This document shows, piece by piece, positions 1 through 64,000 of a stretch of DNA of 64,000 nucleotides; the stretch's first letter is position 1, and every line of letters starts with the position of its first letter. The position numbers and the translations under genes were made by a program. The notes under the pieces were generated by a model. That model had not been told where the DNA came from and searched no databases. It saw nothing but the letters and a program-made list of their open reading frames with translations. This stretch comes from an uncultured Pseudomonadota bacterium (GTDB taxonomy: Bacteria > Myxococcota_A > UBA796 > SXON01), in the NCBI GenBank assembly GCA_903885375.1, contig CAISIK010000083.1:1-64000 (forward strand), in the 5' to 3' direction.

Positions 1-155
1 CGCCAGCCACCGCCGCCCGTCCCGCGGCCCAGCCGGCGCGGCCGGCCCCCCCCGGCCGCGACCCCGACCGCCCCGAAGGCCTCCCCCCCACCGCCTCCGC
101 CCCGCCGAAGGCGGCGCCTTCGGTCCGCTCCGGCGGCACCGCCGACGTTCGCTGA

Positions 156-464
156 TCGGCCACCGCCGCGGGCGGGCGCGAGTACCTCGAGGTGGTCTGG
201 CAGAACCCGGCCGCCTTCGCGGCCGCCGTGCGCACCCAACTGGCGGCCAACGTGCTGACGATCCAGACGGAGGGCGCACACCCGCCCTGTGTGCCCCCGA
301 TCGTGGCCGTGCTCCGGTTTGGCGGGCTGGTCGTGCAAACCACGGCCACCCCCTCGCAGGTGGAGAGTTTCCGGGTCAGCTACCACCTCAACCTCGACGG
401 CATCCAGTTTGCCGAGCTTCGGCACGCCGCCGCCGCCCACGACCGGCCCAGGTCCGGCGCCTGA
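156..464 (+). pseudogene. C-terminal fragment of a PilZ-like paralogue
   Basis: The frame open from base 156 encodes a stretch that aligns well with the C-terminal domain of the intact gene at 581..1579: GGREYLEVVW against GGRQYLEVRW, QLAANVLTIQT against QLVANVLTLTS, and VLRFGGLVVQT against VLRFDGLVLQT. Upstream, the same frame is Pro/Ala-rich like the linker of the intact copy but is broken by TGA at 153-155. Either a frameshift has split the gene or the linker continues in another frame off the window edge. A GTG at 192 could start a small protein, but it would begin inside the domain. Tandem duplication followed by decay, or an indel error, are the likely explanations. Confidence 0.55.
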
Positions 465-580
465 GGGCCCGCATCCATCGCAAGCCAACGGCCTGATAAA
501 AACCTGCTTGCTTCCCACAAAGCCCTCTGATAGCCCCCGGGCGCGCACATTTTATTTGTCCCCGTGCGCGCGGAGCCCCC

Positions 581-1579
581 ATGGCAACGGATTCTGCCTC
601 CCAGTCATCTGTCGGTAGCGAACGGGTGAACCTACGTGTTTCCACCGGTGTGCAGGGCTCCGGGGGGATGAACTTTGGCACATTGATGTGGATTGCCGGC
701 AACCGGATGCACCTGAAGGTGGACTCCGAGTTGCAGCCGATGGAGAAGGTGAACCTGCGGGTCGACCTCTCCCCCGCGGCCGGCACCGCCCTCCTTTCGG
801 CGGTGGTGATGCGCGTCCTCCCCGCCGCACCCGGTGAAACCGGCACCTTCCTGCTGCGGCTCGACGATGTGGCCAGCGTGGACCGCCCGGGTTGGGAGCG
901 GTTCCTGCGCTTGAAGCTGACGGGCGGCACCCTGAGCGACGTCAGCGACGTTCGGTCGAGCGGCGCCAACCTCGCCACCGGCTACGCCACCAGCAGCGGG
1001 GCCCAACGCAACGCCGGCCTCGCCGGCGTCGGGGGCGCGGCGGCCACCCTTTCCGGCGCCCACGAGCTGGGCAGCGGCGCGGGCCGCCTCGCGATGCGCG
1101 AGGCCTTGCGGAGCGCCATCCAACGCACCGCCTCGGGCTCCGGCCCCGCGCCAGCGCTTCCCGTGCCCACGGCAAACGCACCGGCGCGCCCGCTGCCCCT
1201 GCCCACCCCCCGCGCCGCCCCGCCGGGCGTGGCGCCGCCGCCCGAAACGCTGGTCTGGGTCGCCTCGAACCTCGGTGGGCGGCAGTACCTGGAGGTCCGC
1301 TGGCTCGATGCCGGCGCGTTCACCGCGGATGTGCACGGCCAGCTCGTGGCCAACGTGCTCACGCTCACCTCCGATGGCCGCACCCTGCCCACCACCCCGC
1401 CGATCTTCATGGTCCTGCGGTTCGATGGGCTCGTGCTCCAGACCAACGCCTCGCCGGTGAAACAAAACCCGGTGTCGGTCACCTACCAGCTCGCGTTCGA
1501 CGAGGGGCAGCGCGCCACCCTGCGCAGCGCCGCGCGCTCTCCCTCCACCGTGTCGGTGGTGCCGCTGCCGAGGAAGTAG
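581..1579 (+). CDS. PilZ-like domain protein with a second conserved C-terminal domain
   Basis: The protein has 332 residues. Residues about 10-110 look like a PilZ beta barrel (VNLRV, GNRMHLKVD, KVNLRVDL, GTFLLRLDDV). Residues 110-215 are an Ala/Gly/Pro-rich linker, and residues 215-330 form a domain shared with the fragment just upstream. PilZ domains usually bind cyclic di-GMP through RxxxR and D/NxSxxG motifs. I see neither clearly (the second-motif position reads MWIAGNR), so ligand binding is doubtful and a protein-protein role is as likely. No signal peptide or membrane segment is evident. The ATG at 581 follows a GGAG-like stretch. The preceding 116 bp include an A/T-rich patch near 548-558, unusual for this genome and a plausible promoter area. 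Confidence 0.6.
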   Translation: MATDSASQSSVGSERVNLRVSTGVQGSGGMNFGTLMWIAGNRMHLKVDSELQPMEKVNLRVDLSPAAGTALLSAVVMRVLPAAPGETGTFLLRLDDVASVDRPGWERFLRLKLTGGTLSDVSDVRSSGANLATGYATSSGAQRNAGLAGVGGAAATLSGAHELGSGAGRLAMREALRSAIQRTASGSGPAPALPVPTANAPARPLPLPTPRAAPPGVAPPPETLVWVASNLGGRQYLEVRWLDAGAFTADVHGQLVANVLTLTSDGRTLPTTPPIFMVLRFDGLVLQTNASPVKQNPVSVTYQLAFDEGQRATLRSAARSPSTVSVVPLPRK

Positions 1580-1601
1580 CGAGGCGCGAGGCCTCGCCCC
1601 G

Positions 1602-2828
1602 TCAGGGGACCAACCACGTCCGGAGGCTCCGCCGCAGGTCCGGCTGCCCGCCCACCGGCGCGCTGCCTTCCGCGGCGGGCAGGCCGCCGGCGAGGAGCAT
1701 GGCGCGTAGCTCGCCGGGGCTGAGCGGCGCCCCGTGCGTTGCGACGGCCACCGACTGGAGGGTGGCCGCCATCGCCGCGACGAGGGCCGACGCGCCGCTC
1801 GTACCGCCGAAGTAGGAGGTGTAGGCCTGACGCGGGTCGTCGTCGGGAAAAAACAGATCGGTCATCGGCGGTCCTGCGGTGGTGACGATGTCCTCGCTCC
1901 ACGCCTGCACGGACACGCTGGACCCCCAGTTGCTGCCCACCCGGGCGCCAGGTTCTGGACCAAGGGAGGAGCCCCCTCCCCCCACCCGGAGCACCCCCGT
2001 GTCGTCGGTGAACGCACCTTCGTAGACCGGATCGTCGAGGTCCACGTTGTCGTTGCCCGCCGGCTCCACCACGACGATGCCCAGCGCGGTGGCGGCACGG
2101 ATCGCGTCGCGCACGCCGGGGTCGATGCTCATGGGCACGAGCTCGGTGTCGAGCCCGTAGCTCTGCTGTTCGATGAGGATCACGTCGCCCGGAACGAGCA
2201 CGCGGGTGGCCTCGACGATCGCGCGGGCCACGTCGTAGGAGAGCTCGCCGTCATCGTCGAACCAGGGGTGCTGCACGAGAACGCTCGCCATGGGCGCGCC
2301 CCCCGTGATGCCGAAGCTGTTGTCGCCGGCGGCGAGAATGCCCAGCACGCCGGTGCCGTGGAAGTCCCACTGCGGGTCGGGCACCCCGCCGATCGCGGTG
2401 GGTGACAGTTGGAGCAGGTCCTCGTGCGTGGGGTCCCAGGCGAATTCGATGTCCACGATGGTCACGTACTCGCCGAGGCCGCCGGGGAAACGCCGCGCCT
2501 CCTCGAAGCCGAAGCCCTCCGGCGGGGCTTCGCGCCAGGCGGTGGCGAACTCCGGCGTGGTGGGATCGAGGTCATCGCCATCGGGCGGGGGCGCGGGGAG
2601 CGCCGCGCACCACGCCGACTGCGCCTTGCCGGCCTGGACCAGCGCCGCGGCCGTGGCCCGGGCCATCGGGCCGCGCAGCTCCCAGTGCCGCGCGAGCGCG
2701 CCCTCCGCGCCGGGGAAGCGCGGCCGGGCACCGGCCGGTGCGGATTCCGCCACCAGGTGCACCCGCTCGGCTTCGTGTCCGGGACGCAACTCCAGGGCGG
2801 ACAGGGGCGTCAACTCGCGGCCCACCAA
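1602..2828 (-). CDS. Subtilisin-like (S8) serine protease
   Basis: This is a 408-residue S8 peptidase. The catalytic triad is readable: Asp in VTIVDIEFAW, His in DFHGTGVLGILA and Ser in GGTSGASALVA, with the oxyanion Asn in PAGNDN. The protease core covers roughly residues 115-400. It is preceded by a 110-residue N-terminal region that resembles neither a signal peptide nor a typical I9 propeptide, so it may act in the cytoplasm or leave by a non-Sec route. The start is TTG at 2828 (GTG at 2825 is equally possible). Both lie inside the end of the upstream Nudix gene, giving a 19-bp overlap that suggests coupled translation. The substrate cannot be inferred. Confidence 0.85.
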   Translation of the reverse strand: MVGRELTPLSALELRPGHEAERVHLVAESAPAGARPRFPGAEGALARHWELRGPMARATAAALVQAGKAQSAWCAALPAPPPDGDDLDPTTPEFATAWREAPPEGFGFEEARRFPGGLGEYVTIVDIEFAWDPTHEDLLQLSPTAIGGVPDPQWDFHGTGVLGILAAGDNSFGITGGAPMASVLVQHPWFDDDGELSYDVARAIVEATRVLVPGDVILIEQQSYGLDTELVPMSIDPGVRDAIRAATALGIVVVEPAGNDNVDLDDPVYEGAFTDDTGVLRVGGGGSSLGPEPGARVGSNWGSSVSVQAWSEDIVTTAGPPMTDLFFPDDDPRQAYTSYFGGTSGASALVAAMAATLQSVAVATHGAPLSPGELRAMLLAGGLPAAEGSAPVGGQPDLRRSLRTWLVP

Positions 2829-3502
2829 CGGCCGGCCGCGAACGCGTACCGCCAGGGCGGCTCCACCCGGTCGGCGGAGGGGTGCTCCGGATCACCCGGG
2901 AGGAGCACGAAGAGCGTGTCGGCCTCGGACAGGAAGCGCGGCATGATGGGCGGGGTGTGCCGCTCGGCGGCGAGCACCGCGCGCACGGAGGGGTAGGCCG
3001 TGAGCTCGGCCAGCGTGCGGAGCGTGGGCGGCGCGAGCGGGAGCTCGCCGCGCTCCGACGCGGCCATCGCCTCGCCGGGCCGGAACCAGCGCCCCTGCGC
3101 CGCTTCCTGACCATCGGCCACCGCCGCTTCGCCTGCGGGCAGCTCGGCGGCGAAGAACCAGGTGTCGTAGCGCCGCGGCTCCACCTCCGGGGTGAGCCAG
3201 TGGGACCACACTCGCATCCCCTCGAGGTTCCAGGCCTCCCCTCGACGAAGCGCCACCCCGGACTCCTCGTGGAGCTCCCGCGCCGCCGCCGCCCAGAACG
3301 CGCGCGGCACCCGCTCGAAGTCGCCGCCGACCACGGGCGCCTCCGCATCGGCGGCATCCACCCGGCCGCCCGGGAAGACCCACGCCGAGGCCATGAACCC
3401 CACCGTACGCGCCCGCTCCATCAGCCAGACCTCCGGACCCTCCCGCCCCTCGCGGAGCAGCACGATCGTGGCGGCGGGGCGGAGCGGAACAGGTGGCGAC
3501 AT
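2810..3502 (-). CDS. NUDT19-type Nudix hydrolase
   Basis: The protein has 230 residues from the ATG at 3502, with an AGGA-type ribosome site just upstream. The Nudix box is split: WVFPGGRVD, then an insertion of about 25 residues, then AAARELHEESGV. This split box, with the later RRYDTWFFAA and WFRPGEAM, is characteristic of the NUDT19/RP2p branch, whose characterised members hydrolyse CoA and acyl-CoA diphosphate bonds. An upstream in-frame start would add a basic, unconserved extension and would run into the promoter of the divergent gene, so I reject it. It overlaps the protease gene downstream. The acyl-CoA substrate is inferred from the family only. Confidence 0.8.
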   Translation of the reverse strand: MSPPVPLRPAATIVLLREGREGPEVWLMERARTVGFMASAWVFPGGRVDAADAEAPVVGGDFERVPRAFWAAAARELHEESGVALRRGEAWNLEGMRVWSHWLTPEVEPRRYDTWFFAAELPAGEAAVADGQEAAQGRWFRPGEAMAASERGELPLAPPTLRTLAELTAYPSVRAVLAAERHTPPIMPRFLSEADTLFVLLPGDPEHPSADRVEPPWRYAFAAGRWWAAS

Positions 3503-3591
3503 GCGCAATCCTATCCGGCAGCCCTCGCGACCGCGCCGAGATGCGCGGCGAGGGAGCCGGACCAGCGGTGGGTCGCGGCGCATCTCCCAGA

Positions 3592-3633
3592 TTGGACGAA
3601 GGGACGATGAAGGGATATACTTGACGTGTCAAG
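3592..3633 (+). promoter_or_regulatory. Sigma-70-like promoter with overlapping palindrome
   Basis: TTGGAC (3592-3597) and TATACT (3616-3621) are separated by 18 bp, a close match to a sigma-70 promoter and rare in this GC-rich sequence. The palindrome CTTGACGTGTCAAG (3620-3633, 6-bp arms) overlaps the -10 element and the expected start point. It ends 8 bp before the ATG at 3642. The geometry is that of a repressor operator, and the leader would be very short. The elements are seen directly; the function is inferred. Confidence 0.6.
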
Positions 3634-3641
3634 GGCCAACC

Positions 3642-6600
3642 ATGCAGCTGCTCCTCCTCGCGCTCCCGGCGTTTGCCTTCCCCACCGACACCCAGTGGGT
3701 GCCGCTCGAACTCTCGGGCGCCCCCGTGGTCGACGACTTCAACGACCACGATCGCAACGGCGCCGGCAACCCCGACGGCATCGACTGCGTGGGCGACAAC
3801 GCGGTGTCCGCGCCCGCGCTCTACTGGTACACCGACGGGGCCACGCTCTGGTTCCGCATCCGGGTGGACGACACGCCCTGGCTCACCGCCGAGACCCTCC
3901 TCCAGCCGGTGGCGTGGTCCTTCCTGCTCGAAACCGATGGAAACGTCGATGACTTCGAGTACTCGCTGGCCGTCACGGGCGCTTCGCCCACCGTGTACCT
4001 CTACCGGAACTCCAGCGGCGACGATGGCGCCACCGCCTCGCTGGACTCGTTGGAGGGCGTGTGGACGTCGGACGCGTTCCAGGCCTCCGCGGCCGGCAGC
4101 ACCATCCACACGCTCGAGGACTGGTTCGTGGACGTGGAGGTCGATCTCGCCGAGCTCCCCGCCACCATCGCCTCCGGGCAGACCATCCGCGTGGCCGCCA
4201 TCACGGGCGACAGCTCCACGCCCAACGGCGCCGACGCCGACCTCTGCGGCACCGACGACTCCGCGGCCCTCGGCGCGCTGACGGACGCATGGAGCGACGA
4301 GATCGGCGTGGACCGCGACGGCGACGGCCTCCTCGACCTCGAGGAACCCGACCACGGCACCGCGGTCGGCGATGCCGACTCCGACGACGACGGCGTGAGC
4401 GACGGCGACGAAGTGCACACCTTCACCAGCGACCCCACGCTCTGCGACTCCGATGGTGACGGCATGTCCGACGGCCTCGAGACGGGCGCGGACACCCCGA
4501 TGGACGACACGGACGCGGGCGCCGGCTGCTTCGAAGCCGACGGCGACGCGGGCCTCACCACGACCGACCCGACGCTCGCCGACACCGACGGCGGCACGGT
4601 CAACGACAACGACGAGGACCGCGACACCGACGGCGTGCAGGACACCTGGGAGACCGACCCGCGCGACCCCACCGACGACGTGGACGCCGATGGCGACGGC
4701 ATCGCCGACGCGCTGGAGGACCAGTGCGGCGGGGCCGACACCACCGATCGGGACGGCGACGGCCTCACCGACGAGGGCGAGTCCCTCACCGACTCCGACA
4801 ACGACGGCCTCCCCGACTTCTGCGACGACGATGACGACGCCGACGGCGTGCCCACCGACGAGGAGTCCACCGGCGACAGCGACGGCGACGGCGACGCCGA
4901 CTACCTCGACCCCGACAGCGACGGCAACGGCGTGGACGACGGCGACGAGCCCGGCGTGGACGTGGACAGCGACTGCGACGGCAACCCCGATCGCACTGAC
5001 ACCGACGACACCGACGGCGAGTGCGCCGACCCCGACGGCGATGGCCTCACCAACGCCGAGGAGGGCGCCTGCGGCTCCGATCCCGGCAACGCCGACACGG
5101 ACGGCGACGGCGTGGTGGACGGCGACGAGAGCTGCGACGAGGACGTGGACTGCGACGAGCTCACCGACATCCTCGACGCCGACGACGCCGACACCTCCGC
5201 GTGCGACGAGCCGGCCGACACCGGCGACACCGCGTTCGACACCGGCGCCGCCCCTTCCTGCCCCGACGGCCTCTGCGGCGGGCACTACACCGGCGGTTCG
5301 TGCTCCACCACCGGCGGCACCGGTGCGGGCCTGCTCGGCGCGCTCGCCGCGGCCGGCCTGGCCGCCCGTCGCCGTCGTCGCCTCTCCCGCGCGGCGGTCG
5401 TCCTCGGCGCGGCCGCGGCTGCCAGCTCCCCTGCCTTCGCCGACGACCCGACCGTGAACGCGCAGCGCTTCCGCCCGGCCTTCGACAACGGCACCTTCTG
5501 GACGGTGCACGACACCACCCCGCACGCCCCGGGCTTCGGCGCGGGCGTCGTCTTCAACTACGCCTCGCAGCCGCTCGTGTACCGCTACGACGACGGCCGC
5601 GATCCGGTGTCGCTCCTCGGCTCGGCCGCGAGCTTCGACCTCGGCGGCAGCTTCGCCACGCGCCGGCTGGGCTTCAACGTGAGCCTGCCGCTACACGTGG
5701 TGGGAGGCGACTTGAACGAGGGCGGCTTCGCCCCCGGCGACCTGCGCCTCGGCGTGCTCGCGAGCATCCTCGATCGCAAGACGAGCGCCGCCGGGTTCGG
5801 CCTCTACGGCAGCGTGGGTCTGCCCACCGGCGATGGCAGCCGGTACGTCGGCAGCGGCTCGCCCGAGGTGGTGGCCGGCCTCGCCGGCGCCTACGGCAAC
5901 TCCTGGGCGGTGAGCGCGAACCTCGGCATGGCGATCGGCGCCCCGGCCACGCTCGGCGACCTCACCTGGGGCAGCCGCGTGCAGTGGGGCGCAGGCCTCA
6001 GCGTGCCGGTGAGCAGCGCGTTCGCGATCGTCGGTGAGCTCGAAGGTGAGTCCGCGATCAGCAACATCGACGAACTGGGCGGCACTCCCATGGAGTGGCG
6101 CGTGGGCGGCAGCGCCCACCTGACCCGATCCCTGCAGCTCGACGCCGGGTTCGGCACTGGTCTCACCACCGGCATCGGCGCCCCCGAGTACCGCGTCATC
6201 GCCGGCCTGAAGTACCTCCCCGCCGCGGCCGCGAAGACCGTGCGCGGCACCGACCGTGACGGCGACCTCATCGCCGACGCCGTGGACCTCTGCCCCGACC
6301 AGCCCGAGGACAAGAACGGCAAGGCCGACGAGGACGGCTGCCCGGACGGCGGGTTCGTGCCTACCCGTTTCCTCGTCACCGACCCCACCGGCAGCCAGAT
6401 CGCAGGCGCCTCGTTGGAGCTCGTGAGCGGGCCGGAAACGGGCCGCTGGTCCCTCCCCTCGGGCGACATCACGCGCTCCCTGCTCCCCGGCACCTACGCC
6501 CTGCGCGTGCGCGCGCCGCACTTCGCCCCGGCGGAGTCCTCGCTGACCATTCCGGCCGACGCCACCCGCCACGAGCAGGTGGTGCAGCTCTCGCCGGCGG

Positions 6601-7259
6601 CGGTGGGGGGCACCGTGATCGTGAGCGTGCAGAACGAAGCGGGGCAGCCCGTGGCCGCGCTCGTGACGCTGCTCGGTGAGGGCCGCAAGTTCACCACCGG
6701 CGGCGATGGCATCGGCACCGAGCCCGTGCCCGCTGGCGAGGTCGAGCTGTCGGTCTGGGCCGAGGGCTACCGTCCCAAGCGCGTGAAGACGACGGTGGGC
6801 CGCGACGAGAAGCAGAGCGTGGCCGTGGTGCTGGAGCTCACCCGCGTGGTGGTCCTCGCCGACCGCGTGGACATCCGGGACAAGGTGTTCTTCGACCTCG
6901 ACAGCGCCACGATCACGGCGGCCAGCTACAACATCCTCGACGATGTGGCTGCCGTGCTCGAAAACCACAGCGAGCTGCGGCTCGTGGAGGTCCAGGGCCA
7001 CACCGACGACCAGGGGGCGGAGCCCTACAACCTCGAGCTCTCCCAGCGTCGCGCCGAGGCCGTGCGGAAGTACCTCATCGGCCAGGGCATCGAGCCCGAC
7101 CGCCTCGTGGCGCGCGGCTACGGCGAGAGCCAGCCGTTGGAGCCCGGCACGACCGAGTCGGCGCGCGAGGTGAACCGGCGCGTGGTGTTCAAGATTCTCG
7201 CCGGGCCCGCCGACGGCGACGGTCCGCGTCCCAAGCCCCGCCCCGGCGGGCGGCGATAG
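3642..7259 (+). CDS. TSP3-repeat / internal MYXO-CTERM / OmpA-family surface protein
   Basis: One uninterrupted frame of 1205 residues reads as two proteins joined. Residues 1-15 are a signal peptide (LLLLALPAFAFP), 16-215 a globular domain, and about 220-530 acidic thrombospondin-3/calcium-binding repeats (DxDxDGxxD). A MYXO-CTERM signal follows: Cys554 in GSCSTTGG, a hydrophobic helix and five Arg at 576-580. Directly after it comes a second signal-peptide-like stretch ending SSPAFA at residue 600. Then come a beta-barrel-like domain (about 601-850), one TSP3-like repeat, two carboxypeptidase-regulatory-like beta domains, and an OmpA C-terminal peptidoglycan-binding domain (about 1078-1190, GHTDDQG and NRRVVF). 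No stop or in-frame ATG/GTG/TTG was found at the junction. It could be a true fusion, or two genes merged by loss of a stop or an assembly error. Confidence 0.75.
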   Translation: MQLLLLALPAFAFPTDTQWVPLELSGAPVVDDFNDHDRNGAGNPDGIDCVGDNAVSAPALYWYTDGATLWFRIRVDDTPWLTAETLLQPVAWSFLLETDGNVDDFEYSLAVTGASPTVYLYRNSSGDDGATASLDSLEGVWTSDAFQASAAGSTIHTLEDWFVDVEVDLAELPATIASGQTIRVAAITGDSSTPNGADADLCGTDDSAALGALTDAWSDEIGVDRDGDGLLDLEEPDHGTAVGDADSDDDGVSDGDEVHTFTSDPTLCDSDGDGMSDGLETGADTPMDDTDAGAGCFEADGDAGLTTTDPTLADTDGGTVNDNDEDRDTDGVQDTWETDPRDPTDDVDADGDGIADALEDQCGGADTTDRDGDGLTDEGESLTDSDNDGLPDFCDDDDDADGVPTDEESTGDSDGDGDADYLDPDSDGNGVDDGDEPGVDVDSDCDGNPDRTDTDDTDGECADPDGDGLTNAEEGACGSDPGNADTDGDGVVDGDESCDEDVDCDELTDILDADDADTSACDEPADTGDTAFDTGAAPSCPDGLCGGHYTGGSCSTTGGTGAGLLGALAAAGLAARRRRRLSRAAVVLGAAAAASSPAFADDPTVNAQRFRPAFDNGTFWTVHDTTPHAPGFGAGVVFNYASQPLVYRYDDGRDPVSLLGSAASFDLGGSFATRRLGFNVSLPLHVVGGDLNEGGFAPGDLRLGVLASILDRKTSAAGFGLYGSVGLPTGDGSRYVGSGSPEVVAGLAGAYGNSWAVSANLGMAIGAPATLGDLTWGSRVQWGAGLSVPVSSAFAIVGELEGESAISNIDELGGTPMEWRVGGSAHLTRSLQLDAGFGTGLTTGIGAPEYRVIAGLKYLPAAAAKTVRGTDRDGDLIADAVDLCPDQPEDKNGKADEDGCPDGGFVPTRFLVTDPTGSQIAGASLELVSGPETGRWSLPSGDITRSLLPGTYALRVRAPHFAPAESSLTIPADATRHEQVVQLSPAAVGGTVIVSVQNEAGQPVAALVTLLGEGRKFTTGGDGIGTEPVPAGEVELSVWAEGYRPKRVKTTVGRDEKQSVAVVLELTRVVVLADRVDIRDKVFFDLDSATITAASYNILDDVAAVLENHSELRLVEVQGHTDDQGAEPYNLELSQRRAEAVRKYLIGQGIEPDRLVARGYGESQPLEPGTTESAREVNRRVVFKILAGPADGDGPRPKPRPGGRR

Positions 7260-7304
7260 CGAGCGTCTCGCGGCGGGGGGTCGTCGCGGAGCGGGCGGTG
7301 AGGG

Positions 7305-7353
7305 TCGACGCTCGACGGTCGACGGTCGATAATCGAAAATCGAGGCTCGACCT
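7305..7353. repeat. Seven tandem TCGANNN heptads
   Basis: TCGA occurs at 7305, 7312, 7319, 7326, 7333, 7340 and 7347, exactly every 7 bp, with variable trinucleotides between (CGC, CGG, CGG, TAA, AAA, GGC, CCT). The array lies in the spacer after the OmpA-type gene and about 105 bp before the four-helix-bundle remnant. It is a degenerate short tandem repeat of the heptanucleotide class. The periodicity is seen directly; no function can be assigned. Confidence 0.85.
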
Positions 7354-7458
7354 CCACGGTCCCCTCGCCTCCGACGCTTCGCCGGCTGTCCGGCGGGCGC
7401 GGCCCATCGCAGGCGAGGGCCGCGTCCTCGAACAACCCGCGGTCCTCTGGAGGCTGCG

Positions 7459-7680
7459 ATGGAGTACCCGTTCGATCACGAGAACCTCGATGTCTACAAG
7501 CTCGCCCTGGAGGTCGCCCGCGCGTGCGCCGCGTTGGGGATGGCTGCGGGCCGAAACCACTACCGGATCGCCGCCGGCTCGGCAGCCGAGGCGCTCGCGC
7601 AGCAGCCCAAGCTGCGCCGGGAAGGCGCGATGCTCCGTGGCCTCACTCGGAAGCGGCGGCCGTCGCGCCGTGCCGCCGTC
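7459..7680 (+). pseudogene. Remnant of a four-helix-bundle (23S rRNA IVS-type) protein gene
   Basis: The ATG at 7459 begins with the hallmark opening of the four-helix-bundle/IVP family (DHENLDVYKLALEVAR). It jumps almost at once to a segment resembling its third helix (RNHYRIAAGSAAEALA), so about 50 residues covering helix 2 appear deleted. The frame then runs into Pro/Arg-rich, repeat-derived sequence up to 8031 with no family resemblance. Intact members are about 115-130 residues. Genes of this family lie inside 23S rRNA intervening sequences or as stand-alone copies; no rRNA is visible here. I call it a decayed copy, with the 3' limit approximate. Confidence 0.6.
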
Positions 7681-7692
7681 GCGCCGCTCCGT

Positions 7693-8204
7693 CGTGCCGC
7701 CCCGCCGCCCACCGACGCCAGGCCGGTGCCGCCAGACCTGCCCGGGCCGGTGGTGTGCGGCGCTCTACCCCCCGCGGGTGACGGTGCGTCTCGTCCCCGA
7801 GCCCCAGCGCCCCGCAGCGCCGACCCCGCCCCCACGGTCGCCGCGTCCTGCCCGGCCGCCTGCGGAGCCGCGAGGAGCCCGGCGGGCTGCAGCGCCGTGG
7901 TGCCGTCGCGCCGTGCCGCCCCGCCGCCCACCGACGTCAGGCCGGTGCCGCCAGACCTGCCCGGGCCGGCGGTGCGCGGCGCTCTACCCCCCGCCGGTGA
8001 CGGTCCGCCCCCCGCCTCGACGTGTGGGTGACGTCGCAGGACGTCCCGACCGAGGCCCGCTTCGGGCCGACGGAGGGACGGCCTGCGGCGGCAGGCCCCG
8101 GCGCCGTCGCCCCGCCCCGTCCCCGAGCCCCAGCGCCCCGCACCGCCGACCCCGCCCCCACGGTCGCCGCGTCCTGCCCGGCCGCCTGCGGAGCCGCGAG
8201 GAGC
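7693..8204. repeat. Two interleaved pairs of long direct repeats (A-B-A-B)
   Basis: Unit A (93 bp) occurs at 7693-7785 and 7912-8004. Unit B (87 bp) occurs at 7792-7878 and 8118-8204. By eye the copies of A differ at about four positions and those of B at one or two. The spacers differ (33 bp after B1, 113 bp after A2), the longer one containing the hairpin GGCCTGC-GGCG-GCAGGCC at 8080-8097. B2 ends five bases before the stop codon of the minus-strand hydrolase gene. Open frames cross this region on both strands but are low-complexity Pro/Arg/Ala or Gly/Arg text without domains, so I read it as non-coding. Together with 7260-7458 it forms the only gene-poor stretch over 300 bases. Confidence 0.85.
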
Positions 8205-8208
8205 GTGA

Positions 8209-8853
8209 TCAGTCGCCGAACTTCCCATGATCAAAAAAGTGGACCACCCTGTCCAGCACCCGCGGCGAGAGCAGGATGACGCTGTGGTGCATCGCAATCA
8301 CCCGGAACTCCACCGCGTCCTCGTGAAAGGCCTCGTCCACGCGCACGGTGCCGTCGTTGTCGGCCCCGAGGAGCGGGTTGATGCCGCGCTCGGAGCCCGT
8401 CCCACCCGCGAGGATGCCGATCTCGGGGCCGGGCAGCGGCCAGTGCGACGGAACGCCGGGACGCACCTGCCCCAGCGGGTCCCACCCGGCCCGGTGCACA
8501 GGAATGGCCCCGCGCGCGAGGTCGGCCGCCTGCGCCCCGCGGTTCGGCGGCGCGAGGAGCACCCCGCGCCGCAAGGGCGGCAGGTCGTGCTGGGCCCACG
8601 CCACGCGCGCGAGCACCCCCCCGTAGCTGTGGCTCACGAGGTAGAGATCGGCCTCCGGGTTGCGCGCCGCCAGCGCACGCACCGCCGAGGCCGCCAGCTC
8701 CGCGTTGGCCTCGATCCCGCGGAGGTGGTACCCGAACGTGGGCGCAAGCACCTCGGCAAAGCCCGCCGCGCGGAGGCGGCGCGCCATCCACCACATCGCG
8801 GCGCCCGTGCGCAGGAAGCCGTGGAAGGCCACCGCGACCCGCGGCTTGGACAT
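8209..8853 (-). CDS. Alpha/beta-hydrolase, lipase-like
   Basis: The 214-residue protein opens with a strand and oxyanion turn (VAVAFHGFLRTG). It carries the nucleophile elbow SHSYGG, a likely acid in GADNDGTV and a likely base in MHHSV, so a complete Ser-Asp-His triad can be proposed. The fold matches small PGAP1/lipase-type hydrolases that act on ester or amide bonds. There is no signal peptide. Its ATG (8851-8853) shares one base with the stop of the upstream pentapeptide-repeat gene (TGATG), so the two are probably translated together. The substrate is unknown. Confidence 0.75.
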   Translation of the reverse strand: MSKPRVAVAFHGFLRTGAAMWWMARRLRAAGFAEVLAPTFGYHLRGIEANAELAASAVRALAARNPEADLYLVSHSYGGVLARVAWAQHDLPPLRRGVLLAPPNRGAQAADLARGAIPVHRAGWDPLGQVRPGVPSHWPLPGPEIGILAGGTGSERGINPLLGADNDGTVRVDEAFHEDAVEFRVIAMHHSVILLSPRVLDRVVHFFDHGKFGD

Positions 8854-10604
8854 CAGCGCACGCGAGCCAGCACGCGCCCGCCCTTCTCCATGATCTCGAG
8901 CACCACGAGCGACTCATCGAGCGCCACGGCCGCGAGCACCGGCGGCCCCTCGCCGGCCACGAAACGCAGGTCCTCGAGGTCCTCCAGCTCGGCGGTGCCG
9001 AGGATGGGCGTGGGCGCCGGGGGGTCGCCCGAGGCGGGCAGGAAGATGGCCATCGGCATCGGCACATCCCGATCGGCCACGGGCTCGCGCATCCACGCCA
9101 CCCACCAGCCGCCCTGGGCCGCGCGGATGTCCACCGATCCCACGGAATGCTTGGCGTCGAGCCGGATCACCTCGGTGTCCACGCCGAGCCGCTGCACGCG
9201 CACGCCCTTCTCCTCCCGCGTGATCCACGCGAGCGCGATGAGGTCCTCGCGCAGGGCGCTCGCCGCCTGGAGCCGGCCAGGGAACCCGGTCGGCGCCGTG
9301 ATCAGGCGCCCGATGCCCTGGTCCTCCACGGCCGTCACGGTGCCGCCCTTGCCCAGCACCACCGGGTTCAACCGGTCGCAGAAACCCCGGTAGGTGCTCG
9401 CCGGCGCCCGCAGACGCTCCACAAGGCCCTCCGGCGACCAGCGATGCACGCTGAGCATGCCGCGACCGATGCCGTAGATCAGCGCGCCGTCCCCGTCGCC
9501 GACGATGACGGGCAGCGTGGTGGGAGAGTAGCCGAGGCGGGTGGTGCGACCGGGACCGGGCGTGCCGGACACCGAAACGTCGAACACCGTCACGTCCATG
9601 CCGCCCGGCTTGTCCACGAGCAGGACGACCCGGAACCCGGTGGGGCTGGGCACCACATGGCGCGCCACCACCTGGGAGGCCGTGACCGGGAGCTCCGCCG
9701 CGCCCGACTCGGCGCTTCCATCGAGCGGGCGCACGGCCACGCGTAAAACTTCGGATTCACCGTCCTCAACGTTGAACCAGAGTGCGGCGATGCGCCCGTG
9801 GGCCTGGGCCACCGAGGGCTCGTCGAAGTGGAACTCCGTGGCCACCTCGGGCGTGCTCTCGGCCGCCGCCGCCCCGGCGCGGAGGCGCTCGGCAAGCGGA
9901 AGGTCCAGCACGGCATCGGTGAGGTCGGCGCCGCTGAAGTCGGTCGTATCGTCCACGAGGGCGCCGGTGAGGTCGGCAGTGGAGAGATCGGCGCCGTTGA
10001 ACCGCGCGTTGAAGAGCCGGGCGCCCTTGAGCGACGCGCCGGTGAGCCGGGCGCCGGCGAGGTTGGCATCCTCGAAGGAGGCACCATCGAGCGTGGCGCG
10101 TGAGAGGTCGGCCTCCCGCAGGGTGGCGCCCACGAAGTCGGCCTCCCGGAGGTCGGCCGCGGCCATCTTGGCTTCGGAAAGATCGGCCCGATCGAAGGAG
10201 GCATGCCGCCCGCTCACCTCGCGGAGGCGCGCGCCGGGCAGGCGCGCGTCGTTGAGGTTCGCGGTGGAGAGATCGGCCTCCGAGAGGTCGGCGCCGGACA
10301 GCTCGGCGAACGCGAGGTCCGCACCCCCGAGGTAGGCCTCGCGCAACCTCGACTTGATCGCCACCACCCGCGTGAGTCGGGCGCCGGTGAAGTCCGCGCC
10401 CACGAGCGTGGCCTTGCTGAGATTGGCTCCCGACAGGTCGGCGGAGGAGAAGTCGGCTTTCTCCAGGTTGGCCCCGGAGAGATCAACCCCCGGCAGGCTG
10501 AGGTTCGCGAGGTCGGCCGCGAACAGGTCGAGGGTCACGCGCTGGCCGCGCCTTCCGTTGAACTCCTCGACATTCTGGGCGAGCAGCAGTTCGAGCAGCG
10601 TCAA
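8853..10604 (-). CDS. Pentapeptide-repeat protein with C-terminal beta-rich domain
   Basis: In this 583-residue protein, residues about 25-235 are continuous A(D/N)LXX pentapeptide repeats (for example ADFSSADLSGANLSKATL). They fold as a right-handed quadrilateral beta helix. Residues 265-583 contain repeated short strands, Trp/Gly turns and phrases such as ALIYGIGRG and RWSPEGL, suggesting a beta-propeller-like domain, though I recognise no family. Pentapeptide proteins include DNA-gyrase-protecting DNA mimics and many of unknown role. The strongly acidic, Asp-containing helix is compatible with mimicry, but nothing else supports it. The gene diverges from the cyclase gene with a 138-bp spacer and overlaps the downstream hydrolase by one base. 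Confidence 0.8.
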   Translation of the reverse strand: MTLLELLLAQNVEEFNGRRGQRVTLDLFAADLANLSLPGVDLSGANLEKADFSSADLSGANLSKATLVGADFTGARLTRVVAIKSRLREAYLGGADLAFAELSGADLSEADLSTANLNDARLPGARLREVSGRHASFDRADLSEAKMAAADLREADFVGATLREADLSRATLDGASFEDANLAGARLTGASLKGARLFNARFNGADLSTADLTGALVDDTTDFSGADLTDAVLDLPLAERLRAGAAAAESTPEVATEFHFDEPSVAQAHGRIAALWFNVEDGESEVLRVAVRPLDGSAESGAAELPVTASQVVARHVVPSPTGFRVVLLVDKPGGMDVTVFDVSVSGTPGPGRTTRLGYSPTTLPVIVGDGDGALIYGIGRGMLSVHRWSPEGLVERLRAPASTYRGFCDRLNPVVLGKGGTVTAVEDQGIGRLITAPTGFPGRLQAASALREDLIALAWITREEKGVRVQRLGVDTEVIRLDAKHSVGSVDIRAAQGGWWVAWMREPVADRDVPMPMAIFLPASGDPPAPTPILGTAELEDLEDLRFVAGEGPPVLAAVALDESLVVLEIMEKGGRVLARVR

Positions 10605-10742
10605 GAGTTCTCCGGGGGGGTTGCGCGCTCAGGTGCGGAGTGACACCCTTGCCCGCGTGTCCTGCCGGCCCCGCATCGCACGTGTGTCCCTCCACCCGGT
10701 CGCGGCCAGCGGATTAACGCGCCGGGATACTCGGGGCGAGCC

Positions 10743-13700
10743 GTGACCCCGCGAGAGTCGCCCGCATCGTGGTTGCCCCGGCATCTCGTGGAGCGCCGCA
10801 CGCCGCTCCCCGAGGTCGACGAGGAGGAGGCCTTCGAGGGCACGCTCGTCCGCTTCGACATCGCCGACTTCTCGTCGCGGCCGGATCGCATCGCGCGCGG
10901 CAGCAGCAAGGGCAGCGGCCTCGACCGCGATGCGGCCGAGGACCTCGCCACGGTGGTGGAGCGGGCCTTCCATCCCATCTTCTACGCCGTCGACCGCCAC
11001 GGCGGCAGCATTGCCAGCCTCGAAGGTGATGCCGTTCTCGCGCTCTTTCGGGGGCCGATGCACGCCGATCGGGCCCGTCGCGCCCTGCGCGACGTGCTCG
11101 CAGTGCAACCCGACCTGCACGTGGGCCTCGCCACCGGGGAGGTCCGGGCGTTGCAGCTTGGCGGCGGCGAGCAGCGCGCCGAGCTGCTGCACGGGCCGGC
11201 GCTCCTCGCGCTCGAGCAGGTCGAGCGCGACACCTCCGCCGTGGTGGCCGCCCCCAAAACCCGCGGCATCGTCGAGCGGAGCTACGCGCCGGCCGACGAC
11301 GCCACGCTGGTGCGGTTCATCCCGCCCGACCTCCGGGACCTTGGGCCTCAACCGGCCGTCCATCGTCGCCTCGTCGCCGTCTTCGTGTCGGCTCCCCTCA
11401 CCGCGGCCGCGGTCACCTACCGCACGTTGGCGGAGGAGGCCGAGTCCAACCACGTGATGCTGCTCAAGGTCCGCGCCGAACGGAACCAGCTGGTGGCGCT
11501 CGTCGTGGCCGGTGCACCGGCCGCCGCCAGCGACGATGCCCGGCGCGCGCTCACGTTCGTATCCGCGTGCCGGAACCGGCTGGTGGAGGGCCTGGGCGTG
11601 CTGGCGCGCTTCGGTGTAGCGGAGGGGCCGGTACTGTCGTTGGTACTCGGCGACAGCTCGCGCCTCAGTTGGGACGTGATCGGCGATTCGGTGAACGTGG
11701 CCTGCCGCCTCATGGGCGAGGCCGGTCCCGCCGATATCCTCGCCACGACGTCGGTCGTGGAGGCCGTGCGCGGCGCGATCGCGGGCCCCGCCGAGACAGT
11801 GCAGCTCCGCGGCAAGACGCGCCCCACCGCCGTGCGTCGGGTGCTCGGCGTCGAGACGCACGACCTGCACCGGATCGACCCCGACTACCCCCGTCTCGGC
11901 GAGGTGGCGTCCCTGAACGCAGCGCTGGAAGCCGGGCATCCCCTGGCTCTGGTCGGCGCCGCGGGCCAGGGGAAACGGTACCTGTGGCGCGAATGGGCGG
12001 CGCGGCACCCCGATTGGCGCGTGGTGCGCGCCACCTGTCGCAACCAGGGGGCCGTGCGTCCGCTGGCCCCCTTCCTGGGGAGCGTGCGTCGTCTCGGTGG
12101 AGAGGCCCCCAGCCGCACGGCGCTGCAGGCGGCGCTCCGGGAGCTCCCCGGCATGGACGACCGGTCCACCGCCGTGCTCGATGCCTTCGTGGCGTCCGGC
12201 GCCCCCCAGCTGAGCGCCGTCGTCGCCGCCCTACGTCACCTGCTCACGGGCCTCGCCGCCGCCGGCCGGACGGTGCTGGTCGTCGAGGACGTGCAGTGGG
12301 CCGACGACGACGCCGCCGCGTTCACGCAGCGGATGGTCACGGAGGCTTCCCGCTCCGGGCTGCGCGTGCTCGTCACCGCTCGTCCGCGCAGCCGCTTGCC
12401 CGAGGGGGTGGAGGTGATGCAGCTCGGCGGCCTCCCGCTCGACGCCGCCCGGCGGCTCGTGCGCACCCGCCTCGGCGCCCGCGGGGGCGACGAGGCGCTC
12501 GTCGCCGAAATCCTGCGCCGCGGCAACGGCACCCCGCGCGAGCTGGTCGCGCTGGCCGACTCGGCGCGCGACGGGCTCGAACGGCTGCCCGAGTCGATGG
12601 AGGTCTGGTACGCCTCCCGCCTCGATGCGCTCGATCCCTCCGCGCGGGAGGTCCTCGAACGGGCCGCCATCCTCGGCCGCACGCTCAGCCAGGGGCTCCT
12701 GCGCCGCCTGAGCGCGGATGTCCCCCGCGCCGAGGAGGGTCTGCGCACACTCTACGATCAGCGCCTGCTCGTGGTGGACGAGGTGGGCGGACGGGTAGCG
12801 TTCGAACGCGAGGCCACCCGCGAGATCGCGTACATGCGGATGACGAGCGCACGCCGTCGCCAACTCCACACCCGGGTGGGTCGGGTGCTCCAGGCGCGTG
12901 CAGCCACCGGCGCGCCCGTGGCGCCCGAGGTGCTCGCGTGGCACCTCTCCCGCAGTGATGCCCCCGCCGAAGCCGTCACCCCGCTCGTGGAGGCCGCCCG
13001 ACGCGCGCTCGCCCACGGCCGCCCGAAGCTCGCGCTCTCCCACAGCGAACAGGCGGTGCGGATCGCCCGCCAGCACGACTCTGCTTCGCTCCCCGGCGTG
13101 CACCGCGCGCTGGGCGAGACCATGCTGGCCCTCGGTCGCGCCGACCTCGCGCTTGAGGCCTTCCGCAACGTGGGCGATGCCGCGCTCGGCGTCGAAGTGG
13201 CGGGCGCCCTCGTGGCAGCCGGGTTCGCCCGGGAAGCCCTCGAGGCGGTGGGGGAGCAGACCACGGCCATGGCTTGCGCCGTCCGCGCCCGGGCGCTCTC
13301 GCTGCTGCGCGACCCCCGCGCCGAAGAGGCCCACGCCCTCGCGCTGGCCGCGGCCGGAAACCCGGCGGAACACGCCCGTGCGCTGCGATTCTACGGCGCC
13401 GATCTGATCCGGCACGACCGCTTCGACGACGCCCTGCAGGTGCTCCGGGAGGCCGTTCGTGCCGCGGGCCTCGTGGGGGACCCCCAGGGTCGTGCCGACG
13501 CCCACGACCTCCTCGGGGGTGTGCAGGCCGTGGTGGGCGACCTCCCGGATGCCCTGGTGAGCCACCGGACGGCGCTCTCGCTTCGCGAGGTCCACGGACG
13601 CCCGGAGCACGTGGCGAGCACCCTGCGCCGGCTCGGGCGCGCGGAGTCGCGCTCGGAGCAGTCGGGTCATGCCCTCGGGCACATCGTCGCGGCACGCGCG

Positions 13701-14117
13701 TTGATGCGGGATGCGGGGCTCGAGTCGCGCCTGAACCGGGTCGAGGTGGACCTCGCCGAGATCCGCCTCCGTCGCGGCGAGACCGAGCACGCGCGCCGCC
13801 ATCTTGCTTCGGCCACCGACCTGAGCGGCCGATCCCGCGCCCGGCACGCCCTCCTGACCTCCCTCGCCGCGAGCCCCGAGGAGCGTCCCCTCGCCACCTC
13901 CCGCGCGCTCGAGATCTGCGAGATCGACCGCTGGCGCACGGGCAGCCTCTTCGCCGCGGCCTACGCCGCCTGGCAGGACGGCGACGACACGCTCCTCGCC
14001 GCCGCCCACTCCGATCTCGTGCGGCTCCGCCACGCCGAGTTCGCCATGCTCTCGGGCCGCTGGCTCGGGCGCCCGTCGCCCGTCACCTCCGCCGACGTTC
14101 TGCCCCCGGTGGGATGA
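10743..14117 (+). CDS. Soluble-adenylyl-cyclase-like protein: two cyclase domains, AAA ATPase, TPRs
   Basis: The protein has 1124 residues from a GTG start. Cyclase-like domain 1 spans about 30-200, with metal-binding Asp candidates D39 (FDIADFSS) and D96 (EGDAVLALF). Cyclase-like domain 2 spans about 205-370 and keeps WDVIGDSVNVACRL (D311, N318) but lacks a clear first-strand Asp. An STAND/AAA-type ATPase follows, with Walker A G405-x4-G-K411 but Arg412 where Ser/Thr is usual, and Walker B VLVVEDVQWAD (D516). Residues 750-1110 are TPR-like helices. This order is that of human ADCY10 and many bacterial class III cyclase-STAND proteins. It probably senses a partner or ligand through the TPRs. 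The altered Walker A and degenerate second domain make enzyme activity uncertain. Confidence 0.82.
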   Translation: MTPRESPASWLPRHLVERRTPLPEVDEEEAFEGTLVRFDIADFSSRPDRIARGSSKGSGLDRDAAEDLATVVERAFHPIFYAVDRHGGSIASLEGDAVLALFRGPMHADRARRALRDVLAVQPDLHVGLATGEVRALQLGGGEQRAELLHGPALLALEQVERDTSAVVAAPKTRGIVERSYAPADDATLVRFIPPDLRDLGPQPAVHRRLVAVFVSAPLTAAAVTYRTLAEEAESNHVMLLKVRAERNQLVALVVAGAPAAASDDARRALTFVSACRNRLVEGLGVLARFGVAEGPVLSLVLGDSSRLSWDVIGDSVNVACRLMGEAGPADILATTSVVEAVRGAIAGPAETVQLRGKTRPTAVRRVLGVETHDLHRIDPDYPRLGEVASLNAALEAGHPLALVGAAGQGKRYLWREWAARHPDWRVVRATCRNQGAVRPLAPFLGSVRRLGGEAPSRTALQAALRELPGMDDRSTAVLDAFVASGAPQLSAVVAALRHLLTGLAAAGRTVLVVEDVQWADDDAAAFTQRMVTEASRSGLRVLVTARPRSRLPEGVEVMQLGGLPLDAARRLVRTRLGARGGDEALVAEILRRGNGTPRELVALADSARDGLERLPESMEVWYASRLDALDPSAREVLERAAILGRTLSQGLLRRLSADVPRAEEGLRTLYDQRLLVVDEVGGRVAFEREATREIAYMRMTSARRRQLHTRVGRVLQARAATGAPVAPEVLAWHLSRSDAPAEAVTPLVEAARRALAHGRPKLALSHSEQAVRIARQHDSASLPGVHRALGETMLALGRADLALEAFRNVGDAALGVEVAGALVAAGFAREALEAVGEQTTAMACAVRARALSLLRDPRAEEAHALALAAAGNPAEHARALRFYGADLIRHDRFDDALQVLREAVRAAGLVGDPQGRADAHDLLGGVQAVVGDLPDALVSHRTALSLREVHGRPEHVASTLRRLGRAESRSEQSGHALGHIVAARALMRDAGLESRLNRVEVDLAEIRLRRGETEHARRHLASATDLSGRSRARHALLTSLAASPEERPLATSRALEICEIDRWRTGSLFAAAYAAWQDGDDTLLAAAHSDLVRLRHAEFAMLSGRWLGRPSPVTSADVLPPVG

Positions 14118-15542
14118 CTACTGGTCGGTCCACCCGCCCAGCCACGGCGGGTCGCCTTCGAAGGGGGGCACCGGCGGACGCTTGCTGGTGGTGAGCATCC
14201 GGATGGCCGCGCCGCGCTCCTCGAGGCCCTCGAGGGTGTCGATGTGGGCGCCCGGCAGGCCGACCGCCTCGGCCAACCGTTCGGCGCGCCGCGCCTCGCC
14301 CAGCCCGTAGGCAGCCTCCCTCAGGTAGAGCGCGGCCGCGCCCGTGGCGCTCACCTCCGCCTTGTACTCCTGCCCGCTGAGCGAGAGCACGCGGCCGAGG
14401 TGCCCCTCGGAGAGCGGCACCACGGAGGCCGCACCGAGGGCGGGCTTCCCCGCCACCCGGGTGCTGACCTCGTCGAACGCACACACCGGGCAGTCGGGAT
14501 CCAGCAGCACCTCGCGGTCGCCGACCTGCGCCGCCACCAGCATCCGGTCGTAGCCGGTGAGGGTGACGAGCTCGGCCGACTCGCCCGTGAGGAGCCAGCC
14601 GGCCCGGACGCGCCCCTGCTCGAGCAGCCGGTGCAGGATGAGGCCGCGCTCCACGGAGGTGGCCCACCCCGACCGCCACGCCCGGTTCAGCGGACGGGGG
14701 CGGAGCGCCTCGGAGCCGGGCAGCCAGCCGGGCGTGAGGGCCTGGGTGGCCGCGAAGAGCGCGCGGGCGAGCGGGTCTGGCTCCCGGACGGCGACGAGCG
14801 CGGCGGGGATCGCGGGCTCGGGGAAGCTCGCCTGCACGAAACGCCAGTCCAGGCCCGCGCGGTAGGTGTTGCCATCGGGGATGACGGCCTCGCCGGCTGC
14901 GGAGGACACGCGCCACCGCGCCTCGCCGCCTTGCGGCGCATCCCAGCGGGCGCCTGTGTGGGTGTAGGTGAGCGTGACGCCGGGGCTGGCCCACGCTGTG
15001 ATGCGCGCCCCCGGCATGTCCAGCGTGAACGAGCCGGGCGCGAGCCGCTCCACCCCCTGGGCCGGGGCGCCGCCCACGGTGGTGCTCGACAGACCGTCCG
15101 GACCGACGGTGGCGGTCGTGCGCTTGGTCTTCGCGAAGGCCGGATCCGCAAAACCCCAGCCCGGGTGCTTCGGGCTGAGCTCCACGGCGAGGTTGACGTG
15201 GCTCTCGGTGGGGTGCGCGAGCTCGGGCGGCTCGCCGAGCGCCACCTCGAGCGCCTCGCCCGCCACCGTCACGTCGATCCGCACTTCGTCGCCCACCCGC
15301 AGCTCGGGGAGCCCGATCTCCACACGCTTCCCGATCACCTTGACGTGGTCCCGCGGCACCCGCCGCCCGCCCACCCGCACCGTCACACCCGGCGGACCGT
15401 CGGGCGCCGTGAGCGTGATCCGTCGACAGCTCAGGGGCTCGGACACGCCCTGGATCAGCACGTTGGTGCCGGTCTCGGTGGCGGTCTGCATGAGCTGGCA
15501 CGCGGCGAGGGCGCCGCGCGCCCACCAGAGGAGCCCGATCAT
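14118..15542 (-). CDS. Exported protein with a degenerate transglutaminase-like domain
   Basis: The 474-residue protein starts with a short hydrophobic segment (MIGLLWWARGALAAC) that could be a signal peptide or lipoprotein signal. The first 240 residues are beta-rich and contain a domain typical of proteins preceding transglutaminase cores. Residues 270-380 resemble the transglutaminase-like fold of DUF3857-linked proteins: a helix SVERGLILHRLLEQG, then strands ending VLLDPDCPVCAFDEV. In catalytic members a Cys lies at the helix start, where this protein has Ser/Val, so it is probably not an active transglutaminase. The C-terminus is helical. It converges on the cyclase gene (stop codons adjacent) and diverges from the TPR gene across a palindrome-rich spacer. 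Confidence 0.6.
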   Translation of the reverse strand: MIGLLWWARGALAACQLMQTATETGTNVLIQGVSEPLSCRRITLTAPDGPPGVTVRVGGRRVPRDHVKVIGKRVEIGLPELRVGDEVRIDVTVAGEALEVALGEPPELAHPTESHVNLAVELSPKHPGWGFADPAFAKTKRTTATVGPDGLSSTTVGGAPAQGVERLAPGSFTLDMPGARITAWASPGVTLTYTHTGARWDAPQGGEARWRVSSAAGEAVIPDGNTYRAGLDWRFVQASFPEPAIPAALVAVREPDPLARALFAATQALTPGWLPGSEALRPRPLNRAWRSGWATSVERGLILHRLLEQGRVRAGWLLTGESAELVTLTGYDRMLVAAQVGDREVLLDPDCPVCAFDEVSTRVAGKPALGAASVVPLSEGHLGRVLSLSGQEYKAEVSATGAAALYLREAAYGLGEARRAERLAEAVGLPGAHIDTLEGLEERGAAIRMLTTSKRPPVPPFEGDPPWLGGWTDQ

Positions 15543-15553
15543 GGCCGGTCCCC

Positions 15554-15616
15554 GACGGCCGTCGTCGGGCGACGGACGTCCGTCACCAGACGTGTGAATT
15601 CAGACGGTTCAACCGT
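15554..15616. promoter_or_regulatory. Cluster of three palindromes in a divergent promoter region
   Basis: Within a 123-bp spacer between divergent genes lie GACGGCCGTC (15554-15563), the perfect 14-mer GACGGACGTCCGTC (15571-15584) and ACGGTT-C-AACCGT (15604-15616). The first two share half-site GACGG and are 17 bp apart, start to start; the third has the related half-site ACGGTT. This is the layout of a multi-site operator read by a dimeric regulator controlling both genes. No -35/-10 pair is convincing. Sequence symmetry is seen; regulation is inferred. Confidence 0.5.
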
Positions 15617-15665
15617 GGGCGACAGACTTGCAGACGGGAGGGTGCACACACCCCGGACTTATCCC

Positions 15666-16946
15666 ATGCACCACCGCTCGACCCCCTGCGTCCCCGCCGC
15701 CACCCCCTTCGACCCCTGGTTGGAGCTCTACCTGTGCGCCAACCTGTGCCATGAATGTTTCGAGGCGGGGGTGGCCCGCATCGCCCAACTGCCCGCGTCC
15801 GAGCAGGGCAACGCCTGGGCGGTGGCGGCGCGCGCGTTCATGCTGCTGAAGCGGCCCGCGGAGGCCGTGCGGGCCTGGGAGAACGCCCAGCAGGCCGGAG
15901 GCACGGAGGTCGACGCCCTGGCGAGCTTCGTCCTGCCCGACGGGCTGCGGCGGGCGGGTTGGCGCGCGGATGCGGCCGGTCGTCCGGCCGTGCGGGCCGA
16001 CCGCTGGTGCGATCTCGCCGCCCTCCGGCTCGTGCAGCATGGCGGCGAGGGCGCGGGGGCGGCCATCGCGGAGGCGCTCGCAGCCTGTCCCGACCACCTC
16101 GAAGCCCAGCACTGGCTGCGTTTCCTCGCGCTGCCCGATGCCTTCACCGAGGCCGAGCGCCTGCAGGGTCGGCCCTCCCGTCGCGGCCAGGGGCTCGCCG
16201 CGCGCGATGCCGCGGCGCTCGTCCCCCATCGCGGCAACGGCTGGATCAGCCGCCGGCGCCTGCACACGCGGATGGGCCTCGAAGCCGCGCGCCCCCTCGC
16301 GCCCACGGGCACCGGGCTCGCCCGGCTCGAGGGTGCCGGGGTCGTGGCCTTCTACCTCGGCTCCGAGCTGGACTACCGCCAACTTGCCGCGCGCGATCCG
16401 CTGGTGCAGGCCGAGCTCGACCTCACGGTGGTGGCCGAACATGTGGACGAGGGGAGGCGCGCCGCACCGCTGGCCCGCGCGGCCTGGATGGGGGCCCTCG
16501 CATCGGGAGACAGGCAGCGGGTGCAGGACGTGGCGGAACAGCTCTGCGCGCTGGCCACCCGCGCCGAGGACCTCGTCGAGGTCGGCGCCGAATGCGCCGA
16601 CTGGCTGGCCTCGCTGAGCCCCGCGCCCACGCTGTTTTCGGCCTACGGTGCGTGGTTCGCGGCGGCGCGCGCGGCGCCCGATGCGCGGCGTCGCGCCGAG
16701 GCCGTGCTCGCGCGGGAAACCAGCAACGAGCTCATCTGGCGGCTGGCAGTGAGCGCGCTCTACCGGAGCGGCGCCACCCGCGAGGGGGATGCCTTCGTGG
16801 CCGCCGCTCGCCAACATCCAAGGTTGCACGTCGTGGCGGCCACCTGGGAGGGCCCCGCCGCCCGCAACGCCGAACCACGGGTGCACTGCTCTCCCCGGCT
16901 GCGGAGCCGCAGCATCCCCCCGGAGGGAGAGTCGCTGTTCTCGTGA
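15666..16946 (+). CDS. Helical-repeat (TPR-like) protein of unknown function
   Basis: The 426-residue protein starts at the ATG at 15666. It is almost entirely alpha-helical, with TPR/SEL1-like pairs such as GNAWAVAARAFMLLKRPAEA and ACPDHLEAQHWLRFLAL. The exception is a central segment (about 200-250) with a short strand, GVVAFYLGSELDYR. There is no signal peptide, membrane segment or catalytic motif. An HECF motif near the N-terminus and Cys residues at about 25, 29 and 32 might bind a metal, but spacing does not match a known site. It sits immediately downstream of the palindrome cluster and upstream of the B3/4 gene (24-bp gap). A scaffold role is a guess from the fold. Confidence 0.6.
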   Translation: MHHRSTPCVPAATPFDPWLELYLCANLCHECFEAGVARIAQLPASEQGNAWAVAARAFMLLKRPAEAVRAWENAQQAGGTEVDALASFVLPDGLRRAGWRADAAGRPAVRADRWCDLAALRLVQHGGEGAGAAIAEALAACPDHLEAQHWLRFLALPDAFTEAERLQGRPSRRGQGLAARDAAALVPHRGNGWISRRRLHTRMGLEAARPLAPTGTGLARLEGAGVVAFYLGSELDYRQLAARDPLVQAELDLTVVAEHVDEGRRAAPLARAAWMGALASGDRQRVQDVAEQLCALATRAEDLVEVGAECADWLASLSPAPTLFSAYGAWFAAARAAPDARRRAEAVLARETSNELIWRLAVSALYRSGATREGDAFVAAARQHPRLHVVAATWEGPAARNAEPRVHCSPRLRSRSIPPEGESLFS

Positions 16947-16970
16947 GCCCCGGACGGATAGCCGGGCCGG

Positions 16971-17588
16971 ATGCTGCGGATCGACGACCACTCCCTCCTC
17001 TGCCTGCGGGCCTTCGTCACCGAGCTCGCCGCGGTCCCCCCGTCGCCCGACTGGCTGGTGGCGGGGCTCGCCCTCGATGCCGCCGCGCCGGTGCGCTCGG
17101 ACGACACGGTTCGCGCCCGCGTGCGCGACCTCCTGCGCGTCGGGGGGTTCAAACCCACCGGCCGGAGCAAACCGGCGAGCGAATACCTGCTGCGCGCGGC
17201 AGGTGAAGGGCAGCTCGGCTCCATCAACGCCTTCGTGGATGCGTGCAACGTGGTGTCGTTGCACAGCGGGCTGCCGATCTCGGTGGTCGATCTGGATCGC
17301 GCAGAGCCGCCCTTCCGGGTGGGCCTCGCCCCGGCCGGCCAGGGCTACGTCTTCAACGCCAGCGGTCAGGAGCTCGACATCGGCGGGCTCCTCTGCCTGT
17401 TCGACGCCAACGGTCCCTGCGCCAACGCCGTGAAGGACGCGCAGCGCACCAAGACCCACGCGGGCACCACCCGCACGCTCTCCGTGCTGTGGGGCGTGCA
17501 CGGCGAAGAGGACCGGCTCCTGCGCGCCGAGTCGTGGTACCGCTCGCTTCTGCACGAGCTCGGCGCCACCACCAGCGAGGCCGCATGA
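16971..17588 (+). CDS. B3/4-domain protein (PheRS-beta editing-domain family)
   Basis: The 205-residue protein carries the B3/B4 fold found in the beta subunit of phenylalanyl-tRNA synthetase and in free-standing relatives. Conserved phrases are GFKPTGRSKPASEYLL, INAFVDACNVVSLHSGLPISVVDLD and a final helix. Free-standing members are suggested to bind or clear mischarged aminoacyl-tRNA or related small molecules, but few have been tested. The stop overlaps the next start (ATGA at 17585-17588), so it is translationally coupled to the thioesterase-VOC fusion. The shared step, if any, is not obvious. Confidence 0.75.
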   Translation: MLRIDDHSLLCLRAFVTELAAVPPSPDWLVAGLALDAAAPVRSDDTVRARVRDLLRVGGFKPTGRSKPASEYLLRAAGEGQLGSINAFVDACNVVSLHSGLPISVVDLDRAEPPFRVGLAPAGQGYVFNASGQELDIGGLLCLFDANGPCANAVKDAQRTKTHAGTTRTLSVLWGVHGEEDRLLRAESWYRSLLHELGATTSEAA

Positions 17589-18388
17589 GCGCGCAGGTGT
17601 ACCGAACCACCGTCAAACCCGAGCAGATCGATGTGCTCGGGCACCTCAACAATGCCGAGTACCTTCGCCTGTTCGAAGCCGCCCGTTGGCACGTGCTCGC
17701 GCGGCGCGAGGGCGCGCGCCAACGGTTCACCGCGCTCGGAGTGAGCCCGGTCATCCAGGAGATCAAGCTCCGCTTCGTCCGCGAAGTCCTCGGTGGGGAG
17801 ACCCTCGAAATCCACTCCGAGTTTACCCGGGTGGGCGAGCGGCGCTTCACCGCCACCCAACGCATGGTGGACGAAGGCGGACAACTGCGCGCGGTGGCGT
17901 CGCTCTCGGGCACGTTCTTCGACGTCTCGAGTCGAAAGACGGTGGCCCCGCCCGCCGAGCTGATCGAACTGTTGGACCTTCCGGAAAAAACCCTCGTGCC
18001 GCCCACCGTCCAGGGGCTCGGTGGGGCCTTCCTCGACGCCAACGACGCGGATGCGCTCGCCGCCTGGTACACCCTCGTCCTCGGACTGGAATTCGAGACG
18101 GGGGGAAAGGCGCGATGGGTCGAGCTCCCGTCGGCCGATCGGGTCCCCCACGGCCGCCTCGCCACCACCACGTTCGCGCTCTTCCAGGCGGACGCGCCGC
18201 TGCCGGCAGCGCGCACGGGCCGGGTAAATTTCCGCGTTCCTGACCTCGAACCGGTCGTTGCCGCCGCCGCATCGGCCGGTGCGCGCACCGAGATGGGCCA
18301 TGAGGACTACGGGCGGTTCGCCTGGGTGTGGGACCCGGAGGGCAACCGCGTGGAGCTGTGGGAACCCCCGAGGGAATCGCGGGACTGA
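17585..18388 (+). CDS. Fusion of a hotdog thioesterase (4HBT) and a VOC/glyoxalase domain
   Basis: In this 267-residue protein, residues 1-130 are a YbgC/FadM-type acyl-CoA thioesterase with the catalytic-Asp motif region QIDVLGHLNNAEYLRLFE. Residues 145-262 are a VOC domain: repeated beta-alpha-beta-beta-beta units, opening GLGGAFLDANDADALAAWYTLVLGLEFE and ending FAWVWDPEGNRVELWEP with the usual C-terminal Glu metal ligand. VOC domains bind a metal and act on thioesters, epoxides or lactoylglutathione. The fusion suggests consecutive action on the same acyl thioester. Its last 82 bp are antisense to the end of the convergent ZIP-like gene. Confidence 0.82.
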   Translation: MSAQVYRTTVKPEQIDVLGHLNNAEYLRLFEAARWHVLARREGARQRFTALGVSPVIQEIKLRFVREVLGGETLEIHSEFTRVGERRFTATQRMVDEGGQLRAVASLSGTFFDVSSRKTVAPPAELIELLDLPEKTLVPPTVQGLGGAFLDANDADALAAWYTLVLGLEFETGGKARWVELPSADRVPHGRLATTTFALFQADAPLPAARTGRVNFRVPDLEPVVAAAASAGARTEMGHEDYGRFAWVWDPEGNRVELWEPPRESRD

Positions 18389-19845
18389 AGGGGGGCCACG
18401 AACCCCAGCGGGCCCGCCCGAAACAGGACGACGGCGGAGGCCACCGCGAGGCCGAGGGCCGCCGCGAGCCCCCCCAGCCAGGGCAGCTCCGCCCAACGGT
18501 GCAGGAAGGGAAAACCGGAGGCCGGGAGGACGTCGACGACGGCGCCACCGAGCAGACCGGCCGCTCCCCAGCAGAGGAGGCCCTGCGCCGAGGCCGGCCA
18601 CCCGTGCGCGCGGGCGGCGGCCAGCAGGCCGTGGGTGCTGATGCCCTCGGCCGCCACCAGCGCGGTCACGGCGACGCCCGCGGGGAGCCCCTTGTGGACG
18701 AGGACGGCGAGCACCGGCGCCGCCGCCGCCCAGCGCACCCACGCCGGCAGCGCCGCGCTCACGAGGAGCAGGGCCAGCACCACCGGGGGGAGCGAGAGGG
18801 CCGGCGCGAGGTCGAGCATGGGCTCGGCGAGCGCCGCCCCCGCCGCCCCCGCGAGCAACCACGGCGCCGTGGCCGACCACTCCGTCGTGGTTGGCGCGGG
18901 GGCCGCTGGAATCGCGGACGGGAGAAAACGACGCTCGGCGATGTCCCCCAGCGCGTAGGCGGCGACCGCCCCCACCGCCGCAACCGGTCCCAGCAAGGCG
19001 AGCACGAGGAGCACGCCGGTGACCGTGCCGGGCGCGAGGAGAGCGCCGCCCCGGGCGCGCGAGAAGAATCGCGCGATGGACGGCGCGAACGCCGCGCCGA
19101 GCAGCGTGGCCACCGCAACCGGCGGGGCGAGCGCGAGCAGCGTGCTCGAAGCCGAGAGCTCCCCTGCGGCCAGCGTGGGCACCGGATGCTCCGCGCCCAC
19201 GACGCCGAGCGCGAGCGCTCCCAGCACCGCCCCGACGCCACCGGCCCCGGACTCGCCGGGGCGGTCGGGCGCGAGGTGCAACAGGACATGCAGGAGCGTG
19301 CCCGCCACCCCGCACTGCGCCATCGCGAGCACCCAACTGGACGTGCCCGCGAGCACGAGGCCCGAACCGAAGAAGCCGAGCACCGTGGCGAGAATCACCA
19401 GGGCCACCACGGAAACGCCCAGCCGGAGGCCCCCCATCGTCACCCCCAGCCGCCACGTCGCGAGACCAACCGGCAGGCTGTGGAGCACGACCGCCCACGC
19501 CACCCACTCCGCACCGGGCTCGACCGACTCCAGCGACAGCGCCGCCCCATCGAGGACGCCGTGCACGAGGAGCGCCGCGCAGGCCAGCCAACGCGCCGCC
19601 CCCTCCGCGGACGGGAAGCGGTGGGCAGCCTGACCGGCGAGCAGGCCCACGACCAGCGCAAGGAGCGCCCACCAGCCCGACTGCGCCACGCCGAACGGCA
19701 CGACCTGGAGGAGGACGAGGCCCGCCACCGACACCGTGGTGAAGCCCTGCCCCGCCGCTTCCCATCGGGGCGCGCGCGCGGCCGCGGCCCCGAGGAGCGG
19801 GGCCCCGACGAGCGCGGTGAGGGTCAGCAGGAAGGGAAGCGGCAC
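18307..19845 (-). CDS. Polytopic membrane protein with a ZIP-like metal-transport core
   Basis: The 512-residue protein has about 13-14 predicted membrane segments. The N-terminal half shows two ZIP-transporter signatures: HGVLDG (His95, Asp99) and HSLPVG (His122, Pro125) in neighbouring helices. A further HVLLH near residue 185 is at the position of the ZIP C-terminal helices. ZIP proteins move Zn, Fe or Mn into the cytoplasm. The C-terminal half (about 250-490) also contains many Gly/Ala/Leu-rich helices and a HGLL motif but is not an obvious repeat of the ZIP unit, so the protein is roughly twice normal ZIP length. Its 3' end overlaps the convergent gene by 82 bp. Substrate unproven. Confidence 0.55.
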   Translation of the reverse strand: MPLPFLLTLTALVGAPLLGAAAARAPRWEAAGQGFTTVSVAGLVLLQVVPFGVAQSGWWALLALVVGLLAGQAAHRFPSAEGAARWLACAALLVHGVLDGAALSLESVEPGAEWVAWAVVLHSLPVGLATWRLGVTMGGLRLGVSVVALVILATVLGFFGSGLVLAGTSSWVLAMAQCGVAGTLLHVLLHLAPDRPGESGAGGVGAVLGALALGVVGAEHPVPTLAAGELSASSTLLALAPPVAVATLLGAAFAPSIARFFSRARGGALLAPGTVTGVLLVLALLGPVAAVGAVAAYALGDIAERRFLPSAIPAAPAPTTTEWSATAPWLLAGAAGAALAEPMLDLAPALSLPPVVLALLLVSAALPAWVRWAAAAPVLAVLVHKGLPAGVAVTALVAAEGISTHGLLAAARAHGWPASAQGLLCWGAAGLLGGAVVDVLPASGFPFLHRWAELPWLGGLAAALGLAVASAVVLFRAGPLGFVAPLQSRDSLGGSHSSTRLPSGSHTQANRP

Positions 19846-19985
19846 GGCGGGCGGACGCTATCCTACTTGCAACGCAGTTGCGATAGCGAAGCACAAGCCG
19901 GACGGGCCGCTTGGAATCCGACACAAAAGTGCTGTCCGTTTCGATTGGGTGAGTTAGCCTCGCCGGCGCAGACAGGAAACCAAAC

Positions 19986-21764
19986 ATGCCCTCCAAGAAG
20001 AACGCAGAAAAAGCCAAGTCGGGCAGCGCCGTCGCGCCCGTCTCCCGCTCCGAATCCGTCGTGGTCCGCCGCCGCAGCTCCGATGGCAGCGAAACCCGCG
20101 GCGTCGTCCGGCGGGCCGAGGCGGCTCCGGTAGCCGAGTCGGGTGAAGCCCGCTTCGCCGCCTTCCACGACATGCTGGGCAAGGTGTCCGACAGTGAGAT
20201 CGCCGCCCTTTCCGGCGTGCCCGCCGTCGAGATCGCCGCTGCGCGTACCCGCCGCGGCATCGCCGCCATGGGCGTTCCCGCAGTGAAGCGCGGTCGCGGC
20301 CGCCCCCCCAAGGGCACCGAGATTCCCACCGCTGGCCTCGACAAGATGCTCGCGCGCCTCGGCAAGGAGCCCGACGACACGATCGCCCGCGAGCTCGGCA
20401 TTCCCCGCACGAGCGTGGGGGCCTACCGTCGCAAGAAGAACATTCCTGGCTACCGCGGCCACTACGACCGCGGCGCCATCGTGCCCGCCGCCGCCGCGAG
20501 CAAGTCCTCGCCGGCCCAGAAGGCCGTCGTCGCGGAGCGCAGCGGCAAGCTGGATGCGTACAAGTCCCAGATCGGCGTGAAGCCCGATGCCGAGATCGCG
20601 GCGCTGGCCGGCATTTCGGTCAGCGGCGTCCGCAAGTGGCGCGCGCGCCACAACGTCCCGGCCCCCAAGGCCTCCAGCGCCGCCCCGCCCGCCGCCGCCA
20701 AGGCCACGGCCAAGGCCGCCGCGCCCGCCGCCGCCAAGACCGCTTCCGCGGCGGCTTCGGGTCGCAGCCGGTTGGACCAGTTCGCGCACCTGATGGGCGT
20801 CGAGAGTGACGCTCGCGTGGCCGAGCTCGCCGGTGTCACGGTGAGCGGGGTCCGCAAGTACCGCGCGCGCCGCCGCCCGGGCACGCCGCTCGCCGCCGCT
20901 GCGGCCGCTGCTGCGCCGGTTGCTGCCGCCGCGCCCGCCGTCGCCAAGCGTGGCCCTGGCCGCCCCCGCAAGAACCCGGCCCCCGCGGCGCTGGCCCCGG
21001 TGGCCGCGCCCGTACCCGAGGTCGCGCCCGCCGCCGCGGTCGAGGCCGCGCCGGTCAAGCGTGGCCCGGGTCGCCCCCGCAAGAACCCGCTCCCCGCCGC
21101 CGCGCCCGTTGCGGTCGCCGCACCCGCGGCCGAGTCCGCTCCCGTGGTGAAGCGCGGCCCCGGTCGCCCCCGCAAGAACCCGCTCCCCGCGGCCGCCGCG
21201 CCCGTCGCCGCCGCGGCTCCCGTCGCCAAGCGCGGCCCCGGTCGCCCCCGCAAGAACCCGGCGCCCGAGGCCGCTCCCGCCCCGGCCCGCGGCTCGAAGC
21301 TCGACCAGCACCGCGACATTGTGGGCGTCCTCTACGACTCCGTGGTGGCGCGCATCACGGGGATGACGGGCGAGGGCGTGCGGCAGTACCGCAAGCGCCA
21401 CAACATCGCCGCCGGCCAGCTCCGTGAATTGCCGTCCGCGGCGAGCCCGGTGGCTGCTGCGGCTCCCGCCGCGCCGGCAGCCGCGAAGGCCGCGGCGCCC
21501 GCCAAGGCCGCGGCGCCCGCCAAGGTCGCCAAGGCCGAGCCCGTCAAGGCCGCCGAGCCCGTCAAGGCCGAGCCCGTCAAGGCCGCCGCCGCGGTGCACG
21601 CCTTCAGCGTGGAAGCGCGGAAGGGCGCCGAGTCGCGGCGCTTCGTCGTCACCGGCGAGAACCTCGGCGTAGCCGCGGTGCGCGCCCTCGAAGCCTGCGC
21701 CGCCCGGGCGGACGGTCCCTGGAACGTCCGCGGCATCGAGCACCTGGGCGAGGTCCTCGCCTGA
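19986..21764 (+). CDS. Five AT-hook / five HTH-like-repeat nucleoid protein
   Basis: The 592-residue protein has two interleaved repeat families. AT-hooks begin at residues 101 (KRGRGRPPKG) and 321, 358, 389 and 415 (KRGPGRPRKNP, near-identical). Trihelical HTH-like units of about 40 residues start at 54, 117, 188, 262 and 438. Their consensus is LDxxxxxxGVxxDxxIAxLAGVxVSGVRKYRxRxNIP, with units 3 and 4 the clearest. The linkers are Ala/Pro/Lys-rich, like histone H1 tails. Residues 538-592 form a small mixed domain without repeats. The Lys/Arg content, minor-groove hooks and multiple HTH units point to a DNA-bridging architectural protein, possibly the organism's HMGA-like factor (compare myxobacterial CarD, which also uses AT-hooks). 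The function is inferred from composition; the exact architecture is not one I recognise. Confidence 0.75.
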   Translation: MPSKKNAEKAKSGSAVAPVSRSESVVVRRRSSDGSETRGVVRRAEAAPVAESGEARFAAFHDMLGKVSDSEIAALSGVPAVEIAAARTRRGIAAMGVPAVKRGRGRPPKGTEIPTAGLDKMLARLGKEPDDTIARELGIPRTSVGAYRRKKNIPGYRGHYDRGAIVPAAAASKSSPAQKAVVAERSGKLDAYKSQIGVKPDAEIAALAGISVSGVRKWRARHNVPAPKASSAAPPAAAKATAKAAAPAAAKTASAAASGRSRLDQFAHLMGVESDARVAELAGVTVSGVRKYRARRRPGTPLAAAAAAAAPVAAAAPAVAKRGPGRPRKNPAPAALAPVAAPVPEVAPAAAVEAAPVKRGPGRPRKNPLPAAAPVAVAAPAAESAPVVKRGPGRPRKNPLPAAAAPVAAAAPVAKRGPGRPRKNPAPEAAPAPARGSKLDQHRDIVGVLYDSVVARITGMTGEGVRQYRKRHNIAAGQLRELPSAASPVAAAAPAAPAAAKAAAPAKAAAPAKVAKAEPVKAAEPVKAEPVKAAAAVHAFSVEARKGAESRRFVVTGENLGVAAVRALEACAARADGPWNVRGIEHLGEVLA

Positions 21765-21821
21765 TGCGGTTGGGGGCGGTCCGCCGCCCCCGACGCCCGT
21801 GTCGCCCCGCGGCGCCTGCTC

Positions 21822-24389
21822 CTACGGAGCGGGCGCCGCTTGCGTTTCGGAGGGCACCACCGTGACGGGGACCAGCCCCTCCCCGCCCGCCACGTACACT
21901 TGCGTGCGCACCACGCGGCAGGTCTGCGGCAGGCCGAGGAGCCCCATCCAGTCCTTCACCTTGCCGGGCCGGCCCTCGTGTACGCCGAGGCCGAGCTCCA
22001 CCACGCCGTCTTCGCGCACCCGGAGGTGACGCAACATCTGGCGCGCGTCCACCGTGATGGGGCCCGCCTTCGATTTGCGCGACAGCGGCAGCGAGCTGGC
22101 CTCGAGCAGCGACCACACCGCGGTGCGCGCGAGCTCGATGTCGGGAGCACCGACGATCTCGTAGTCCCAGGCCACCACCTCGCCCATGAGCGCAGGGGCG
22201 CGCAAGGACACCTCCGTGCCGCCGAGCACGAGGAAGCCCGCAGGAGCCGTGAGGCGCAGCGCCTCCGTCACCGCGGACACGTCCACCTGTCGGCTGAGAC
22301 GCACGTCCAGGTACTCCGCGAGGCTCTCCTCGCCGCTGGGGAGCGCGCTGGAGAAGTCCACCTTGGGGTGCGGGTGGAACCCCTGACTGTAGCTGACGGG
22401 CAGCGACACCCGACGCAGCGCGCGCATCCACACGTTCTGGAATTCGAGGTGGCCGAGAAAACGTGCGTCGCCCACGCGGCCGATGCGGAACCGCACCCGC
22501 TGCACGGACTCCGGCTCCTTGGCGACCACGATCTCGGGCCGGACCCAGTCCTTCTCGGCCTTGCGCCCCTCGATCGAGGACCGGAGCATGTGGGCGCAGA
22601 GCTCGCGCTCCACGTCGATCACGCCGCACTTGTGACACTTCTTCTGGCGGCAATCCGCGGCGTGCTGGAGCAGTTCGGCCCGCGCCCAGTCCTCGGCGAA
22701 CCAGGACTTGGGCATGTGGATGTCGATGTGGTCCCAGGGCAGACGCTCGTCCACCTGACGTGCGCGGAGCGCAAAGGCGGTGTCGAAGCCGGTGGCGGCG
22801 ATGGCGCGCTGCCACGCGGGGAAGTTCAGGTGTTCGCCCCACGCGTCGAAGCGGGCGCCCTCCCGCCACGCGGCTTCGATGAGATCGGCCGCCCGGCGGT
22901 CGCTGCGGGACACGAGGCCCTCGAGGAAGGTCTCCTCGGGGTGATGGCGTCCGAATTTCACGCCCTTCACCGCCTTGAACCGCTCGTAGAGGATGCGCTG
23001 CTTGCGCTGCGTCTCCGCGATGTCGATCTGGGCCGCCCACTGGAAGGGCGTGAAGGGCTTGGGCACGAAGGTGCTCACGCCGGTGTGCACCATCACCCCC
23101 GCCTTCTTGCGCCGACCCGCCCGAACGGTGCGTTGGCAGAGGTCCACGATGGCCTCGATGTCCTCGTCACGTTCGGTGGGCAGGCCGATCATGAAGTAGG
23201 TCTTCACGTGCTCCCAGCCCTTGTCGAAGGCGGCCGTGGCCATCTCGATGAGCTCCTCGTCGGGAATCCACTTGTTGATCACCGCGCGGAGCCGCGGGCT
23301 GGCGGCTTCGGGCGCGAAGGTGAGGCCCGTACGACGGGTGGTGCTCGCCATGTCGGCGAGGTCCACCGAGAAGCTGTCCAGCCGAAGCGAGGGCAGGCTC
23401 ACCGTGACCTTGTTCTCCGCCGCGATCTGCGCGGTGCGGGCCACGAGACCGCGCACCTGGGAGTGGTCGCAGGTGGAGAGCGAGACGAGGGAGACCTCGT
23501 CGTAGCCCGTGGCGGCCAGCGTGCGCCGCATGAGCGACTCCACGTCGTCGATGCTGCGCTCGCGGACGGGGCGCGTGGTCATGCCGGCCTGGCAGAAGCG
23601 GCAACCCTGGGTGCAGCCGCGGAGCACCTCGAGTGAGACCCGGTCGTGCACCTGCTCGGTGAAGGGCACGATGTAGTCCACCGGGAACTGATCCGCGCGC
23701 AGGGACTTCGCGGTGCGCTTCTTGATCTTGGGCCCGTCCACCGCGGGGAGCACCTGCCCATCGGGCAGCACGTCCATCGGGTACAGGCTCGGCACGTACA
23801 CGCCCTCCACCCGGGAGAGCGCGAGGAGGCGGGCCTCGCGCCCGCGCACGGTGCGGAAGACCTCGGCGATCTCCACCACGACATCCTCGCCGTCGCCGAT
23901 CACGAAGAAGTCCATGAACGGGGCGAGCGGCTCGGGGTTGAAGACCGCCGGCCCGCCCGCGAAGGTGAGCGGGTGGCCCTCCCCGCGGTCGGCGGTGCGG
24001 ATCGGGATGCCCGAAAGATCGATCATGTTCACGATGTTGGTGAACGTGAGCTCGGACTGCAGGGTGAAGCCCACGCCGTCGAAGTCGCAGAGCTCGTCCT
24101 TGCTCTCCACCGCGAAGAGCTTCAGGCCACGCGCGCGCAGGGCCCGCTCCATGTCCTGCGCCGGGGCGTACACCCGCTCCGCCCAGACATCGGGCAGGCG
24201 GTTCATCACCGCATAGAGGATGTGCAACCCGAGGTTTCCGAGCCCGAGGTCGTACAAGTCCGGGAAGGCGAGCGCCAGCCGCACCGCCGAACCCGGCTTG
24301 TGGACAGTGTTGAGTTCGGTGCCGAGGTAGCGGCTGGGACGTTCCACTCCCGCGAGGATTTCGTCGGACAGGATGCGGGCGAGGTTCAT
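21822..24389 (-). CDS. Radical SAM protein with C-terminal DUF2344 domain
   Basis: The 855-residue protein matches the TIGR03960-type radical SAM family. The N-terminal region resembles a cobalamin-binding-like fold (FPDLYDLGLGNLGLHILY, then VIGDGEDV). The radical SAM core has the cluster motif in RGCTQGCRFCQAG (Cys-x3-Cys-x2-Cys). A second Cys cluster (CRQKKCHKCGV) lies near residue 595, and a DUF2344 domain (RFRIGRVGDARFLGHLEF onward) completes the protein. In many bacteria this two-part protein is encoded beside rng or rplU and is suspected to modify tRNA or rRNA; that neighbourhood is absent here. Length and domain order are normal. It is divergent from the kinase gene with only 35 bp between starts. 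Confidence 0.85.
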   Translation of the reverse strand: MNLARILSDEILAGVERPSRYLGTELNTVHKPGSAVRLALAFPDLYDLGLGNLGLHILYAVMNRLPDVWAERVYAPAQDMERALRARGLKLFAVESKDELCDFDGVGFTLQSELTFTNIVNMIDLSGIPIRTADRGEGHPLTFAGGPAVFNPEPLAPFMDFFVIGDGEDVVVEIAEVFRTVRGREARLLALSRVEGVYVPSLYPMDVLPDGQVLPAVDGPKIKKRTAKSLRADQFPVDYIVPFTEQVHDRVSLEVLRGCTQGCRFCQAGMTTRPVRERSIDDVESLMRRTLAATGYDEVSLVSLSTCDHSQVRGLVARTAQIAAENKVTVSLPSLRLDSFSVDLADMASTTRRTGLTFAPEAASPRLRAVINKWIPDEELIEMATAAFDKGWEHVKTYFMIGLPTERDEDIEAIVDLCQRTVRAGRRKKAGVMVHTGVSTFVPKPFTPFQWAAQIDIAETQRKQRILYERFKAVKGVKFGRHHPEETFLEGLVSRSDRRAADLIEAAWREGARFDAWGEHLNFPAWQRAIAATGFDTAFALRARQVDERLPWDHIDIHMPKSWFAEDWARAELLQHAADCRQKKCHKCGVIDVERELCAHMLRSSIEGRKAEKDWVRPEIVVAKEPESVQRVRFRIGRVGDARFLGHLEFQNVWMRALRRVSLPVSYSQGFHPHPKVDFSSALPSGEESLAEYLDVRLSRQVDVSAVTEALRLTAPAGFLVLGGTEVSLRAPALMGEVVAWDYEIVGAPDIELARTAVWSLLEASSLPLSRKSKAGPITVDARQMLRHLRVREDGVVELGLGVHEGRPGKVKDWMGLLGLPQTCRVVRTQVYVAGGEGLVPVTVVPSETQAAPAP

Positions 24390-24424
24390 GGCCCCCGCGC
24401 TATTGCACCGGATAGGTCGCCGCC

Positions 24425-25921
24425 ATGCCTACCCTTGGCGAGAGCATCGCGCGCCGACGGGTGTTCTGGGCGCTGGTGGCCCTCGTGGTCATCCCCACCG
24501 TCACCCTGCTCGCCTACGGACTGGCCGGGCTCAAGGACCGGGTGGATGCGGAAGAGGGGCGCCGCAACGACCGTTCTACGATCCAGGCCCGCGCCATCGA
24601 GAGCGCCATCCTGACCCGACTCGCGGAGGAGGACGAGCGCCTGCGGGTGGGCCTCCGCGATCTCGACGGTCCCGCGCTCAACTCGGCGGTCGAAGAATGG
24701 GGCTCCCGTGGGGGGTTGGTTACCGAGGTGCACGCGCTGGAAGACCCTGCCGTGCCCGACGAGGCGCACGAAGCCAGCCTTCGGCTCACGGAGGCCTCTC
24801 CCGTCATCCTCCTCCCTGGCGGCCCAGGCGTGAGCGACCTCGCCGTCTCCCGCGTGCGGGATGGTCTCGTCGTGGTCTACCCCATCGATCCCGCCGTGTT
24901 CGACGTGGTGGCCCTGCCCGCCATCGTGGGGCAACTCTTCCCGGGGGAGCGGGCGCGGTTCCACCTCCGGGCCACCTCCAACGACCCCTCGGGCTCGCCG
25001 GTCAGCTTCGAGGGGCTCCACCGCACCATGGCGGAGTCGCTGCTCGCCGATGAGCCCTCGGTGACCCGCGCACTCGCGCCACCACTGGCCCACTGGCGCG
25101 TGGAGGTCTACGGCGCCGACGTGGGTTCGGGCGGCATCCCGGGCCTGCGGGCGCTCATGATCGCGCTCTTCGTGGCGGCGGTGGTCGGCGTGGTGCTGCT
25201 TGGGCGCGCGGTGGTGCAGCAGACCCGACTTTCCCGCTTGCAGACCGACTTCGTCTCCAACGTGAGCCACGAGCTCCGAACGCCCCTCACCTCGATCCGG
25301 ATGTTCGTCGAAACGCTGCAGAGCGGAAGGGTCACCGACCCCGAGCGGGTGCAGGAGTGCCTGAAGATCATCGCAGGGGAAACCGAGCGGCTCTCGCGCA
25401 AGATCGAGCGCGTGCTGGTGTGGGCACACATGGAGGAGGGGCGGCGGGTGTACGACCTGCAACCCTGCGAGCCCCGGCTCGCCATCGACAAGGCGGTCGC
25501 AGCCTTCCGCGCCCACGACCTCACCGGCAGCCCCGACCTCACCGTGATTGTGGATGGCCAGCTCCCGGCGGTGGTGGCCGACCCCGACGCGCTCGCCGAG
25601 GCCCTGCTCAACCTGCTCGGCAACGCCTACAAGTACGGCGGCGCGAGCGTGCAGATCCGCGTCCGCGTGCGCCGGGAGGGCAAGGGAGTGGCCTTCGTGG
25701 TGGAGGACAACGGACCGGGGATCGCGCTCTTCGAACAGCGAAACGTCTTCGAGAAGTTCTACCGCGCCGATGGGCGCCTGAGCCGCGCCACGGAAGGCAG
25801 CGGACTCGGCCTCGCGATCGTGTCGGGCATCGTGGCGGCCCACCGGGGGCGGGTGGAGCTGCAATCGGTAGAAGGATCGGGGAGCCGCTTCACCATCTGG
25901 CTCCCGCCGGCCAAGGCCTGA
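24425..25921 (+). CDS. Membrane-bound sensor histidine kinase
   Basis: The 498-residue protein has one membrane segment at about 13-33 and a second at about 237-258. They enclose a periplasmic sensor of about 200 residues with no recognised fold. No HAMP domain is evident between the second segment and the dimerisation helix. The H-box is SNVSHELRTPLTS (His282), followed by N-box LLNLLGNAYKYG, G1 DNGPGI, F-box EKFYRAD and G2 GSGLGLAI. All are intact, so it should autophosphorylate. No response regulator lies beside it, making it an orphan; partner and signal are unknown. Confidence 0.9.
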   Translation: MPTLGESIARRRVFWALVALVVIPTVTLLAYGLAGLKDRVDAEEGRRNDRSTIQARAIESAILTRLAEEDERLRVGLRDLDGPALNSAVEEWGSRGGLVTEVHALEDPAVPDEAHEASLRLTEASPVILLPGGPGVSDLAVSRVRDGLVVVYPIDPAVFDVVALPAIVGQLFPGERARFHLRATSNDPSGSPVSFEGLHRTMAESLLADEPSVTRALAPPLAHWRVEVYGADVGSGGIPGLRALMIALFVAAVVGVVLLGRAVVQQTRLSRLQTDFVSNVSHELRTPLTSIRMFVETLQSGRVTDPERVQECLKIIAGETERLSRKIERVLVWAHMEEGRRVYDLQPCEPRLAIDKAVAAFRAHDLTGSPDLTVIVDGQLPAVVADPDALAEALLNLLGNAYKYGGASVQIRVRVRREGKGVAFVVEDNGPGIALFEQRNVFEKFYRADGRLSRATEGSGLGLAIVSGIVAAHRGRVELQSVEGSGSRFTIWLPPAKA

Positions 25922-25946
25922 CCCGTCCGCGCGGCCGCTCCGTTAG

Positions 25947-26267
25947 ATGGGGAGGGTGCCGCGTCCGCTGACCCTCCTGCTCCTCCCGCTCCTCGCCTGC
26001 GCGTCCGAAGCGCCCGCGCCCGCCACGCCCGGCAGCCCCTCGGCGAAGCTGGCCGAGCGCGCGATGGCCGTGAGCCTCCGGGCCCGCGACGTGGCCGACC
26101 GTGCCGACGCGCTGGCCGGGGAGTTCGATGCGGTCCGCGCGAGCCCCGACACCGACCACACGGCCCGCATTGCCCGCTTGCGCGAGGAGGCCGCCGCGCT
26201 CGAGGTGCTCGCGCGGGAGACGGAGGCCGAGGTCAAGGCGATCGAGGCGTCGGCCCAGGTGTGGTAG
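25947..26267 (+). CDS. Small lipoprotein with a coiled-coil tail
   Basis: The 106-residue protein has a signal with lipobox (LLLLPLLAC, Cys18). A short Pro/Ala linker follows, then about 70 residues of Ala/Glu/Arg-rich helix predicted to form a coiled coil (LREEAAALEVLARETEAEV). It has the look of a Lpp-like periplasmic spacer, although no terminal Lys for peptidoglycan attachment is present. It begins 25 bp after the histidine kinase and may share its transcript. Its last 35 bp are antisense to the end of the convergent lipoprotein gene. No homologue recognised. Confidence 0.65.
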   Translation: MGRVPRPLTLLLLPLLACASEAPAPATPGSPSAKLAERAMAVSLRARDVADRADALAGEFDAVRASPDTDHTARIARLREEAAALEVLARETEAEVKAIEASAQVW

Positions 26268-26805
26268 CGCCGGGGAGCGCCTCGTAGAGCTGACCCACGC
26301 GGGCCTGCACGTCGGTGTAGTTCACCCGCTCCGCGGGCAGGTCCGCCGCGGCGGCGTCGGCGTGGGCCCCCTCGGCGGAGAGCACCAGCGGGCCCGAAGC
26401 GATCGGGCCCACGAGGAAGCCGCCCGGAGGCACCGCGGTTTCCGCCGCGAGGAGGCAGAGGGTGCGCGGGCCCGGCGGCCCGCCCTGGAGGTCCCACGCC
26501 TTGGCGATGGAGACGAGGCCCGCCGCGGCGGTGGCCTCCGCGGCGTTCGTGGGGATGCGGGCTACGAGCAGGAGCGGCGCGCCACCGGGCTTTCCGGCTC
26601 GCGTTGCGCAGGTCCCCTCCCCCTCCGACACCTCGGCGAACTGCATCTGGCGCAGGCGGTCCAGGAAGGCCGCCCCCGCCGGCTCCGTGCTGAAACGCCG
26701 GACATCGCGCCGGAGATCTTCGTGCGAGATGGCCTCGGCCCCGCCGGGCGGGAGCTCCACGCCGAGTTGCTCCGCCGGGCACGCGATAAGCAACAGGATG
26801 GCCAT
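26233..26805 (-). CDS. Putative lipoprotein with a degenerate M28-peptidase-like core
   Basis: The 190-residue protein starts at the ATG at 26805, placing a lipobox (LLLIAC, Cys9) at the right distance. The longer in-frame start at 26940 would bury this signal 45 residues in and is rejected. The central part (LLLVARIPTNAAEATAAAGLVSIAKAW, split by me, then RTLCLLAAE) has the strand-turn-helix pattern of M28 aminopeptidases around the metal-binding GAHxD site. Here the ligands are missing, so it is probably non-catalytic. The start codon overlaps that of the divergent gene inside the palindrome ATGGCCAT. The family link is tentative. Confidence 0.5.
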   Translation of the reverse strand: MAILLLIACPAEQLGVELPPGGAEAISHEDLRRDVRRFSTEPAGAAFLDRLRQMQFAEVSEGEGTCATRAGKPGGAPLLLVARIPTNAAEATAAAGLVSIAKAWDLQGGPPGPRTLCLLAAETAVPPGGFLVGPIASGPLVLSAEGAHADAAAADLPAERVNYTDVQARVGQLYEALPGATTPGPTPRSP

Positions 26806-27697
26806 GCTCGTCCTGACCCTCGCATATGCCGCCGACGACGTCTGCTCCAGCTGGAGCCCCTCGGAGCTGGCGGCGAAGGTGGGCGATGTCCCTACGTCGG
26901 AGGCGTCGGGGCTCGCCCGGTGGGGGTCGGGCCTCCTCACCCTCGCCGACTCCTCGGGAAAGCCGGAGCTCTACGAGATCGACGAGAACGCCGAATTCGC
27001 GCGGACCATCCCGGTCGACGGCGCCACCAACACCGACTGGGAGGACCTCGCCGTGGCCCCGTGCGACGAGGGCGAGTGCGCCTTCATCGCGGATATCGGT
27101 GACAACGACGGCATCCGCGGGAGCGTCACCATCTGGCGCGTTCCCTTGAGCGAGGACACCATCCTCAGCGCCACCGCCTGCACGCTCGAGTACGAGGACG
27201 GCGAGTCCCACGATGCCGAGGCGCTCCTGTACTTCCCCGACGGCTCGGTGCGCGTGGTGACCAAGGGCTCCGACCACGCCACGGTCTTCCGCTCGGAAAC
27301 GCTGCGTTGCGATGGCGAAGCGCAGGTGCTCACCGAGGAGGTGAAGTTGGAGCTCGGCGAGCCGGTGACGGGCGGCACGGTGAACGCCGACGGCTCGCTC
27401 GTGGCCCTGCGCGGCCTCACCACCGGCTGGGTGTGGCGCGGCTGCGTGCTCGACTGGTCCGTCGAGCCGACGGAGCTCCTTTTTGTGGGCGAGGACCAGG
27501 GCGAAGGGTTCACCGTGAACGACGACGGCTCGTTCACCAGCAGCTCGGAGGGCGACAAGTTCGAGCTGCACGACCTCCCCTGCACGGCGTCCTCGGCGCT
27601 GGTTTGTGAGGCCTGCGGGTGCGCGGCTGGCGGGGAGGGCACAGGCGCGGCCCTCGGGCTCGCCGCGTGGGCAGCCGTGCGACGGCGCCGCCGCTGA
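26798..27697 (+). CDS. Beta-propeller-like secreted protein with MYXO-CTERM tail
   Basis: The 299-residue protein has a signal peptide (MAMLVLTLAYAADD), a domain of repeated short strands, and a C-terminal sorting signal. TDWEDLAVAP and FIADIGDN in the domain are typical of SdiA-regulated/esterase-like propellers. The tail has CEACGCAAGGEG, a hydrophobic helix, then five Arg at the end. MYXO-CTERM tails are thought to be cut at the Cys by a myxosortase and the protein retained at the cell surface. The ATG at 26798 overlaps the divergent start; ATG 26804 is an alternative. The propeller role is unknown. Confidence 0.75.
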   Translation: MAMLVLTLAYAADDVCSSWSPSELAAKVGDVPTSEASGLARWGSGLLTLADSSGKPELYEIDENAEFARTIPVDGATNTDWEDLAVAPCDEGECAFIADIGDNDGIRGSVTIWRVPLSEDTILSATACTLEYEDGESHDAEALLYFPDGSVRVVTKGSDHATVFRSETLRCDGEAQVLTEEVKLELGEPVTGGTVNADGSLVALRGLTTGWVWRGCVLDWSVEPTELLFVGEDQGEGFTVNDDGSFTSSSEGDKFELHDLPCTASSALVCEACGCAAGGEGTGAALGLAAWAAVRRRRR

Positions 27698-27718
27698 ATT
27701 GCCCGCTCTCGTGACCGG

Positions 27719-27731
27719 GCGATGACATCGC
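27719..27731. other. Palindrome upstream of the lipid synthase gene
   Basis: GCGATG-A-CATCGC is a perfect 6-1-6 inverted repeat in the 74-bp spacer before the megasynthase. It can be extended outward to GGGC/GCCC with a 2-base bulge. It lies 40 bp upstream of the ATG, where an operator is plausible, but it could equally fold as a terminator of the preceding gene (22 bp after its stop; no T tract). Confidence 0.35.
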
Positions 27732-27771
27732 GCCCGGGCTGATCGGCTAGACGGCCGGCCCGGGAGCGCGC

Positions 27772-30700
27772 ATGCCTGCAAACCGCCAGCCCATCGCGAT
27801 CATCGCCGCCGAGTGCGTCCTGCCCGGCGCGCTCGATCTCGCCAGCTTCCGCGCGCTGGTGATGAACGGCACCTCCTCCGTGGGCGACCCGCCGGAGGGC
27901 CGCTTCGGGGTGCCGAACGCCGCCGTGCGCGGCGCCGGGCGCGATCGCGCCCACTCACTCGCGGGCGGGTACGTGACCGACTTCGTGCCCAACCTCGCGG
28001 GGCTCGACGTTCCCGATCTGGCCGGGCTCGACCCCCTCGTGCACTGGCTCCTGCATTGCAGCCGCGGCGCGCTGCGGGCCGCAGGTGGGGCGAACGTGCG
28101 TACGGGCGCGGTCTTCGGCAACCTCTCCTTCCCAACCGACGGCATGGCCCACTGGGCCGAAGGCCTCGCCTCCGGCACCCCTCCGGGCGACCCGCGGAAC
28201 CACTTCATGTCGGGCCTCCCGGCCGCGATCGTGGGCCAGGCGCTCGGGCTCGAAGCCGGCACCACCTGCGTGGATGCGGCGTGCGCCAGCTCGCTGTACG
28301 CGTTGAAGCTCGCTTGTGATGCGCTCGCCACCGGCCGCGCCGACCGCATGCTCGCCGGCGCCGTGCAGCGCGCCGACAGCCTCTTCCTCCACATCGGGTT
28401 CGCCCAGCTCGGGGCGCTCTCCCCGCAGGGCCGCAGCCGCCCCTTCCACCAGGACGCCGACGGCCTCGTGCCCGCCGAGGGCTGCGTGGTCTTCGTGCTC
28501 CGGCGCCTCGACGATGCCGTGGCCGCCGGCGAGCCCATCCTCGGCGTGATCCGCGGCATCGGCCTCTCCAACGACGGTCGCGGCCGCAGTCTGCTCGCCC
28601 CCTCCTCGGAGGGACAGGTGCGATCGATGCGCAGCGCTCTGGCCGAAGCCGACTGGGCGCCGGCCTCGGTGCAGTTCCTCGAATGCCATGCCACCGGCAC
28701 GCCCACCGGCGATCGCACCGAGCTGGAGAGCCTCGCTGCCGTGTACCCGGGCGGCCCGGTGGGCTCGCTCAAGGGCAACCTCGGCCACCTCATCACGGTG
28801 GCTGGCGCGGCCGGCCTCCTCAAGGTGCTGGTGGCGATGGAGGCGGGCGTGCTCCCGCCGGCGCCCGACGCCGACTCGCCGCTCCCCGAGATGGGCCGGT
28901 TCTCCCTGCTCTCGGAGGCGGCGCCCTGGCAGGCTTCCCCCTCGGGCACCCGCCGCGCCGCGGTGAGCGCGTTCGGATTCGGCGGCAACAACGCCCACCT
29001 CCTCGTGGAATCCTGGCTGCCCGGGGCCACTTCTGGCCCGCACAACGCGCAGGCGCGTGCGCCGCTCGCCGTGCGGGCGCTCACCGAGCGCCGGGGCGAA
29101 GGCGATGTGGTCCTGCCGATGGCCGGGTTGCGGTTCCCTCCTGCCGACCTCCAGTCGGCGCTGGCCCAGCAGGCGCTGGTGCTGCAGGCCGGGCGCGAAG
29201 CCTGGGCGCAGGCGGGTCTCACGCCCGCCCGCGAGCGCCTCGGCGTCTTCGTGGGCATGGCCTGCGATGGCCGCATCACCCGCTGGGGCACGCGCTGGCG
29301 CCGGCTCCACGCCGGCAAGGCCACCGCGGAGGCGCTCGACGAGGTGGCTCCGCCGCTCCGCGCCGAACACGTGGTGGGCACGATGCCGAACATCGTGGCG
29401 AACCGTCTCGGCGTGCAGATCGACGCCGCCGGGCCGAGCTTCACGCTCTCCCAGGAGGAGCTGTCCGGCCTGCGCGCGCTCGATGCCGCCTGGGATGCCC
29501 TCACCCGCCACGAGATCGACGTGGCCGTGGTCGCCGCGGTCGACCTTCCCACCGATCCGCGCGCGCTCGAAGCCCGCCATCGCCTCGGCCGCCGCGAGCC
29601 GGTGGAGGATGCCGTGGTGGTGCTGGTGCTCCAGCGCGCCGCCGACGCGAGCGGGGGCCCGGTGCTGGGGCTCCTCGCCGACGACGTGGAGGGCGTCGTG
29701 GCCCGCCCCCACTCCCCTCGCCATGGCGCGGCCGACGCGCTCGTGGCCGTGGCCGACGCGCTTCGGCGTGGGGGCGACTGCGTGGTGCAGGTGTCCTCGC
29801 TCGGCGGCGAACGAGCCAGCGTGGGCGTCCGGGCGAAGCAGCGGGCTGCTCCCGTGCTCACCGCCCCGCCCGCCGGCCCGGCGCTGCGCATCCCCCTTCA
29901 TCCTCCCGAGCCCGCCTGGCCCCATCCGGAGCAAGCCGTGAACGACTCCCCTGCCACGCGTCTCCTCCCCCGCCCGCCGGCGCTCGTGCCCGTGGCCGCT
30001 TCGGCTGGCGCCGCCCGGCCGCCGGCGGCCCGTCCGCCGGAGCCCATGAGGGTGGAAGCCCCGCACGGGGCCCCTCCCGCCGATTCGCTGGCCGCAGCGC
30101 CCGGCGAGGACTGGACCTCCGGCTACTCGGCCTGGCGCCGCGCCGTCGGCGCGGCCCACGGGGACTACCTCGAAGGCGCGGCCGCCCTGCACACGGCGTT
30201 CCTCGCCCAGGCGAGCGCCAGCTCCGCCCTGATGCTCCGGCTCGCCACGCAGGCCATGCCCGAGCCGGTGGCGTCCCCGCCGGCGCCCATGCCCGTGGTG
30301 GCGGAGGTCACCCGGGGCCCGTTGCCGCCGCCGGCCCCGGCGCTGCGTCCCCCTCCCCCGGCTCCCCGGGCCGTGGCCCCCAAGCCCGCGGCGCCGCCCG
30401 CGCCGAAGGTCGAAGCCCCCGTGGCCGAACCGATCGAGCTTCCCGGCCCGCGCCTCAGCCGCGCCGAGCTGGAGATGGGCGCCAACGGGAGCATCACCTC
30501 GCTGTTCGGTCCCGAGTTCGCGGATCACGACGCCTGGGCGCGCGTGGTCCGCATGCCCGCGCCGCCGCTCCTGCTCGCCGACCGCGTGCTCGGTATCGAG
30601 GGCCCGATGGGCGTGCTCGGCAAGGGCCGGATCGTCACCGAGACCGATGTGCGCGAGGACAGCTGGTACCTCCACGATGGCCGGATGCCGGGCGGGCTGA

Positions 30701-33700
30701 TGATCGAGTCCGGGCAGGCCGATCTGCTGCTCGGTAGCTGGCAGGGCATCGACCGGCTCAACCGGTCGGAGCGCATCTACCGCCTCCTTGGCTGCACGCT
30801 CACCTACCGCGGGGAGCTCCCCCGCCCCGGCGAGACGCTCCGCTACGACATCCGCATCGATCAGCACGCGAAGCTGGGCGGCATCCGGATGTTCTTCTTC
30901 CGCTACGACTGCCACGTGGGCGGACAGGCGCGCCTCAACGTGAAGGAAGGGCAGGCCGGCTTCTTCAGCGACGAGGAGCTGGCCAACTCCGGTGGTTGCA
31001 TCTGGGATGCGGTGGACCACGACCCGGGCCCCGGCCAGGTGGACGCCCCCGTGGCCATCGCCACCCGTCACCAGCTCGACCGTGCCGGCCTCGAAGCCTT
31101 CGCCCGTGGCGACCTCGTGACCGCCTTCGGCCCCGCCTTCCGACGGGCGTGCACCCACACCTGGACGCCGCGCCCGCCCGGCGACCGCATGCTCATCCTC
31201 GACCGGGCCGAGTTCGACCTGGAGGGGGGCCCCTGGAAGCGCGGCTACCTGCGCGCGGAGCTCGACATCCGCCCCGACCTGTGGTTCTTCCACGGTCATT
31301 TCCACAACGACCCGTGCATGCCGGGCACCTTGATGTTCGATGGCTGCCTGCAGGCGATGTACCTCCTGCTGGCCGCGGGCGGGCACACGCTCGAACACGA
31401 CGGATGGCGCTTCGAGCCGCTCAAGGACATGCCGTTCAAGCTGCGTTGTCGCGGGCAGGTCACGCCGAAGAGCACGAAGCTCGTGTACGAGGTCTTCGTG
31501 ACCGAGGTCGTGGGGGGCCCGGTGCCCCGGCTCGTGGCGCAGGTGCTGTGTACGGTGGACGGGTTGAAGTGTTTCCACGCCGACCCGATGGGCGTGGAGC
31601 TCGTGCCCGACTGGCCGCTCACGCGGCCGGCGTTCGCGCACCACAAGGAAGTTCCCGCGGTGGAAGGGCCGCCGCCCGCCTACGCCTGGCCGAGCCTGCT
31701 CGCCTGCGCGTGGGGGCGCCCTACCGACGCCTTCGGCCCGATGTACGCCGCGTTCGATGGCCCGCGCAAGGTGCCGCGCCTCCCCGGCCCGCCGTACCAC
31801 TTCATCTCCCGCGTGCTCACGACGGAGGGCAAGCAGGGTGGCCAGTCCGCCGGCTGCGCGGCCACGATGGCCTACGACGTGCCGGCCGACGCCTGGTACT
31901 TCGCCGAGGGCTCCTCGGGCACGATGCCCTGGGCCGTGCTCCTCGAAGCCGCGCTTCAGCCCTGCGGCTGGCTCGCGAGCTGGGCGGGATGTGCCGTGGG
32001 TCCCGACGACTTCCTGTTCCGGAACCTCGACGGCACCACCACCGTGCACCGCGAGGTCCGGCCCGACAGCGGCACCCTCACCACCGTGACACGTCTCGAT
32101 CGTGTATCACGCTCTGCCGGTATGATCCTGGTTACTTTCACGGTAGCCGCGCGTGATACACACGGCGATGTGTTGGACATGAAGACCACGTTCGGGTTCT
32201 TCCCGCCGGCGGCCTTCGTGGACCAGGTGGGAGTCGGCAGCACGGCGGAGGAGCGGGCGCGGCTCGCGGCCCCGTTCACGCCCGTGGCCATCCCCGATGG
32301 CAAGGATGGCCTCGGCGGCCCTCCGGGGCGGCTCCGCCTGCTCGATCGGGCCGGGAGGGTCGACGCCGACTGGTACCGCGGCGAGATGGACGTGCGCGCC
32401 GACGACTGGTTCTTCAAGGCCCACTTCTACCGCGATCCCGTGCAGCCGGGCTCCCTCGGCATCGAGGCGCTGGTGCGGCTGTTGCAGGTGGCAATGGTGG
32501 ACCGCGGCATGGCCGCGGAGCTGCGCGCCCCGCGTTTCGAAGCCGTGGCGAGCGGCGAGCCGATGACCTGGAAGTACCGCGGGCAGGTGGTGCCCGAGAA
32601 CCGCCTCGTGCAAAGCGAGGTCCGCATCCTCGAATCGCGCAGGGACGACCGCGGCATGCTCGCCGTGGCGGAGGGCCACCTGTGGGTGGACGGCAAGAAG
32701 ATCTACACCATGCCGCGATTTGCGATGCGCGTGGTGGAGGCCGACGCCGGCGAAACGGTGCTCCTCCCCGTGCCAGTGGACCACCGGCCCACGTGGACCG
32801 TGCCGGCCACTGCCATGATGACGATGGCCATGCACGCCCTCGCCTCCTCCGGCGCCTCGGCGCTCGTGGATGCCAGCGCGCTCCGATGGCTCACCTTCCC
32901 CGACGCGCGCCCCCGCTCCATCGCCGTGTCGCGCACCCCGGTGGAAGGCGGCGAGGTGGTGGTGCTCGGCCCGCCCGACCGGCCCTTCTTCCGCGGCACC
33001 ACCTCCGACGACACCGCCATCCCCGCGCTGCCGGAGCTTCGTGGCGCGCAGGCGGACGAACGGGACGGCGAGCACCTCTACGCGAGCGGCTCGCTGTTTC
33101 ACGGGCCGGGCTTCCAGGCCGTGGGCAGGCTGCTCCGGCGCGGAGAGAACGGCGCCAGCGCGCTCCTGCGTCCCGGGCTCCCGCCCGACGTGCTGCTCGA
33201 TGGCATGACCCACGTCGTGCCGCACGACGACATGGGCCAGTGGTTCGACGTGCCGATGGGACACGCCGCCTACCCGGCCCGACTGCGCCGGCTTGTGGTC
33301 GCGGGCGCCCTTCCTGCGGGAGCTTCCCGCGTGGAGGCGCGCGCGTTGGCGCTGGAGCGGGGCCGTCCGGTGGTGGGGCTGTGGCTCTTCGAGAGTGACA
33401 CAAGCGACACATGCATCGCGTTCATCCTGCTTGAAGAGGTGCTTCTGCCGAAGGGTCCGATCGGCAGGCTCGCCCCGGCGGATCGGCGCGCCTTCCTCGA
33501 GGGCCACCCGGTGCCCGAGGCCGGGCTCTCCACCCGGGTGGGCGACAGCTTCGAGCTCGGCGACTCCACCGTGAAGGCGAGTGACTGGCTCCCCGGCACC
33601 GTGGCGGCCGTGTACGGCAGCGACGAGCCGCGCGAGGTGGCCAGCCGCGATGCCGCCGCCGCCGTGCTCGGCGGGCACCCGGGCACCGTCCGGATCGCGG

Positions 33701-34605
33701 GCACGCGGGCAGCCCAGCCCGACCGGCCGTTGCGGTCCGTCGAGATCGTCGCCGAAACGGGTGCGGGCGCCACGCGGGTTCGTCCTGGCGCCGTGCGGGA
33801 GCTCGATCTGGACGCGGTGAACGCCTGGTGGCGCCAAAACCTCGGGGTGGGCGCCTGGCCGGGCGAGCGGGTATTCGCCGCGCTCGTGGAGCGCTGGCTT
33901 GCCGACCTGCGCGTGGTGAACCCGGCCGCGATGCGCGCCCTGCGCACCCCCGCGCTGTACCTCGCGAACCACGAGAACTACCTCGAGAGCGTGATCTTCA
34001 CGACGCTGGCGAGCGCCCTGTTCGATCGGCCGCTGCGTGCCGTCGCCAAGGTGGAGCACCAGACCCGCTGGCTCGGGCGGCTTCATGCCGCCATGACGAG
34101 CTACCCCGGGCACCGCGACCCGCCCCGGATCGTCTGGTTCGATCAGGATCGGCCGGCCTCCCTCCGCCCCATCCTCGACGCGGCCCCCCGCGGCGCCTCC
34201 CTGCTCGTGCATGTCGAAGGCACCCGCCAGACGCAGAGCGGCGCGGCCGTGGAGAAGGTGTCGTCGGTGTGGGCCGACCTCGCGATCGAACGCGGCTGGC
34301 CCATCGTCCCGGTGGCCTTCCGCGGCGGCGTGGCCGGCGAACGGACCGACCTCCCCACGGGGCGGCAGACGCACGTGGTGGGCGAGCCCATCGCCGCCGA
34401 GGCCCTCGTCGCGCTCCCGTACGCCGAACGGCGGCGCGTGATCGCGGAGGCGATCAACGCCCTCGGGGCCGACGTTCCCGTGCCCACGCCCAGCGCGGGC
34501 ATCGTGGCCGGGGCCGGCCGGACGCTCGCGTCCGTCATCGAAAACTCGGGCGCGCTCCAGGGCGCCGACCCCGTGTGGGCCGCGCGGCTGCGCACGCTCG
34601 GCTGA
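27772..34605 (+). CDS. PfaC/Pfa3-like lipid megasynthase: KS-CLF-DH-DH-DH-like-AGPAT
   Basis: The protein has 2277 residues. An active ketosynthase spans about 1-425 with Cys171 (DAACASS), His306 (CHATGT) and His339 (KGNLGH). A chain-length-factor-like KS spans about 440-650, with the Cys position lost (SQEE at 560-563). A Pro/Ala linker follows. Two PfaC-type double-hotdog dehydratases come next: pseudo-hotdog near 968 with His1176 (HGHFHNDPCMPG), then pseudo-hotdog near 1378 with His1551 (KAHFYRDPVQPG). A PKS-DH-like region covers about 1660-1900 (His1777, Asp1810). A C-terminal glycerolipid-type acyltransferase has H2067-x4-E2072 and VEGTR. I find no AT, ACP, KR or ER, so partners must act in trans. 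Pfa3 of myxobacterial PUFA synthases has a similar order. The oleA gene follows after 133 bp on the same strand. Confidence 0.85.
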   Translation: MPANRQPIAIIAAECVLPGALDLASFRALVMNGTSSVGDPPEGRFGVPNAAVRGAGRDRAHSLAGGYVTDFVPNLAGLDVPDLAGLDPLVHWLLHCSRGALRAAGGANVRTGAVFGNLSFPTDGMAHWAEGLASGTPPGDPRNHFMSGLPAAIVGQALGLEAGTTCVDAACASSLYALKLACDALATGRADRMLAGAVQRADSLFLHIGFAQLGALSPQGRSRPFHQDADGLVPAEGCVVFVLRRLDDAVAAGEPILGVIRGIGLSNDGRGRSLLAPSSEGQVRSMRSALAEADWAPASVQFLECHATGTPTGDRTELESLAAVYPGGPVGSLKGNLGHLITVAGAAGLLKVLVAMEAGVLPPAPDADSPLPEMGRFSLLSEAAPWQASPSGTRRAAVSAFGFGGNNAHLLVESWLPGATSGPHNAQARAPLAVRALTERRGEGDVVLPMAGLRFPPADLQSALAQQALVLQAGREAWAQAGLTPARERLGVFVGMACDGRITRWGTRWRRLHAGKATAEALDEVAPPLRAEHVVGTMPNIVANRLGVQIDAAGPSFTLSQEELSGLRALDAAWDALTRHEIDVAVVAAVDLPTDPRALEARHRLGRREPVEDAVVVLVLQRAADASGGPVLGLLADDVEGVVARPHSPRHGAADALVAVADALRRGGDCVVQVSSLGGERASVGVRAKQRAAPVLTAPPAGPALRIPLHPPEPAWPHPEQAVNDSPATRLLPRPPALVPVAASAGAARPPAARPPEPMRVEAPHGAPPADSLAAAPGEDWTSGYSAWRRAVGAAHGDYLEGAAALHTAFLAQASASSALMLRLATQAMPEPVASPPAPMPVVAEVTRGPLPPPAPALRPPPPAPRAVAPKPAAPPAPKVEAPVAEPIELPGPRLSRAELEMGANGSITSLFGPEFADHDAWARVVRMPAPPLLLADRVLGIEGPMGVLGKGRIVTETDVREDSWYLHDGRMPGGLMIESGQADLLLGSWQGIDRLNRSERIYRLLGCTLTYRGELPRPGETLRYDIRIDQHAKLGGIRMFFFRYDCHVGGQARLNVKEGQAGFFSDEELANSGGCIWDAVDHDPGPGQVDAPVAIATRHQLDRAGLEAFARGDLVTAFGPAFRRACTHTWTPRPPGDRMLILDRAEFDLEGGPWKRGYLRAELDIRPDLWFFHGHFHNDPCMPGTLMFDGCLQAMYLLLAAGGHTLEHDGWRFEPLKDMPFKLRCRGQVTPKSTKLVYEVFVTEVVGGPVPRLVAQVLCTVDGLKCFHADPMGVELVPDWPLTRPAFAHHKEVPAVEGPPPAYAWPSLLACAWGRPTDAFGPMYAAFDGPRKVPRLPGPPYHFISRVLTTEGKQGGQSAGCAATMAYDVPADAWYFAEGSSGTMPWAVLLEAALQPCGWLASWAGCAVGPDDFLFRNLDGTTTVHREVRPDSGTLTTVTRLDRVSRSAGMILVTFTVAARDTHGDVLDMKTTFGFFPPAAFVDQVGVGSTAEERARLAAPFTPVAIPDGKDGLGGPPGRLRLLDRAGRVDADWYRGEMDVRADDWFFKAHFYRDPVQPGSLGIEALVRLLQVAMVDRGMAAELRAPRFEAVASGEPMTWKYRGQVVPENRLVQSEVRILESRRDDRGMLAVAEGHLWVDGKKIYTMPRFAMRVVEADAGETVLLPVPVDHRPTWTVPATAMMTMAMHALASSGASALVDASALRWLTFPDARPRSIAVSRTPVEGGEVVVLGPPDRPFFRGTTSDDTAIPALPELRGAQADERDGEHLYASGSLFHGPGFQAVGRLLRRGENGASALLRPGLPPDVLLDGMTHVVPHDDMGQWFDVPMGHAAYPARLRRLVVAGALPAGASRVEARALALERGRPVVGLWLFESDTSDTCIAFILLEEVLLPKGPIGRLAPADRRAFLEGHPVPEAGLSTRVGDSFELGDSTVKASDWLPGTVAAVYGSDEPREVASRDAAAAVLGGHPGTVRIAGTRAAQPDRPLRSVEIVAETGAGATRVRPGAVRELDLDAVNAWWRQNLGVGAWPGERVFAALVERWLADLRVVNPAAMRALRTPALYLANHENYLESVIFTTLASALFDRPLRAVAKVEHQTRWLGRLHAAMTSYPGHRDPPRIVWFDQDRPASLRPILDAAPRGASLLVHVEGTRQTQSGAAVEKVSSVWADLAIERGWPIVPVAFRGGVAGERTDLPTGRQTHVVGEPIAAEALVALPYAERRRVIAEAINALGADVPVPTPSAGIVAGAGRTLASVIENSGALQGADPVWAARLRTLG
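32086..32164. repeat. Cluster of related inverted-repeat elements inside the synthase gene
   Basis: GTGTATCACGC (32102-32112) is matched by its exact reverse complement GCGTGATACAC (32151-32161), 11 bp with a 38-bp loop. A third related half-site, GTGACACG (32086-32093), forms an imperfect palindrome with CGTGTATCAC (32101-32110). The patch is richer in A/T than its surroundings and lies in the third hotdog segment, where the protein sequence still reads normally. It may be chance, an internal regulator site, or an RNA hairpin. Confidence 0.5.
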
Positions 34606-34738
34606 ACCTCCAGGCGGCGCCCCCCGGGCGCGAGAACCCCGCGCCGAGGGTGCTGCCGGCAAGGCGGCATACGGGCGCGCGCGTTCCGCGTCGGCAGGCG
34701 TGCAAGGCTGGCTTCGGTGGGATAGCCGCCAGCCTGAA

Positions 34739-35758
34739 ATGCGGTTCCGTCAGGTCGCCATCCACTCCGTCGGCTATGAGCTTGCTCCGAGGCGGATTTC
34801 TTCGTCGCACCTGGAGGAGCGCCTCAACGGCGCCCTCGTGCGCATGCGGCTCCCGCCGAAGCCGATCGAGCTCCTGACGGGCATCACCGAGCGCGGCTTC
34901 TGGGAATCCGGCACCCGGGTGCACGAAGTGGCCACGCTTGCGGCCCGCAAGGCCATCGCCGCGAGCGGCGTCGATCCGAACCGGATCGGCCTCCTGATCA
35001 ACACCTCGGTGTGCAAGGACTACCTCGAGCCCTCGATGGCGGCGCTGGTGCATGGCGATCTCGGCCTGCCCGCCACCTGTCGCAACCTCGATGTGGCCAA
35101 CGCCTGCCTCGGCTTCATCAACGGCATCGAGCTGGCCGGCCAGATGATCGAGTCCGGGGTGATCGACCACGCGCTGGTGGTGGATGGGGAGAGCGCCGGC
35201 GAGATCGTCGACAGCACCATCCGTCGCCTGCACGAGCCCCAGTCCACCTCGCAGGACTTCTGGGACAACTTCGCCACCCTCACGCTCGGCAGCGCCGCGG
35301 TGGCCATGGTGCTCTCGCGGGCCGACCTCGCGCCCGACGGGCACGCCGTCAACGGCAGCGTGGCCATGGCCGACACGGCCAACAACCGCCTGTGCCTCGG
35401 CACCTCCGAGCGCATGGTCACCGACAGCACGCGCCTCCTGAAGGCCGGCGTGGCGCTCGCGCGCCGCACCTGGCTCGAAGCCGCGGATCAGCTCCCCGAC
35501 TGGTCGCAGGCCGGCATCCAGCACTACGTGTGTCATCAGGTGGGCAAGGCCCACCTGGCCGCGCTGTGCCAGGCGCTCGAGATCGAGCAGAGCCGCTGCC
35601 ACCTCACCTACCCGCACCTCGGCAACGTGGGTCCGGCCGCCGTGCCGCTTACGCTGGCGCTCGCAGCCGAGTCCGGGCGCATCCAGCGCGGCGAGCACGT
35701 GGCGCTCATGGGCATCGGCAGCGGGCTGAACGTCGCGATGATGAGCCTGACCTGGTAG
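34739..35758 (+). CDS. oleA: OleA, head-to-head acyl condensing thiolase
   Basis: The 339-residue protein is the usual length. The thiolase-superfamily triad is Cys123 (NACLGF), His266 (HQVGKAHL) and Asn296 (PHLGNVGPA). Glu97 (YLEPSMAA) sits 26 residues before the Cys, the same spacing as the essential Glu117/Cys143 of Xanthomonas OleA. OleA performs a non-decarboxylative Claisen condensation of two fatty acyl-CoAs to a 2-alkyl-3-ketoacid. The ATG at 34739 gives the standard N-terminus (MRFRQVAIHSVGYELAP). An upstream in-frame start at 34700 would add 13 non-family residues. First gene of the ole operon. Confidence 0.93.
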   Translation: MRFRQVAIHSVGYELAPRRISSSHLEERLNGALVRMRLPPKPIELLTGITERGFWESGTRVHEVATLAARKAIAASGVDPNRIGLLINTSVCKDYLEPSMAALVHGDLGLPATCRNLDVANACLGFINGIELAGQMIESGVIDHALVVDGESAGEIVDSTIRRLHEPQSTSQDFWDNFATLTLGSAAVAMVLSRADLAPDGHAVNGSVAMADTANNRLCLGTSERMVTDSTRLLKAGVALARRTWLEAADQLPDWSQAGIQHYVCHQVGKAHLAALCQALEIEQSRCHLTYPHLGNVGPAAVPLTLALAAESGRIQRGEHVALMGIGSGLNVAMMSLTW

Positions 35759-35762
35759 CGCG

Positions 35763-36623
35763 ATGACCGGGGTGGACTGGCGATCGCACTACCCCTTCGA
35801 GGGTCGAAAGTTCCCGCAGCCCGCGGGGATGATGAACTACGTCGATGCCGGCGCGGGCCGCCCGATCCTCTTCGTGCACGGAAACCCCACGTGGAGCTTC
35901 TACTGGCGGGCCGCGCTCACGGCCCTGCAGGGCTCGCACCGGGTCATCGCCCCCGACCACCTCGGCTGCGGCCTGTCGGACAAGCCCCAGGACTGGACCT
36001 ACCTGCTGGGCGACCACATCGACAACCTCGAGCGCCTCGTGCTCGCGCTCGATCTGCGCGACATCACGCTCGTCGTCCACGACTGGGGGGGGGCCATCGG
36101 CCTGGGTGTGGCCACGCGGCACCCTGATCGGTTCCGCGACTTCGTCATCACCAACACCGGCGCGTTCCGGGCGCCGCACATCCCGCTCCGCATCGCCGTG
36201 TGTCGCACGCCGCTCCTCGGCGAGCTCGCCGTGCGCGGCCTCAACGGCTTCGCCGGCGCCGCCGTCTACATGGCCACCGAGCGTGGGCTCGCCCCCGAGG
36301 CCCGCGCGGGCCTCCTCGCGCCCTACGACACCTGGGCCCACCGCATCGCCACGCACCGGTTCGTGCTCGACATCCCGATGTCGCCGGCCCACCCGAGCTG
36401 GGACACGCTGGTGGCCATCGAGGAAGGCCTGCCCGCGCTCGTGAACCACCCCATGCGGCTGGTCTGGGGGGAGCGCGACTGGTGCTTCACGCCCTGGTTC
36501 CGCAAGGAATTCGAGCGGCGGTTCCCGGCGGCGCGCAGCTTCCCGCTCGCCGACGTGGGGCACTATGTGATGGAGGATGCTCCGGCCGAGCTGGTGCGGC
36601 ACATCGCCGAGCAGGCGCAGTGA
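35763..36623 (+). CDS. oleB: OleB, beta-lactone decarboxylase
   Basis: The 286-residue alpha/beta-hydrolase belongs to the haloalkane-dehalogenase branch. The nucleophile is Asp107 in VVHDWGGAIG, followed by the family Trp108. Asn41 and Trp44 are in HGNPTWSFYW, and the catalytic His267 is in GHYVMED. OleB converts cis-beta-lactones to cis-olefins with loss of CO2. It is a separate gene, as in Gram-negative ole clusters, not an OleBC fusion as in actinobacteria. It starts 4 bp after oleA and its stop overlaps the oleC start (GTGA). Confidence 0.92.
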   Translation: MTGVDWRSHYPFEGRKFPQPAGMMNYVDAGAGRPILFVHGNPTWSFYWRAALTALQGSHRVIAPDHLGCGLSDKPQDWTYLLGDHIDNLERLVLALDLRDITLVVHDWGGAIGLGVATRHPDRFRDFVITNTGAFRAPHIPLRIAVCRTPLLGELAVRGLNGFAGAAVYMATERGLAPEARAGLLAPYDTWAHRIATHRFVLDIPMSPAHPSWDTLVAIEEGLPALVNHPMRLVWGERDWCFTPWFRKEFERRFPAARSFPLADVGHYVMEDAPAELVRHIAEQAQ

Positions 36624-38161
36624 ACGTCGCGCACCACCTTGCGAGGGCGGCCAAGGAGCGAGGAGACGACCCGGCGATCGTGATGATGAAGACGGGAGAG
36701 ACCATCTCGTTTTTCGACCTCGACTGGAAGTCGGGGGCCATCGCCCGCGGCTACGCCATCGCCGGCATCAACCCGGGCGATCGGGCGCTGGTCATGCTGC
36801 GCCCGGGCATCGACCTCATCCTCACCGTGTGGGCGTGCTTCAAGTCGGGGGTCATCCCCGTGCTCATCGACCCGGGCATGGGCGTCGCCAACTTCCTCGC
36901 GTGCGTGAAGCGCATCCGTCCCACCACGCTCATCGGGGTGCCGGAGGCCCACATCCTCTCGTACTTCACGCGCTGGTCGTGGCCCGGCCTGCACATGCGC
37001 GTGTACTCGGGCTGGAAGGCGGGGCTCGACGGGGTGACGATGACCGAGCTCATCGGCAGCCCCGGTGTGGAGCGCCCGCGGAAGGTGTACCCGGAGGAGC
37101 CGGCGGCGATCCTGTTCACGTCGGGCAGCACCGGCCCCGCCAAGGCCGTGCAGTACACCCACGGCAACTTCGACGCCCAGGTGTCCGCCCTGCGGGACAC
37201 CTACGGCTACCGTTCCGGCCAGGTCGACGTGGCGGCGTTCCCGCCCTTCTCGCTCTTCGACGCCGCGCTGGGCATCACCAGCGTAGTCCCCGACCTCGAC
37301 GCCGCCAACATGGCGGCCACGCGCCCCGAGGCGATCGCGGAGGCGATCACCCAGCACGGGGCGCACAACGTCTTCGGCAGCCCCGTCATCTGGCGGAAGT
37401 TCGCGCCCTGGGCCACCGAGCGCGGCCTCACCTTCCCGAGCGTGGAGCGCCTCATGATCGCCGGGGCCAGCGTGCCGCCGGCGCTCGTTGCCCAGCTCCG
37501 CGCGCTCCTCCCGAACGGCGATGTCGGTACCCCCTACGGCGCCACGGAGGCGCTGCCCGTCGCGGCCGTGTGGGGGAGCGACCTCGTGACGCGCTTCGCG
37601 GCCCGCTCCGCGCAGGGGGAAGGCACCTGCGTGGGCAAGCCGGCCGCCGGCATCGAGGTGCGCATCCTCCGCGTGTCGGACGACCCCGTGGGCGATCCCG
37701 CCAACGCCGACTGGCTCCCCGACGGCGAGGTGGGCGAGATCTGCGTGGCGGGGCCCGTCGTCACCCAGCTCTACCTCGACAACGCCGAAGCGAACGAGCG
37801 CAGCAAGATTCCCATCGACGAGGACTCCGTCTGGCACCGCATGGGCGACCTCGGCTACCGCGACGCGGAGGGGCACCTCTGGCTCTGCGGCCGCAAGGCC
37901 GAGGCCGTGGGCACCAGCTACCCGGACTGCATCGAGGGCATCTTCAACCCCTTCTGCGGGCGCACCGCGCTGGTCGGCGTGAACGGCGAGCCCTGGCTCG
38001 TGGTGGAGGGCGCGCGCGACGAGGCGATCGCCAAGCGCGTGATGGAAACGGGGCACGTGCGCGGCGTGCTGTTCCACCCGGCCTTCCCCGTGGACAAGCG
38101 CCACAACAGCAAGATCCACCGGCGGACGCTCGCCACCTGGGCCGCGGGAATGGCTCGGTGA
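36620..38161 (+). CDS. oleC: OleC, beta-lactone synthetase
   Basis: This 513-residue AMP-binding enzyme starts at the GTG at 36620 (GTGA overlap with oleB). The P-loop equivalent is ILFTSGSTGPAKAVQYTH (around residue 168), with later motifs TPYGATEALP and HRMGDLGYRD. The C-terminal Lys region is in HNSKIHRRTL. OleC adenylates 2-alkyl-3-hydroxyacids and closes the beta-lactone ring. Length and motifs match the family, and it is sandwiched between oleB and oleD with 4-base overlaps, indicating coupled synthesis of an OleBCD complex. Confidence 0.93.
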   Translation: MNVAHHLARAAKERGDDPAIVMMKTGETISFFDLDWKSGAIARGYAIAGINPGDRALVMLRPGIDLILTVWACFKSGVIPVLIDPGMGVANFLACVKRIRPTTLIGVPEAHILSYFTRWSWPGLHMRVYSGWKAGLDGVTMTELIGSPGVERPRKVYPEEPAAILFTSGSTGPAKAVQYTHGNFDAQVSALRDTYGYRSGQVDVAAFPPFSLFDAALGITSVVPDLDAANMAATRPEAIAEAITQHGAHNVFGSPVIWRKFAPWATERGLTFPSVERLMIAGASVPPALVAQLRALLPNGDVGTPYGATEALPVAAVWGSDLVTRFAARSAQGEGTCVGKPAAGIEVRILRVSDDPVGDPANADWLPDGEVGEICVAGPVVTQLYLDNAEANERSKIPIDEDSVWHRMGDLGYRDAEGHLWLCGRKAEAVGTSYPDCIEGIFNPFCGRTALVGVNGEPWLVVEGARDEAIAKRVMETGHVRGVLFHPAFPVDKRHNSKIHRRTLATWAAGMAR

Positions 38162-39114
38162 AGGCGTTCGTCACGGGCGGGAACGGCTTCCTCGGCGCCG
38201 AGCTCGTGCGCCAGCTCCGGGCCGCGGGCCACGAGGCCACGGCGGCCTCCCGCCAGACCGGGGTGGACATCCTCGACCCGGGCGGCCTGCGCACCGCCAT
38301 GGCCGGCCACGACATCGTCTTCCACGTGGCCGCGCTCGCCGGGGTGTGGGGGCGCGCCAGCGATTTCGAGCGGACGAACATCCTCGGCACCGAAAACATC
38401 GTCCAGGCGATGCGCGAGCTGGGCATCGGGCGCCTCGTCTACACGAGCTCGCCGAGCGTGGTCTTCGATGGCGGCGACCAGATCGACGCCACCAGCACCC
38501 TGCCCTACCCCGAGCGTTTCCTCGCGGACTACCCGCGGACCAAGGCGGTCGCGGAGCGGCGGGTCCTCGCGGCGAACGGGCCGGGCCTCGCCACGGTGGC
38601 GCTCCGTCCGCACCTCATCTACGGTCCCGGCGATCCGCACCTCCTCCCCCGTCTCCTCGCGCGTGCCCGCGCCGGCCGCCTCCGCGTCGTCGGTTCGGGC
38701 GAAAATCGGGTGTCGCTCAGCTTCGTGGAGAACGCCGCTGCCGCCCACCACCAGGCCGCGCTCGCCCTCACCGGGCCGCAGAGCCCGCCCGCCGGGCGTG
38801 CGTTCTTCGTGAACGATCCCGGGCCGGTTCGCCTGTGGGACTGGCTCAACGGGCTGTTCGGGCAACTGGGCGTGGCCCCCGTCACCCGGCGGGTTCCGGC
38901 GGGTGTGGCCTACGGCGCGGGTGCCGTGGCCGAGGCCGTCTGGCGGCTCCTCGGGCTGTCGGGCGAGCCACCGATGACCCGTTTTGTCGCCCTCCAGCTC
39001 GCCACGCACCACACCTATTCGCTCGCCGAGGCGCAACAGGCCTTCGACTACCGGCCGCCCGTCGGCCCGGAAGAGGCCCTCGCTCGGACGGTGGCGTCGT
39101 TGCGGACGGCCTGA
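38158..39114 (+). CDS. oleD: OleD, 2-alkyl-3-ketoacid reductase
   Basis: The 318-residue extended short-chain dehydrogenase (3-beta-HSD type) has the nucleotide-binding turn TGGNGFLGA (residues about 6-14). The active-site pair is Tyr125-x3-Lys129 (YPRTK), with YTSSPSVVF before it, as in OleD and NSDHL enzymes. OleD reduces the OleA product to the 3-hydroxyacid using NADPH. The GTG start overlaps the oleC stop by 4 bp. It ends the operon: the next gene converges 9 bp further on. Confidence 0.92.
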   Translation: MKAFVTGGNGFLGAELVRQLRAAGHEATAASRQTGVDILDPGGLRTAMAGHDIVFHVAALAGVWGRASDFERTNILGTENIVQAMRELGIGRLVYTSSPSVVFDGGDQIDATSTLPYPERFLADYPRTKAVAERRVLAANGPGLATVALRPHLIYGPGDPHLLPRLLARARAGRLRVVGSGENRVSLSFVENAAAAHHQAALALTGPQSPPAGRAFFVNDPGPVRLWDWLNGLFGQLGVAPVTRRVPAGVAYGAGAVAEAVWRLLGLSGEPPMTRFVALQLATHHTYSLAEAQQAFDYRPPVGPEEALARTVASLRTA

Positions 39115-39123
39115 AGCGGCGGT

Positions 39124-40092
39124 TCAGCGCGCGTCCCACCCCTGCCGGTAGGCCACCCGCGCGCCCGCAGCGCCGACCTCGACCATCGCGAGCTCGGCCC
39201 GCGCGGGGTTGAGCACGAGGTAGCCGAAGCCGAGGCTGGACGCGAGGTAGGCCGACCCCGGTACCGCGGGGCTCACCTTGCGCACCTCGCCCCCCGCCCC
39301 GGAGACCACCTCCACGGGCGCGCTGCCATCGTCGATGAGCTCGAGGTTGTGCTCGTGGCCGCAGAGCCAGAACTGCACGCCGCCGGATTCGAGGATCGGG
39401 CCGATGGTGCGGGTGAGCTCCGCGCCTCCGCCATGCAAGCCCGAGCTGTGCATCGGGTGGTGCCCGTAGGCCACCCGCCATGGCGAGGTCGACTGGGAGA
39501 GCTCGCGCCGGAGCCACGTTCCCTGCTCGTCGTCGATCTTGCCGACCTCACCATCGCCGGTGTCCAGCACGAAGAACGAGGCGGGCCCGCGGGTGTAGGT
39601 GTACCAGCGCGCCGGCTGGACCCACTTCTTCGAGGTGCGCGCGTAAGCGAGCTCGGCCTCCACGTTGCCGTAGTGATCGTGGTTGCCGAGCGCCATCATG
39701 AAGGGCCCGTCGAAACCCTCCCAGTAGGCCTCGAACCGCTCCTTGAAGATCGGGTCGTCCGCCGTTTGCGCGCCCTTCGGGTAGAGGATGTCGCCGAGGA
39801 CGGCCACGAAGTCGCAACGGCGCGCCGCGCACCAGGACTTCACGGCTTCGGCCACGGCCTTCTGGCCGGGCGAGCCCTTGCCGGTGTCGCCGAGGAACAC
39901 GAACGCCGTGCTGGTGGCGGGGTCCGGGCCGGGAACCGGCGCTTCGAGCATGGCGGGCGGCGGGACGGTCGCCGAGGGCGGAGGCGCCTCCGGGGTTCGA
40001 GCCGAGGCGGCCGGTGGCGCGAGGATCGGCGCACGATCGGGCGCCACCGGGCTGGGGGAGGCACAGGCGAGGAGGAGGAGGGCGGCGATCAT
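39124..40092 (-). CDS. Lipoprotein metallophosphoesterase (purple acid phosphatase-like)
   Basis: The 322-residue protein has a short lipoprotein signal (MIAALLLLAC, Cys10). A 45-residue Pro/Ala linker follows, then a calcineurin-like phosphoesterase with all metal motifs: FLGDTGKG, LGDILYPKG, GNHDHYGN, GHHPMHSSG and GHEHNLE. This motif set and the Tyr in GDxxY fit the purple-acid-phosphatase/PhoD-like branch. It should hydrolyse phosphate esters at the envelope; the substrate is unknown. It is 39 bp downstream of der on the same strand. Confidence 0.87.
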   Translation of the reverse strand: MIAALLLLACASPSPVAPDRAPILAPPAASARTPEAPPPSATVPPPAMLEAPVPGPDPATSTAFVFLGDTGKGSPGQKAVAEAVKSWCAARRCDFVAVLGDILYPKGAQTADDPIFKERFEAYWEGFDGPFMMALGNHDHYGNVEAELAYARTSKKWVQPARWYTYTRGPASFFVLDTGDGEVGKIDDEQGTWLRRELSQSTSPWRVAYGHHPMHSSGLHGGGAELTRTIGPILESGGVQFWLCGHEHNLELIDDGSAPVEVVSGAGGEVRKVSPAVPGSAYLASSLGFGYLVLNPARAELAMVEVGAAGARVAYRQGWDAR

Positions 40093-40131
40093 CGCGGGGC
40101 TTCTATCCCAGTGGGGGGGGGACCCCGACCC

Positions 40132-41685
<1,554 letters not shown>

Positions 41686-41707
41686 GCCGCGGGGCTATCA
41701 CGTACGG

Positions 41708-41734
41708 GGGGAAGGGGCTCGCCGCCCCTTCCCC
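41708..41734 (-). terminator. GC-rich hairpin between nth and der
   Basis: GGGGAAGGGGC (41708-41718) and GCCCCTTCCCC (41724-41734) form a perfect 11-bp stem with a 5-base loop, about 125 bp past the nth stop and 22 bp before the der start. There is no following T tract, so termination would be atypical. A smaller hairpin (CGCGTT-cgat-AACGCG, 41791-41806) lies closer to nth. Confidence 0.45.
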
Positions 41735-41857
41735 TACCGGGCCATATCCTCCGGCCTCCAAGCTACGCTTTCCGGCCTTCGGCGCCTCACGCGTTCGATA
41801 ACGCGCCAGGCGTGGCCCTCTCCCCATCCCGCCGGTCACCCACCCCGCCCAAACGAT

Positions 41858-42544
41858 TCACGGCTCGGCGATCCGGCGTCCCGGCGGTCCGGGTGACCGA
41901 GCCATTACGCTCGGGCAGAGGCCGGCAAACGCGCACCCATCGCACTTCGGTGCGCGTGCGGTGCAGGTGTACCGCCCGAAGAGCACCACGCGGTGCCCGA
42001 ACTCGGGCCACCCGGCCCGAGGCACGGCCCCCATCAGGAGCGGTTCCACCTTCTCGGCGGTGCGCTCGGCGTGCCACCCCCACCGCTGCGTCACGCGGAA
42101 GGCGTGGGTGTCGACGGTCACGCCGCTGGCGATGCCGAAGGCCGTGCCGAGCACCACGTTCGCGGTCTTGCGCGCCACGCCGGGGAGCGCCGTGAGCGCC
42201 GCCATGTCCGCTGGCACCTCGCCGCCGTGCCGCTCCACGAGGAGCCGGGCCGTTTCGATGGCGTGACGCGTCTTCTGCCGGAAGAAGCCGGTGGGCCGGA
42301 GGATGGCCTCCATGTCGGCGGGGTCGGCCCCCGCCATTGCCGCCGGCGTTGGCCAGCGCGCAAACAGCGCCGGCGTCACCTTGTTCACCATCACGTCGGT
42401 GGACTGGGCCGAGAGCTGTGTGGCGATCAGGAGCTCGAAGGGGTTGTGCCAGTCGAGCTCGCAGCGGGGATCGGGCACCGCGAGGGCGAGCGCCTCCAGC
42501 CAGGGCCGCACCCCACGCGGCGGCTTCGGCTTCCGAGCGCTCAA
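41858..42544 (-). CDS. nth: Endonuclease III (DNA glycosylase/AP lyase)
   Basis: The protein has 228 residues from a TTG start at 42544 that overlaps the upstream stop (TTGA). A longer in-frame extension is Arg-rich shadow of the neighbouring gene and is rejected; GTG at residue 11 is another option. The helix-hairpin-helix is LTALPGVARKTANVVLG with the catalytic Lys. The catalytic Asp is in VDTHAFRV, and the 4Fe-4S ligands are C-x6-C-x2-C-x5-C in CTARAPKCDGCAFAGLC. It removes oxidised pyrimidines in base-excision repair. Coupling to a surface-protein gene is odd. Confidence 0.93.
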   Translation of the reverse strand: MSARKPKPPRGVRPWLEALALAVPDPRCELDWHNPFELLIATQLSAQSTDVMVNKVTPALFARWPTPAAMAGADPADMEAILRPTGFFRQKTRHAIETARLLVERHGGEVPADMAALTALPGVARKTANVVLGTAFGIASGVTVDTHAFRVTQRWGWHAERTAEKVEPLLMGAVPRAGWPEFGHRVVLFGRYTCTARAPKCDGCAFAGLCPSVMARSPGPPGRRIAEP

Positions 42545-43647
42545 GCCCGGCGCCGACGCCCGGCCAGCGCGAGGATTGCGATGGCGCCGACCACGCCGAC
42601 CCCATCCGAACCGGTGCTCGCACACCCGCAGTCGCCGCCACCTCCACCGCCGCCGCCCTCGCCGCCGCTGTCGTCGGTGGCGCCGCCGGAGTCGGCCGCC
42701 GTGTCGTCGCACTCGCTCGGCACGAAGCCATCGCAGTCACGGTCGGTGCCATCACACTCGTCGGCGGTGGACTCCGGGAAGATGGTGGCATCGCCGTCGT
42801 TGCAGTCATCGCCCCCCGCCGCTTCGAGGGCGTGGCCATCGCCGTCGGCATCGAAGTCGTCGTTCCCGCCGCAGTCGGCGTCGACGCCGTCGTACCAGAT
42901 GTCCTCCTTGCCGGGGTACCGGAAACGATCGGTGTCGTCGCAGTCGGTCTCCACGGTCACGCCGTCGCCATCCTGGTCGTAGTCGTCGGCCCCGTCGCAG
43001 TCCTGATCCACCCCGTCGTACCAGACCTCATCGGCGGCCGGGTTCACCGCCGGGTCCTCCGGCGCGCAATCCGTCTCGTCGGGCTCGCCATCCCCATCCG
43101 CGTCGAGCCCGCCGGGCGAGAAGCTGAAGTCGAGGAAGGAGGCCACGCCGTAATCAGGGGCGGCGATCAGGCCGACGTCGCCGCCGAGGTTGGTGAGCGC
43201 ACAGGGCGTGTCGGTCGTCAGGGGGGCCGCGCCATCGAGCGTGATGAGCATTCGGTCGCGATCGACCGTGAGCGTGAGCGAGGTGTCGACCCCCGTTTCC
43301 GGGCCGTCGAGCAGCGGGGTGAGCACGGGGCTGTCGCTGCTCGCCGTGAACAGGTCGCCATCGCCGGCGAAGAGCGCGCACCAGTCCCCGCCCTCCGTGG
43401 CCGCGTAGATCACGCCGCCGAGGCCGGGCCCGGTGGTGCCGATCGAGAAGGTGACGTCGGTCTTCAGCGAGTGGTGGGACACGTAGGTCATCGCGCCGAG
43501 CCCCAGCTCGGACTGGCTACCGTTGAAGGTGCCGCCGCTCTCGGACCAGCTTCCCAGCACGGGCCGCCAGCTCCCGCCGCTGCCATCCTCGAAGTCATCG
43601 GACAGCGCGGTGGCTTCCGCGAACGCGAACGAAACGAACAGGAACAT
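42541..43647 (-). CDS. MopE-like Ca/metal-repeat surface protein with MYXO-CTERM tail
   Basis: The 368-residue protein has a signal peptide (MFLFVSFAFAEA). Residues 15-180 are a lectin-like jelly roll (laminin-G/concanavalin pattern, DDFEDGSGGSW). Residues 180-310 are Asp-rich repeats of the MopE type (DADGDGEPDETDC, WYDGVDQDCDG, repeated). A Gly-rich spacer precedes the MYXO-CTERM signal CGCASTG, a hydrophobic helix and GRRRRA. MopE-like repeats bind Ca or other metals and stiffen surface proteins. The gene is divergent from the outer-membrane protein gene and overlaps nth by 4 bp. Confidence 0.85.
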   Translation of the reverse strand: MFLFVSFAFAEATALSDDFEDGSGGSWRPVLGSWSESGGTFNGSQSELGLGAMTYVSHHSLKTDVTFSIGTTGPGLGGVIYAATEGGDWCALFAGDGDLFTASSDSPVLTPLLDGPETGVDTSLTLTVDRDRMLITLDGAAPLTTDTPCALTNLGGDVGLIAAPDYGVASFLDFSFSPGGLDADGDGEPDETDCAPEDPAVNPAADEVWYDGVDQDCDGADDYDQDGDGVTVETDCDDTDRFRYPGKEDIWYDGVDADCGGNDDFDADGDGHALEAAGGDDCNDGDATIFPESTADECDGTDRDCDGFVPSECDDTAADSGGATDDSGGEGGGGGGGGDCGCASTGSDGVGVVGAIAILALAGRRRRA

Positions 43648-43700
43648 GAGGCCGCCGGGTGAAGCAATGGCAATGTAGCACCGCGGAGCGCCCCGGAGCG

Positions 43701-43729
43701 TTGACGCTTCGCCCCCCCCGGCGTACCCT
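43701..43729 (+). promoter_or_regulatory. Candidate sigma-70 promoter of the outer-membrane protein gene
   Basis: TTGACG (43701-43706) and TACCCT (43724-43729) are separated by 17 bp, and the -10 element ends 25 bp before the ATG at 43755. The -35 is near consensus and the -10 is weak (3 of 6), so strength is uncertain. Confidence 0.4.
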
Positions 43730-43754
43730 GCCCCACCGGAGTTCCGCGCCCTCC

Positions 43755-44816
43755 ATGCTGCTCGTCATCGCCGTGGCCGCCGCCGCTACCGTTACGGACC
43801 TGCCCCCCTTCCTCCGTGGCGATCTGTCCGTGGCCTATGGGTTCGACTACCTCGGCGGCTCGCTCATGGAGCGCGGCCAGCCCGGTGAAGAAGACACCAA
43901 CGTCGCCGGCCGCGTGGTGAGCGACCACACCCTCCGCTACGGCCTCACCTTCTCGGTGGCGCCGGGCGCGGCCGTGAGCGTGGAAATTCCACATACCGTG
44001 TACCGCGCCGTCGATGTGAGCGACTGGAGCCGGATGGTCTACGACCCCGCCACCGGGTCGGGCACGTACGTCGGCACCGCCACCGAGCCCGACGCCACGG
44101 TGAGCAAGGGCAACGGAATCGGTGGCGTGTGGATCGGCGTGAAGGGCACGCCCTTCTCCGAGTCCTTCACGAGCCGCAAGACCCGCTTCACCTGGCTCCT
44201 CGAAGGGGCGGTGCGCACGCCCAACGAGGACAACCAGCTCGTGGTGGTGTCGCCGGGCGAGGGCACCGGCATCGGCACGCGCGGCGCCGGCCCTGGTGGC
44301 GTGGGCCTCCGCATCGTGTCCACCACCTCCTCGCGCCGCGGGCGCACCGAGCCCTACATTCGGCTCGCCTACGAGGAGAACCTGCCTCACGAGATCGATG
44401 TGCTGGCCGACAATGGCGAGGTGCTCGCCAAGAACCAGACTGTCGATCCGGCCAACCGCCTCGAAGCCGCGGTCGGCGCCGAGCTGATCGCCGCCGAGAA
44501 CGAGAGCAGCGGCGGCCGCACCGCGTTCGACCTGCGGCTCTCCGCGGGCTGGCAGTCCTACCAGGAGATTCCCACCGGCATCGAGCTTCCGGCGGTGCTC
44601 ATCGCCGATGCCGGGCTCGTGCAGCAGGCCGAGGCGATGGAGATCGGCGGCGGCCTCGGGGTCGACCTCCGTTTCATGAAGTACCTGGAGTGGGACCTGT
44701 GGAGCGACGTGCGCTACCAGCTCCCCCAGCGGCTCGAGAGCCCGTACCCGGTCTACACCGGCGGCGACACCGTGCACGTCTCCGCGGGCACCCGCCTCAC
44801 GATCCGCGTTCGCTGA
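43755..44816 (+). CDS. Outer-membrane beta-barrel-like protein
   Basis: The 353-residue protein starts at the ATG at 43755 with a short signal (MLLVIAVAAAATV). The rest is alternating-polarity strands with aromatic ends (YGLTFSVAPGAAVSVEIPHTVY, read as two strands; FTWLLEGAVRTP; PYIRLAYEENLP), ending TVHVSAGTRLTIRVR. That suggests a 12-16-stranded barrel of the transporter/meta-pathway type, though no named family fits by eye. It is divergent from the MopE-like gene with a 107-bp shared spacer. Function unknown. Confidence 0.65.
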   Translation: MLLVIAVAAAATVTDLPPFLRGDLSVAYGFDYLGGSLMERGQPGEEDTNVAGRVVSDHTLRYGLTFSVAPGAAVSVEIPHTVYRAVDVSDWSRMVYDPATGSGTYVGTATEPDATVSKGNGIGGVWIGVKGTPFSESFTSRKTRFTWLLEGAVRTPNEDNQLVVVSPGEGTGIGTRGAGPGGVGLRIVSTTSSRRGRTEPYIRLAYEENLPHEIDVLADNGEVLAKNQTVDPANRLEAAVGAELIAAENESSGGRTAFDLRLSAGWQSYQEIPTGIELPAVLIADAGLVQQAEAMEIGGGLGVDLRFMKYLEWDLWSDVRYQLPQRLESPYPVYTGGDTVHVSAGTRLTIRVR

Positions 44817-44831
44817 GGGCCCGCGGCCGGC

Positions 44832-45167
44832 TCACCCGTCGAAGGCGTTGTCCATCCACTGGATGCCGCCCGCGCCATCCACCATGGCCACAAGGAAGCA
44901 CACCTCGCGGTCGGGCTCCCCTCGCTCATGGAGCCACAACCGCCCCACGCGCCGAAGCCGCGTACGCTTGGTGGCGTTCACGGACTCGTCGCTCAACGGG
45001 TCTTCCGGATCGCGGAGCTTCACCTCCACGAAACGGAGCTCGCCCCTGCGCTGCACCACGGCATCGAGCTCGCCGCCCCCACCACGCCAATTGCGCGCGA
45101 GGAGCTGCCAGCCCTGACCGACGAGCGCTTCCACCACGAGTGATTCGGCTTCGGCCCCGCGCAACAA
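44832..45167 (-). CDS. yraN: YraN/UPF0102 family nuclease-like protein
   Basis: The 111-residue protein has the PD-(D/E)xK-type core of the UPF0102 family: RNWRGGGGELDAVVQ followed by RFVEVKLRD, with conserved Glu, Asp, Glu-x-Lys. The nuclease role is predicted only. The start is TTG at 45167; no ATG or GTG lies between the rplS stop and this codon. It follows rplS by 22 bp; yraN is commonly found near rplS-rnhB, but rnhB is missing here. Confidence 0.8.
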   Translation of the reverse strand: MLRGAEAESLVVEALVGQGWQLLARNWRGGGGELDAVVQRRGELRFVEVKLRDPEDPLSDESVNATKRTRLRRVGRLWLHERGEPDREVCFLVAMVDGAGGIQWMDNAFDG

Positions 45168-45189
45168 CCGCGCGCGGCGCTCGGCCGGA

Positions 45190-45543
45190 TCAGACGGGAC
45201 GGTAGGCAGCTTCCTTCAGGCGGGCGCTCTTGCCCGAACGCTCGCGCAGGAAGTAGAGCTTGGACCGGCGCACGGAGTGCTTGGTCTTGACCTCGATCTT
45301 GGCCACGTTCGGGGAGAAGACCGGGAACACGCGCTCGACGCCCACGCCAAAGCTGCTCTTGCGCACCGTCATGGTGGTGCGGGGGCCGCCCTGCTTGATG
45401 GCGATCACGGTGCCTTCGTAGACCTGGATACGGCTCTTTTCACCGTCCGTGATCTTCACGTGCACCCGCACGACATCGCCGATGCCGGCATCCAGCGTGC
45501 GGCCGGCGAGGAGTTCCTGTTCGAGGGCGGAGATGGTGAGCAT
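45190..45543 (-). CDS. rplS: 50S ribosomal protein L19
   Basis: The 117-residue protein, the usual length, has the signature KSSFGVGVERVFPVFSPNV and a C-terminal KLYFLRERSGKSARLKE. It contacts the 30S subunit at the bridge of the ribosome. Its usual neighbours trmD and rimM are not in the window; instead it lies 49 bp downstream of truB. That spacer contains a 6-bp hairpin (GCCGTC/GACGGC, 45566-45583) that could end truB transcripts or act in the rplS leader. Confidence 0.97.
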   Translation of the reverse strand: MLTISALEQELLAGRTLDAGIGDVVRVHVKITDGEKSRIQVYEGTVIAIKQGGPRTTMTVRKSSFGVGVERVFPVFSPNVAKIEVKTKHSVRRSKLYFLRERSGKSARLKEAAYRPV

Positions 45544-45592
45544 TGAACTAGACTCGGAAAGCAGCGCCGTCTATCTGGACGGCTGGGCGACG

Positions 45593-46558
45593 TCAAGAGC
45601 GGGGGGCCGCCTCTTGCGCGAGAACCACCGCTCGGAGGCCGCCGGGGGGCAGGACGCCCACGATCTCGGAGCCTTCGATGAGGAGGAGGGCCTGATTCTC
45701 GTCGCGCGGGGCGGAGGGCGCAGCACCAGTCTGCACGAAACGACGCGCCTCGATGCTCGACAGGGTGAGCGAGGGCAGGTGCCCGAGCACGGCCCGCGGC
45801 GACAGCTTGAAGGGCTGCAGGCCCCGGAAAATGCTCTCCCGGTCGCGCCAGGGAACGCGGTCCTCCCGGCGGGTGAGCCGCAGCACGTTCACCCAGTCGG
45901 GCGACTCGGCCACGACGAGCGCCAGGCGCGACATGGAGACGGAGTTTTCAAGGGTGAAGCTGCCGCTCGCCTCGCGGCGGAGCTCGGCGAGGTGCCCGAG
46001 CGTGCCGAGGGCCACGCCCACCTCCTCCGCGATGACGCGGGCGTAGGTGCCGCGGCTGCAGCGGATGCGCACGCGCAGCCGCTCCTCGCCGAGATCGATG
46101 AGCTCGATGCCGTGGATCGTGATGCGGCGGGACCGCACCTCCACTTCCTGGCCCGCGCGGGCGTAGGAGTACAGCGGCCGGCCGGCCACCTTCACTGCGG
46201 AATAGCGGGGCGGCACCTGGTCGCGCTCGCCGACGAAGCTGGCGAGCACGCGCTCCACCTCCGCGCGGCGGAGCGTGGGGATGGGTGCCGTTTCCAGCAC
46301 GCTGCCCGTAGGATCGCCGGTGTCGGTGGAGGCGCCGAGCTGGATGGTGGCGTCGTACACCTTCATCGATTCATCGAGAAAGCCGATGAGCCGGGTGGCG
46401 CCGCCGAGGGCGAGCGGGAGCACGCCCGTGGCGAAGGGGTCGAGCGTGCCGGTGTGACCCACCTTCTTGAGGCCGGTGACGGCCCGGACCACCGCCACGA
46501 TGTCGTGCGAGGTGACGCCCGGCGGCTTGTCGACGACGAGGAAGCCGTCGAACGTCAT
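45593..46558 (-). CDS. truB: tRNA pseudouridine-55 synthase TruB
   Basis: The 321-residue protein has the catalytic Asp in GHTGTLDPFATGVLPL. Also present are family motifs DKPPGVTSH at the N-terminus and VRCSRGTYARVIAEEVG-like text (RIRCSRGTYARV), plus a C-terminal PUA-like domain (about 250-321). It isomerises U55 in the T loop of tRNA. The ATG overlaps the rbfA stop (ATGA, 46555-46558). The rbfA-truB pair is conserved, but nusA-infB, normally upstream, is absent. Confidence 0.97.
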   Translation of the reverse strand: MTFDGFLVVDKPPGVTSHDIVAVVRAVTGLKKVGHTGTLDPFATGVLPLALGGATRLIGFLDESMKVYDATIQLGASTDTGDPTGSVLETAPIPTLRRAEVERVLASFVGERDQVPPRYSAVKVAGRPLYSYARAGQEVEVRSRRITIHGIELIDLGEERLRVRIRCSRGTYARVIAEEVGVALGTLGHLAELRREASGSFTLENSVSMSRLALVVAESPDWVNVLRLTRREDRVPWRDRESIFRGLQPFKLSPRAVLGHLPSLTLSSIEARRFVQTGAAPSAPRDENQALLLIEGSEIVGVLPPGGLRAVVLAQEAAPRS

Positions 46559-46917
46559 CCCGACTCCTCGGGCGGCGGGACAACGAGGCGGGCGAAGAGG
46601 TCATCGATGTGGGCGGCGTACTCCACGTTCTTGTCGAGCTCGAAGCGCAGCTCGGGGGAGTGACGGATGCCGAGCGCGCGACCCACGGGGCCCCGCAGCA
46701 TCGGCGCCACGGACTTGAGGCCTTCGGCGATGGCCACCCGGTTGCCGATGCCGCCGAACGGAAGCCACCGGATGATGGCCACGCTCAGGTCGTCGTTGAC
46801 CGACACCCCGATCACGCTGACGTTGCCGACCCGCGGATCGGGCACGCCCTCCCGGAGCAATCGCGTGACTTCTTCCTGAACCCGAACCGCGATGCGATCT
46901 GCGCGACGACCAGCCAT
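46555..46917 (-). CDS. rbfA: Ribosome-binding factor A
   Basis: The 120-residue KH-type protein has family phrases RADRIAVRVQEEVTRLL, DPRVGNVSVIGV and RHSPELRFELDKNVEYAAHID. It binds the 30S subunit late in 16S rRNA maturation and helps in cold adaptation. Start ATG at 46917, 10 bp after the upstream gene's stop, and coupled to truB by a 4-bp overlap. Confidence 0.96.
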   Translation of the reverse strand: MAGRRADRIAVRVQEEVTRLLREGVPDPRVGNVSVIGVSVNDDLSVAIIRWLPFGGIGNRVAIAEGLKSVAPMLRGPVGRALGIRHSPELRFELDKNVEYAAHIDDLFARLVVPPPEESG

Positions 46918-46927
46918 GGCCGCGGCG

Positions 46928-48427
46928 CTATCCGCGTGGGGGCGTACCCGCCAACTTCGCCCGGAGTTCAGCCAGCTCGCTCTCGAGCTGGGCGATGCGG
47001 ACGCGCTGTTGCTCCTCCTTCCGGCGCAGATGGCGGATCAGGGCGCGGCCCTCCCCCTGGAGCGGCGCTTCCGCGGGGGGCGGCGCAGGCGCCACCGGAG
47101 GGGGCGGCGCCGGGCGCGGCGGCGGCGGCGTCGGGAGCACCTCGTGGGCGGTGGTGTCCTCGTCGCCCGCCGCGAGCACCTCATCCTCGGATTCCCCAAG
47201 GAGCGGCACCTCATCGGCCTCGCCGTCGGCCGCGAGGACCACCTCGTCATCCGGGACCTCCTCCTCGGCCGGATCGGCAGCGATGAGGTCGGGCATCGGC
47301 GGGAGCTCTTCGCGCTCGAACATGCCGCCGTCTTCATCGTCGCCCCGGCGGACGACCACGTGCTCGGTGCTCTTCCGGTGGCTCGGGAGGTCGATCGAGA
47401 AGACCGCCTCCTCGTGCTCGTCGGAAAAGCAGGTGGGGAACCCCGCGGGCGCGGGCACGCTCGGCGCGGGCCTGCCCGCAGCGGGCGACGCACCCATGCC
47501 GTGGGCAAGCGCCGACGGGTGACCGGGAACCACCGGCATCGGCGGAAGCTCCGGCAGGTCGGAGAGGGGGTCCTCCGAGGACTCCGGGTCGTGGACACCT
47601 GCTTCGGCCGGCTCACCGGCGGCCCCGAACGCGAGGACTGCGTCATCGTGCGCGCCCGGGCGGGGCAAGGGATTCCGCCGCTCATCGAGCGACATGGTGG
47701 GCGCGTCATCGAGCCCGCGTTCGGAGCGCACGTCGGGGCGCGAAGCCACGCCCGGCGCATCGGCCCCGCGCTGCCGCGGGCGCTGGGCCTCATGGCTGGC
47801 CGGGTAACGAACGCCGGCCGTGGAGGAGCGCGCGCCGATCACCGGCGGCGGCGGTGCCCCCTTGGCCCCTGCGGCGGGAGCCTCGGCCACCTCGGCGATC
47901 GGTCGCGGCGGCGCCGGCGGCGGGCCCGTGAGCGAGGCAAGGGCGCTGTCGACGTCCTCCACCGACTCTTCGTGGACCGTGATGCTGTCGAGCGCCTGCC
48001 GCAGCTCGCTGAGCGACGGACGACGCGACTTGGGACGCGGCGCCGAGGCCTCCTGGGGCGGCATGGACACGGCGAGCACGGCGTACCGGAAGCCCCCGTC
48101 GACCACGATCTCGAGCTCATGCCACCGGTCGGTCTCCACGCGCTCGAGCTGGAGCTCATCGACGCGGTTGAGCAGGTGCCCCTGGCGCGCGCGACCTCCA
48201 TCCCACACGAGGATGAAGCGGGTGCTCCGGAGCTGGGCGGCCGAGAGACGCTCCTCCATGCCGAGCGCGCGCGCCGGCGGGTCGATCAGCACGCCGGGCC
48301 GGGCCACCCGGAGGATGCCCTTGCCGTCCTGCACCTCGAAACGCAGCGAATACGGACCATCCGCCACGTTTTGGCGGCGCAGCCAGATTCGGAAGCGTGG
48401 GGGATGGGCCTGGGAGTCCGCGGGCAT
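46928..48427 (-). CDS. Pro/Glu-rich protein of unknown function with C-terminal coiled coil
   Basis: In this 499-residue protein, residues 1-125 form a folded N-terminal domain (FRIWLRRQNVADGPYSLRF, RSTRFILVWDGG, HELEIVVDGGFRYAVLAV). It resembles a beta-sandwich that I cannot name. Residues 130-440 are low-complexity Pro, Ala, Asp and Glu with no domains. Residues 455-490 are a short coiled coil (EEQQRVRIAQLESELAELRAKL, split by me). There is no signal or membrane segment. It lies 10 bp upstream of rbfA, so may be transcribed with ribosome and tRNA maturation genes, but gives no sign of RNA binding. Divergent from the small gene at 48526. Confidence 0.7.
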   Translation of the reverse strand: MPADSQAHPPRFRIWLRRQNVADGPYSLRFEVQDGKGILRVARPGVLIDPPARALGMEERLSAAQLRSTRFILVWDGGRARQGHLLNRVDELQLERVETDRWHELEIVVDGGFRYAVLAVSMPPQEASAPRPKSRRPSLSELRQALDSITVHEESVEDVDSALASLTGPPPAPPRPIAEVAEAPAAGAKGAPPPPVIGARSSTAGVRYPASHEAQRPRQRGADAPGVASRPDVRSERGLDDAPTMSLDERRNPLPRPGAHDDAVLAFGAAGEPAEAGVHDPESSEDPLSDLPELPPMPVVPGHPSALAHGMGASPAAGRPAPSVPAPAGFPTCFSDEHEEAVFSIDLPSHRKSTEHVVVRRGDDEDGGMFEREELPPMPDLIAADPAEEEVPDDEVVLAADGEADEVPLLGESEDEVLAAGDEDTTAHEVLPTPPPPRPAPPPPVAPAPPPAEAPLQGEGRALIRHLRRKEEQQRVRIAQLESELAELRAKLAGTPPRG

Positions 48428-48473
48428 GGCGCCCGCCGAGTGTATCGCGCCTCGCGCGCTGCCGTGCGGGAGC

Positions 48474-48502
48474 TTGCCGAAGGCCGGGTGCGCAACTACA
48501 GT
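48474..48502 (+). promoter_or_regulatory. Candidate sigma-70 promoter of a small gene
   Basis: TTGCCG (48474-48479) and TACAGT (48497-48502) are exactly 17 bp apart, and the downstream region is A-rich (gtgaaacaca). The -10 ends 23 bp before the ATG at 48526. Both hexamers match consensus at four positions. Confidence 0.5.
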
Positions 48503-48525
48503 GAAACACAGGATTGGAGCTTGCC

Positions 48526-48717
48526 ATGGGGATCGGCCGGTCGGTGCTGCGCGGGCTCAAGGAGCGTGTGATGAGTCGTTACGGCGAGCGCATCGTGTCC
48601 AACCTGGGGGACACGTCGTCGGATGCGCCCAACAAGTTCAGCGAGCCGAAGCGGAACCTGTACGAGGAGATGGAGAAGGAAGGCCGGATCGACAAGAAGG
48701 CCGGCGGCGATCGCTGA
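48526..48717 (+). CDS. Small conserved-looking hydrophilic protein
   Basis: The 63-residue protein starts at the ATG at 48526, preceded by GGAG at good spacing; an upstream TTG at 48514 would overlap that site. An amphipathic N-terminal helix (GRSVLRGLKERVMSRYGERI) is followed by a charged tail (PKRNLYEEMEKEGRIDKKAGG). No domain is recognised. It has its own promoter candidate and a hairpin downstream, so it looks like a monocistronic real gene. The NLYEEMEKEGRID stretch recalls small ribosome- or RNA-associated proteins but that is only an impression. Confidence 0.65.
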   Translation: MGIGRSVLRGLKERVMSRYGERIVSNLGDTSSDAPNKFSEPKRNLYEEMEKEGRIDKKAGGDR

Positions 48718-48746
48718 GTCGCTGTCGAAGTCCCAGGGCCGTCGGG

Positions 48747-48761
48747 GGGGCGTGGCGCCCC
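48747..48761 (+). terminator. Possible terminator hairpin after the small gene
   Basis: GGGGCG-TGG-CGCCCC, a 6-bp stem with a 3-base loop, sits 29 bp past the stop of the small gene and 44 bp before ccmA. No T tract follows. Confidence 0.35.
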
Positions 48762-48805
48762 GGCCTGCCGCACGCCCCTCCCATCCGCGTTAGCCGCGGG
48801 CGGCC

Positions 48806-49510
48806 ATGGCTGCACCCGCCCTCCTAGCCGCCGGCGTCGGCCGGCGTTTCCTCGGTCGCTGGGCCGTGAGAAACGTCAGCTTCGAGCTTCCGACGGGTGC
48901 GCTCCTGCTTGTGCACGGGGCCAACGGCGCGGGCAAGACCACCCTGCTGCGGGTCCTCGCCTCGGCGCTCTCGCCAACCGAGGGCAGCGTCAGCGTTTTC
49001 GGCGGTACGCCCAGCGGTGCGCGCGCCCGCGTCAGCCTCCTCTCCCATGCCGACGGCCACTACGACGAGCTCAGCGGGCGGGACAACCTCGAAGCCGCGC
49101 GACGGCTCGGCAACCTCACCGGGAATGTCGGCGAGGTGCTGGCGCGCGTTGGCCTGGCCACGCGGGCCGACGACCCGGTTCGGCAGTACAGCGCGGGCAT
49201 GCGGAAGCGGCTGGCCTTCGCGCGGGTGCTGCTCAAGTCCCCGGCGCTCGCCCTGTTCGACGAGCCCTACGCCGCCCTCGACGCCGATGGCCACGTCCTC
49301 GTCGACACCCTCTTCCGCGAGCTCCACGCGGCGGGCACCACCCTCGTGGTGAGCACCCACCAGGTCGGCCGCGTCGCCCCGATCAGCACGCACACCGCGG
49401 AGCTCGCTTCCGGGCGCCTTGTCGCCTTTGGTCGCGCGGGCACCGATGCTCCCGGGGAACCGGTTAGCACCGCCCTCCCGACCGGGAACCTCGCCGAAGA
49501 GCGGCCGTGA
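48806..49510 (+). CDS. ccmA: CcmA, heme-exporter ATPase subunit
   Basis: The 234-residue ABC ATPase has Walker A GANGAGKTT, signature YSAGMRKRL and Walker B LALFDEPYAALD. CcmA with CcmB drives release of holo-CcmE from the CcmC-CcmD heme complex in System I cytochrome c maturation. It is slightly longer than E. coli CcmA (about 205) because of a C-terminal tail. First gene of the operon; the stop overlaps the ccmB GTG. Confidence 0.9.
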   Translation: MAAPALLAAGVGRRFLGRWAVRNVSFELPTGALLLVHGANGAGKTTLLRVLASALSPTEGSVSVFGGTPSGARARVSLLSHADGHYDELSGRDNLEAARRLGNLTGNVGEVLARVGLATRADDPVRQYSAGMRKRLAFARVLLKSPALALFDEPYAALDADGHVLVDTLFRELHAAGTTLVVSTHQVGRVAPISTHTAELASGRLVAFGRAGTDAPGEPVSTALPTGNLAEERP

Positions 49511-50187
49511 AGGAGATCCTCCGCCAGTGCACCCTCGTCGTCCGCAAGGAACTGCTGCACCTGTGGCGAGGGCGCGCGCGGCTGGTGGCCACGGCCGCCT
49601 TCGCCTTCGCGAACCTCGTGGTGTTTTCCTTTGCGGGGGGCCTGCACAGCGAGGCGTTGCGGACCAACGCGGCCGGCTTCCTCTGGGTGGGCATCCTGCT
49701 CGCGAGCACGCTCGCGCTGGGCGAGAGCTTCCGGGTGGAGGTGCAGAACAATGCGCTCGAAGCCATGCTGCTCCTGCCAGTTCACCCGGCGGCGATCTTC
49801 TACGGCAAGGCCATCGGCAACCTCGTGCTGCTCACGCTGGTGGGCATGGTAATGATCCCGTTCTCGGTGGTGCTCTTCGATGCCACGCCGGCGGGGGGGC
49901 TCGGCCGCCTGTTCCTGACCATTCCGTTCGGGGCGGCGGCGATCAGCGCGCCGGGCACGATGCATGCGGCGCTCTCCTCGCGAGCCCGCAGCCGCGACGT
50001 GCTGCTGCCCCTGCTGCTCTTTCCGCTCGTGGTCCCGGGTCTCGTCGCCGCGGTGCAGGCCACGCAGCTCGGTTTTGTGGGCGACGCCATGGGCGACTAT
50101 GGCGACTGGCTCACGGTGCTCGCGGGGTTCTGCGTGGTCCAATGGGGGCTCGGCGGGCTCCTCTTCTCGTTCGTGGTGGAGGAATGA
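49507..50187 (+). CDS. ccmB: CcmB, heme-exporter membrane subunit
   Basis: The 226-residue protein has six membrane segments. The N-terminal cytosolic helix (LVVRKELLHLWRGRA) and the conserved LEAMLLLPVHPAAIFYGKAIGNL loop (split by me) are typical. It pairs with CcmA. Start GTG at 49507 overlaps ccmA by 4 bp. Length is standard. Confidence 0.93.
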   Translation: MKEILRQCTLVVRKELLHLWRGRARLVATAAFAFANLVVFSFAGGLHSEALRTNAAGFLWVGILLASTLALGESFRVEVQNNALEAMLLLPVHPAAIFYGKAIGNLVLLTLVGMVMIPFSVVLFDATPAGGLGRLFLTIPFGAAAISAPGTMHAALSSRARSRDVLLPLLLFPLVVPGLVAAVQATQLGFVGDAMGDYGDWLTVLAGFCVVQWGLGGLLFSFVVEE

Positions 50188-50191
50188 ACCG

Positions 50192-50842
50192 GTGACTCGG
50201 AACCTCCTGATCACGGGCGCTCTCGCCGTCCTCCTTCAGGTGGGCGGCATGGTGGCCGGCCTCACGCTGTCGCCGCCGGAACAACACATGAGCGACCTCG
50301 TGCGCATCATGTTCGTGCACGTGCCGGTGGCCTGGGCGGCGATGGCCACCTTCACCGTCACCCTGGTCGCGGCGATCGGGTGGCTCTCCACGCGCCGCTG
50401 GGGCTGGGACCACCTCCTCGATGCCTCGCTGGAGGTCGGGGTGGTGCTCGGCGTACTGCTCTCCGTCCAGGGCTCCGTGTGGGGCTACCCCACCTGGGGC
50501 ACCTGGTGGACGTGGGACCCGCGGCTCACCTCCGTGGCCGTCATGGTGCTGAGCTTCCTCGGCATCCTCGCGCTGCGCGCCTTCGTCGACGATCCCGACA
50601 AACGGGCGAGCTGGAGCGCGGCGGCGAGCATCCTGGCCTGGGGGTCGGTGCCCTTCACCTACTTCTGCGTGAAGGTGATGAACTCCCTGCACCAGAAGCA
50701 GACCCCCTGGGGCGCGATGGCGCCCGAAATGCTGCGCGTACTGCTCCTCAACACGGGCACAGTCACGATCCTCACCCTCTGGATGCTGGTGGCTCGCTAC
50801 CGGCTCGCCCGCGTGGAACTGCAACGGGAGCTGGACACATGA
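50192..50842 (+). CDS. ccmC: CcmC, heme-handling protein
   Basis: The 216-residue protein has six membrane segments. The tryptophan-rich heme motif is WGTWWTWDPRLTS. The conserved His residues that ligate heme are probably those in MFVHVPVAWAAM and in NSLHQKQ. CcmC loads heme onto CcmE. The start is GTG at 50192, 4 bp after the ccmB stop; an ATG two bases after that stop is in the wrong frame. Confidence 0.93.
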   Translation: MTRNLLITGALAVLLQVGGMVAGLTLSPPEQHMSDLVRIMFVHVPVAWAAMATFTVTLVAAIGWLSTRRWGWDHLLDASLEVGVVLGVLLSVQGSVWGYPTWGTWWTWDPRLTSVAVMVLSFLGILALRAFVDDPDKRASWSAAASILAWGSVPFTYFCVKVMNSLHQKQTPWGAMAPEMLRVLLLNTGTVTILTLWMLVARYRLARVELQRELDT

Positions 50843-50973
50843 TGGGCGTCGTCACCGATCCCTGGCCCTACGTGTGGGCCGCGTACGGCGCCACCACCCT
50901 GGCGCTCGGCGCCTATCTCGTGTCGTTGTGGGTCCGCAGTCAACCCTCGGGAGGCACCAGTGAAGAACGCTAA
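50839..50973 (+). CDS. ccmD: CcmD, small heme-chaperone partner
   Basis: The 44-residue protein has one membrane helix (YVWAAYGATTLALGAYLVSLW) and a charged tail. Its position between ccmC and ccmE, its length and its topology are those of CcmD, whose sequence is poorly conserved. The ATG (50839) overlaps the ccmC stop and the tail overlaps the ccmE start by 14 bp. Easily missed by gene finders. Confidence 0.82.
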   Translation: MMGVVTDPWPYVWAAYGATTLALGAYLVSLWVRSQPSGGTSEER

Positions 50974-51391
50974 GCTGCCGGCGATCCTTGTCGGCCTGTC
51001 CGTGGTGGGCGTCCTCGGATTCCTCGCGTTCGGCAGCATGGGCGACAACCTCGTGTACTACTGGTCGCCCTCCGAGCTCCGCGCCGCGGCCGACGGCGGG
51101 GCCGGCGGCATGGTGCGCCTTGGGGGACTCGTGAAGGCCGGCAGTGTGCGGGTGGAGGGCACAAAGACGGTGTTCACGGTGGAGGACCACGGCGCAAGCG
51201 TGGAGGTGCGCACGGCCGCCATCCCGCCGCAGATGTTCCGCGAGGGCATCGGCGTGGTGGTGGAGGGGAGCCTCGGTCCCGACGGCGTCTTCGAGAGCAA
51301 GCGGCTCCTCGTGAAGCACGACGAGAACTACAAGGCGCCGACCGACGGCAACCTGTCCCAGGACCAGACCCGCTCGCTCGAGGGGGACTGA
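50960..51391 (+). CDS. ccmE: CcmE, covalent heme chaperone
   Basis: This 143-residue, single-pass membrane protein has an OB-fold periplasmic domain (VRLGGLVKAGSV, FTVEDHGASVEV). The heme-binding motif is VKHDENY with His120 and Tyr124, the same H-x3-Y spacing as E. coli His130/Tyr134. It carries heme covalently from CcmC to CcmF. Start GTG inside the ccmD 3' end. Confidence 0.95.
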   Translation: MKNAKLPAILVGLSVVGVLGFLAFGSMGDNLVYYWSPSELRAAADGGAGGMVRLGGLVKAGSVRVEGTKTVFTVEDHGASVEVRTAAIPPQMFREGIGVVVEGSLGPDGVFESKRLLVKHDENYKAPTDGNLSQDQTRSLEGD

Positions 51392-51392
51392 C

Positions 51393-53347
<1,955 letters not shown>

Positions 53348-53351
<4 letters not shown>

Positions 53352-53869
53352 ACTGGAAGGTGCTGCTGGTCGGGCTGGCGCTGGTGGTGCCGCTCGTGTG
53401 GGTGCTGGGGAGCGGGTTCGGGAAGGACCCGCAGTACATCCCCTCCCCGCTCATCGGGAAGCCCGCGCCCGACTTCACGCTGCCGATGCTCGACGGCGAG
53501 GGGCGCACCCTCCACCTCGCCGAGCTCCGCGGCAAGCCCACGCTGCTCAACTTCTGGGCCACGTGGTGCGACACCTGCCGGGTGGAGCACCCCATCCTCG
53601 TGAGCCTGAGCCGCACCTACGCCGGGCGGGTGAACTTCGTGGGCGTGGCCTACCTCGACACCGAGCCCAAGCTGCGTGGATGGTTGGCGGCGCACGGCGG
53701 GATGGCATTCCCCACCCTCATCGACGTGGGCAGCACCGCCGCCGTTGCCTTCGGCGTGGGGCGGCTGCCCGAGAGCTACCTCATCGACGCCGAAGGCATC
53801 ATCCGCGAGAAGTACTTCGGCGTGGTCCCCTCCGCGGAGGTGATCACCACGCTTGAGGAGATGCTGTGA
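53348..53869 (+). CDS. ccmG: CcmG/DsbE thiol reductant
   Basis: The 173-residue membrane-anchored thioredoxin has TM segment 4-22 and the active site FWATWCDTCRVEHP (Cys74, Cys77). The characteristic acidic groove region is GVAYLDTEPK, with the cis-Pro loop at GRLPESYLID. It keeps apocytochrome cysteines reduced. The CDTC dipeptide differs from the usual CEPC or CVPC. ATGA overlap with ccmF. Confidence 0.93.
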
Positions 53870-54453
53870 CCGGGGCCGTTCTCGCGCTGTGGTCGGTGGC
53901 GATGGCCGCCGGCCCCGAGCCCGCTGCGGCGCCGGAGACCGTCGCCGCGCCGGAGCCTGTCGCCGCCGGGGCGCAGCTCGTCGTCGAGCCGGCCCCGGAA
54001 GCGGCGCCGGTGGCCCTCGGCCTCGACCCGGCCACGATCGTAGGCACGCCCGAGGGCGCCCCGCTCGCCGGCGAAGCGCTCGCCGAGGCCACGCGCGCCA
54101 CCGGCCTGAAGTTGCGTTGCCCCACCTGCCAGGGGATGAGCGTGGCGGAGAGCCCTGCGGAGGGCGCCCGCGCGATGAAGGTGGAGGTCGAGAAGATGCA
54201 CGCGGCCGGCTTCTCCGAGCAGCAGGTGCTCGACTTCTTCGAGGCCTCGTACGGCCCGTTCATCCTGCTCGCTCCCCGCCGCGAGGGCGCCAACCTCGCG
54301 CTCTGGATCGCACCACCCGCCTTGCTCCTCCTCGGCGGCCTTCTCGCGATGGGCCAGCTCCGGCGCGGTCGCAAGGCGCTCCCTCCCCCGCCCCCGTCGG
54401 CCGGCGAAACCGATCCCTGGCGCGAACGTGTGCGTCGCGAGATTGAAGAATGA
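53866..54453 (+). CDS. ccmH: CcmH (CcmL/Cyc2-type) apocytochrome thiol protein
   Basis: The 195-residue protein starts at GTG 53866. It has a signal peptide, an unusually long Ala/Pro/Glu-rich stretch (about 15-70), then the conserved helical domain with LRCPTCQG (Cys85, Cys88) and YGPFILLAPR. A C-terminal membrane helix (about 145-165) follows. It works with CcmG on apocytochrome. The inserted low-complexity region is not in E. coli CcmH. GTGA overlap with ccmG and ATGA with ccmI. Confidence 0.92.
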   Translation: MTGAVLALWSVAMAAGPEPAAAPETVAAPEPVAAGAQLVVEPAPEAAPVALGLDPATIVGTPEGAPLAGEALAEATRATGLKLRCPTCQGMSVAESPAEGARAMKVEVEKMHAAGFSEQQVLDFFEASYGPFILLAPRREGANLALWIAPPALLLLGGLLAMGQLRRGRKALPPPPPSAGETDPWRERVRREIEE

Positions 54454-55823
54454 ACCTCGACAGTCTCCTCCAGCCCCTCAGCCTCTTCCCCCTCGCCATG
54501 GGTGCCCTCGGCGTGGGCGCTGGCGTGGGCGCGGCCATCTCGCTCGCCTCCACCCGCCGCGAGGGCCGCGCGAGCCCCACCCCGCTCGCCGATCTCAAGG
54601 CGCAGCAGGGCAGCCTCTACGCCCAGCTCAAGGAGCTCGACGACACGCGCGACAAGATGGACGCCGAGCTCTACCTCGCGGAGCGGGAGAAGCTCCTCGC
54701 CACCGCCGCCCGCGTCGTGCAATCGCTCGAGGAGTTCGCCTCGGCACCCGCGCCCACACCGGCGCCGGCCCGTGCCGAGCGCGCGCCCAACTGGTTCGAC
54801 CAGCACCCCCGCCTCACCTCCGCGATCTGGGGGCTCGGCGCCGCCGCGCTCGTACTCGGCCTGAAGGCCGGGCTCGACGAGTACTCCCGGCCGCGCGGGG
54901 AGGGCGAGGGAATCACGGGTGGTGGCGGTGGTGGGAGTGGCGGCGGCCAGGCCAGCGCGCCGTCGGTGGCCCCGGAGGTCGCCGCCGAGCTGGCCGACCT
55001 CGAGGCGCGGGTGGCGGCCGACCCGACCGACGTGAAGGCGGCGAACGAGCTCGGCCACGCCTACATCGCCATGGGCCGGGTGATGGAGTCCTGGAAGCTC
55101 GCAGAGGCCGTGGTGGCCATCGCGCCCGACGACCCCGAGGCCCGGGTGCATCAGGCGGTCACGCTGCTCAACATCGGCGACACCGAGATGGCCGCGGCGC
55201 TGCTCGACAAGGTCCTGGAGACGCACCCCGACCAGGCCGAGGCGCTGGGCTACCGCGGCGTCCAGGCCGCCAAGGACGGCGACCGCGAGCGCGCCGTGGC
55301 GCTCTTCACGCGCGGACGCACCGCCGACCCCGCCCAGGCCACCACCTTCAACACCCTCATCGCGCAGGTGGACCGGATGGTCGCCGCCGGGGCCGCCCAG
55401 CGCGCGGCCGAGGCGTCTGGCGGCGTCGGGCCGACCGGTCCGGGTCAGGAGCCCGCACCGCAGCCCGGGCAGGCGCAGGCGGCGCCCACCCCCACGGGCG
55501 AGCCCGAGTTCCAGGGCGAGGTCCGCCTCGCGGCGGGGTTGCCCGCCACGGGCACCCTGTTCATCTACGTGCGCGCCGAAGGCGTCACGAGCGGCCCCCC
55601 GCTGCGGGTGAAGAAGCTCCCCGCCGTCTTCCCGGCCACGTTCTCGATCGGTCCGGGTGACTCGCCGATGGGCGGCACGCTCCCCGCCGGCAAGGTGCAG
55701 CTCAGCGCACGGCTCGACGCCGACGGCAACGTGATGACCAAGACCCCCAACGATCCCGTCGCCCTGAGCGCCCCCGTGGAGGCCGGCGCCTCCGGGCTCG
55801 TGCTGGAGCTGGCCGCCCCCTGA
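54450..55823 (+). CDS. ccmI: CcmI-like apocytochrome chaperone with TPRs
   Basis: In this 457-residue protein, membrane segment 1 (about 14-33) is followed by a cytosolic coiled coil (LKAQQGSLYAQLKELDDTRDK, split). Membrane segment 2 (about 112-130) leads to periplasmic TPR units (about 165-310: NELGHAYIAMGR, HQAVTLLNIGD). The C-terminal CcmI/CycH-type beta domain has TLFIYVRAEG and PPLRVKKLPAVFP. CcmI holds the C-terminus of apocytochrome c. A Gly-rich linker separates TM2 from the TPRs. The last gene of the ccm operon; the next gene converges. Confidence 0.87.
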   Translation: MNLDSLLQPLSLFPLAMGALGVGAGVGAAISLASTRREGRASPTPLADLKAQQGSLYAQLKELDDTRDKMDAELYLAEREKLLATAARVVQSLEEFASAPAPTPAPARAERAPNWFDQHPRLTSAIWGLGAAALVLGLKAGLDEYSRPRGEGEGITGGGGGGSGGGQASAPSVAPEVAAELADLEARVAADPTDVKAANELGHAYIAMGRVMESWKLAEAVVAIAPDDPEARVHQAVTLLNIGDTEMAAALLDKVLETHPDQAEALGYRGVQAAKDGDRERAVALFTRGRTADPAQATTFNTLIAQVDRMVAAGAAQRAAEASGGVGPTGPGQEPAPQPGQAQAAPTPTGEPEFQGEVRLAAGLPATGTLFIYVRAEGVTSGPPLRVKKLPAVFPATFSIGPGDSPMGGTLPAGKVQLSARLDADGNVMTKTPNDPVALSAPVEAGASGLVLELAAP

Positions 55824-55832
55824 GCGCGGCCG

Positions 55833-56411
55833 TCAGCCCTCGATGGGCTCCCCCCGGCAGGCGCGCTCCACCTGATCGAGCCGGTCCTGCCCCCAGATGA
55901 GGGGCCCGCCATCCACCCTGAAGCTCGGCACGCCGAAAACCCCGGCTTCGACGGCGAGCCGTGTCGCAGCCACGAGCTCCTCGCGGCGCCCAGGCGCCTG
56001 CGCCAGCTCCGCCTCGCTCACGCCGAGGCTGCGGAGCACGCCGGGATCGCCCACGTCGCGGCCCTCGCCCCAGGTGGCGTGGAAGAAGCTGCGCATCCGG
56101 GCGGGCGTGGGGTCGAGCAGGAAGACCCGGAGCGGGAGGACGGTGCGGAGCGGAAACGCCTCCGGCCACCGGAAGGGCACGCCCCACCAGCGCGCCCACC
56201 GCCCGAGGTCGCGCAGCGTGTACTGCCGCTTCACCTCCGACATGGCGCCGATGGGCACATCGACCTGGCCCACCTCCCGAAACAGCGCGCCGAGCAGCAG
56301 CGGGCGCAGGACGAGCGTGGCGCCGGTGCGCCGGGCCACCCCCTCCACCTGCATGCCGGCGAGGTAGGCGAAGGGGCTCGAGAAGTCGAAGAAGAATTCG
56401 AGTTGGGGCAC
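55833..56411 (-). CDS. Kappa-class GST / HCCA isomerase-like (DsbA fold)
   Basis: The 192-residue protein starts at the GTG at 56411, giving the family opening LEFFFDFSSPFAYLA (active-site Ser in FDFSSP). The C-terminal VFGVPSFRVDGGPLIWGQDRLD is diagnostic of 2-hydroxychromene-2-carboxylate isomerase/GST kappa proteins. They use glutathione or a similar thiol for isomerisation or redox. A longer start would add unconserved residues. It begins one base after the stop of the KptA-Nudix gene, so the two are coupled; the link in function is unclear. Confidence 0.85.
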   Translation of the reverse strand: MPQLEFFFDFSSPFAYLAGMQVEGVARRTGATLVLRPLLLGALFREVGQVDVPIGAMSEVKRQYTLRDLGRWARWWGVPFRWPEAFPLRTVLPLRVFLLDPTPARMRSFFHATWGEGRDVGDPGVLRSLGVSEAELAQAPGRREELVAATRLAVEAGVFGVPSFRVDGGPLIWGQDRLDQVERACRGEPIEG

Positions 56412-56412
56412 G

Positions 56413-57438
56413 CTACTCCGCCTCCGGCACACGCAGCTCGCTGGGCGGCACCCCCAGCTCGATGGCCCGCTCATCGAGCGCCTGGAGCAGCCGCCCGAGC
56501 GCCGAACGCAGGCTCGGATGGGAGAGCACGGCGAGCGCCTCGGTGAGCCCGAACCAGCGCACCTCCTCGATGCCCTCGTCGGCCAGCGGCTTGAAGTCCT
56601 CGAAGGGCTCCGCCAGCTCGATGAGGAACAGGTAGATCGTCTTGAGGCGGGGGGTGCCCTCGCGGGTGTAGAAGCCGTACCGCACCGAGCCGAGCCCGCG
56701 CACGAGCCGCACCGGCACGGTCACGCCCATCTCCTCGCGCATCTCCCGCACGGCCGCCACCTCGGGCGGCTCGCCGGCCTCCAGCTTGCCCTTCGCCACC
56801 TCCCAGGTGGAGGCGTGCCGCCTCGCCACGCGGATGAGGCCGATGCGGGGCGCACCGGTGCTCCAGTCCACCACGAAGCCGCCCGCGCTCGCCTGCTCGG
56901 AGTAGCCCTCCCGCAGGTTCAGCACGTGCCGCATGGGGATGTTGCTGGCGAGGAACAGGCCCGCGCGGGTGCGGAGGATGCGCACGCCATCGCGGCGAGC
57001 CCGGGCGGCATCGACCACCAGCACCATGGGGTCCACGAAGGTGCGGTGCGCCACCCGCCAGGCCGCCGGCTCGAGGCGGGAGAGCGGTACCCCCGCGCCG
57101 TTGGGCGCCCACAGCCCGCCTTCGCGCTCGTACAGCGGCAGGCGCCCGCGGGGCGCGGCGTGGAACAGGAGGTCGGGGCCGGAATATCGCTCGGGGGTGC
57201 TCTGCAGGATGAGGCGGATGCGCCCCTCGTCGAACTCGATCCGGGCGCCGACGAGGCAGCGCGAGGCGCCGTTCACGTCATCCACCGCGACCGGTCGACG
57301 GATGGTCCGCGCCGTGACCCGCGCCACATCCTCCACGCAGAACCACCCCTCCCCATCGGGGACCAGCCCGGTAGGAGCTGGGTGCCGAAGGAGATACTGG
57401 ATCGTCTTGCTGAGCCGGATCAGATCGAGGCCCGCCAA
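56413..57438 (-). CDS. Fusion of RNA 2'-phosphotransferase (KptA/Tpt1-like) and Nudix hydrolase
   Basis: In this 341-residue protein, residues 1-180 match KptA/Tpt1: LSKTIQYLLRHPA with Arg18-His19, IRLILQS with Arg75, LFHAAP where LYHGT is usual, and AHRTFVDPMVLVVDA with Arg132. These four basic residues are the ones needed for NAD-dependent removal of RNA 2'-phosphate. Residues 187-330 are a Nudix domain with a perfect box (Gly217-Glu223-...-RE-x2-EE-x-G-Val239). Tpt1 releases ADP-ribose cyclic phosphate, so the Nudix part might process that product. The start is TTG, supported by AAAGGAG at 57444-57450 with 5-base spacing. A single chain joining both is uncommon. Confidence 0.78.
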   Translation of the reverse strand: MAGLDLIRLSKTIQYLLRHPAPTGLVPDGEGWFCVEDVARVTARTIRRPVAVDDVNGASRCLVGARIEFDEGRIRLILQSTPERYSGPDLLFHAAPRGRLPLYEREGGLWAPNGAGVPLSRLEPAAWRVAHRTFVDPMVLVVDAARARRDGVRILRTRAGLFLASNIPMRHVLNLREGYSEQASAGGFVVDWSTGAPRIGLIRVARRHASTWEVAKGKLEAGEPPEVAAVREMREEMGVTVPVRLVRGLGSVRYGFYTREGTPRLKTIYLFLIELAEPFEDFKPLADEGIEEVRWFGLTEALAVLSHPSLRSALGRLLQALDERAIELGVPPSELRVPEAE

Positions 57439-57443
57439 GGGGT

Positions 57444-57450
57444 CTCCTTT
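57444..57450 (-). promoter_or_regulatory. Strong ribosome-binding site deciding a TTG start
   Basis: AAAGGAG on the minus strand, five bases before TTG (57438-57436). It is one of the best Shine-Dalgarno matches in the window and supports TTG as the start of the KptA-Nudix gene. Confidence 0.75.
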
Positions 57451-57511
57451 TTCGCCAATACCCGATCGTGTCCCTCTCTCGCCAGACTGTCAAGCGCCCC
57501 GGGGCGCTCGG

Positions 57512-58522
57512 TCACATGGGCGGGTCGACCAGATCACGCCAGATGCGGTCTACCCGCGCCGCGGCTTCGCCGACCTGGGTGCTGAACCACCGCCAGCGCG
57601 CCAGGCGCTCGGTGGGCGGCGGATCGGCCGGAAGGTCGACGACCCACTCCGCATCGGAAACGAACGTGCCGCCGAGGAAGCGGAAGGTTTCAAAAAGCGG
57701 GAGCTGCGCCTGCCCCTCGCCCTCACTCGCGCCAAGCGCGCGGGCGAGGCCCACGGCCACGGCATCGGTGGAGGGGTCGAGCGGGGGCAGCATGCCGCCG
57801 GGGGGAAGGAGGCCGAAGTGGCCGAGGAGCTCATCGAGCGCGAGCGCGAGGGCGGGCGAGCCGCGGTCGCGGAGCGTTGCGGCGTGGGCGAGGAGCTCGA
57901 CCAGCGTGGCGCGCACCGTGGGGTGGAGGCGGGCCACGGTGGCGTTGGCATCGAGGTCGAGGTCATCGTTGCCCAGCGGCGCCACCAGCGCCGACGTGAT
58001 GGGCTCGCCCCGCTGACCGCTGAGCGTGCGGCCCGCGCGCAGGGCCACGGCCACCCGCACGAGCGGGGCAGCGGGCGCGCCGAAGAGCAGGTCGAACAGC
58101 GCGGGCTCCATCGGCATGCCGAGCCGGGCGAACCCACCCGCCACGCGCGCCGCCAGCGCCTGCGACGAGGGGTCGACGCCCTCGCCCAACGCGAGGAGCG
58201 CGCGTGTGGCCGGATGTTCGCCGGGGCCGCTGCGCGCCACCTCGAACCACGCTCCCCGCCCATCCACCGACAGGCTCATCGCCAGCGGCGCCTCGCGCGG
58301 GCCGGCCACGACGACCAGCGCGCCGGAGCCCAGCTCCCGGCCCACACCGCAGGAGGCGAGCGCCGCCGAATGGAGCACCGCCGGACCGGAGATCACCCCG
58401 ATGTCGCCAGGATTTCCGAGGATTTCGACGCGGATGCGCTGACCGAAGGTGCGCGCCCGGGAGAGCAGCAGGATGCCCGCCACCATGGTGGCGGGGCTCG
58501 ATCCGCGCAGGCAGACGTTCAC
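57512..58522 (-). CDS. Uncharacterised protein, coupled to a membrane protein gene
   Basis: The 336-residue protein starts at the GTG at 58522 (GTGA overlap with the upstream gene). It is mixed alpha/beta, with an N-terminal half of strands (RIRVEILGNPGDIGVISG, LVVVAGPREAPLAMSLSV) and a helical second half. No signal, membrane segment or catalytic motif stands out. No family recognised. Frames extending to 59461 on this strand are out of phase with the neighbour and rejected. It works presumably with the overlapping gene. Confidence 0.65.
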   Translation of the reverse strand: MNVCLRGSSPATMVAGILLLSRARTFGQRIRVEILGNPGDIGVISGPAVLHSAALASCGVGRELGSGALVVVAGPREAPLAMSLSVDGRGAWFEVARSGPGEHPATRALLALGEGVDPSSQALAARVAGGFARLGMPMEPALFDLLFGAPAAPLVRVAVALRAGRTLSGQRGEPITSALVAPLGNDDLDLDANATVARLHPTVRATLVELLAHAATLRDRGSPALALALDELLGHFGLLPPGGMLPPLDPSTDAVAVGLARALGASEGEGQAQLPLFETFRFLGGTFVSDAEWVVDLPADPPPTERLARWRWFSTQVGEAAARVDRIWRDLVDPPM

Positions 58523-59406
58523 GGGTTTCGACCCTCCCTGGCCTCGGCCATCCTTCGACGAACGGCCATCGCCAGCAGGATCGCCGGCGTGCCGCTGAGC
58601 AAGGATACCAGCGCCGCGACCGCCGCGCCCGCGAGCAGCACCAAACACGCCCAGAGCGCCGCCGCCGCCGCCGCGATCCGCAGCCCGTGGGCGCGCAGCT
58701 CGGCCGGCGCCAACCAGGCCTCGGCGAGCGCGCCGAGCGCTTCGTCGCTCGTGAGGCCCGCGCGCCAGCGCTCGAGGTCGACGGGCGCGAGCAGCACCCG
58801 CGCGCCCACCACCGTGAGCTGCGCGGCGGCGATCGCCACGAGGAGGACCAGCGGCGTGCCGGCCTCCTCCGCATCGAGCAGGAGGATTCCGGCCGCCACG
58901 AGCGCGCCGGAGAGGACGAACCACACCTGGAAGGGCTCGTAGGCGAGCCCGAGCGTGAACCTCAGGAGCCCCGGCCTTGCCACACCCGGCACCGGGCCCG
59001 CCGCGCGCCGACGCCCACCCGGCGCCTCTTCCTGGAAGTCCACCGTTTCCGGGTAGAACGGGCAGGCGATCCAGCCCACCTCCCCTTCCGGGACCCAGTG
59101 CGCCAGCTCGGCACGCCGGGCCTCCCCCGCGAGCGGCTTGCCCCGCAGGATCCGCCCGCGCGCCAACAGGCTCCAGGCGCCGCCGGCCCCCTGCGCCGTG
59201 ACGCTCGCCGTCGTGGTTTCTTCCATTGCCGCGACCGCCGCGGCCGTGGGGCGCATCAGCACGTAGGTGCACCCTCGCAAGGGGGCGCACAGCCCCGGGA
59301 TCGCCGCCTGGCTGCCGAGCGGCCCCACATGGACCTGCACGCATTCGCTCGTGGCGAGCCGGTCGAGGACTTCCGGCGGAAGTTGCGGAAGCGAGGGCAG
59401 GCTCAT
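58519..59406 (-). CDS. FMN-split-barrel-like protein with C-terminal membrane helices
   Basis: In this 295-residue protein, residues 5-125 have the pattern of pyridoxamine-oxidase-type split barrels (VHVGPLGSQAAIPGLCAPL, YVLMRPTA, SVTAQGAGG, LLARGRILRG), though FMN-binding residues cannot be confirmed. Residues 150-280 carry four hydrophobic helices in two hairpins (FVLSGALVAAGILLL, LLVAIAAAQLTVVGARVLL, ALWACLVLLAGAAVAALVSL and a short fourth). The start is the ATG at 59406, divergent from the DUF2314 gene over 57 bp that contains TTCGG-AA-CCGAA (59431-59442). Soluble barrel plus membrane anchor is an unusual pairing. Confidence 0.6.
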   Translation of the reverse strand: MSLPSLPQLPPEVLDRLATSECVQVHVGPLGSQAAIPGLCAPLRGCTYVLMRPTAAAVAAMEETTTASVTAQGAGGAWSLLARGRILRGKPLAGEARRAELAHWVPEGEVGWIACPFYPETVDFQEEAPGGRRRAAGPVPGVARPGLLRFTLGLAYEPFQVWFVLSGALVAAGILLLDAEEAGTPLVLLVAIAAAQLTVVGARVLLAPVDLERWRAGLTSDEALGALAEAWLAPAELRAHGLRIAAAAAALWACLVLLAGAAVAALVSLLSGTPAILLAMAVRRRMAEAREGRNP

Positions 59407-59463
59407 CCCCGCCGAAACTATCACGGACGCTTCGGAACCGAATAGGTGTCCAATCGGCCATCC

Positions 59464-60663
59464 ATGTTGCTCACCGTCCTCCTTGCCACCTCCCCCGCCC
59501 TGGCGGCAGAGGCCGAGCCCTCCCCGCCCATCCTGCCCGACGCCCGCTTCGCCCTCGCGTTGTACTGCAACCCCCGTTGCGACGACGAGGTGCTCGACAA
59601 GCTGGACGATGCGTTGGCCGGGATCCCGTCCGACGAGAGCTTTTCCGAACAGGTGGCTTCGCCAGCGCGGATCATGGGCATCGGCGGCGTGGACTTCGGC
59701 GTGCCCGACGCCGATTTCATCGAGACCTTCGGCCCCGGCATCGAGAACCCGGAGGGGCTTCAGAAGAGCGAGATGGTGGTCCTGGCCTGGTTCGCCAGCC
59801 CCCGGGAGGCCTCGCTCACCACCCTCCAGGTGGCGCATGCCGCCTTCGCCGAGGCGGCCGCCCGGTCCCACGGCTGGGTCGAAGACCTCGACACGCAGCT
59901 CCTCTTCGACGCGGCGGGATGGCGCGCGCGCAATCCGCGCGGCCCCATCACCGACTGGTTCGTGGTGGAGGAGCTCCCCATGGCGGAGGGCGATCCGAAC
60001 CTGCGCCTCGTCACCCGCGGGCTCCGTCGTTTCGGCGACTTCGAGCTCGTGGTGGAAGGTGTGGCCCCTGAAGCGGCCACCGACGTGGGCTGGGTGCTCG
60101 ACGCCGTGTCCGAGACGCTGCACCCGCTCGCCGACGTGGGGCCCGAGGTGCCGGTAGACACGGACGATGCCCGCGGTCTGGCGCGCCTCTCCGTCGCCAC
60201 CCCCCGCGAGGAGGACCCGCAGGGCCCGCTCCTGCGCGTGCGCTTTGCCGGCGAGGTGCTCGTCGACGCCGGCCCCGTCATCGCCGCAGCCGCCGATGCG
60301 CCGAGCGCCCCGCCCCCGCCTGCCCCGCAGGGGCCGCCCGCCACCCTCGAGGAGGCCACCGCCCGGGTGCGGAAGGACCTCGTCGACCTCGAAGCGGCCT
60401 GGGCCACGGGGCTCCCGCCGGGCGATGTGCTCGCCGTGAACGTGCCCTTCCGCACGCGTTTCGGGGGCATGGAATACCTCTGGATCGAGGTGGCGCGCTG
60501 GCAGGATGGCAGCCTCTCCGGCACGCTCGTGACCGAACCCACCGAGGTGCCCGGCGTCCGGAAGGGCGACATGCTCAACGTTCGGCAGGCCGACGTGTAC
60601 GACTACGTGTACCGGCGGGCCGACGGCTCCCGCTCCGGCTCGCTCACGAAGGCCTTTCGATAG
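59464..60663 (+). CDS. Exported protein with C-terminal DUF2314 domain
   Basis: The 399-residue protein starts at the ATG at 59464, which gives a clean signal peptide (LLTVLLATSPALAAEA); GTG at 59446 adds six residues. Residues 20-280 are an uncharacterised alpha/beta domain (TDWFVVEELPM, GLRRFGDFELVVEG). Residues 310-399 are DUF2314: FGGMEYLWIEVARW, GTLVTEPTEVPGVRKGD and DVYDYVYRRADG. DUF2314 has no proven activity. The last 20 bp are antisense to the convergent methyltransferase gene. Confidence 0.75.
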   Translation: MLLTVLLATSPALAAEAEPSPPILPDARFALALYCNPRCDDEVLDKLDDALAGIPSDESFSEQVASPARIMGIGGVDFGVPDADFIETFGPGIENPEGLQKSEMVVLAWFASPREASLTTLQVAHAAFAEAAARSHGWVEDLDTQLLFDAAGWRARNPRGPITDWFVVEELPMAEGDPNLRLVTRGLRRFGDFELVVEGVAPEAATDVGWVLDAVSETLHPLADVGPEVPVDTDDARGLARLSVATPREEDPQGPLLRVRFAGEVLVDAGPVIAAAADAPSAPPPPAPQGPPATLEEATARVRKDLVDLEAAWATGLPPGDVLAVNVPFRTRFGGMEYLWIEVARWQDGSLSGTLVTEPTEVPGVRKGDMLNVRQADVYDYVYRRADGSRSGSLTKAFR

Positions 60664-61354
60664 GCAGCCCGCGAAACGCGGCGTAGGCAACGGGCACGTC
60701 GAAGGTCTCGCCAACGGTTTCCCCCTCGCCTTGCCGCACCTCCGCGAGGAGAACCGCTCCGCCGGGCAGGCTCGCCAGCCGGGCCACGTAGGCGCTGCGC
60801 AGCTTCAGCTCGGCCACGCGCTCGGGCCGCGTGACCACGCACACCCGTGGCGCCAGCCGGAGGCCCGCCTCCACGAAGTCCTGCACGGTGCCGTGCAGCA
60901 TCGTCCGCGCGGCCGCCTTCCGATCGTCAGGGGAGATCGGGCCGGCGGTAGGCGAGAACCACGGCGGGTTCGCCACGACGACATCGGCCGGGCGCGCCCG
61001 GGTGGGCGCCCGCACGTCGCGGACGGTGAAGCGCACCGACCCCCGAACCGTGCTCCGCCGCGCGCTCTCCTGGGCCAGCGCCACCCACGCCGGATCACGC
61101 TCCCAGCCGCGCACAGCCACCCCGCAACTGGCGAGCAGCAGGCTCACCACGCCGCTGCCCGAGCCCAGCTCGATGGCGCGCGCCACGGGGAACGCCATCG
61201 GGCCGCCCGCGCCCAACGCGAAGCCCGCCAGCGCGTACACCTCCACCCCCCACCGGTAGCCACGGCGCGGCTGCAGCACACGCAGGCCGGGCGCCGGGGT
61301 CTCCTCGGAGAGGTCGCCGAACGTGGGGATCAACGACCGATGTCGCTGCGCCAC
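60644..61354 (-). CDS. YfiC/TrmN6-like N6-adenine tRNA methyltransferase
   Basis: The 236-residue class I methyltransferase has the SAM loop AIELGSGSGVVSLLLA and the N6-adenine catalytic motif VVANPPWFSP. The length and order match tRNA1(Val) A37 N6-methyltransferase (E. coli YfiC). The N-terminal QPRRGYRWGVEVYALAGFA also fits. Start GTG at 61354, overlapping purD by 25 bp, or TTG at 61333 (TTGA overlap). Substrate inferred from the family. Confidence 0.8.
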   Translation of the reverse strand: MAQRHRSLIPTFGDLSEETPAPGLRVLQPRRGYRWGVEVYALAGFALGAGGPMAFPVARAIELGSGSGVVSLLLASCGVAVRGWERDPAWVALAQESARRSTVRGSVRFTVRDVRAPTRARPADVVVANPPWFSPTAGPISPDDRKAAARTMLHGTVQDFVEAGLRLAPRVCVVTRPERVAELKLRSAYVARLASLPGGAVLLAEVRQGEGETVGETFDVPVAYAAFRGLPIERPS

Positions 61355-62523
61355 GCCGCGCCCGAGAAGCGCACCTCGGCCACACCCGCGTAGGCCCTCA
61401 GCCGGGCGGCTTCCGGCGTGTCGGCCACCCCGGTGATGCCGAGCACCCGGCCGCCGGTGGCCCAGAGCTCCCCCGCGCGCAGGGTGGTGCCGGCCTGATC
61501 GACGAAGAGGTCGCTCTCATCGGCGGGCAGGGCATCGATGCGCGCGTTGGCGGCGCCGGCCGGGTAGGACTCGCCCGCCACGACGACACAGCAGGCTGCG
61601 CCCGCCCGAAAGCGGGGGTGCCCCTCGGGAAGCGCGCCGCGGGCGGCGCTCGCGAACCACCGCACCGGATCGTCCTCCCACAGGGCGAGGATGGCCTGGC
61701 ATTCAGGGTCGCCAAAGCGGACGTTGAACTCGAGCAGCCGAGGGCCCTCGGGCGTGAGCATGAAGCCGCCGTACAGGACGCCGACAAAGGGCACGCCATC
61801 CTGCGCCATGCCCTCCACCGCGCGCTGCAGCACGTCGTGGCAGACCGCCAGCACCTCCGCCGGCACCTCCACCGGCGCGATCGCGCCCATTCCGCCGGTG
61901 TTCGGGCCCTGATCGCCATCGAACCGACGCTTGTGGTCGCGCGCCGCGGGCAGGGGCACCACGCGCTGGCCATCGCAGAGGCCGAGCACGGACAGCTCGG
62001 GGCCCACGAGGCGCTCCTCCACGAGCACCTCCGCATCGGGCCGGGCGGCGAACGCCGCGGCGATCGCGCTTTCGGTCTCCTCCGCGCTCTCGCAGACCCA
62101 CACGCCCTTGCCGGCCGCGAGCCCATCGAGTTTTACCACCCAACCCCGGTCGGGCGTGAACGCATCTCCCCGACGGAGCACGTGCGCCGCCGCCGTGGGC
62201 AGGCCATACCGCAGCGCGAGGGACTTGGTGAAGACCTTGCTCGACTCGAGCCGGGCGGCGGCGGCGCTCGGTCCGAAGGCCAGGATTCCCGCGGCCGTGA
62301 GCGCATCCACCACGCCCTCGGCGAGGGGCCCCTCCGGCCCCACCACCACCAGCTCCGCACCGCAACGCTCGGCCGCGACCACCACCGACTCGGCGGGGAC
62401 CACCCGCCCGAACCGCCGGAACGACGGGTTGTCGTGCGTGAAGCTCAGAACGTGGCCATGCCGCGCCATGGCTCGCGCCAGCGCCGCTTCCCGACCCCCT
62501 CCACCCACGAGAAGTACCCGCAT
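61330..62523 (-). CDS. purD: Phosphoribosylamine-glycine ligase
   Basis: The 397-residue ATP-grasp enzyme has N-terminal VLLVGGGGREAALARA, ATP-binding VVKLDGLAAGKGVWV, GPNTGGMGA and the metal-binding EFNVRFGDPECQ. It makes glycinamide ribonucleotide in purine synthesis. It is a little short of E. coli PurD (429), mostly in the C-terminal part. The ATG at 62523 shares one base with the upstream stop (TGATG). No other pur gene is near. Confidence 0.95.
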   Translation of the reverse strand: MRVLLVGGGGREAALARAMARHGHVLSFTHDNPSFRRFGRVVPAESVVVAAERCGAELVVVGPEGPLAEGVVDALTAAGILAFGPSAAAARLESSKVFTKSLALRYGLPTAAAHVLRRGDAFTPDRGWVVKLDGLAAGKGVWVCESAEETESAIAAAFAARPDAEVLVEERLVGPELSVLGLCDGQRVVPLPAARDHKRRFDGDQGPNTGGMGAIAPVEVPAEVLAVCHDVLQRAVEGMAQDGVPFVGVLYGGFMLTPEGPRLLEFNVRFGDPECQAILALWEDDPVRWFASAARGALPEGHPRFRAGAACCVVVAGESYPAGAANARIDALPADESDLFVDQAGTTLRAGELWATGGRVLGITGVADTPEAARLRAYAGVAEVRFSGAAWRSDIGR

Positions 62524-64000
62524 CACCCGCCCTTGCGGAGCTCTCTTAGCCGGGCGCGCGACACCAGGTCGAGCGGATCGGCCGCGACGGCCCGGGTCAG
62601 GAGCTCGACGGCGCCTGCCCGATCGCCAGCCGCGAACCGGATCTCGGCCAGCATCGCGGGCCCGAGCGCCGGGTTCACCTTGGACGCCCGCACGAGCTCC
62701 GCGAGGTCGGTGGCGCTGCCGAGCTGGCCGGCGAGCACATGCGCCCGCAGCGCGGCGAGGAGGAAGTCCGATTCCTTGGGCCGGAGTGCCGCCACCTGGT
62801 CCCAGTCCTTCATCGCCCTTGGGTAGTCCTTCAGCCCCTCGTACAGCCGGGCGCGCAGCGCGAGCGCATCGGCGTCGGTGTCGAGGTTGGCGGCCTGCCC
62901 CAGCGCGGTGCGGGCGCCCGCCTGATCGCCTGCGAGCCACGAGCCGGTCGCCCGAACGAACGGCAACGTGGTGGCAAAGCGCCCCTCGTTGCCCAGCGCG
63001 TCATCCAGGTGCGCGCGGAGCGTCTTCGCGGGCGCGCCCGTTTCGAGCGCGACGAGGTCGGTGCGGCGGCGCGCCATCTGGCCATCCACCTCGCGGATCG
63101 AGCGCCTCAACGCTTCGATCGCCGCCCCGTGGTTGTGGCCGATGAGGTGCACCTCCACGAGCCAGATGTGCACGTTGGGATCGGACGGGTCGGCGAGCCG
63201 CGCCTTCTCCGCCAGGGGCAGAAGGTCGTTGCCGGGGAGCTTGGCGTCGTTGAGCAGCGCGAGCTGGGTCTTGTAGACCCGCGCGAGGTCGGGGCCGGTG
63301 CGCGCGTTTTCGTCCAGGCTGGACCAGGCCCGGGCTTCTTCGGCGCGGTCGCCTGCCATGTGTGCGACGAGCGCGCGCACCTGCGAGACGGCCGGGTCGG
63401 TCCGGTCGAGCTCCACGAGGCGCTCCACCGCCACGCGGGCCTCGGGCAGCGCCGCCGGATTGTCGCGGGCGGCCACCCAGCGGGCCTGTGCCACGAGGAG
63501 ACGGACCTCCACGCTCCGCGGGTTGCGGGGGGGCTTCTCCACGTCGAGCGGGGCGAGCAGGGCGAGCGCCTCCGCCGGCTTGCCCGCCTGGACCCGGTCG
63601 CGGGCCACCGTGACGGCCAGCTCGGCAGGCGCCTCGCTCCCGAGCGTGGCCGCGATCCGGACCGCCTCGGTCATGCGCCCGTTCCGCGCTTCGAGCACCC
63701 CCCGCGCGCCGGCCACGATCGGGTCGGTGGCGGAGAGCGCCGCGAGCCGGCTCTCCGCGGAAGGATCATCCGCGGTAGCGGCGATGAGCGCGGCCGTGCG
63801 CGGCGGATCGAGGTGCTCGGGCCAGGCAGCCGCGAGGCCGTCGTACGCGGCGAGCGACTCCGCCTGTCGACCGGGAATGCTGGCGAGGGCGTCGGCCGTC
63901 ACCAGGCGGCAGACGAGATCGCCGGCCGCGAGGCACCCGCGAAGCGAGCTGACGGCCTCGGCGGGATCGTTGTTGTTCAGCGCCAACGCCGCCCGCCCCA
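62523..64000 (-). CDS. TPR-repeat protein (5' end outside the window)
   Basis: At least 491 residues of helical TPR-type repeats are present, for example NVHIWLVEVHLIGHNHGAAIEAL and ALRARLYEGLKDYPRAMKDWDQVAALRP (each split over units). The frame stays open to base 64000 with the same repeat character, so the TTG at 63986 is probably internal and the gene continues upstream. No membrane segment or catalytic domain is visible in this part. It overlaps purD by one base. Confidence 0.75.
   Translation of the reverse strand, partial: GRAALALNNNDPAEAVSSLRGCLAAGDLVCRLVTADALASIPGRQAESLAAYDGLAAAWPEHLDPPRTAALIAATADDPSAESRLAALSATDPIVAGARGVLEARNGRMTEAVRIAATLGSEAPAELAVTVARDRVQAGKPAEALALLAPLDVEKPPRNPRSVEVRLLVAQARWVAARDNPAALPEARVAVERLVELDRTDPAVSQVRALVAHMAGDRAEEARAWSSLDENARTGPDLARVYKTQLALLNDAKLPGNDLLPLAEKARLADPSDPNVHIWLVEVHLIGHNHGAAIEALRRSIREVDGQMARRRTDLVALETGAPAKTLRAHLDDALGNEGRFATTLPFVRATGSWLAGDQAGARTALGQAANLDTDADALALRARLYEGLKDYPRAMKDWDQVAALRPKESDFLLAALRAHVLAGQLGSATDLAELVRASKVNPALGPAMLAEIRFAAGDRAGAVELLTRAVAADPLDLVSRARLRELRKGG

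What the first reader, a model, noticed from the sequence alone, without database searches (positions are those of the whole stretch)
27772..39114. Pfa-like lipid megasynthase directly upstream of oleABCD: a possible dedicated polyene-hydrocarbon locus
Seen: a KS-CLF-DH-DH-DH-like-AGPAT protein and oleA, oleB, oleC, oleD in one direction, with a 133-bp gap before oleA and 4-bp gap or overlaps after. Known: Shewanella joins two polyunsaturated acyl chains by Ole enzymes to give a C31 nonaene, but there pfa and ole are separate loci as far as I recall. Inference: here the acyl-chain maker and the condensing pathway are genetically linked, suggesting a polyene olefin or ketone made from synthase products. 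I know of no described locus with this exact pairing.
Basis: partly seen in the sequence, partly recalled or inferred. Interest (0 to 1): 0.85.

Follow-up and report, generated by a model that had tools for sequence, protein, structure and literature searches.

The report
PUFA synthase gene beside olefin genes
A gene for one subunit of a polyunsaturated fatty acid synthase sits directly before the four genes that join two fatty chains into a hydrocarbon; such a pairing is already known from other bacteria, but here the synthase is of the myxobacterial type and its partner genes lie elsewhere in the genome.

Summary
A 2,277-aa Pfa3/PfaC-type protein (KS-CLF-DH-DH-DH4-AGPAT) ends 133 bp before oleA; oleB, oleC and oleD follow with a 4-bp gap and 4-bp overlaps. 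Catalytic motifs look intact.

The pairing is not new. Geobacter bemidjiensis carries pfaDABC-oleABCD-pfaE in tandem and makes the C31:9 nonaene (PMC4882568). Photobacterium profundum SS9 has pfa and ole adjacent (PMC6463001). Shulse & Allen 2011 call linkage frequent (PMC3098273).

The window holds only one subunit. pfaA and pfaD lie on other contigs among unrelated genes. Sister genomes have pfaA-pfaC-oleABCD, or pfaD-pfaA-pfaC...oleABCD, together. So this looks like the part of a pfa-ole supercluster that stayed together while pfaA (split in two) and pfaD moved.

PfaC and OleA lie within 10 kb in 17 of 62 relatives holding both (about 0.2 expected by chance).

Most likely, the one PUFA synthase found here feeds both phospholipid (AGPAT) and a polyene hydrocarbon (Ole). 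The product is untested. New variant of a known kind.

The parts
27772..34605 (+). pfaC / pfa3-like gene, 2277 aa: KS-CLF-DH-DH-DH4-AGPAT
   Evidence: motifs KS C171/H306/H339, CLF LSQEELSG at 559, DH H1176 and H1551, DH4 motif at 1670, AGPAT NHENYLES at 2066 and VEGTRQ at 2148
33937..34320 (+). AGPAT (acyltransferase) domain of pfaC, residues 2056-2183
   Evidence: Pfam Acyltransferase 28.2 bits, cut-off 23; motif NHxxxxES in every row in which the domain aligned
34606..34738 (+). 133-bp gap between pfaC and oleA
   Evidence: no terminator-like site; fold z = -0.96
34739..35758 (+). oleA, 339 aa (head-to-head condensing thiolase)
   Evidence: PRK09258 over cut-off; aligns end to end with PDB 3row and keeps C123 and the aligned Glu, His and Asn (their catalytic roles recalled)
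35763..36623 (+). oleB, 286 aa (beta-lactone decarboxylase, haloalkane-dehalogenase fold)
36620..38161 (+). oleC, 513 aa (beta-lactone synthetase)
38158..39114 (+). oleD, 318 aa (2-alkyl-3-oxoalkanoate reductase)

Best explanation
This is the part of a pfa-ole supercluster that stayed together in an uncultured, Myxococcota-like bacterium. pfaC encodes the KS-CLF and dehydratase/isomerase subunit, ending in an AGPAT domain, of the only PUFA synthase found in the genome. PfaA (KS-MAT-ACPs, with KR-DH on a second ORF), PfaD (enoyl reductase) and a phosphopantetheinyl transferase are encoded elsewhere and are needed with it. The synthase builds polyunsaturated acyl chains on the PfaA ACPs; these leave either through the AGPAT domain into phospholipid or to OleA, which joins two of them head to head. 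OleD, OleC and OleB then reduce, lactonise and decarboxylate the product to a very-long-chain polyene hydrocarbon. Shown: gene content and order, conserved motifs, recurrence of the linkage, pfaA and pfaD at other places. Inferred: co-transcription, ACP-to-OleA transfer in this organism, polyene nature of the product, AGPAT/OleA as alternative exits.
For: Gene content and motifs. PfaA halves on C209 and C101, PfaD on C211 and C14, PPTase-type hits on C101 and C223. Of 10 same-genus genomes holding both PfaC and OleA, 7 have oleA directly after pfaC (gaps 49-284 bp) and G004 has one gene between. G007: pfaA C-terminal part-pfaC-oleABCD; G012: pfaD-pfaA-pfaC then, after inserted genes, oleABCD on one contig. 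PfaC-OleA within 10 kb in 17 of 62 relatives, 8 genera; about 0.2 expected. Precedent: OleA condenses Pfa-derived chains, also in a strain without FadD (PMC6463001, passages); G. bemidjiensis with the tandem cluster makes C31:9 (PMC4882568).
Against: No product is known. 45 of 62 relatives with both genes do not show PfaC and OleA within 10 kb (contig breaks explain an unknown share; 4 of these 45 have OleA within 5 kb of PfaD); G020 and G014 are unlinked as far as the contigs reach, and in G010 of the same genus convergent genes follow pfaC. Only 4 of 80 named loci show OleA in the flank. PfaC carries an AGPAT exit that the Shewanella-type precedent lacks (domain list in PMC6463001). Co-transcription was not shown.
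Confidence: 0.68

Rival explanations
1. Two independent pathways side by side: PfaC serves phospholipid PUFA only, and oleABCD condenses ordinary type II fatty acyl chains, as in Xanthomonas.
For: PfaC keeps a conserved AGPAT motif, so it has its own exit; OleA also occurs without a strong PfaC hit in 13 of 75 relatives; most AGPAT-type pfa loci in the named set show no ole in the flank (76 of 80).
Against: The linkage recurs in 8 genera and several arrangements; in Shewanella OleA is reported to use the Pfa-derived chain exclusively although type II synthase is present (PMC6463001).
Confidence: 0.2
2. A dedicated hydrocarbon synthase: PfaC here serves only Ole.
For: Direct adjacency in 7 of 10 same-genus genomes. 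In the 10 relatives that hold both an AGPAT-type and a second, AGPAT-less PfaC and an OleA, OleA shares a contig with the AGPAT-less one in 5 (3 within 10 kb) and with the AGPAT-type one in 0, so a division of labour exists elsewhere.
Against: Only one PfaC was found in this genome and its AGPAT motif is conserved.
Confidence: 0.1
3. A decaying, non-functional PUFA synthase whose last linked gene happens to sit by ole.
For: pfaD and pfaA are away from pfaC, and pfaA is in two ORFs.
Against: The subunits are open and keep their domains; the same two-ORF pfaA occurs with long open frames in G003, G005, G006 and G009.
Confidence: 0.02

Closest known systems
Geobacter bemidjiensis pfaD-A-B-C-oleA-B-C-D-pfaE tandem, C31:9 producer (PMC4882568, section 17 read; assigned to 'Type I' in PMC3098273)
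   Same: pfaC followed by oleABCD in one tandem; Pfa plus Ole
   Different: There pfaD, A, B, C, ole and pfaE are together and Type I is a pfaBC fusion with AT; here pfaA and pfaD are elsewhere, no AT is seen, and pfaC ends in AGPAT
Photobacterium profundum SS9 adjacent pfa and ole operons, with pfaT between them (PMC6463001)
   Same: pfa and ole neighbours; OleA as the link between the pathways
   Different: No pfaT-like gene between pfaC and oleA here; a different Pfa type
Myxobacterial Pfa1-2-3 synthases: Sorangium, Aetherobacter, Minicystis (PMC8436480 and PMC6731297, passages)
   Same: Pfa3 with KS, CLF, FabA-type DH, PKS-type DH and AGPAT; AT absent as reported for Sorangium; PPTase apart from pfaC
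   Different: pfa1-3 are consecutive genes there; the passages I read do not mention ole. L094 (Sorangium So ce26) shows PfaA before PfaC and no ole in its flank
'Type L' secondary lipid synthase with ole in the same genome (Plesiocystis pacifica, Nakamurella; PMC3098273)
   Same: Fused KS-CLF-DH2-AT subunit; co-occurrence with ole noted and a role in olefin supply suggested in 2011
   Different: Type L has pfaD at the 5' end of the cluster; the passage gives co-occurrence for these two species, not this gene order

Membership tests
Pfa-Ole polyene hydrocarbon pathway | Pfa synthase subunits (PfaA, PfaC, PfaD, PPTase) and OleABCD in one genome | tested here: met
Pfa-Ole polyene hydrocarbon pathway | Polyunsaturated ketone or olefin dependent on pfa and ole | not testable with these tools
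   needs lipid chemistry
Tandem pfa-ole cluster (Geobacter type) | A pfa gene directly upstream of oleABCD, same strand | tested here: met
   133-bp gap
Tandem pfa-ole cluster (Geobacter type) | pfaD and pfaA in the same cluster | tested here: not met
   On C211/C14 and C209/C101, not in the window; met in sister genome G012
Myxobacterial Pfa3 | KS-CLF-DH-DH...AGPAT domain order | tested here: met
Myxobacterial Pfa3 | pfa1-pfa2-pfa3 consecutive | tested here: not met
OleABCD | Four enzyme families in the order A-B-C-D | tested here: met
   (OleC- and OleD-specific NCBIfam models below cut-off)
OleABCD | OleA catalytic Cys, Glu, His, Asn | tested here: met
   alignment with PDB 3row; roles recalled

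The most novel reading that the evidence does not exclude
In this genus the PUFA synthase has come apart into three loci (pfaD; a two-ORF pfaA; pfaC-oleABCD). pfaA stands in at least three different neighbourhoods, while pfaC stays with ole in a conserved setting. That would mean selection acts on a PfaC-Ole unit, perhaps because PfaC's AGPAT exit and OleA compete for the same ACP-bound chain, so that their ratio sets the split between polyene phospholipid and polyene hydrocarbon. The hydrocarbon could be other than the known C31:9, since the Minicystis synthase, whose Pfa3 also has DH4, makes mainly n-6 chains (that paper traces n-6 preference to DH1 of Pfa2, which was not compared here).
Probability: 0.22. 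Interest if true: 0.6.

Novelty: new variant of a known kind. Interest (0 to 1): 0.36.

Why it matters
It shows that an AGPAT-bearing, myxobacterial-type PUFA synthase subunit can sit in one unit with the Ole pathway, so polyene hydrocarbons may be made by more bacteria than the marine and Geobacter cases. Within one genus it also offers a comparison between intact and dispersed forms of a megasynthase cluster in which one cross-pathway gene pair persists. It corrects the impression that the pairing itself is undescribed.

Tried and rejected
Considered and rejected: (a) chance adjacency: the linkage recurs. (b) A dedicated hydrocarbon synthase: one PfaC found, conserved AGPAT motif. (c) AGPAT decay: HX4E where I recall HX4D as the textbook motif is seen in every row in which the domain aligned, so it is not a lesion of this gene. 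(d) Assigning OleC and OleD to the Xanthomonas or the Shewanella form by NCBIfam: both models score below cut-off. (e) A promoter or terminator between pfaC and oleA: none found, but the scan finds no promoter at all in 27000-40500, so it is a weak test, and the fold is not unusual.

A paper search for dispersed pfa genes gave, on its subject, only PMC3098273. Searches touching ole in myxobacteria listed no paper on a pfa-ole locus there beyond PMC3098273 and PMC4882568 (listings only, top 15 of 480 and of 84). That AGPAT-type pfaC next to ole, or dispersed pfa genes, is undescribed rests only on searches of open-licence papers; most subscription papers are not held.

Rows dropped and limits: five genomes with only short hotdog hits (G074, G079, G095, G102, G105) were removed before the count of 62. 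The table typed into one search leaves out weak PfaC rows and the OleA or PfaD rows of some genomes without a PfaC hit; the close PfaD-OleA pair of G058 was found by reading and is not among the 62. Distances are between match ends. The chance figure assumes 5.8-Mb genomes and random places. The Fisher test ignores shared ancestry. L175 (G026) gave no gene calls, so its order rests alone. Gene calls outside the window come from my own simple codon-usage caller, and starts may be off. In the tree (107 of 126 sequences after removing repeats, midpoint root, no support values read) the labels are partly wrong because repeats were dropped: L065, L068, L069, L086 and L126 are linked but print without _OLE, and L085 prints with it although its short contig shows no ole (its genome, G008, is linked through another contig). 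No statistic was taken from that tree.

Full report
OBSERVATION. One open frame at 27772-34605 (+) encodes 2277 aa. Pfam finds two ketoacyl-synthase stretches, four FabA-like stretches and an acyltransferase. The best solved relative by sequence is 6riw 'ORF10', which I recall as the KS-CLF didomain of Moritella PfaC. Motif positions: KS C171/H306/H339, CLF LSQEELSG at 559, DH H1176 and H1551, a PKS-type DH motif at 1670, AGPAT NHENYLES at 2066 and VEGTRQ at 2148. Pfam finds no AT domain. oleA (34739-35758), oleB (35763-36623), oleC (36620-38161) and oleD (38158-39114) follow on the same strand. OleA aligns over its whole length with PDB 3row and keeps the Cys, Glu, His and Asn that I recall as catalytic.

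THE REST OF THE SYNTHASE. From the known pathway PfaC alone cannot make a chain: PfaA (KS-MAT-ACP-KR) and PfaD (ER) are needed. Neither is in the window. In the same genome (90% complete, 224 contigs) PfaA-like sequence lies at the end of contig C209 (KS-MAT) and at the end of C101 (ACPs, then a separate KR-DH frame), PfaD on C211 and C14, and PPTase-type hits on C101 and, within a large PKS frame, on C223. On one contig of G003 (same genus) the C209 neighbours, a 1421-aa PfaA N-part, a 730-aa KR part and then C101 neighbours follow each other. This indicates that C209 and C101 adjoin and that pfaA is two frames in that lineage.

RELATIVES. In 112 relatives (own genome included) the C-terminal part of PfaC matched in 71, 66 of them strongly; OleA matched in 75 and PfaD in 75. 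Strong PfaC and OleA occur together in 62 (table 62/4/13/33, Fisher P 1.3e-13, ancestry ignored). They lie within 10 kb of each other in 17 of 62, in 8 genera, against about 0.2 expected; in 45 of 62 they do not, in an unknown share because contigs end, and 4 of those 45 (G025, G026, G029, G034) have OleA within 5 kb of PfaD. In the genus itself 10 genomes hold both: oleA follows pfaC directly in 7 (G000 133 bp, G001 49, G005 49, G006 80, G007 80, G008 284, G009 99), one gene lies between in G004, contig ends hide the junction in G002, and in G010 convergent genes follow pfaC instead. G003 shows neither gene.

ARRANGEMENTS. G007: the C-terminal part of pfaA, pfaC, oleABCD and a carboxyltransferase gene in one direction; pfaD and the N-part of pfaA are together on another contig. 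G012: pfaD, pfaA (one 2216-aa frame) and pfaC, then inserted genes, oleABCD and the carboxyltransferase on one contig. G025 and G034: oleABCD-pfaD-pfaA. G029: oleABCD-pfaD-pfaA-pfaC. G063, G067, G068, G070: a second kind of PfaC, without AGPAT, ends within 4 bp of or overlaps oleA; in G068 it is KS-CLF-AT-DH-DH. By contrast G000, G006 and G009 keep pfaC-oleABCD while pfaA and pfaD each stand alone, and in G005 pfaA stands alone (the PfaD loci of G005 were not read). The neighbours of pfaA are shared by G000 and G003 and, by eye, by G006 and G009, but differ between these pairs and G005. The pfaC-ole setting is more constant: the gene upstream of pfaC is shared by G000, G006 and G009, and the metallophosphatase and Der genes downstream by G000, G001, G005 and G006, the metallophosphatase also by G002. 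The reading is that a supercluster came apart and pfaC-ole stayed; the reverse, assembly from scattered genes, is not excluded.

NAMED GENOMES. This is a lower bound: 10 kb upstream does not reach beyond pfaD and many contigs are short. Titles of the closest records read uncultured Deltaproteobacteria or proteobacteria; that the organism is a Myxococcota-like freshwater bacterium is my inference from titles and isolate names. On the DH tree linked loci fall in at least five places (the clade of this genus with G012; L071/L072; L080; L103/L104; the AGPAT-less group), read without support values.

MECHANISM. Known: in Shewanella OleA is reported to use the Pfa-derived 16:4 chain, and OleA expressed with pfa in E. 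coli gives a 31:8 ketone also without FadD (PMC6463001: first of five parts and passages). Inferred here: AGPAT and OleA are alternative exits for the chains. In relatives with two kinds of PfaC and an OleA (10 genomes) OleA shares a contig with the AGPAT-less one in 5 and with the AGPAT one in none, so elsewhere a separate synthase may feed Ole; here only one PfaC was found. DH2-DH4 of Pfa3 influence the product, and the Minicystis synthase makes mainly n-6 PUFAs, a preference that the paper ties to DH1 of Pfa2 (PMC6731297, passages); so the hydrocarbon need not be C31:9.

KNOWN OR NEW. PMC4882568 (section 17 read whole) states that G. bemidjiensis carries pfaD, A, B, C, oleA, B, C, D and pfaE in tandem and makes C31:9. 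PMC3098273 (section 7 read, other passages seen) reports ole co-occurring in 44 of 80 genomes, often linked, and suggests that Type L clusters (including Plesiocystis) may supply olefins. PMC8436480 (passages) gives the myxobacterial domain order and the lack of AT in Sorangium. So the pairing is known; an AGPAT-type PfaC directly before ole, with the other pfa genes dispersed, is a variant that my searches did not find described.

VERDICT. Real, largely explained, modestly interesting. The strongest new point is evolutionary: pfaC stays with ole while its own partner subunits stand elsewhere.

Noticed in passing
L027 16357-19227, L034 13792-16934; L168, L169, L170, L171: PfaA is in two ORFs (KS-MAT-ACPs and KR-DH) in G000, G003, G005, G006 and G009, but one 2216-aa frame in G012.
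   Followed up: partly
L068 3010-4626, L070 7470-9086, L083 5519-7135, L166 4741-6294: A carboxyltransferase-like gene follows oleD in G007, G008, G010 and G012 (Pfam tested for two of them; the others by BLAST or by eye); it might supply malonyl-CoA. Absent after oleD in this window.
   Followed up: partly
L074-L077: A second, AGPAT-less PfaC kind directly before oleABCD in four genomes of another family of the class.
   Followed up: partly
genome G003: Neither PfaC nor OleA was found although PfaA and PfaD are present and the genome is 94% complete: lost or missed together.
   Followed up: no
G000:C14:49546-50856 and G000:C211:49951-51267: Two PfaD-family genes; the C211 one is the closer relative of the PfaD in the pfa cluster of G012. 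The role of the other is unknown.
   Followed up: no
window 26798-27697: A MYXO-CTERM-like protein (17.2 bits, cut-off 20) lies 74 bp upstream of pfaC on the same strand; homologues sit there in G006 and G009. It could share the transcript.
   Followed up: no
L091 (CAMAXZ010000055.1): Record titled Klebsiella pneumoniae MAG, but its contig has the length of the G014 contig of this family: probably a mislabelled MAG.
   Followed up: no
L139, L140, L147, L150, L151, L153, L157, L161: AGPAT-bearing PfaC relatives in records titled Mycobacterium or Mycolicibacter.
   Followed up: no
window 8853-10604 (-): A 583-aa pentapeptide-repeat protein; not connected with the finding.
   Followed up: no
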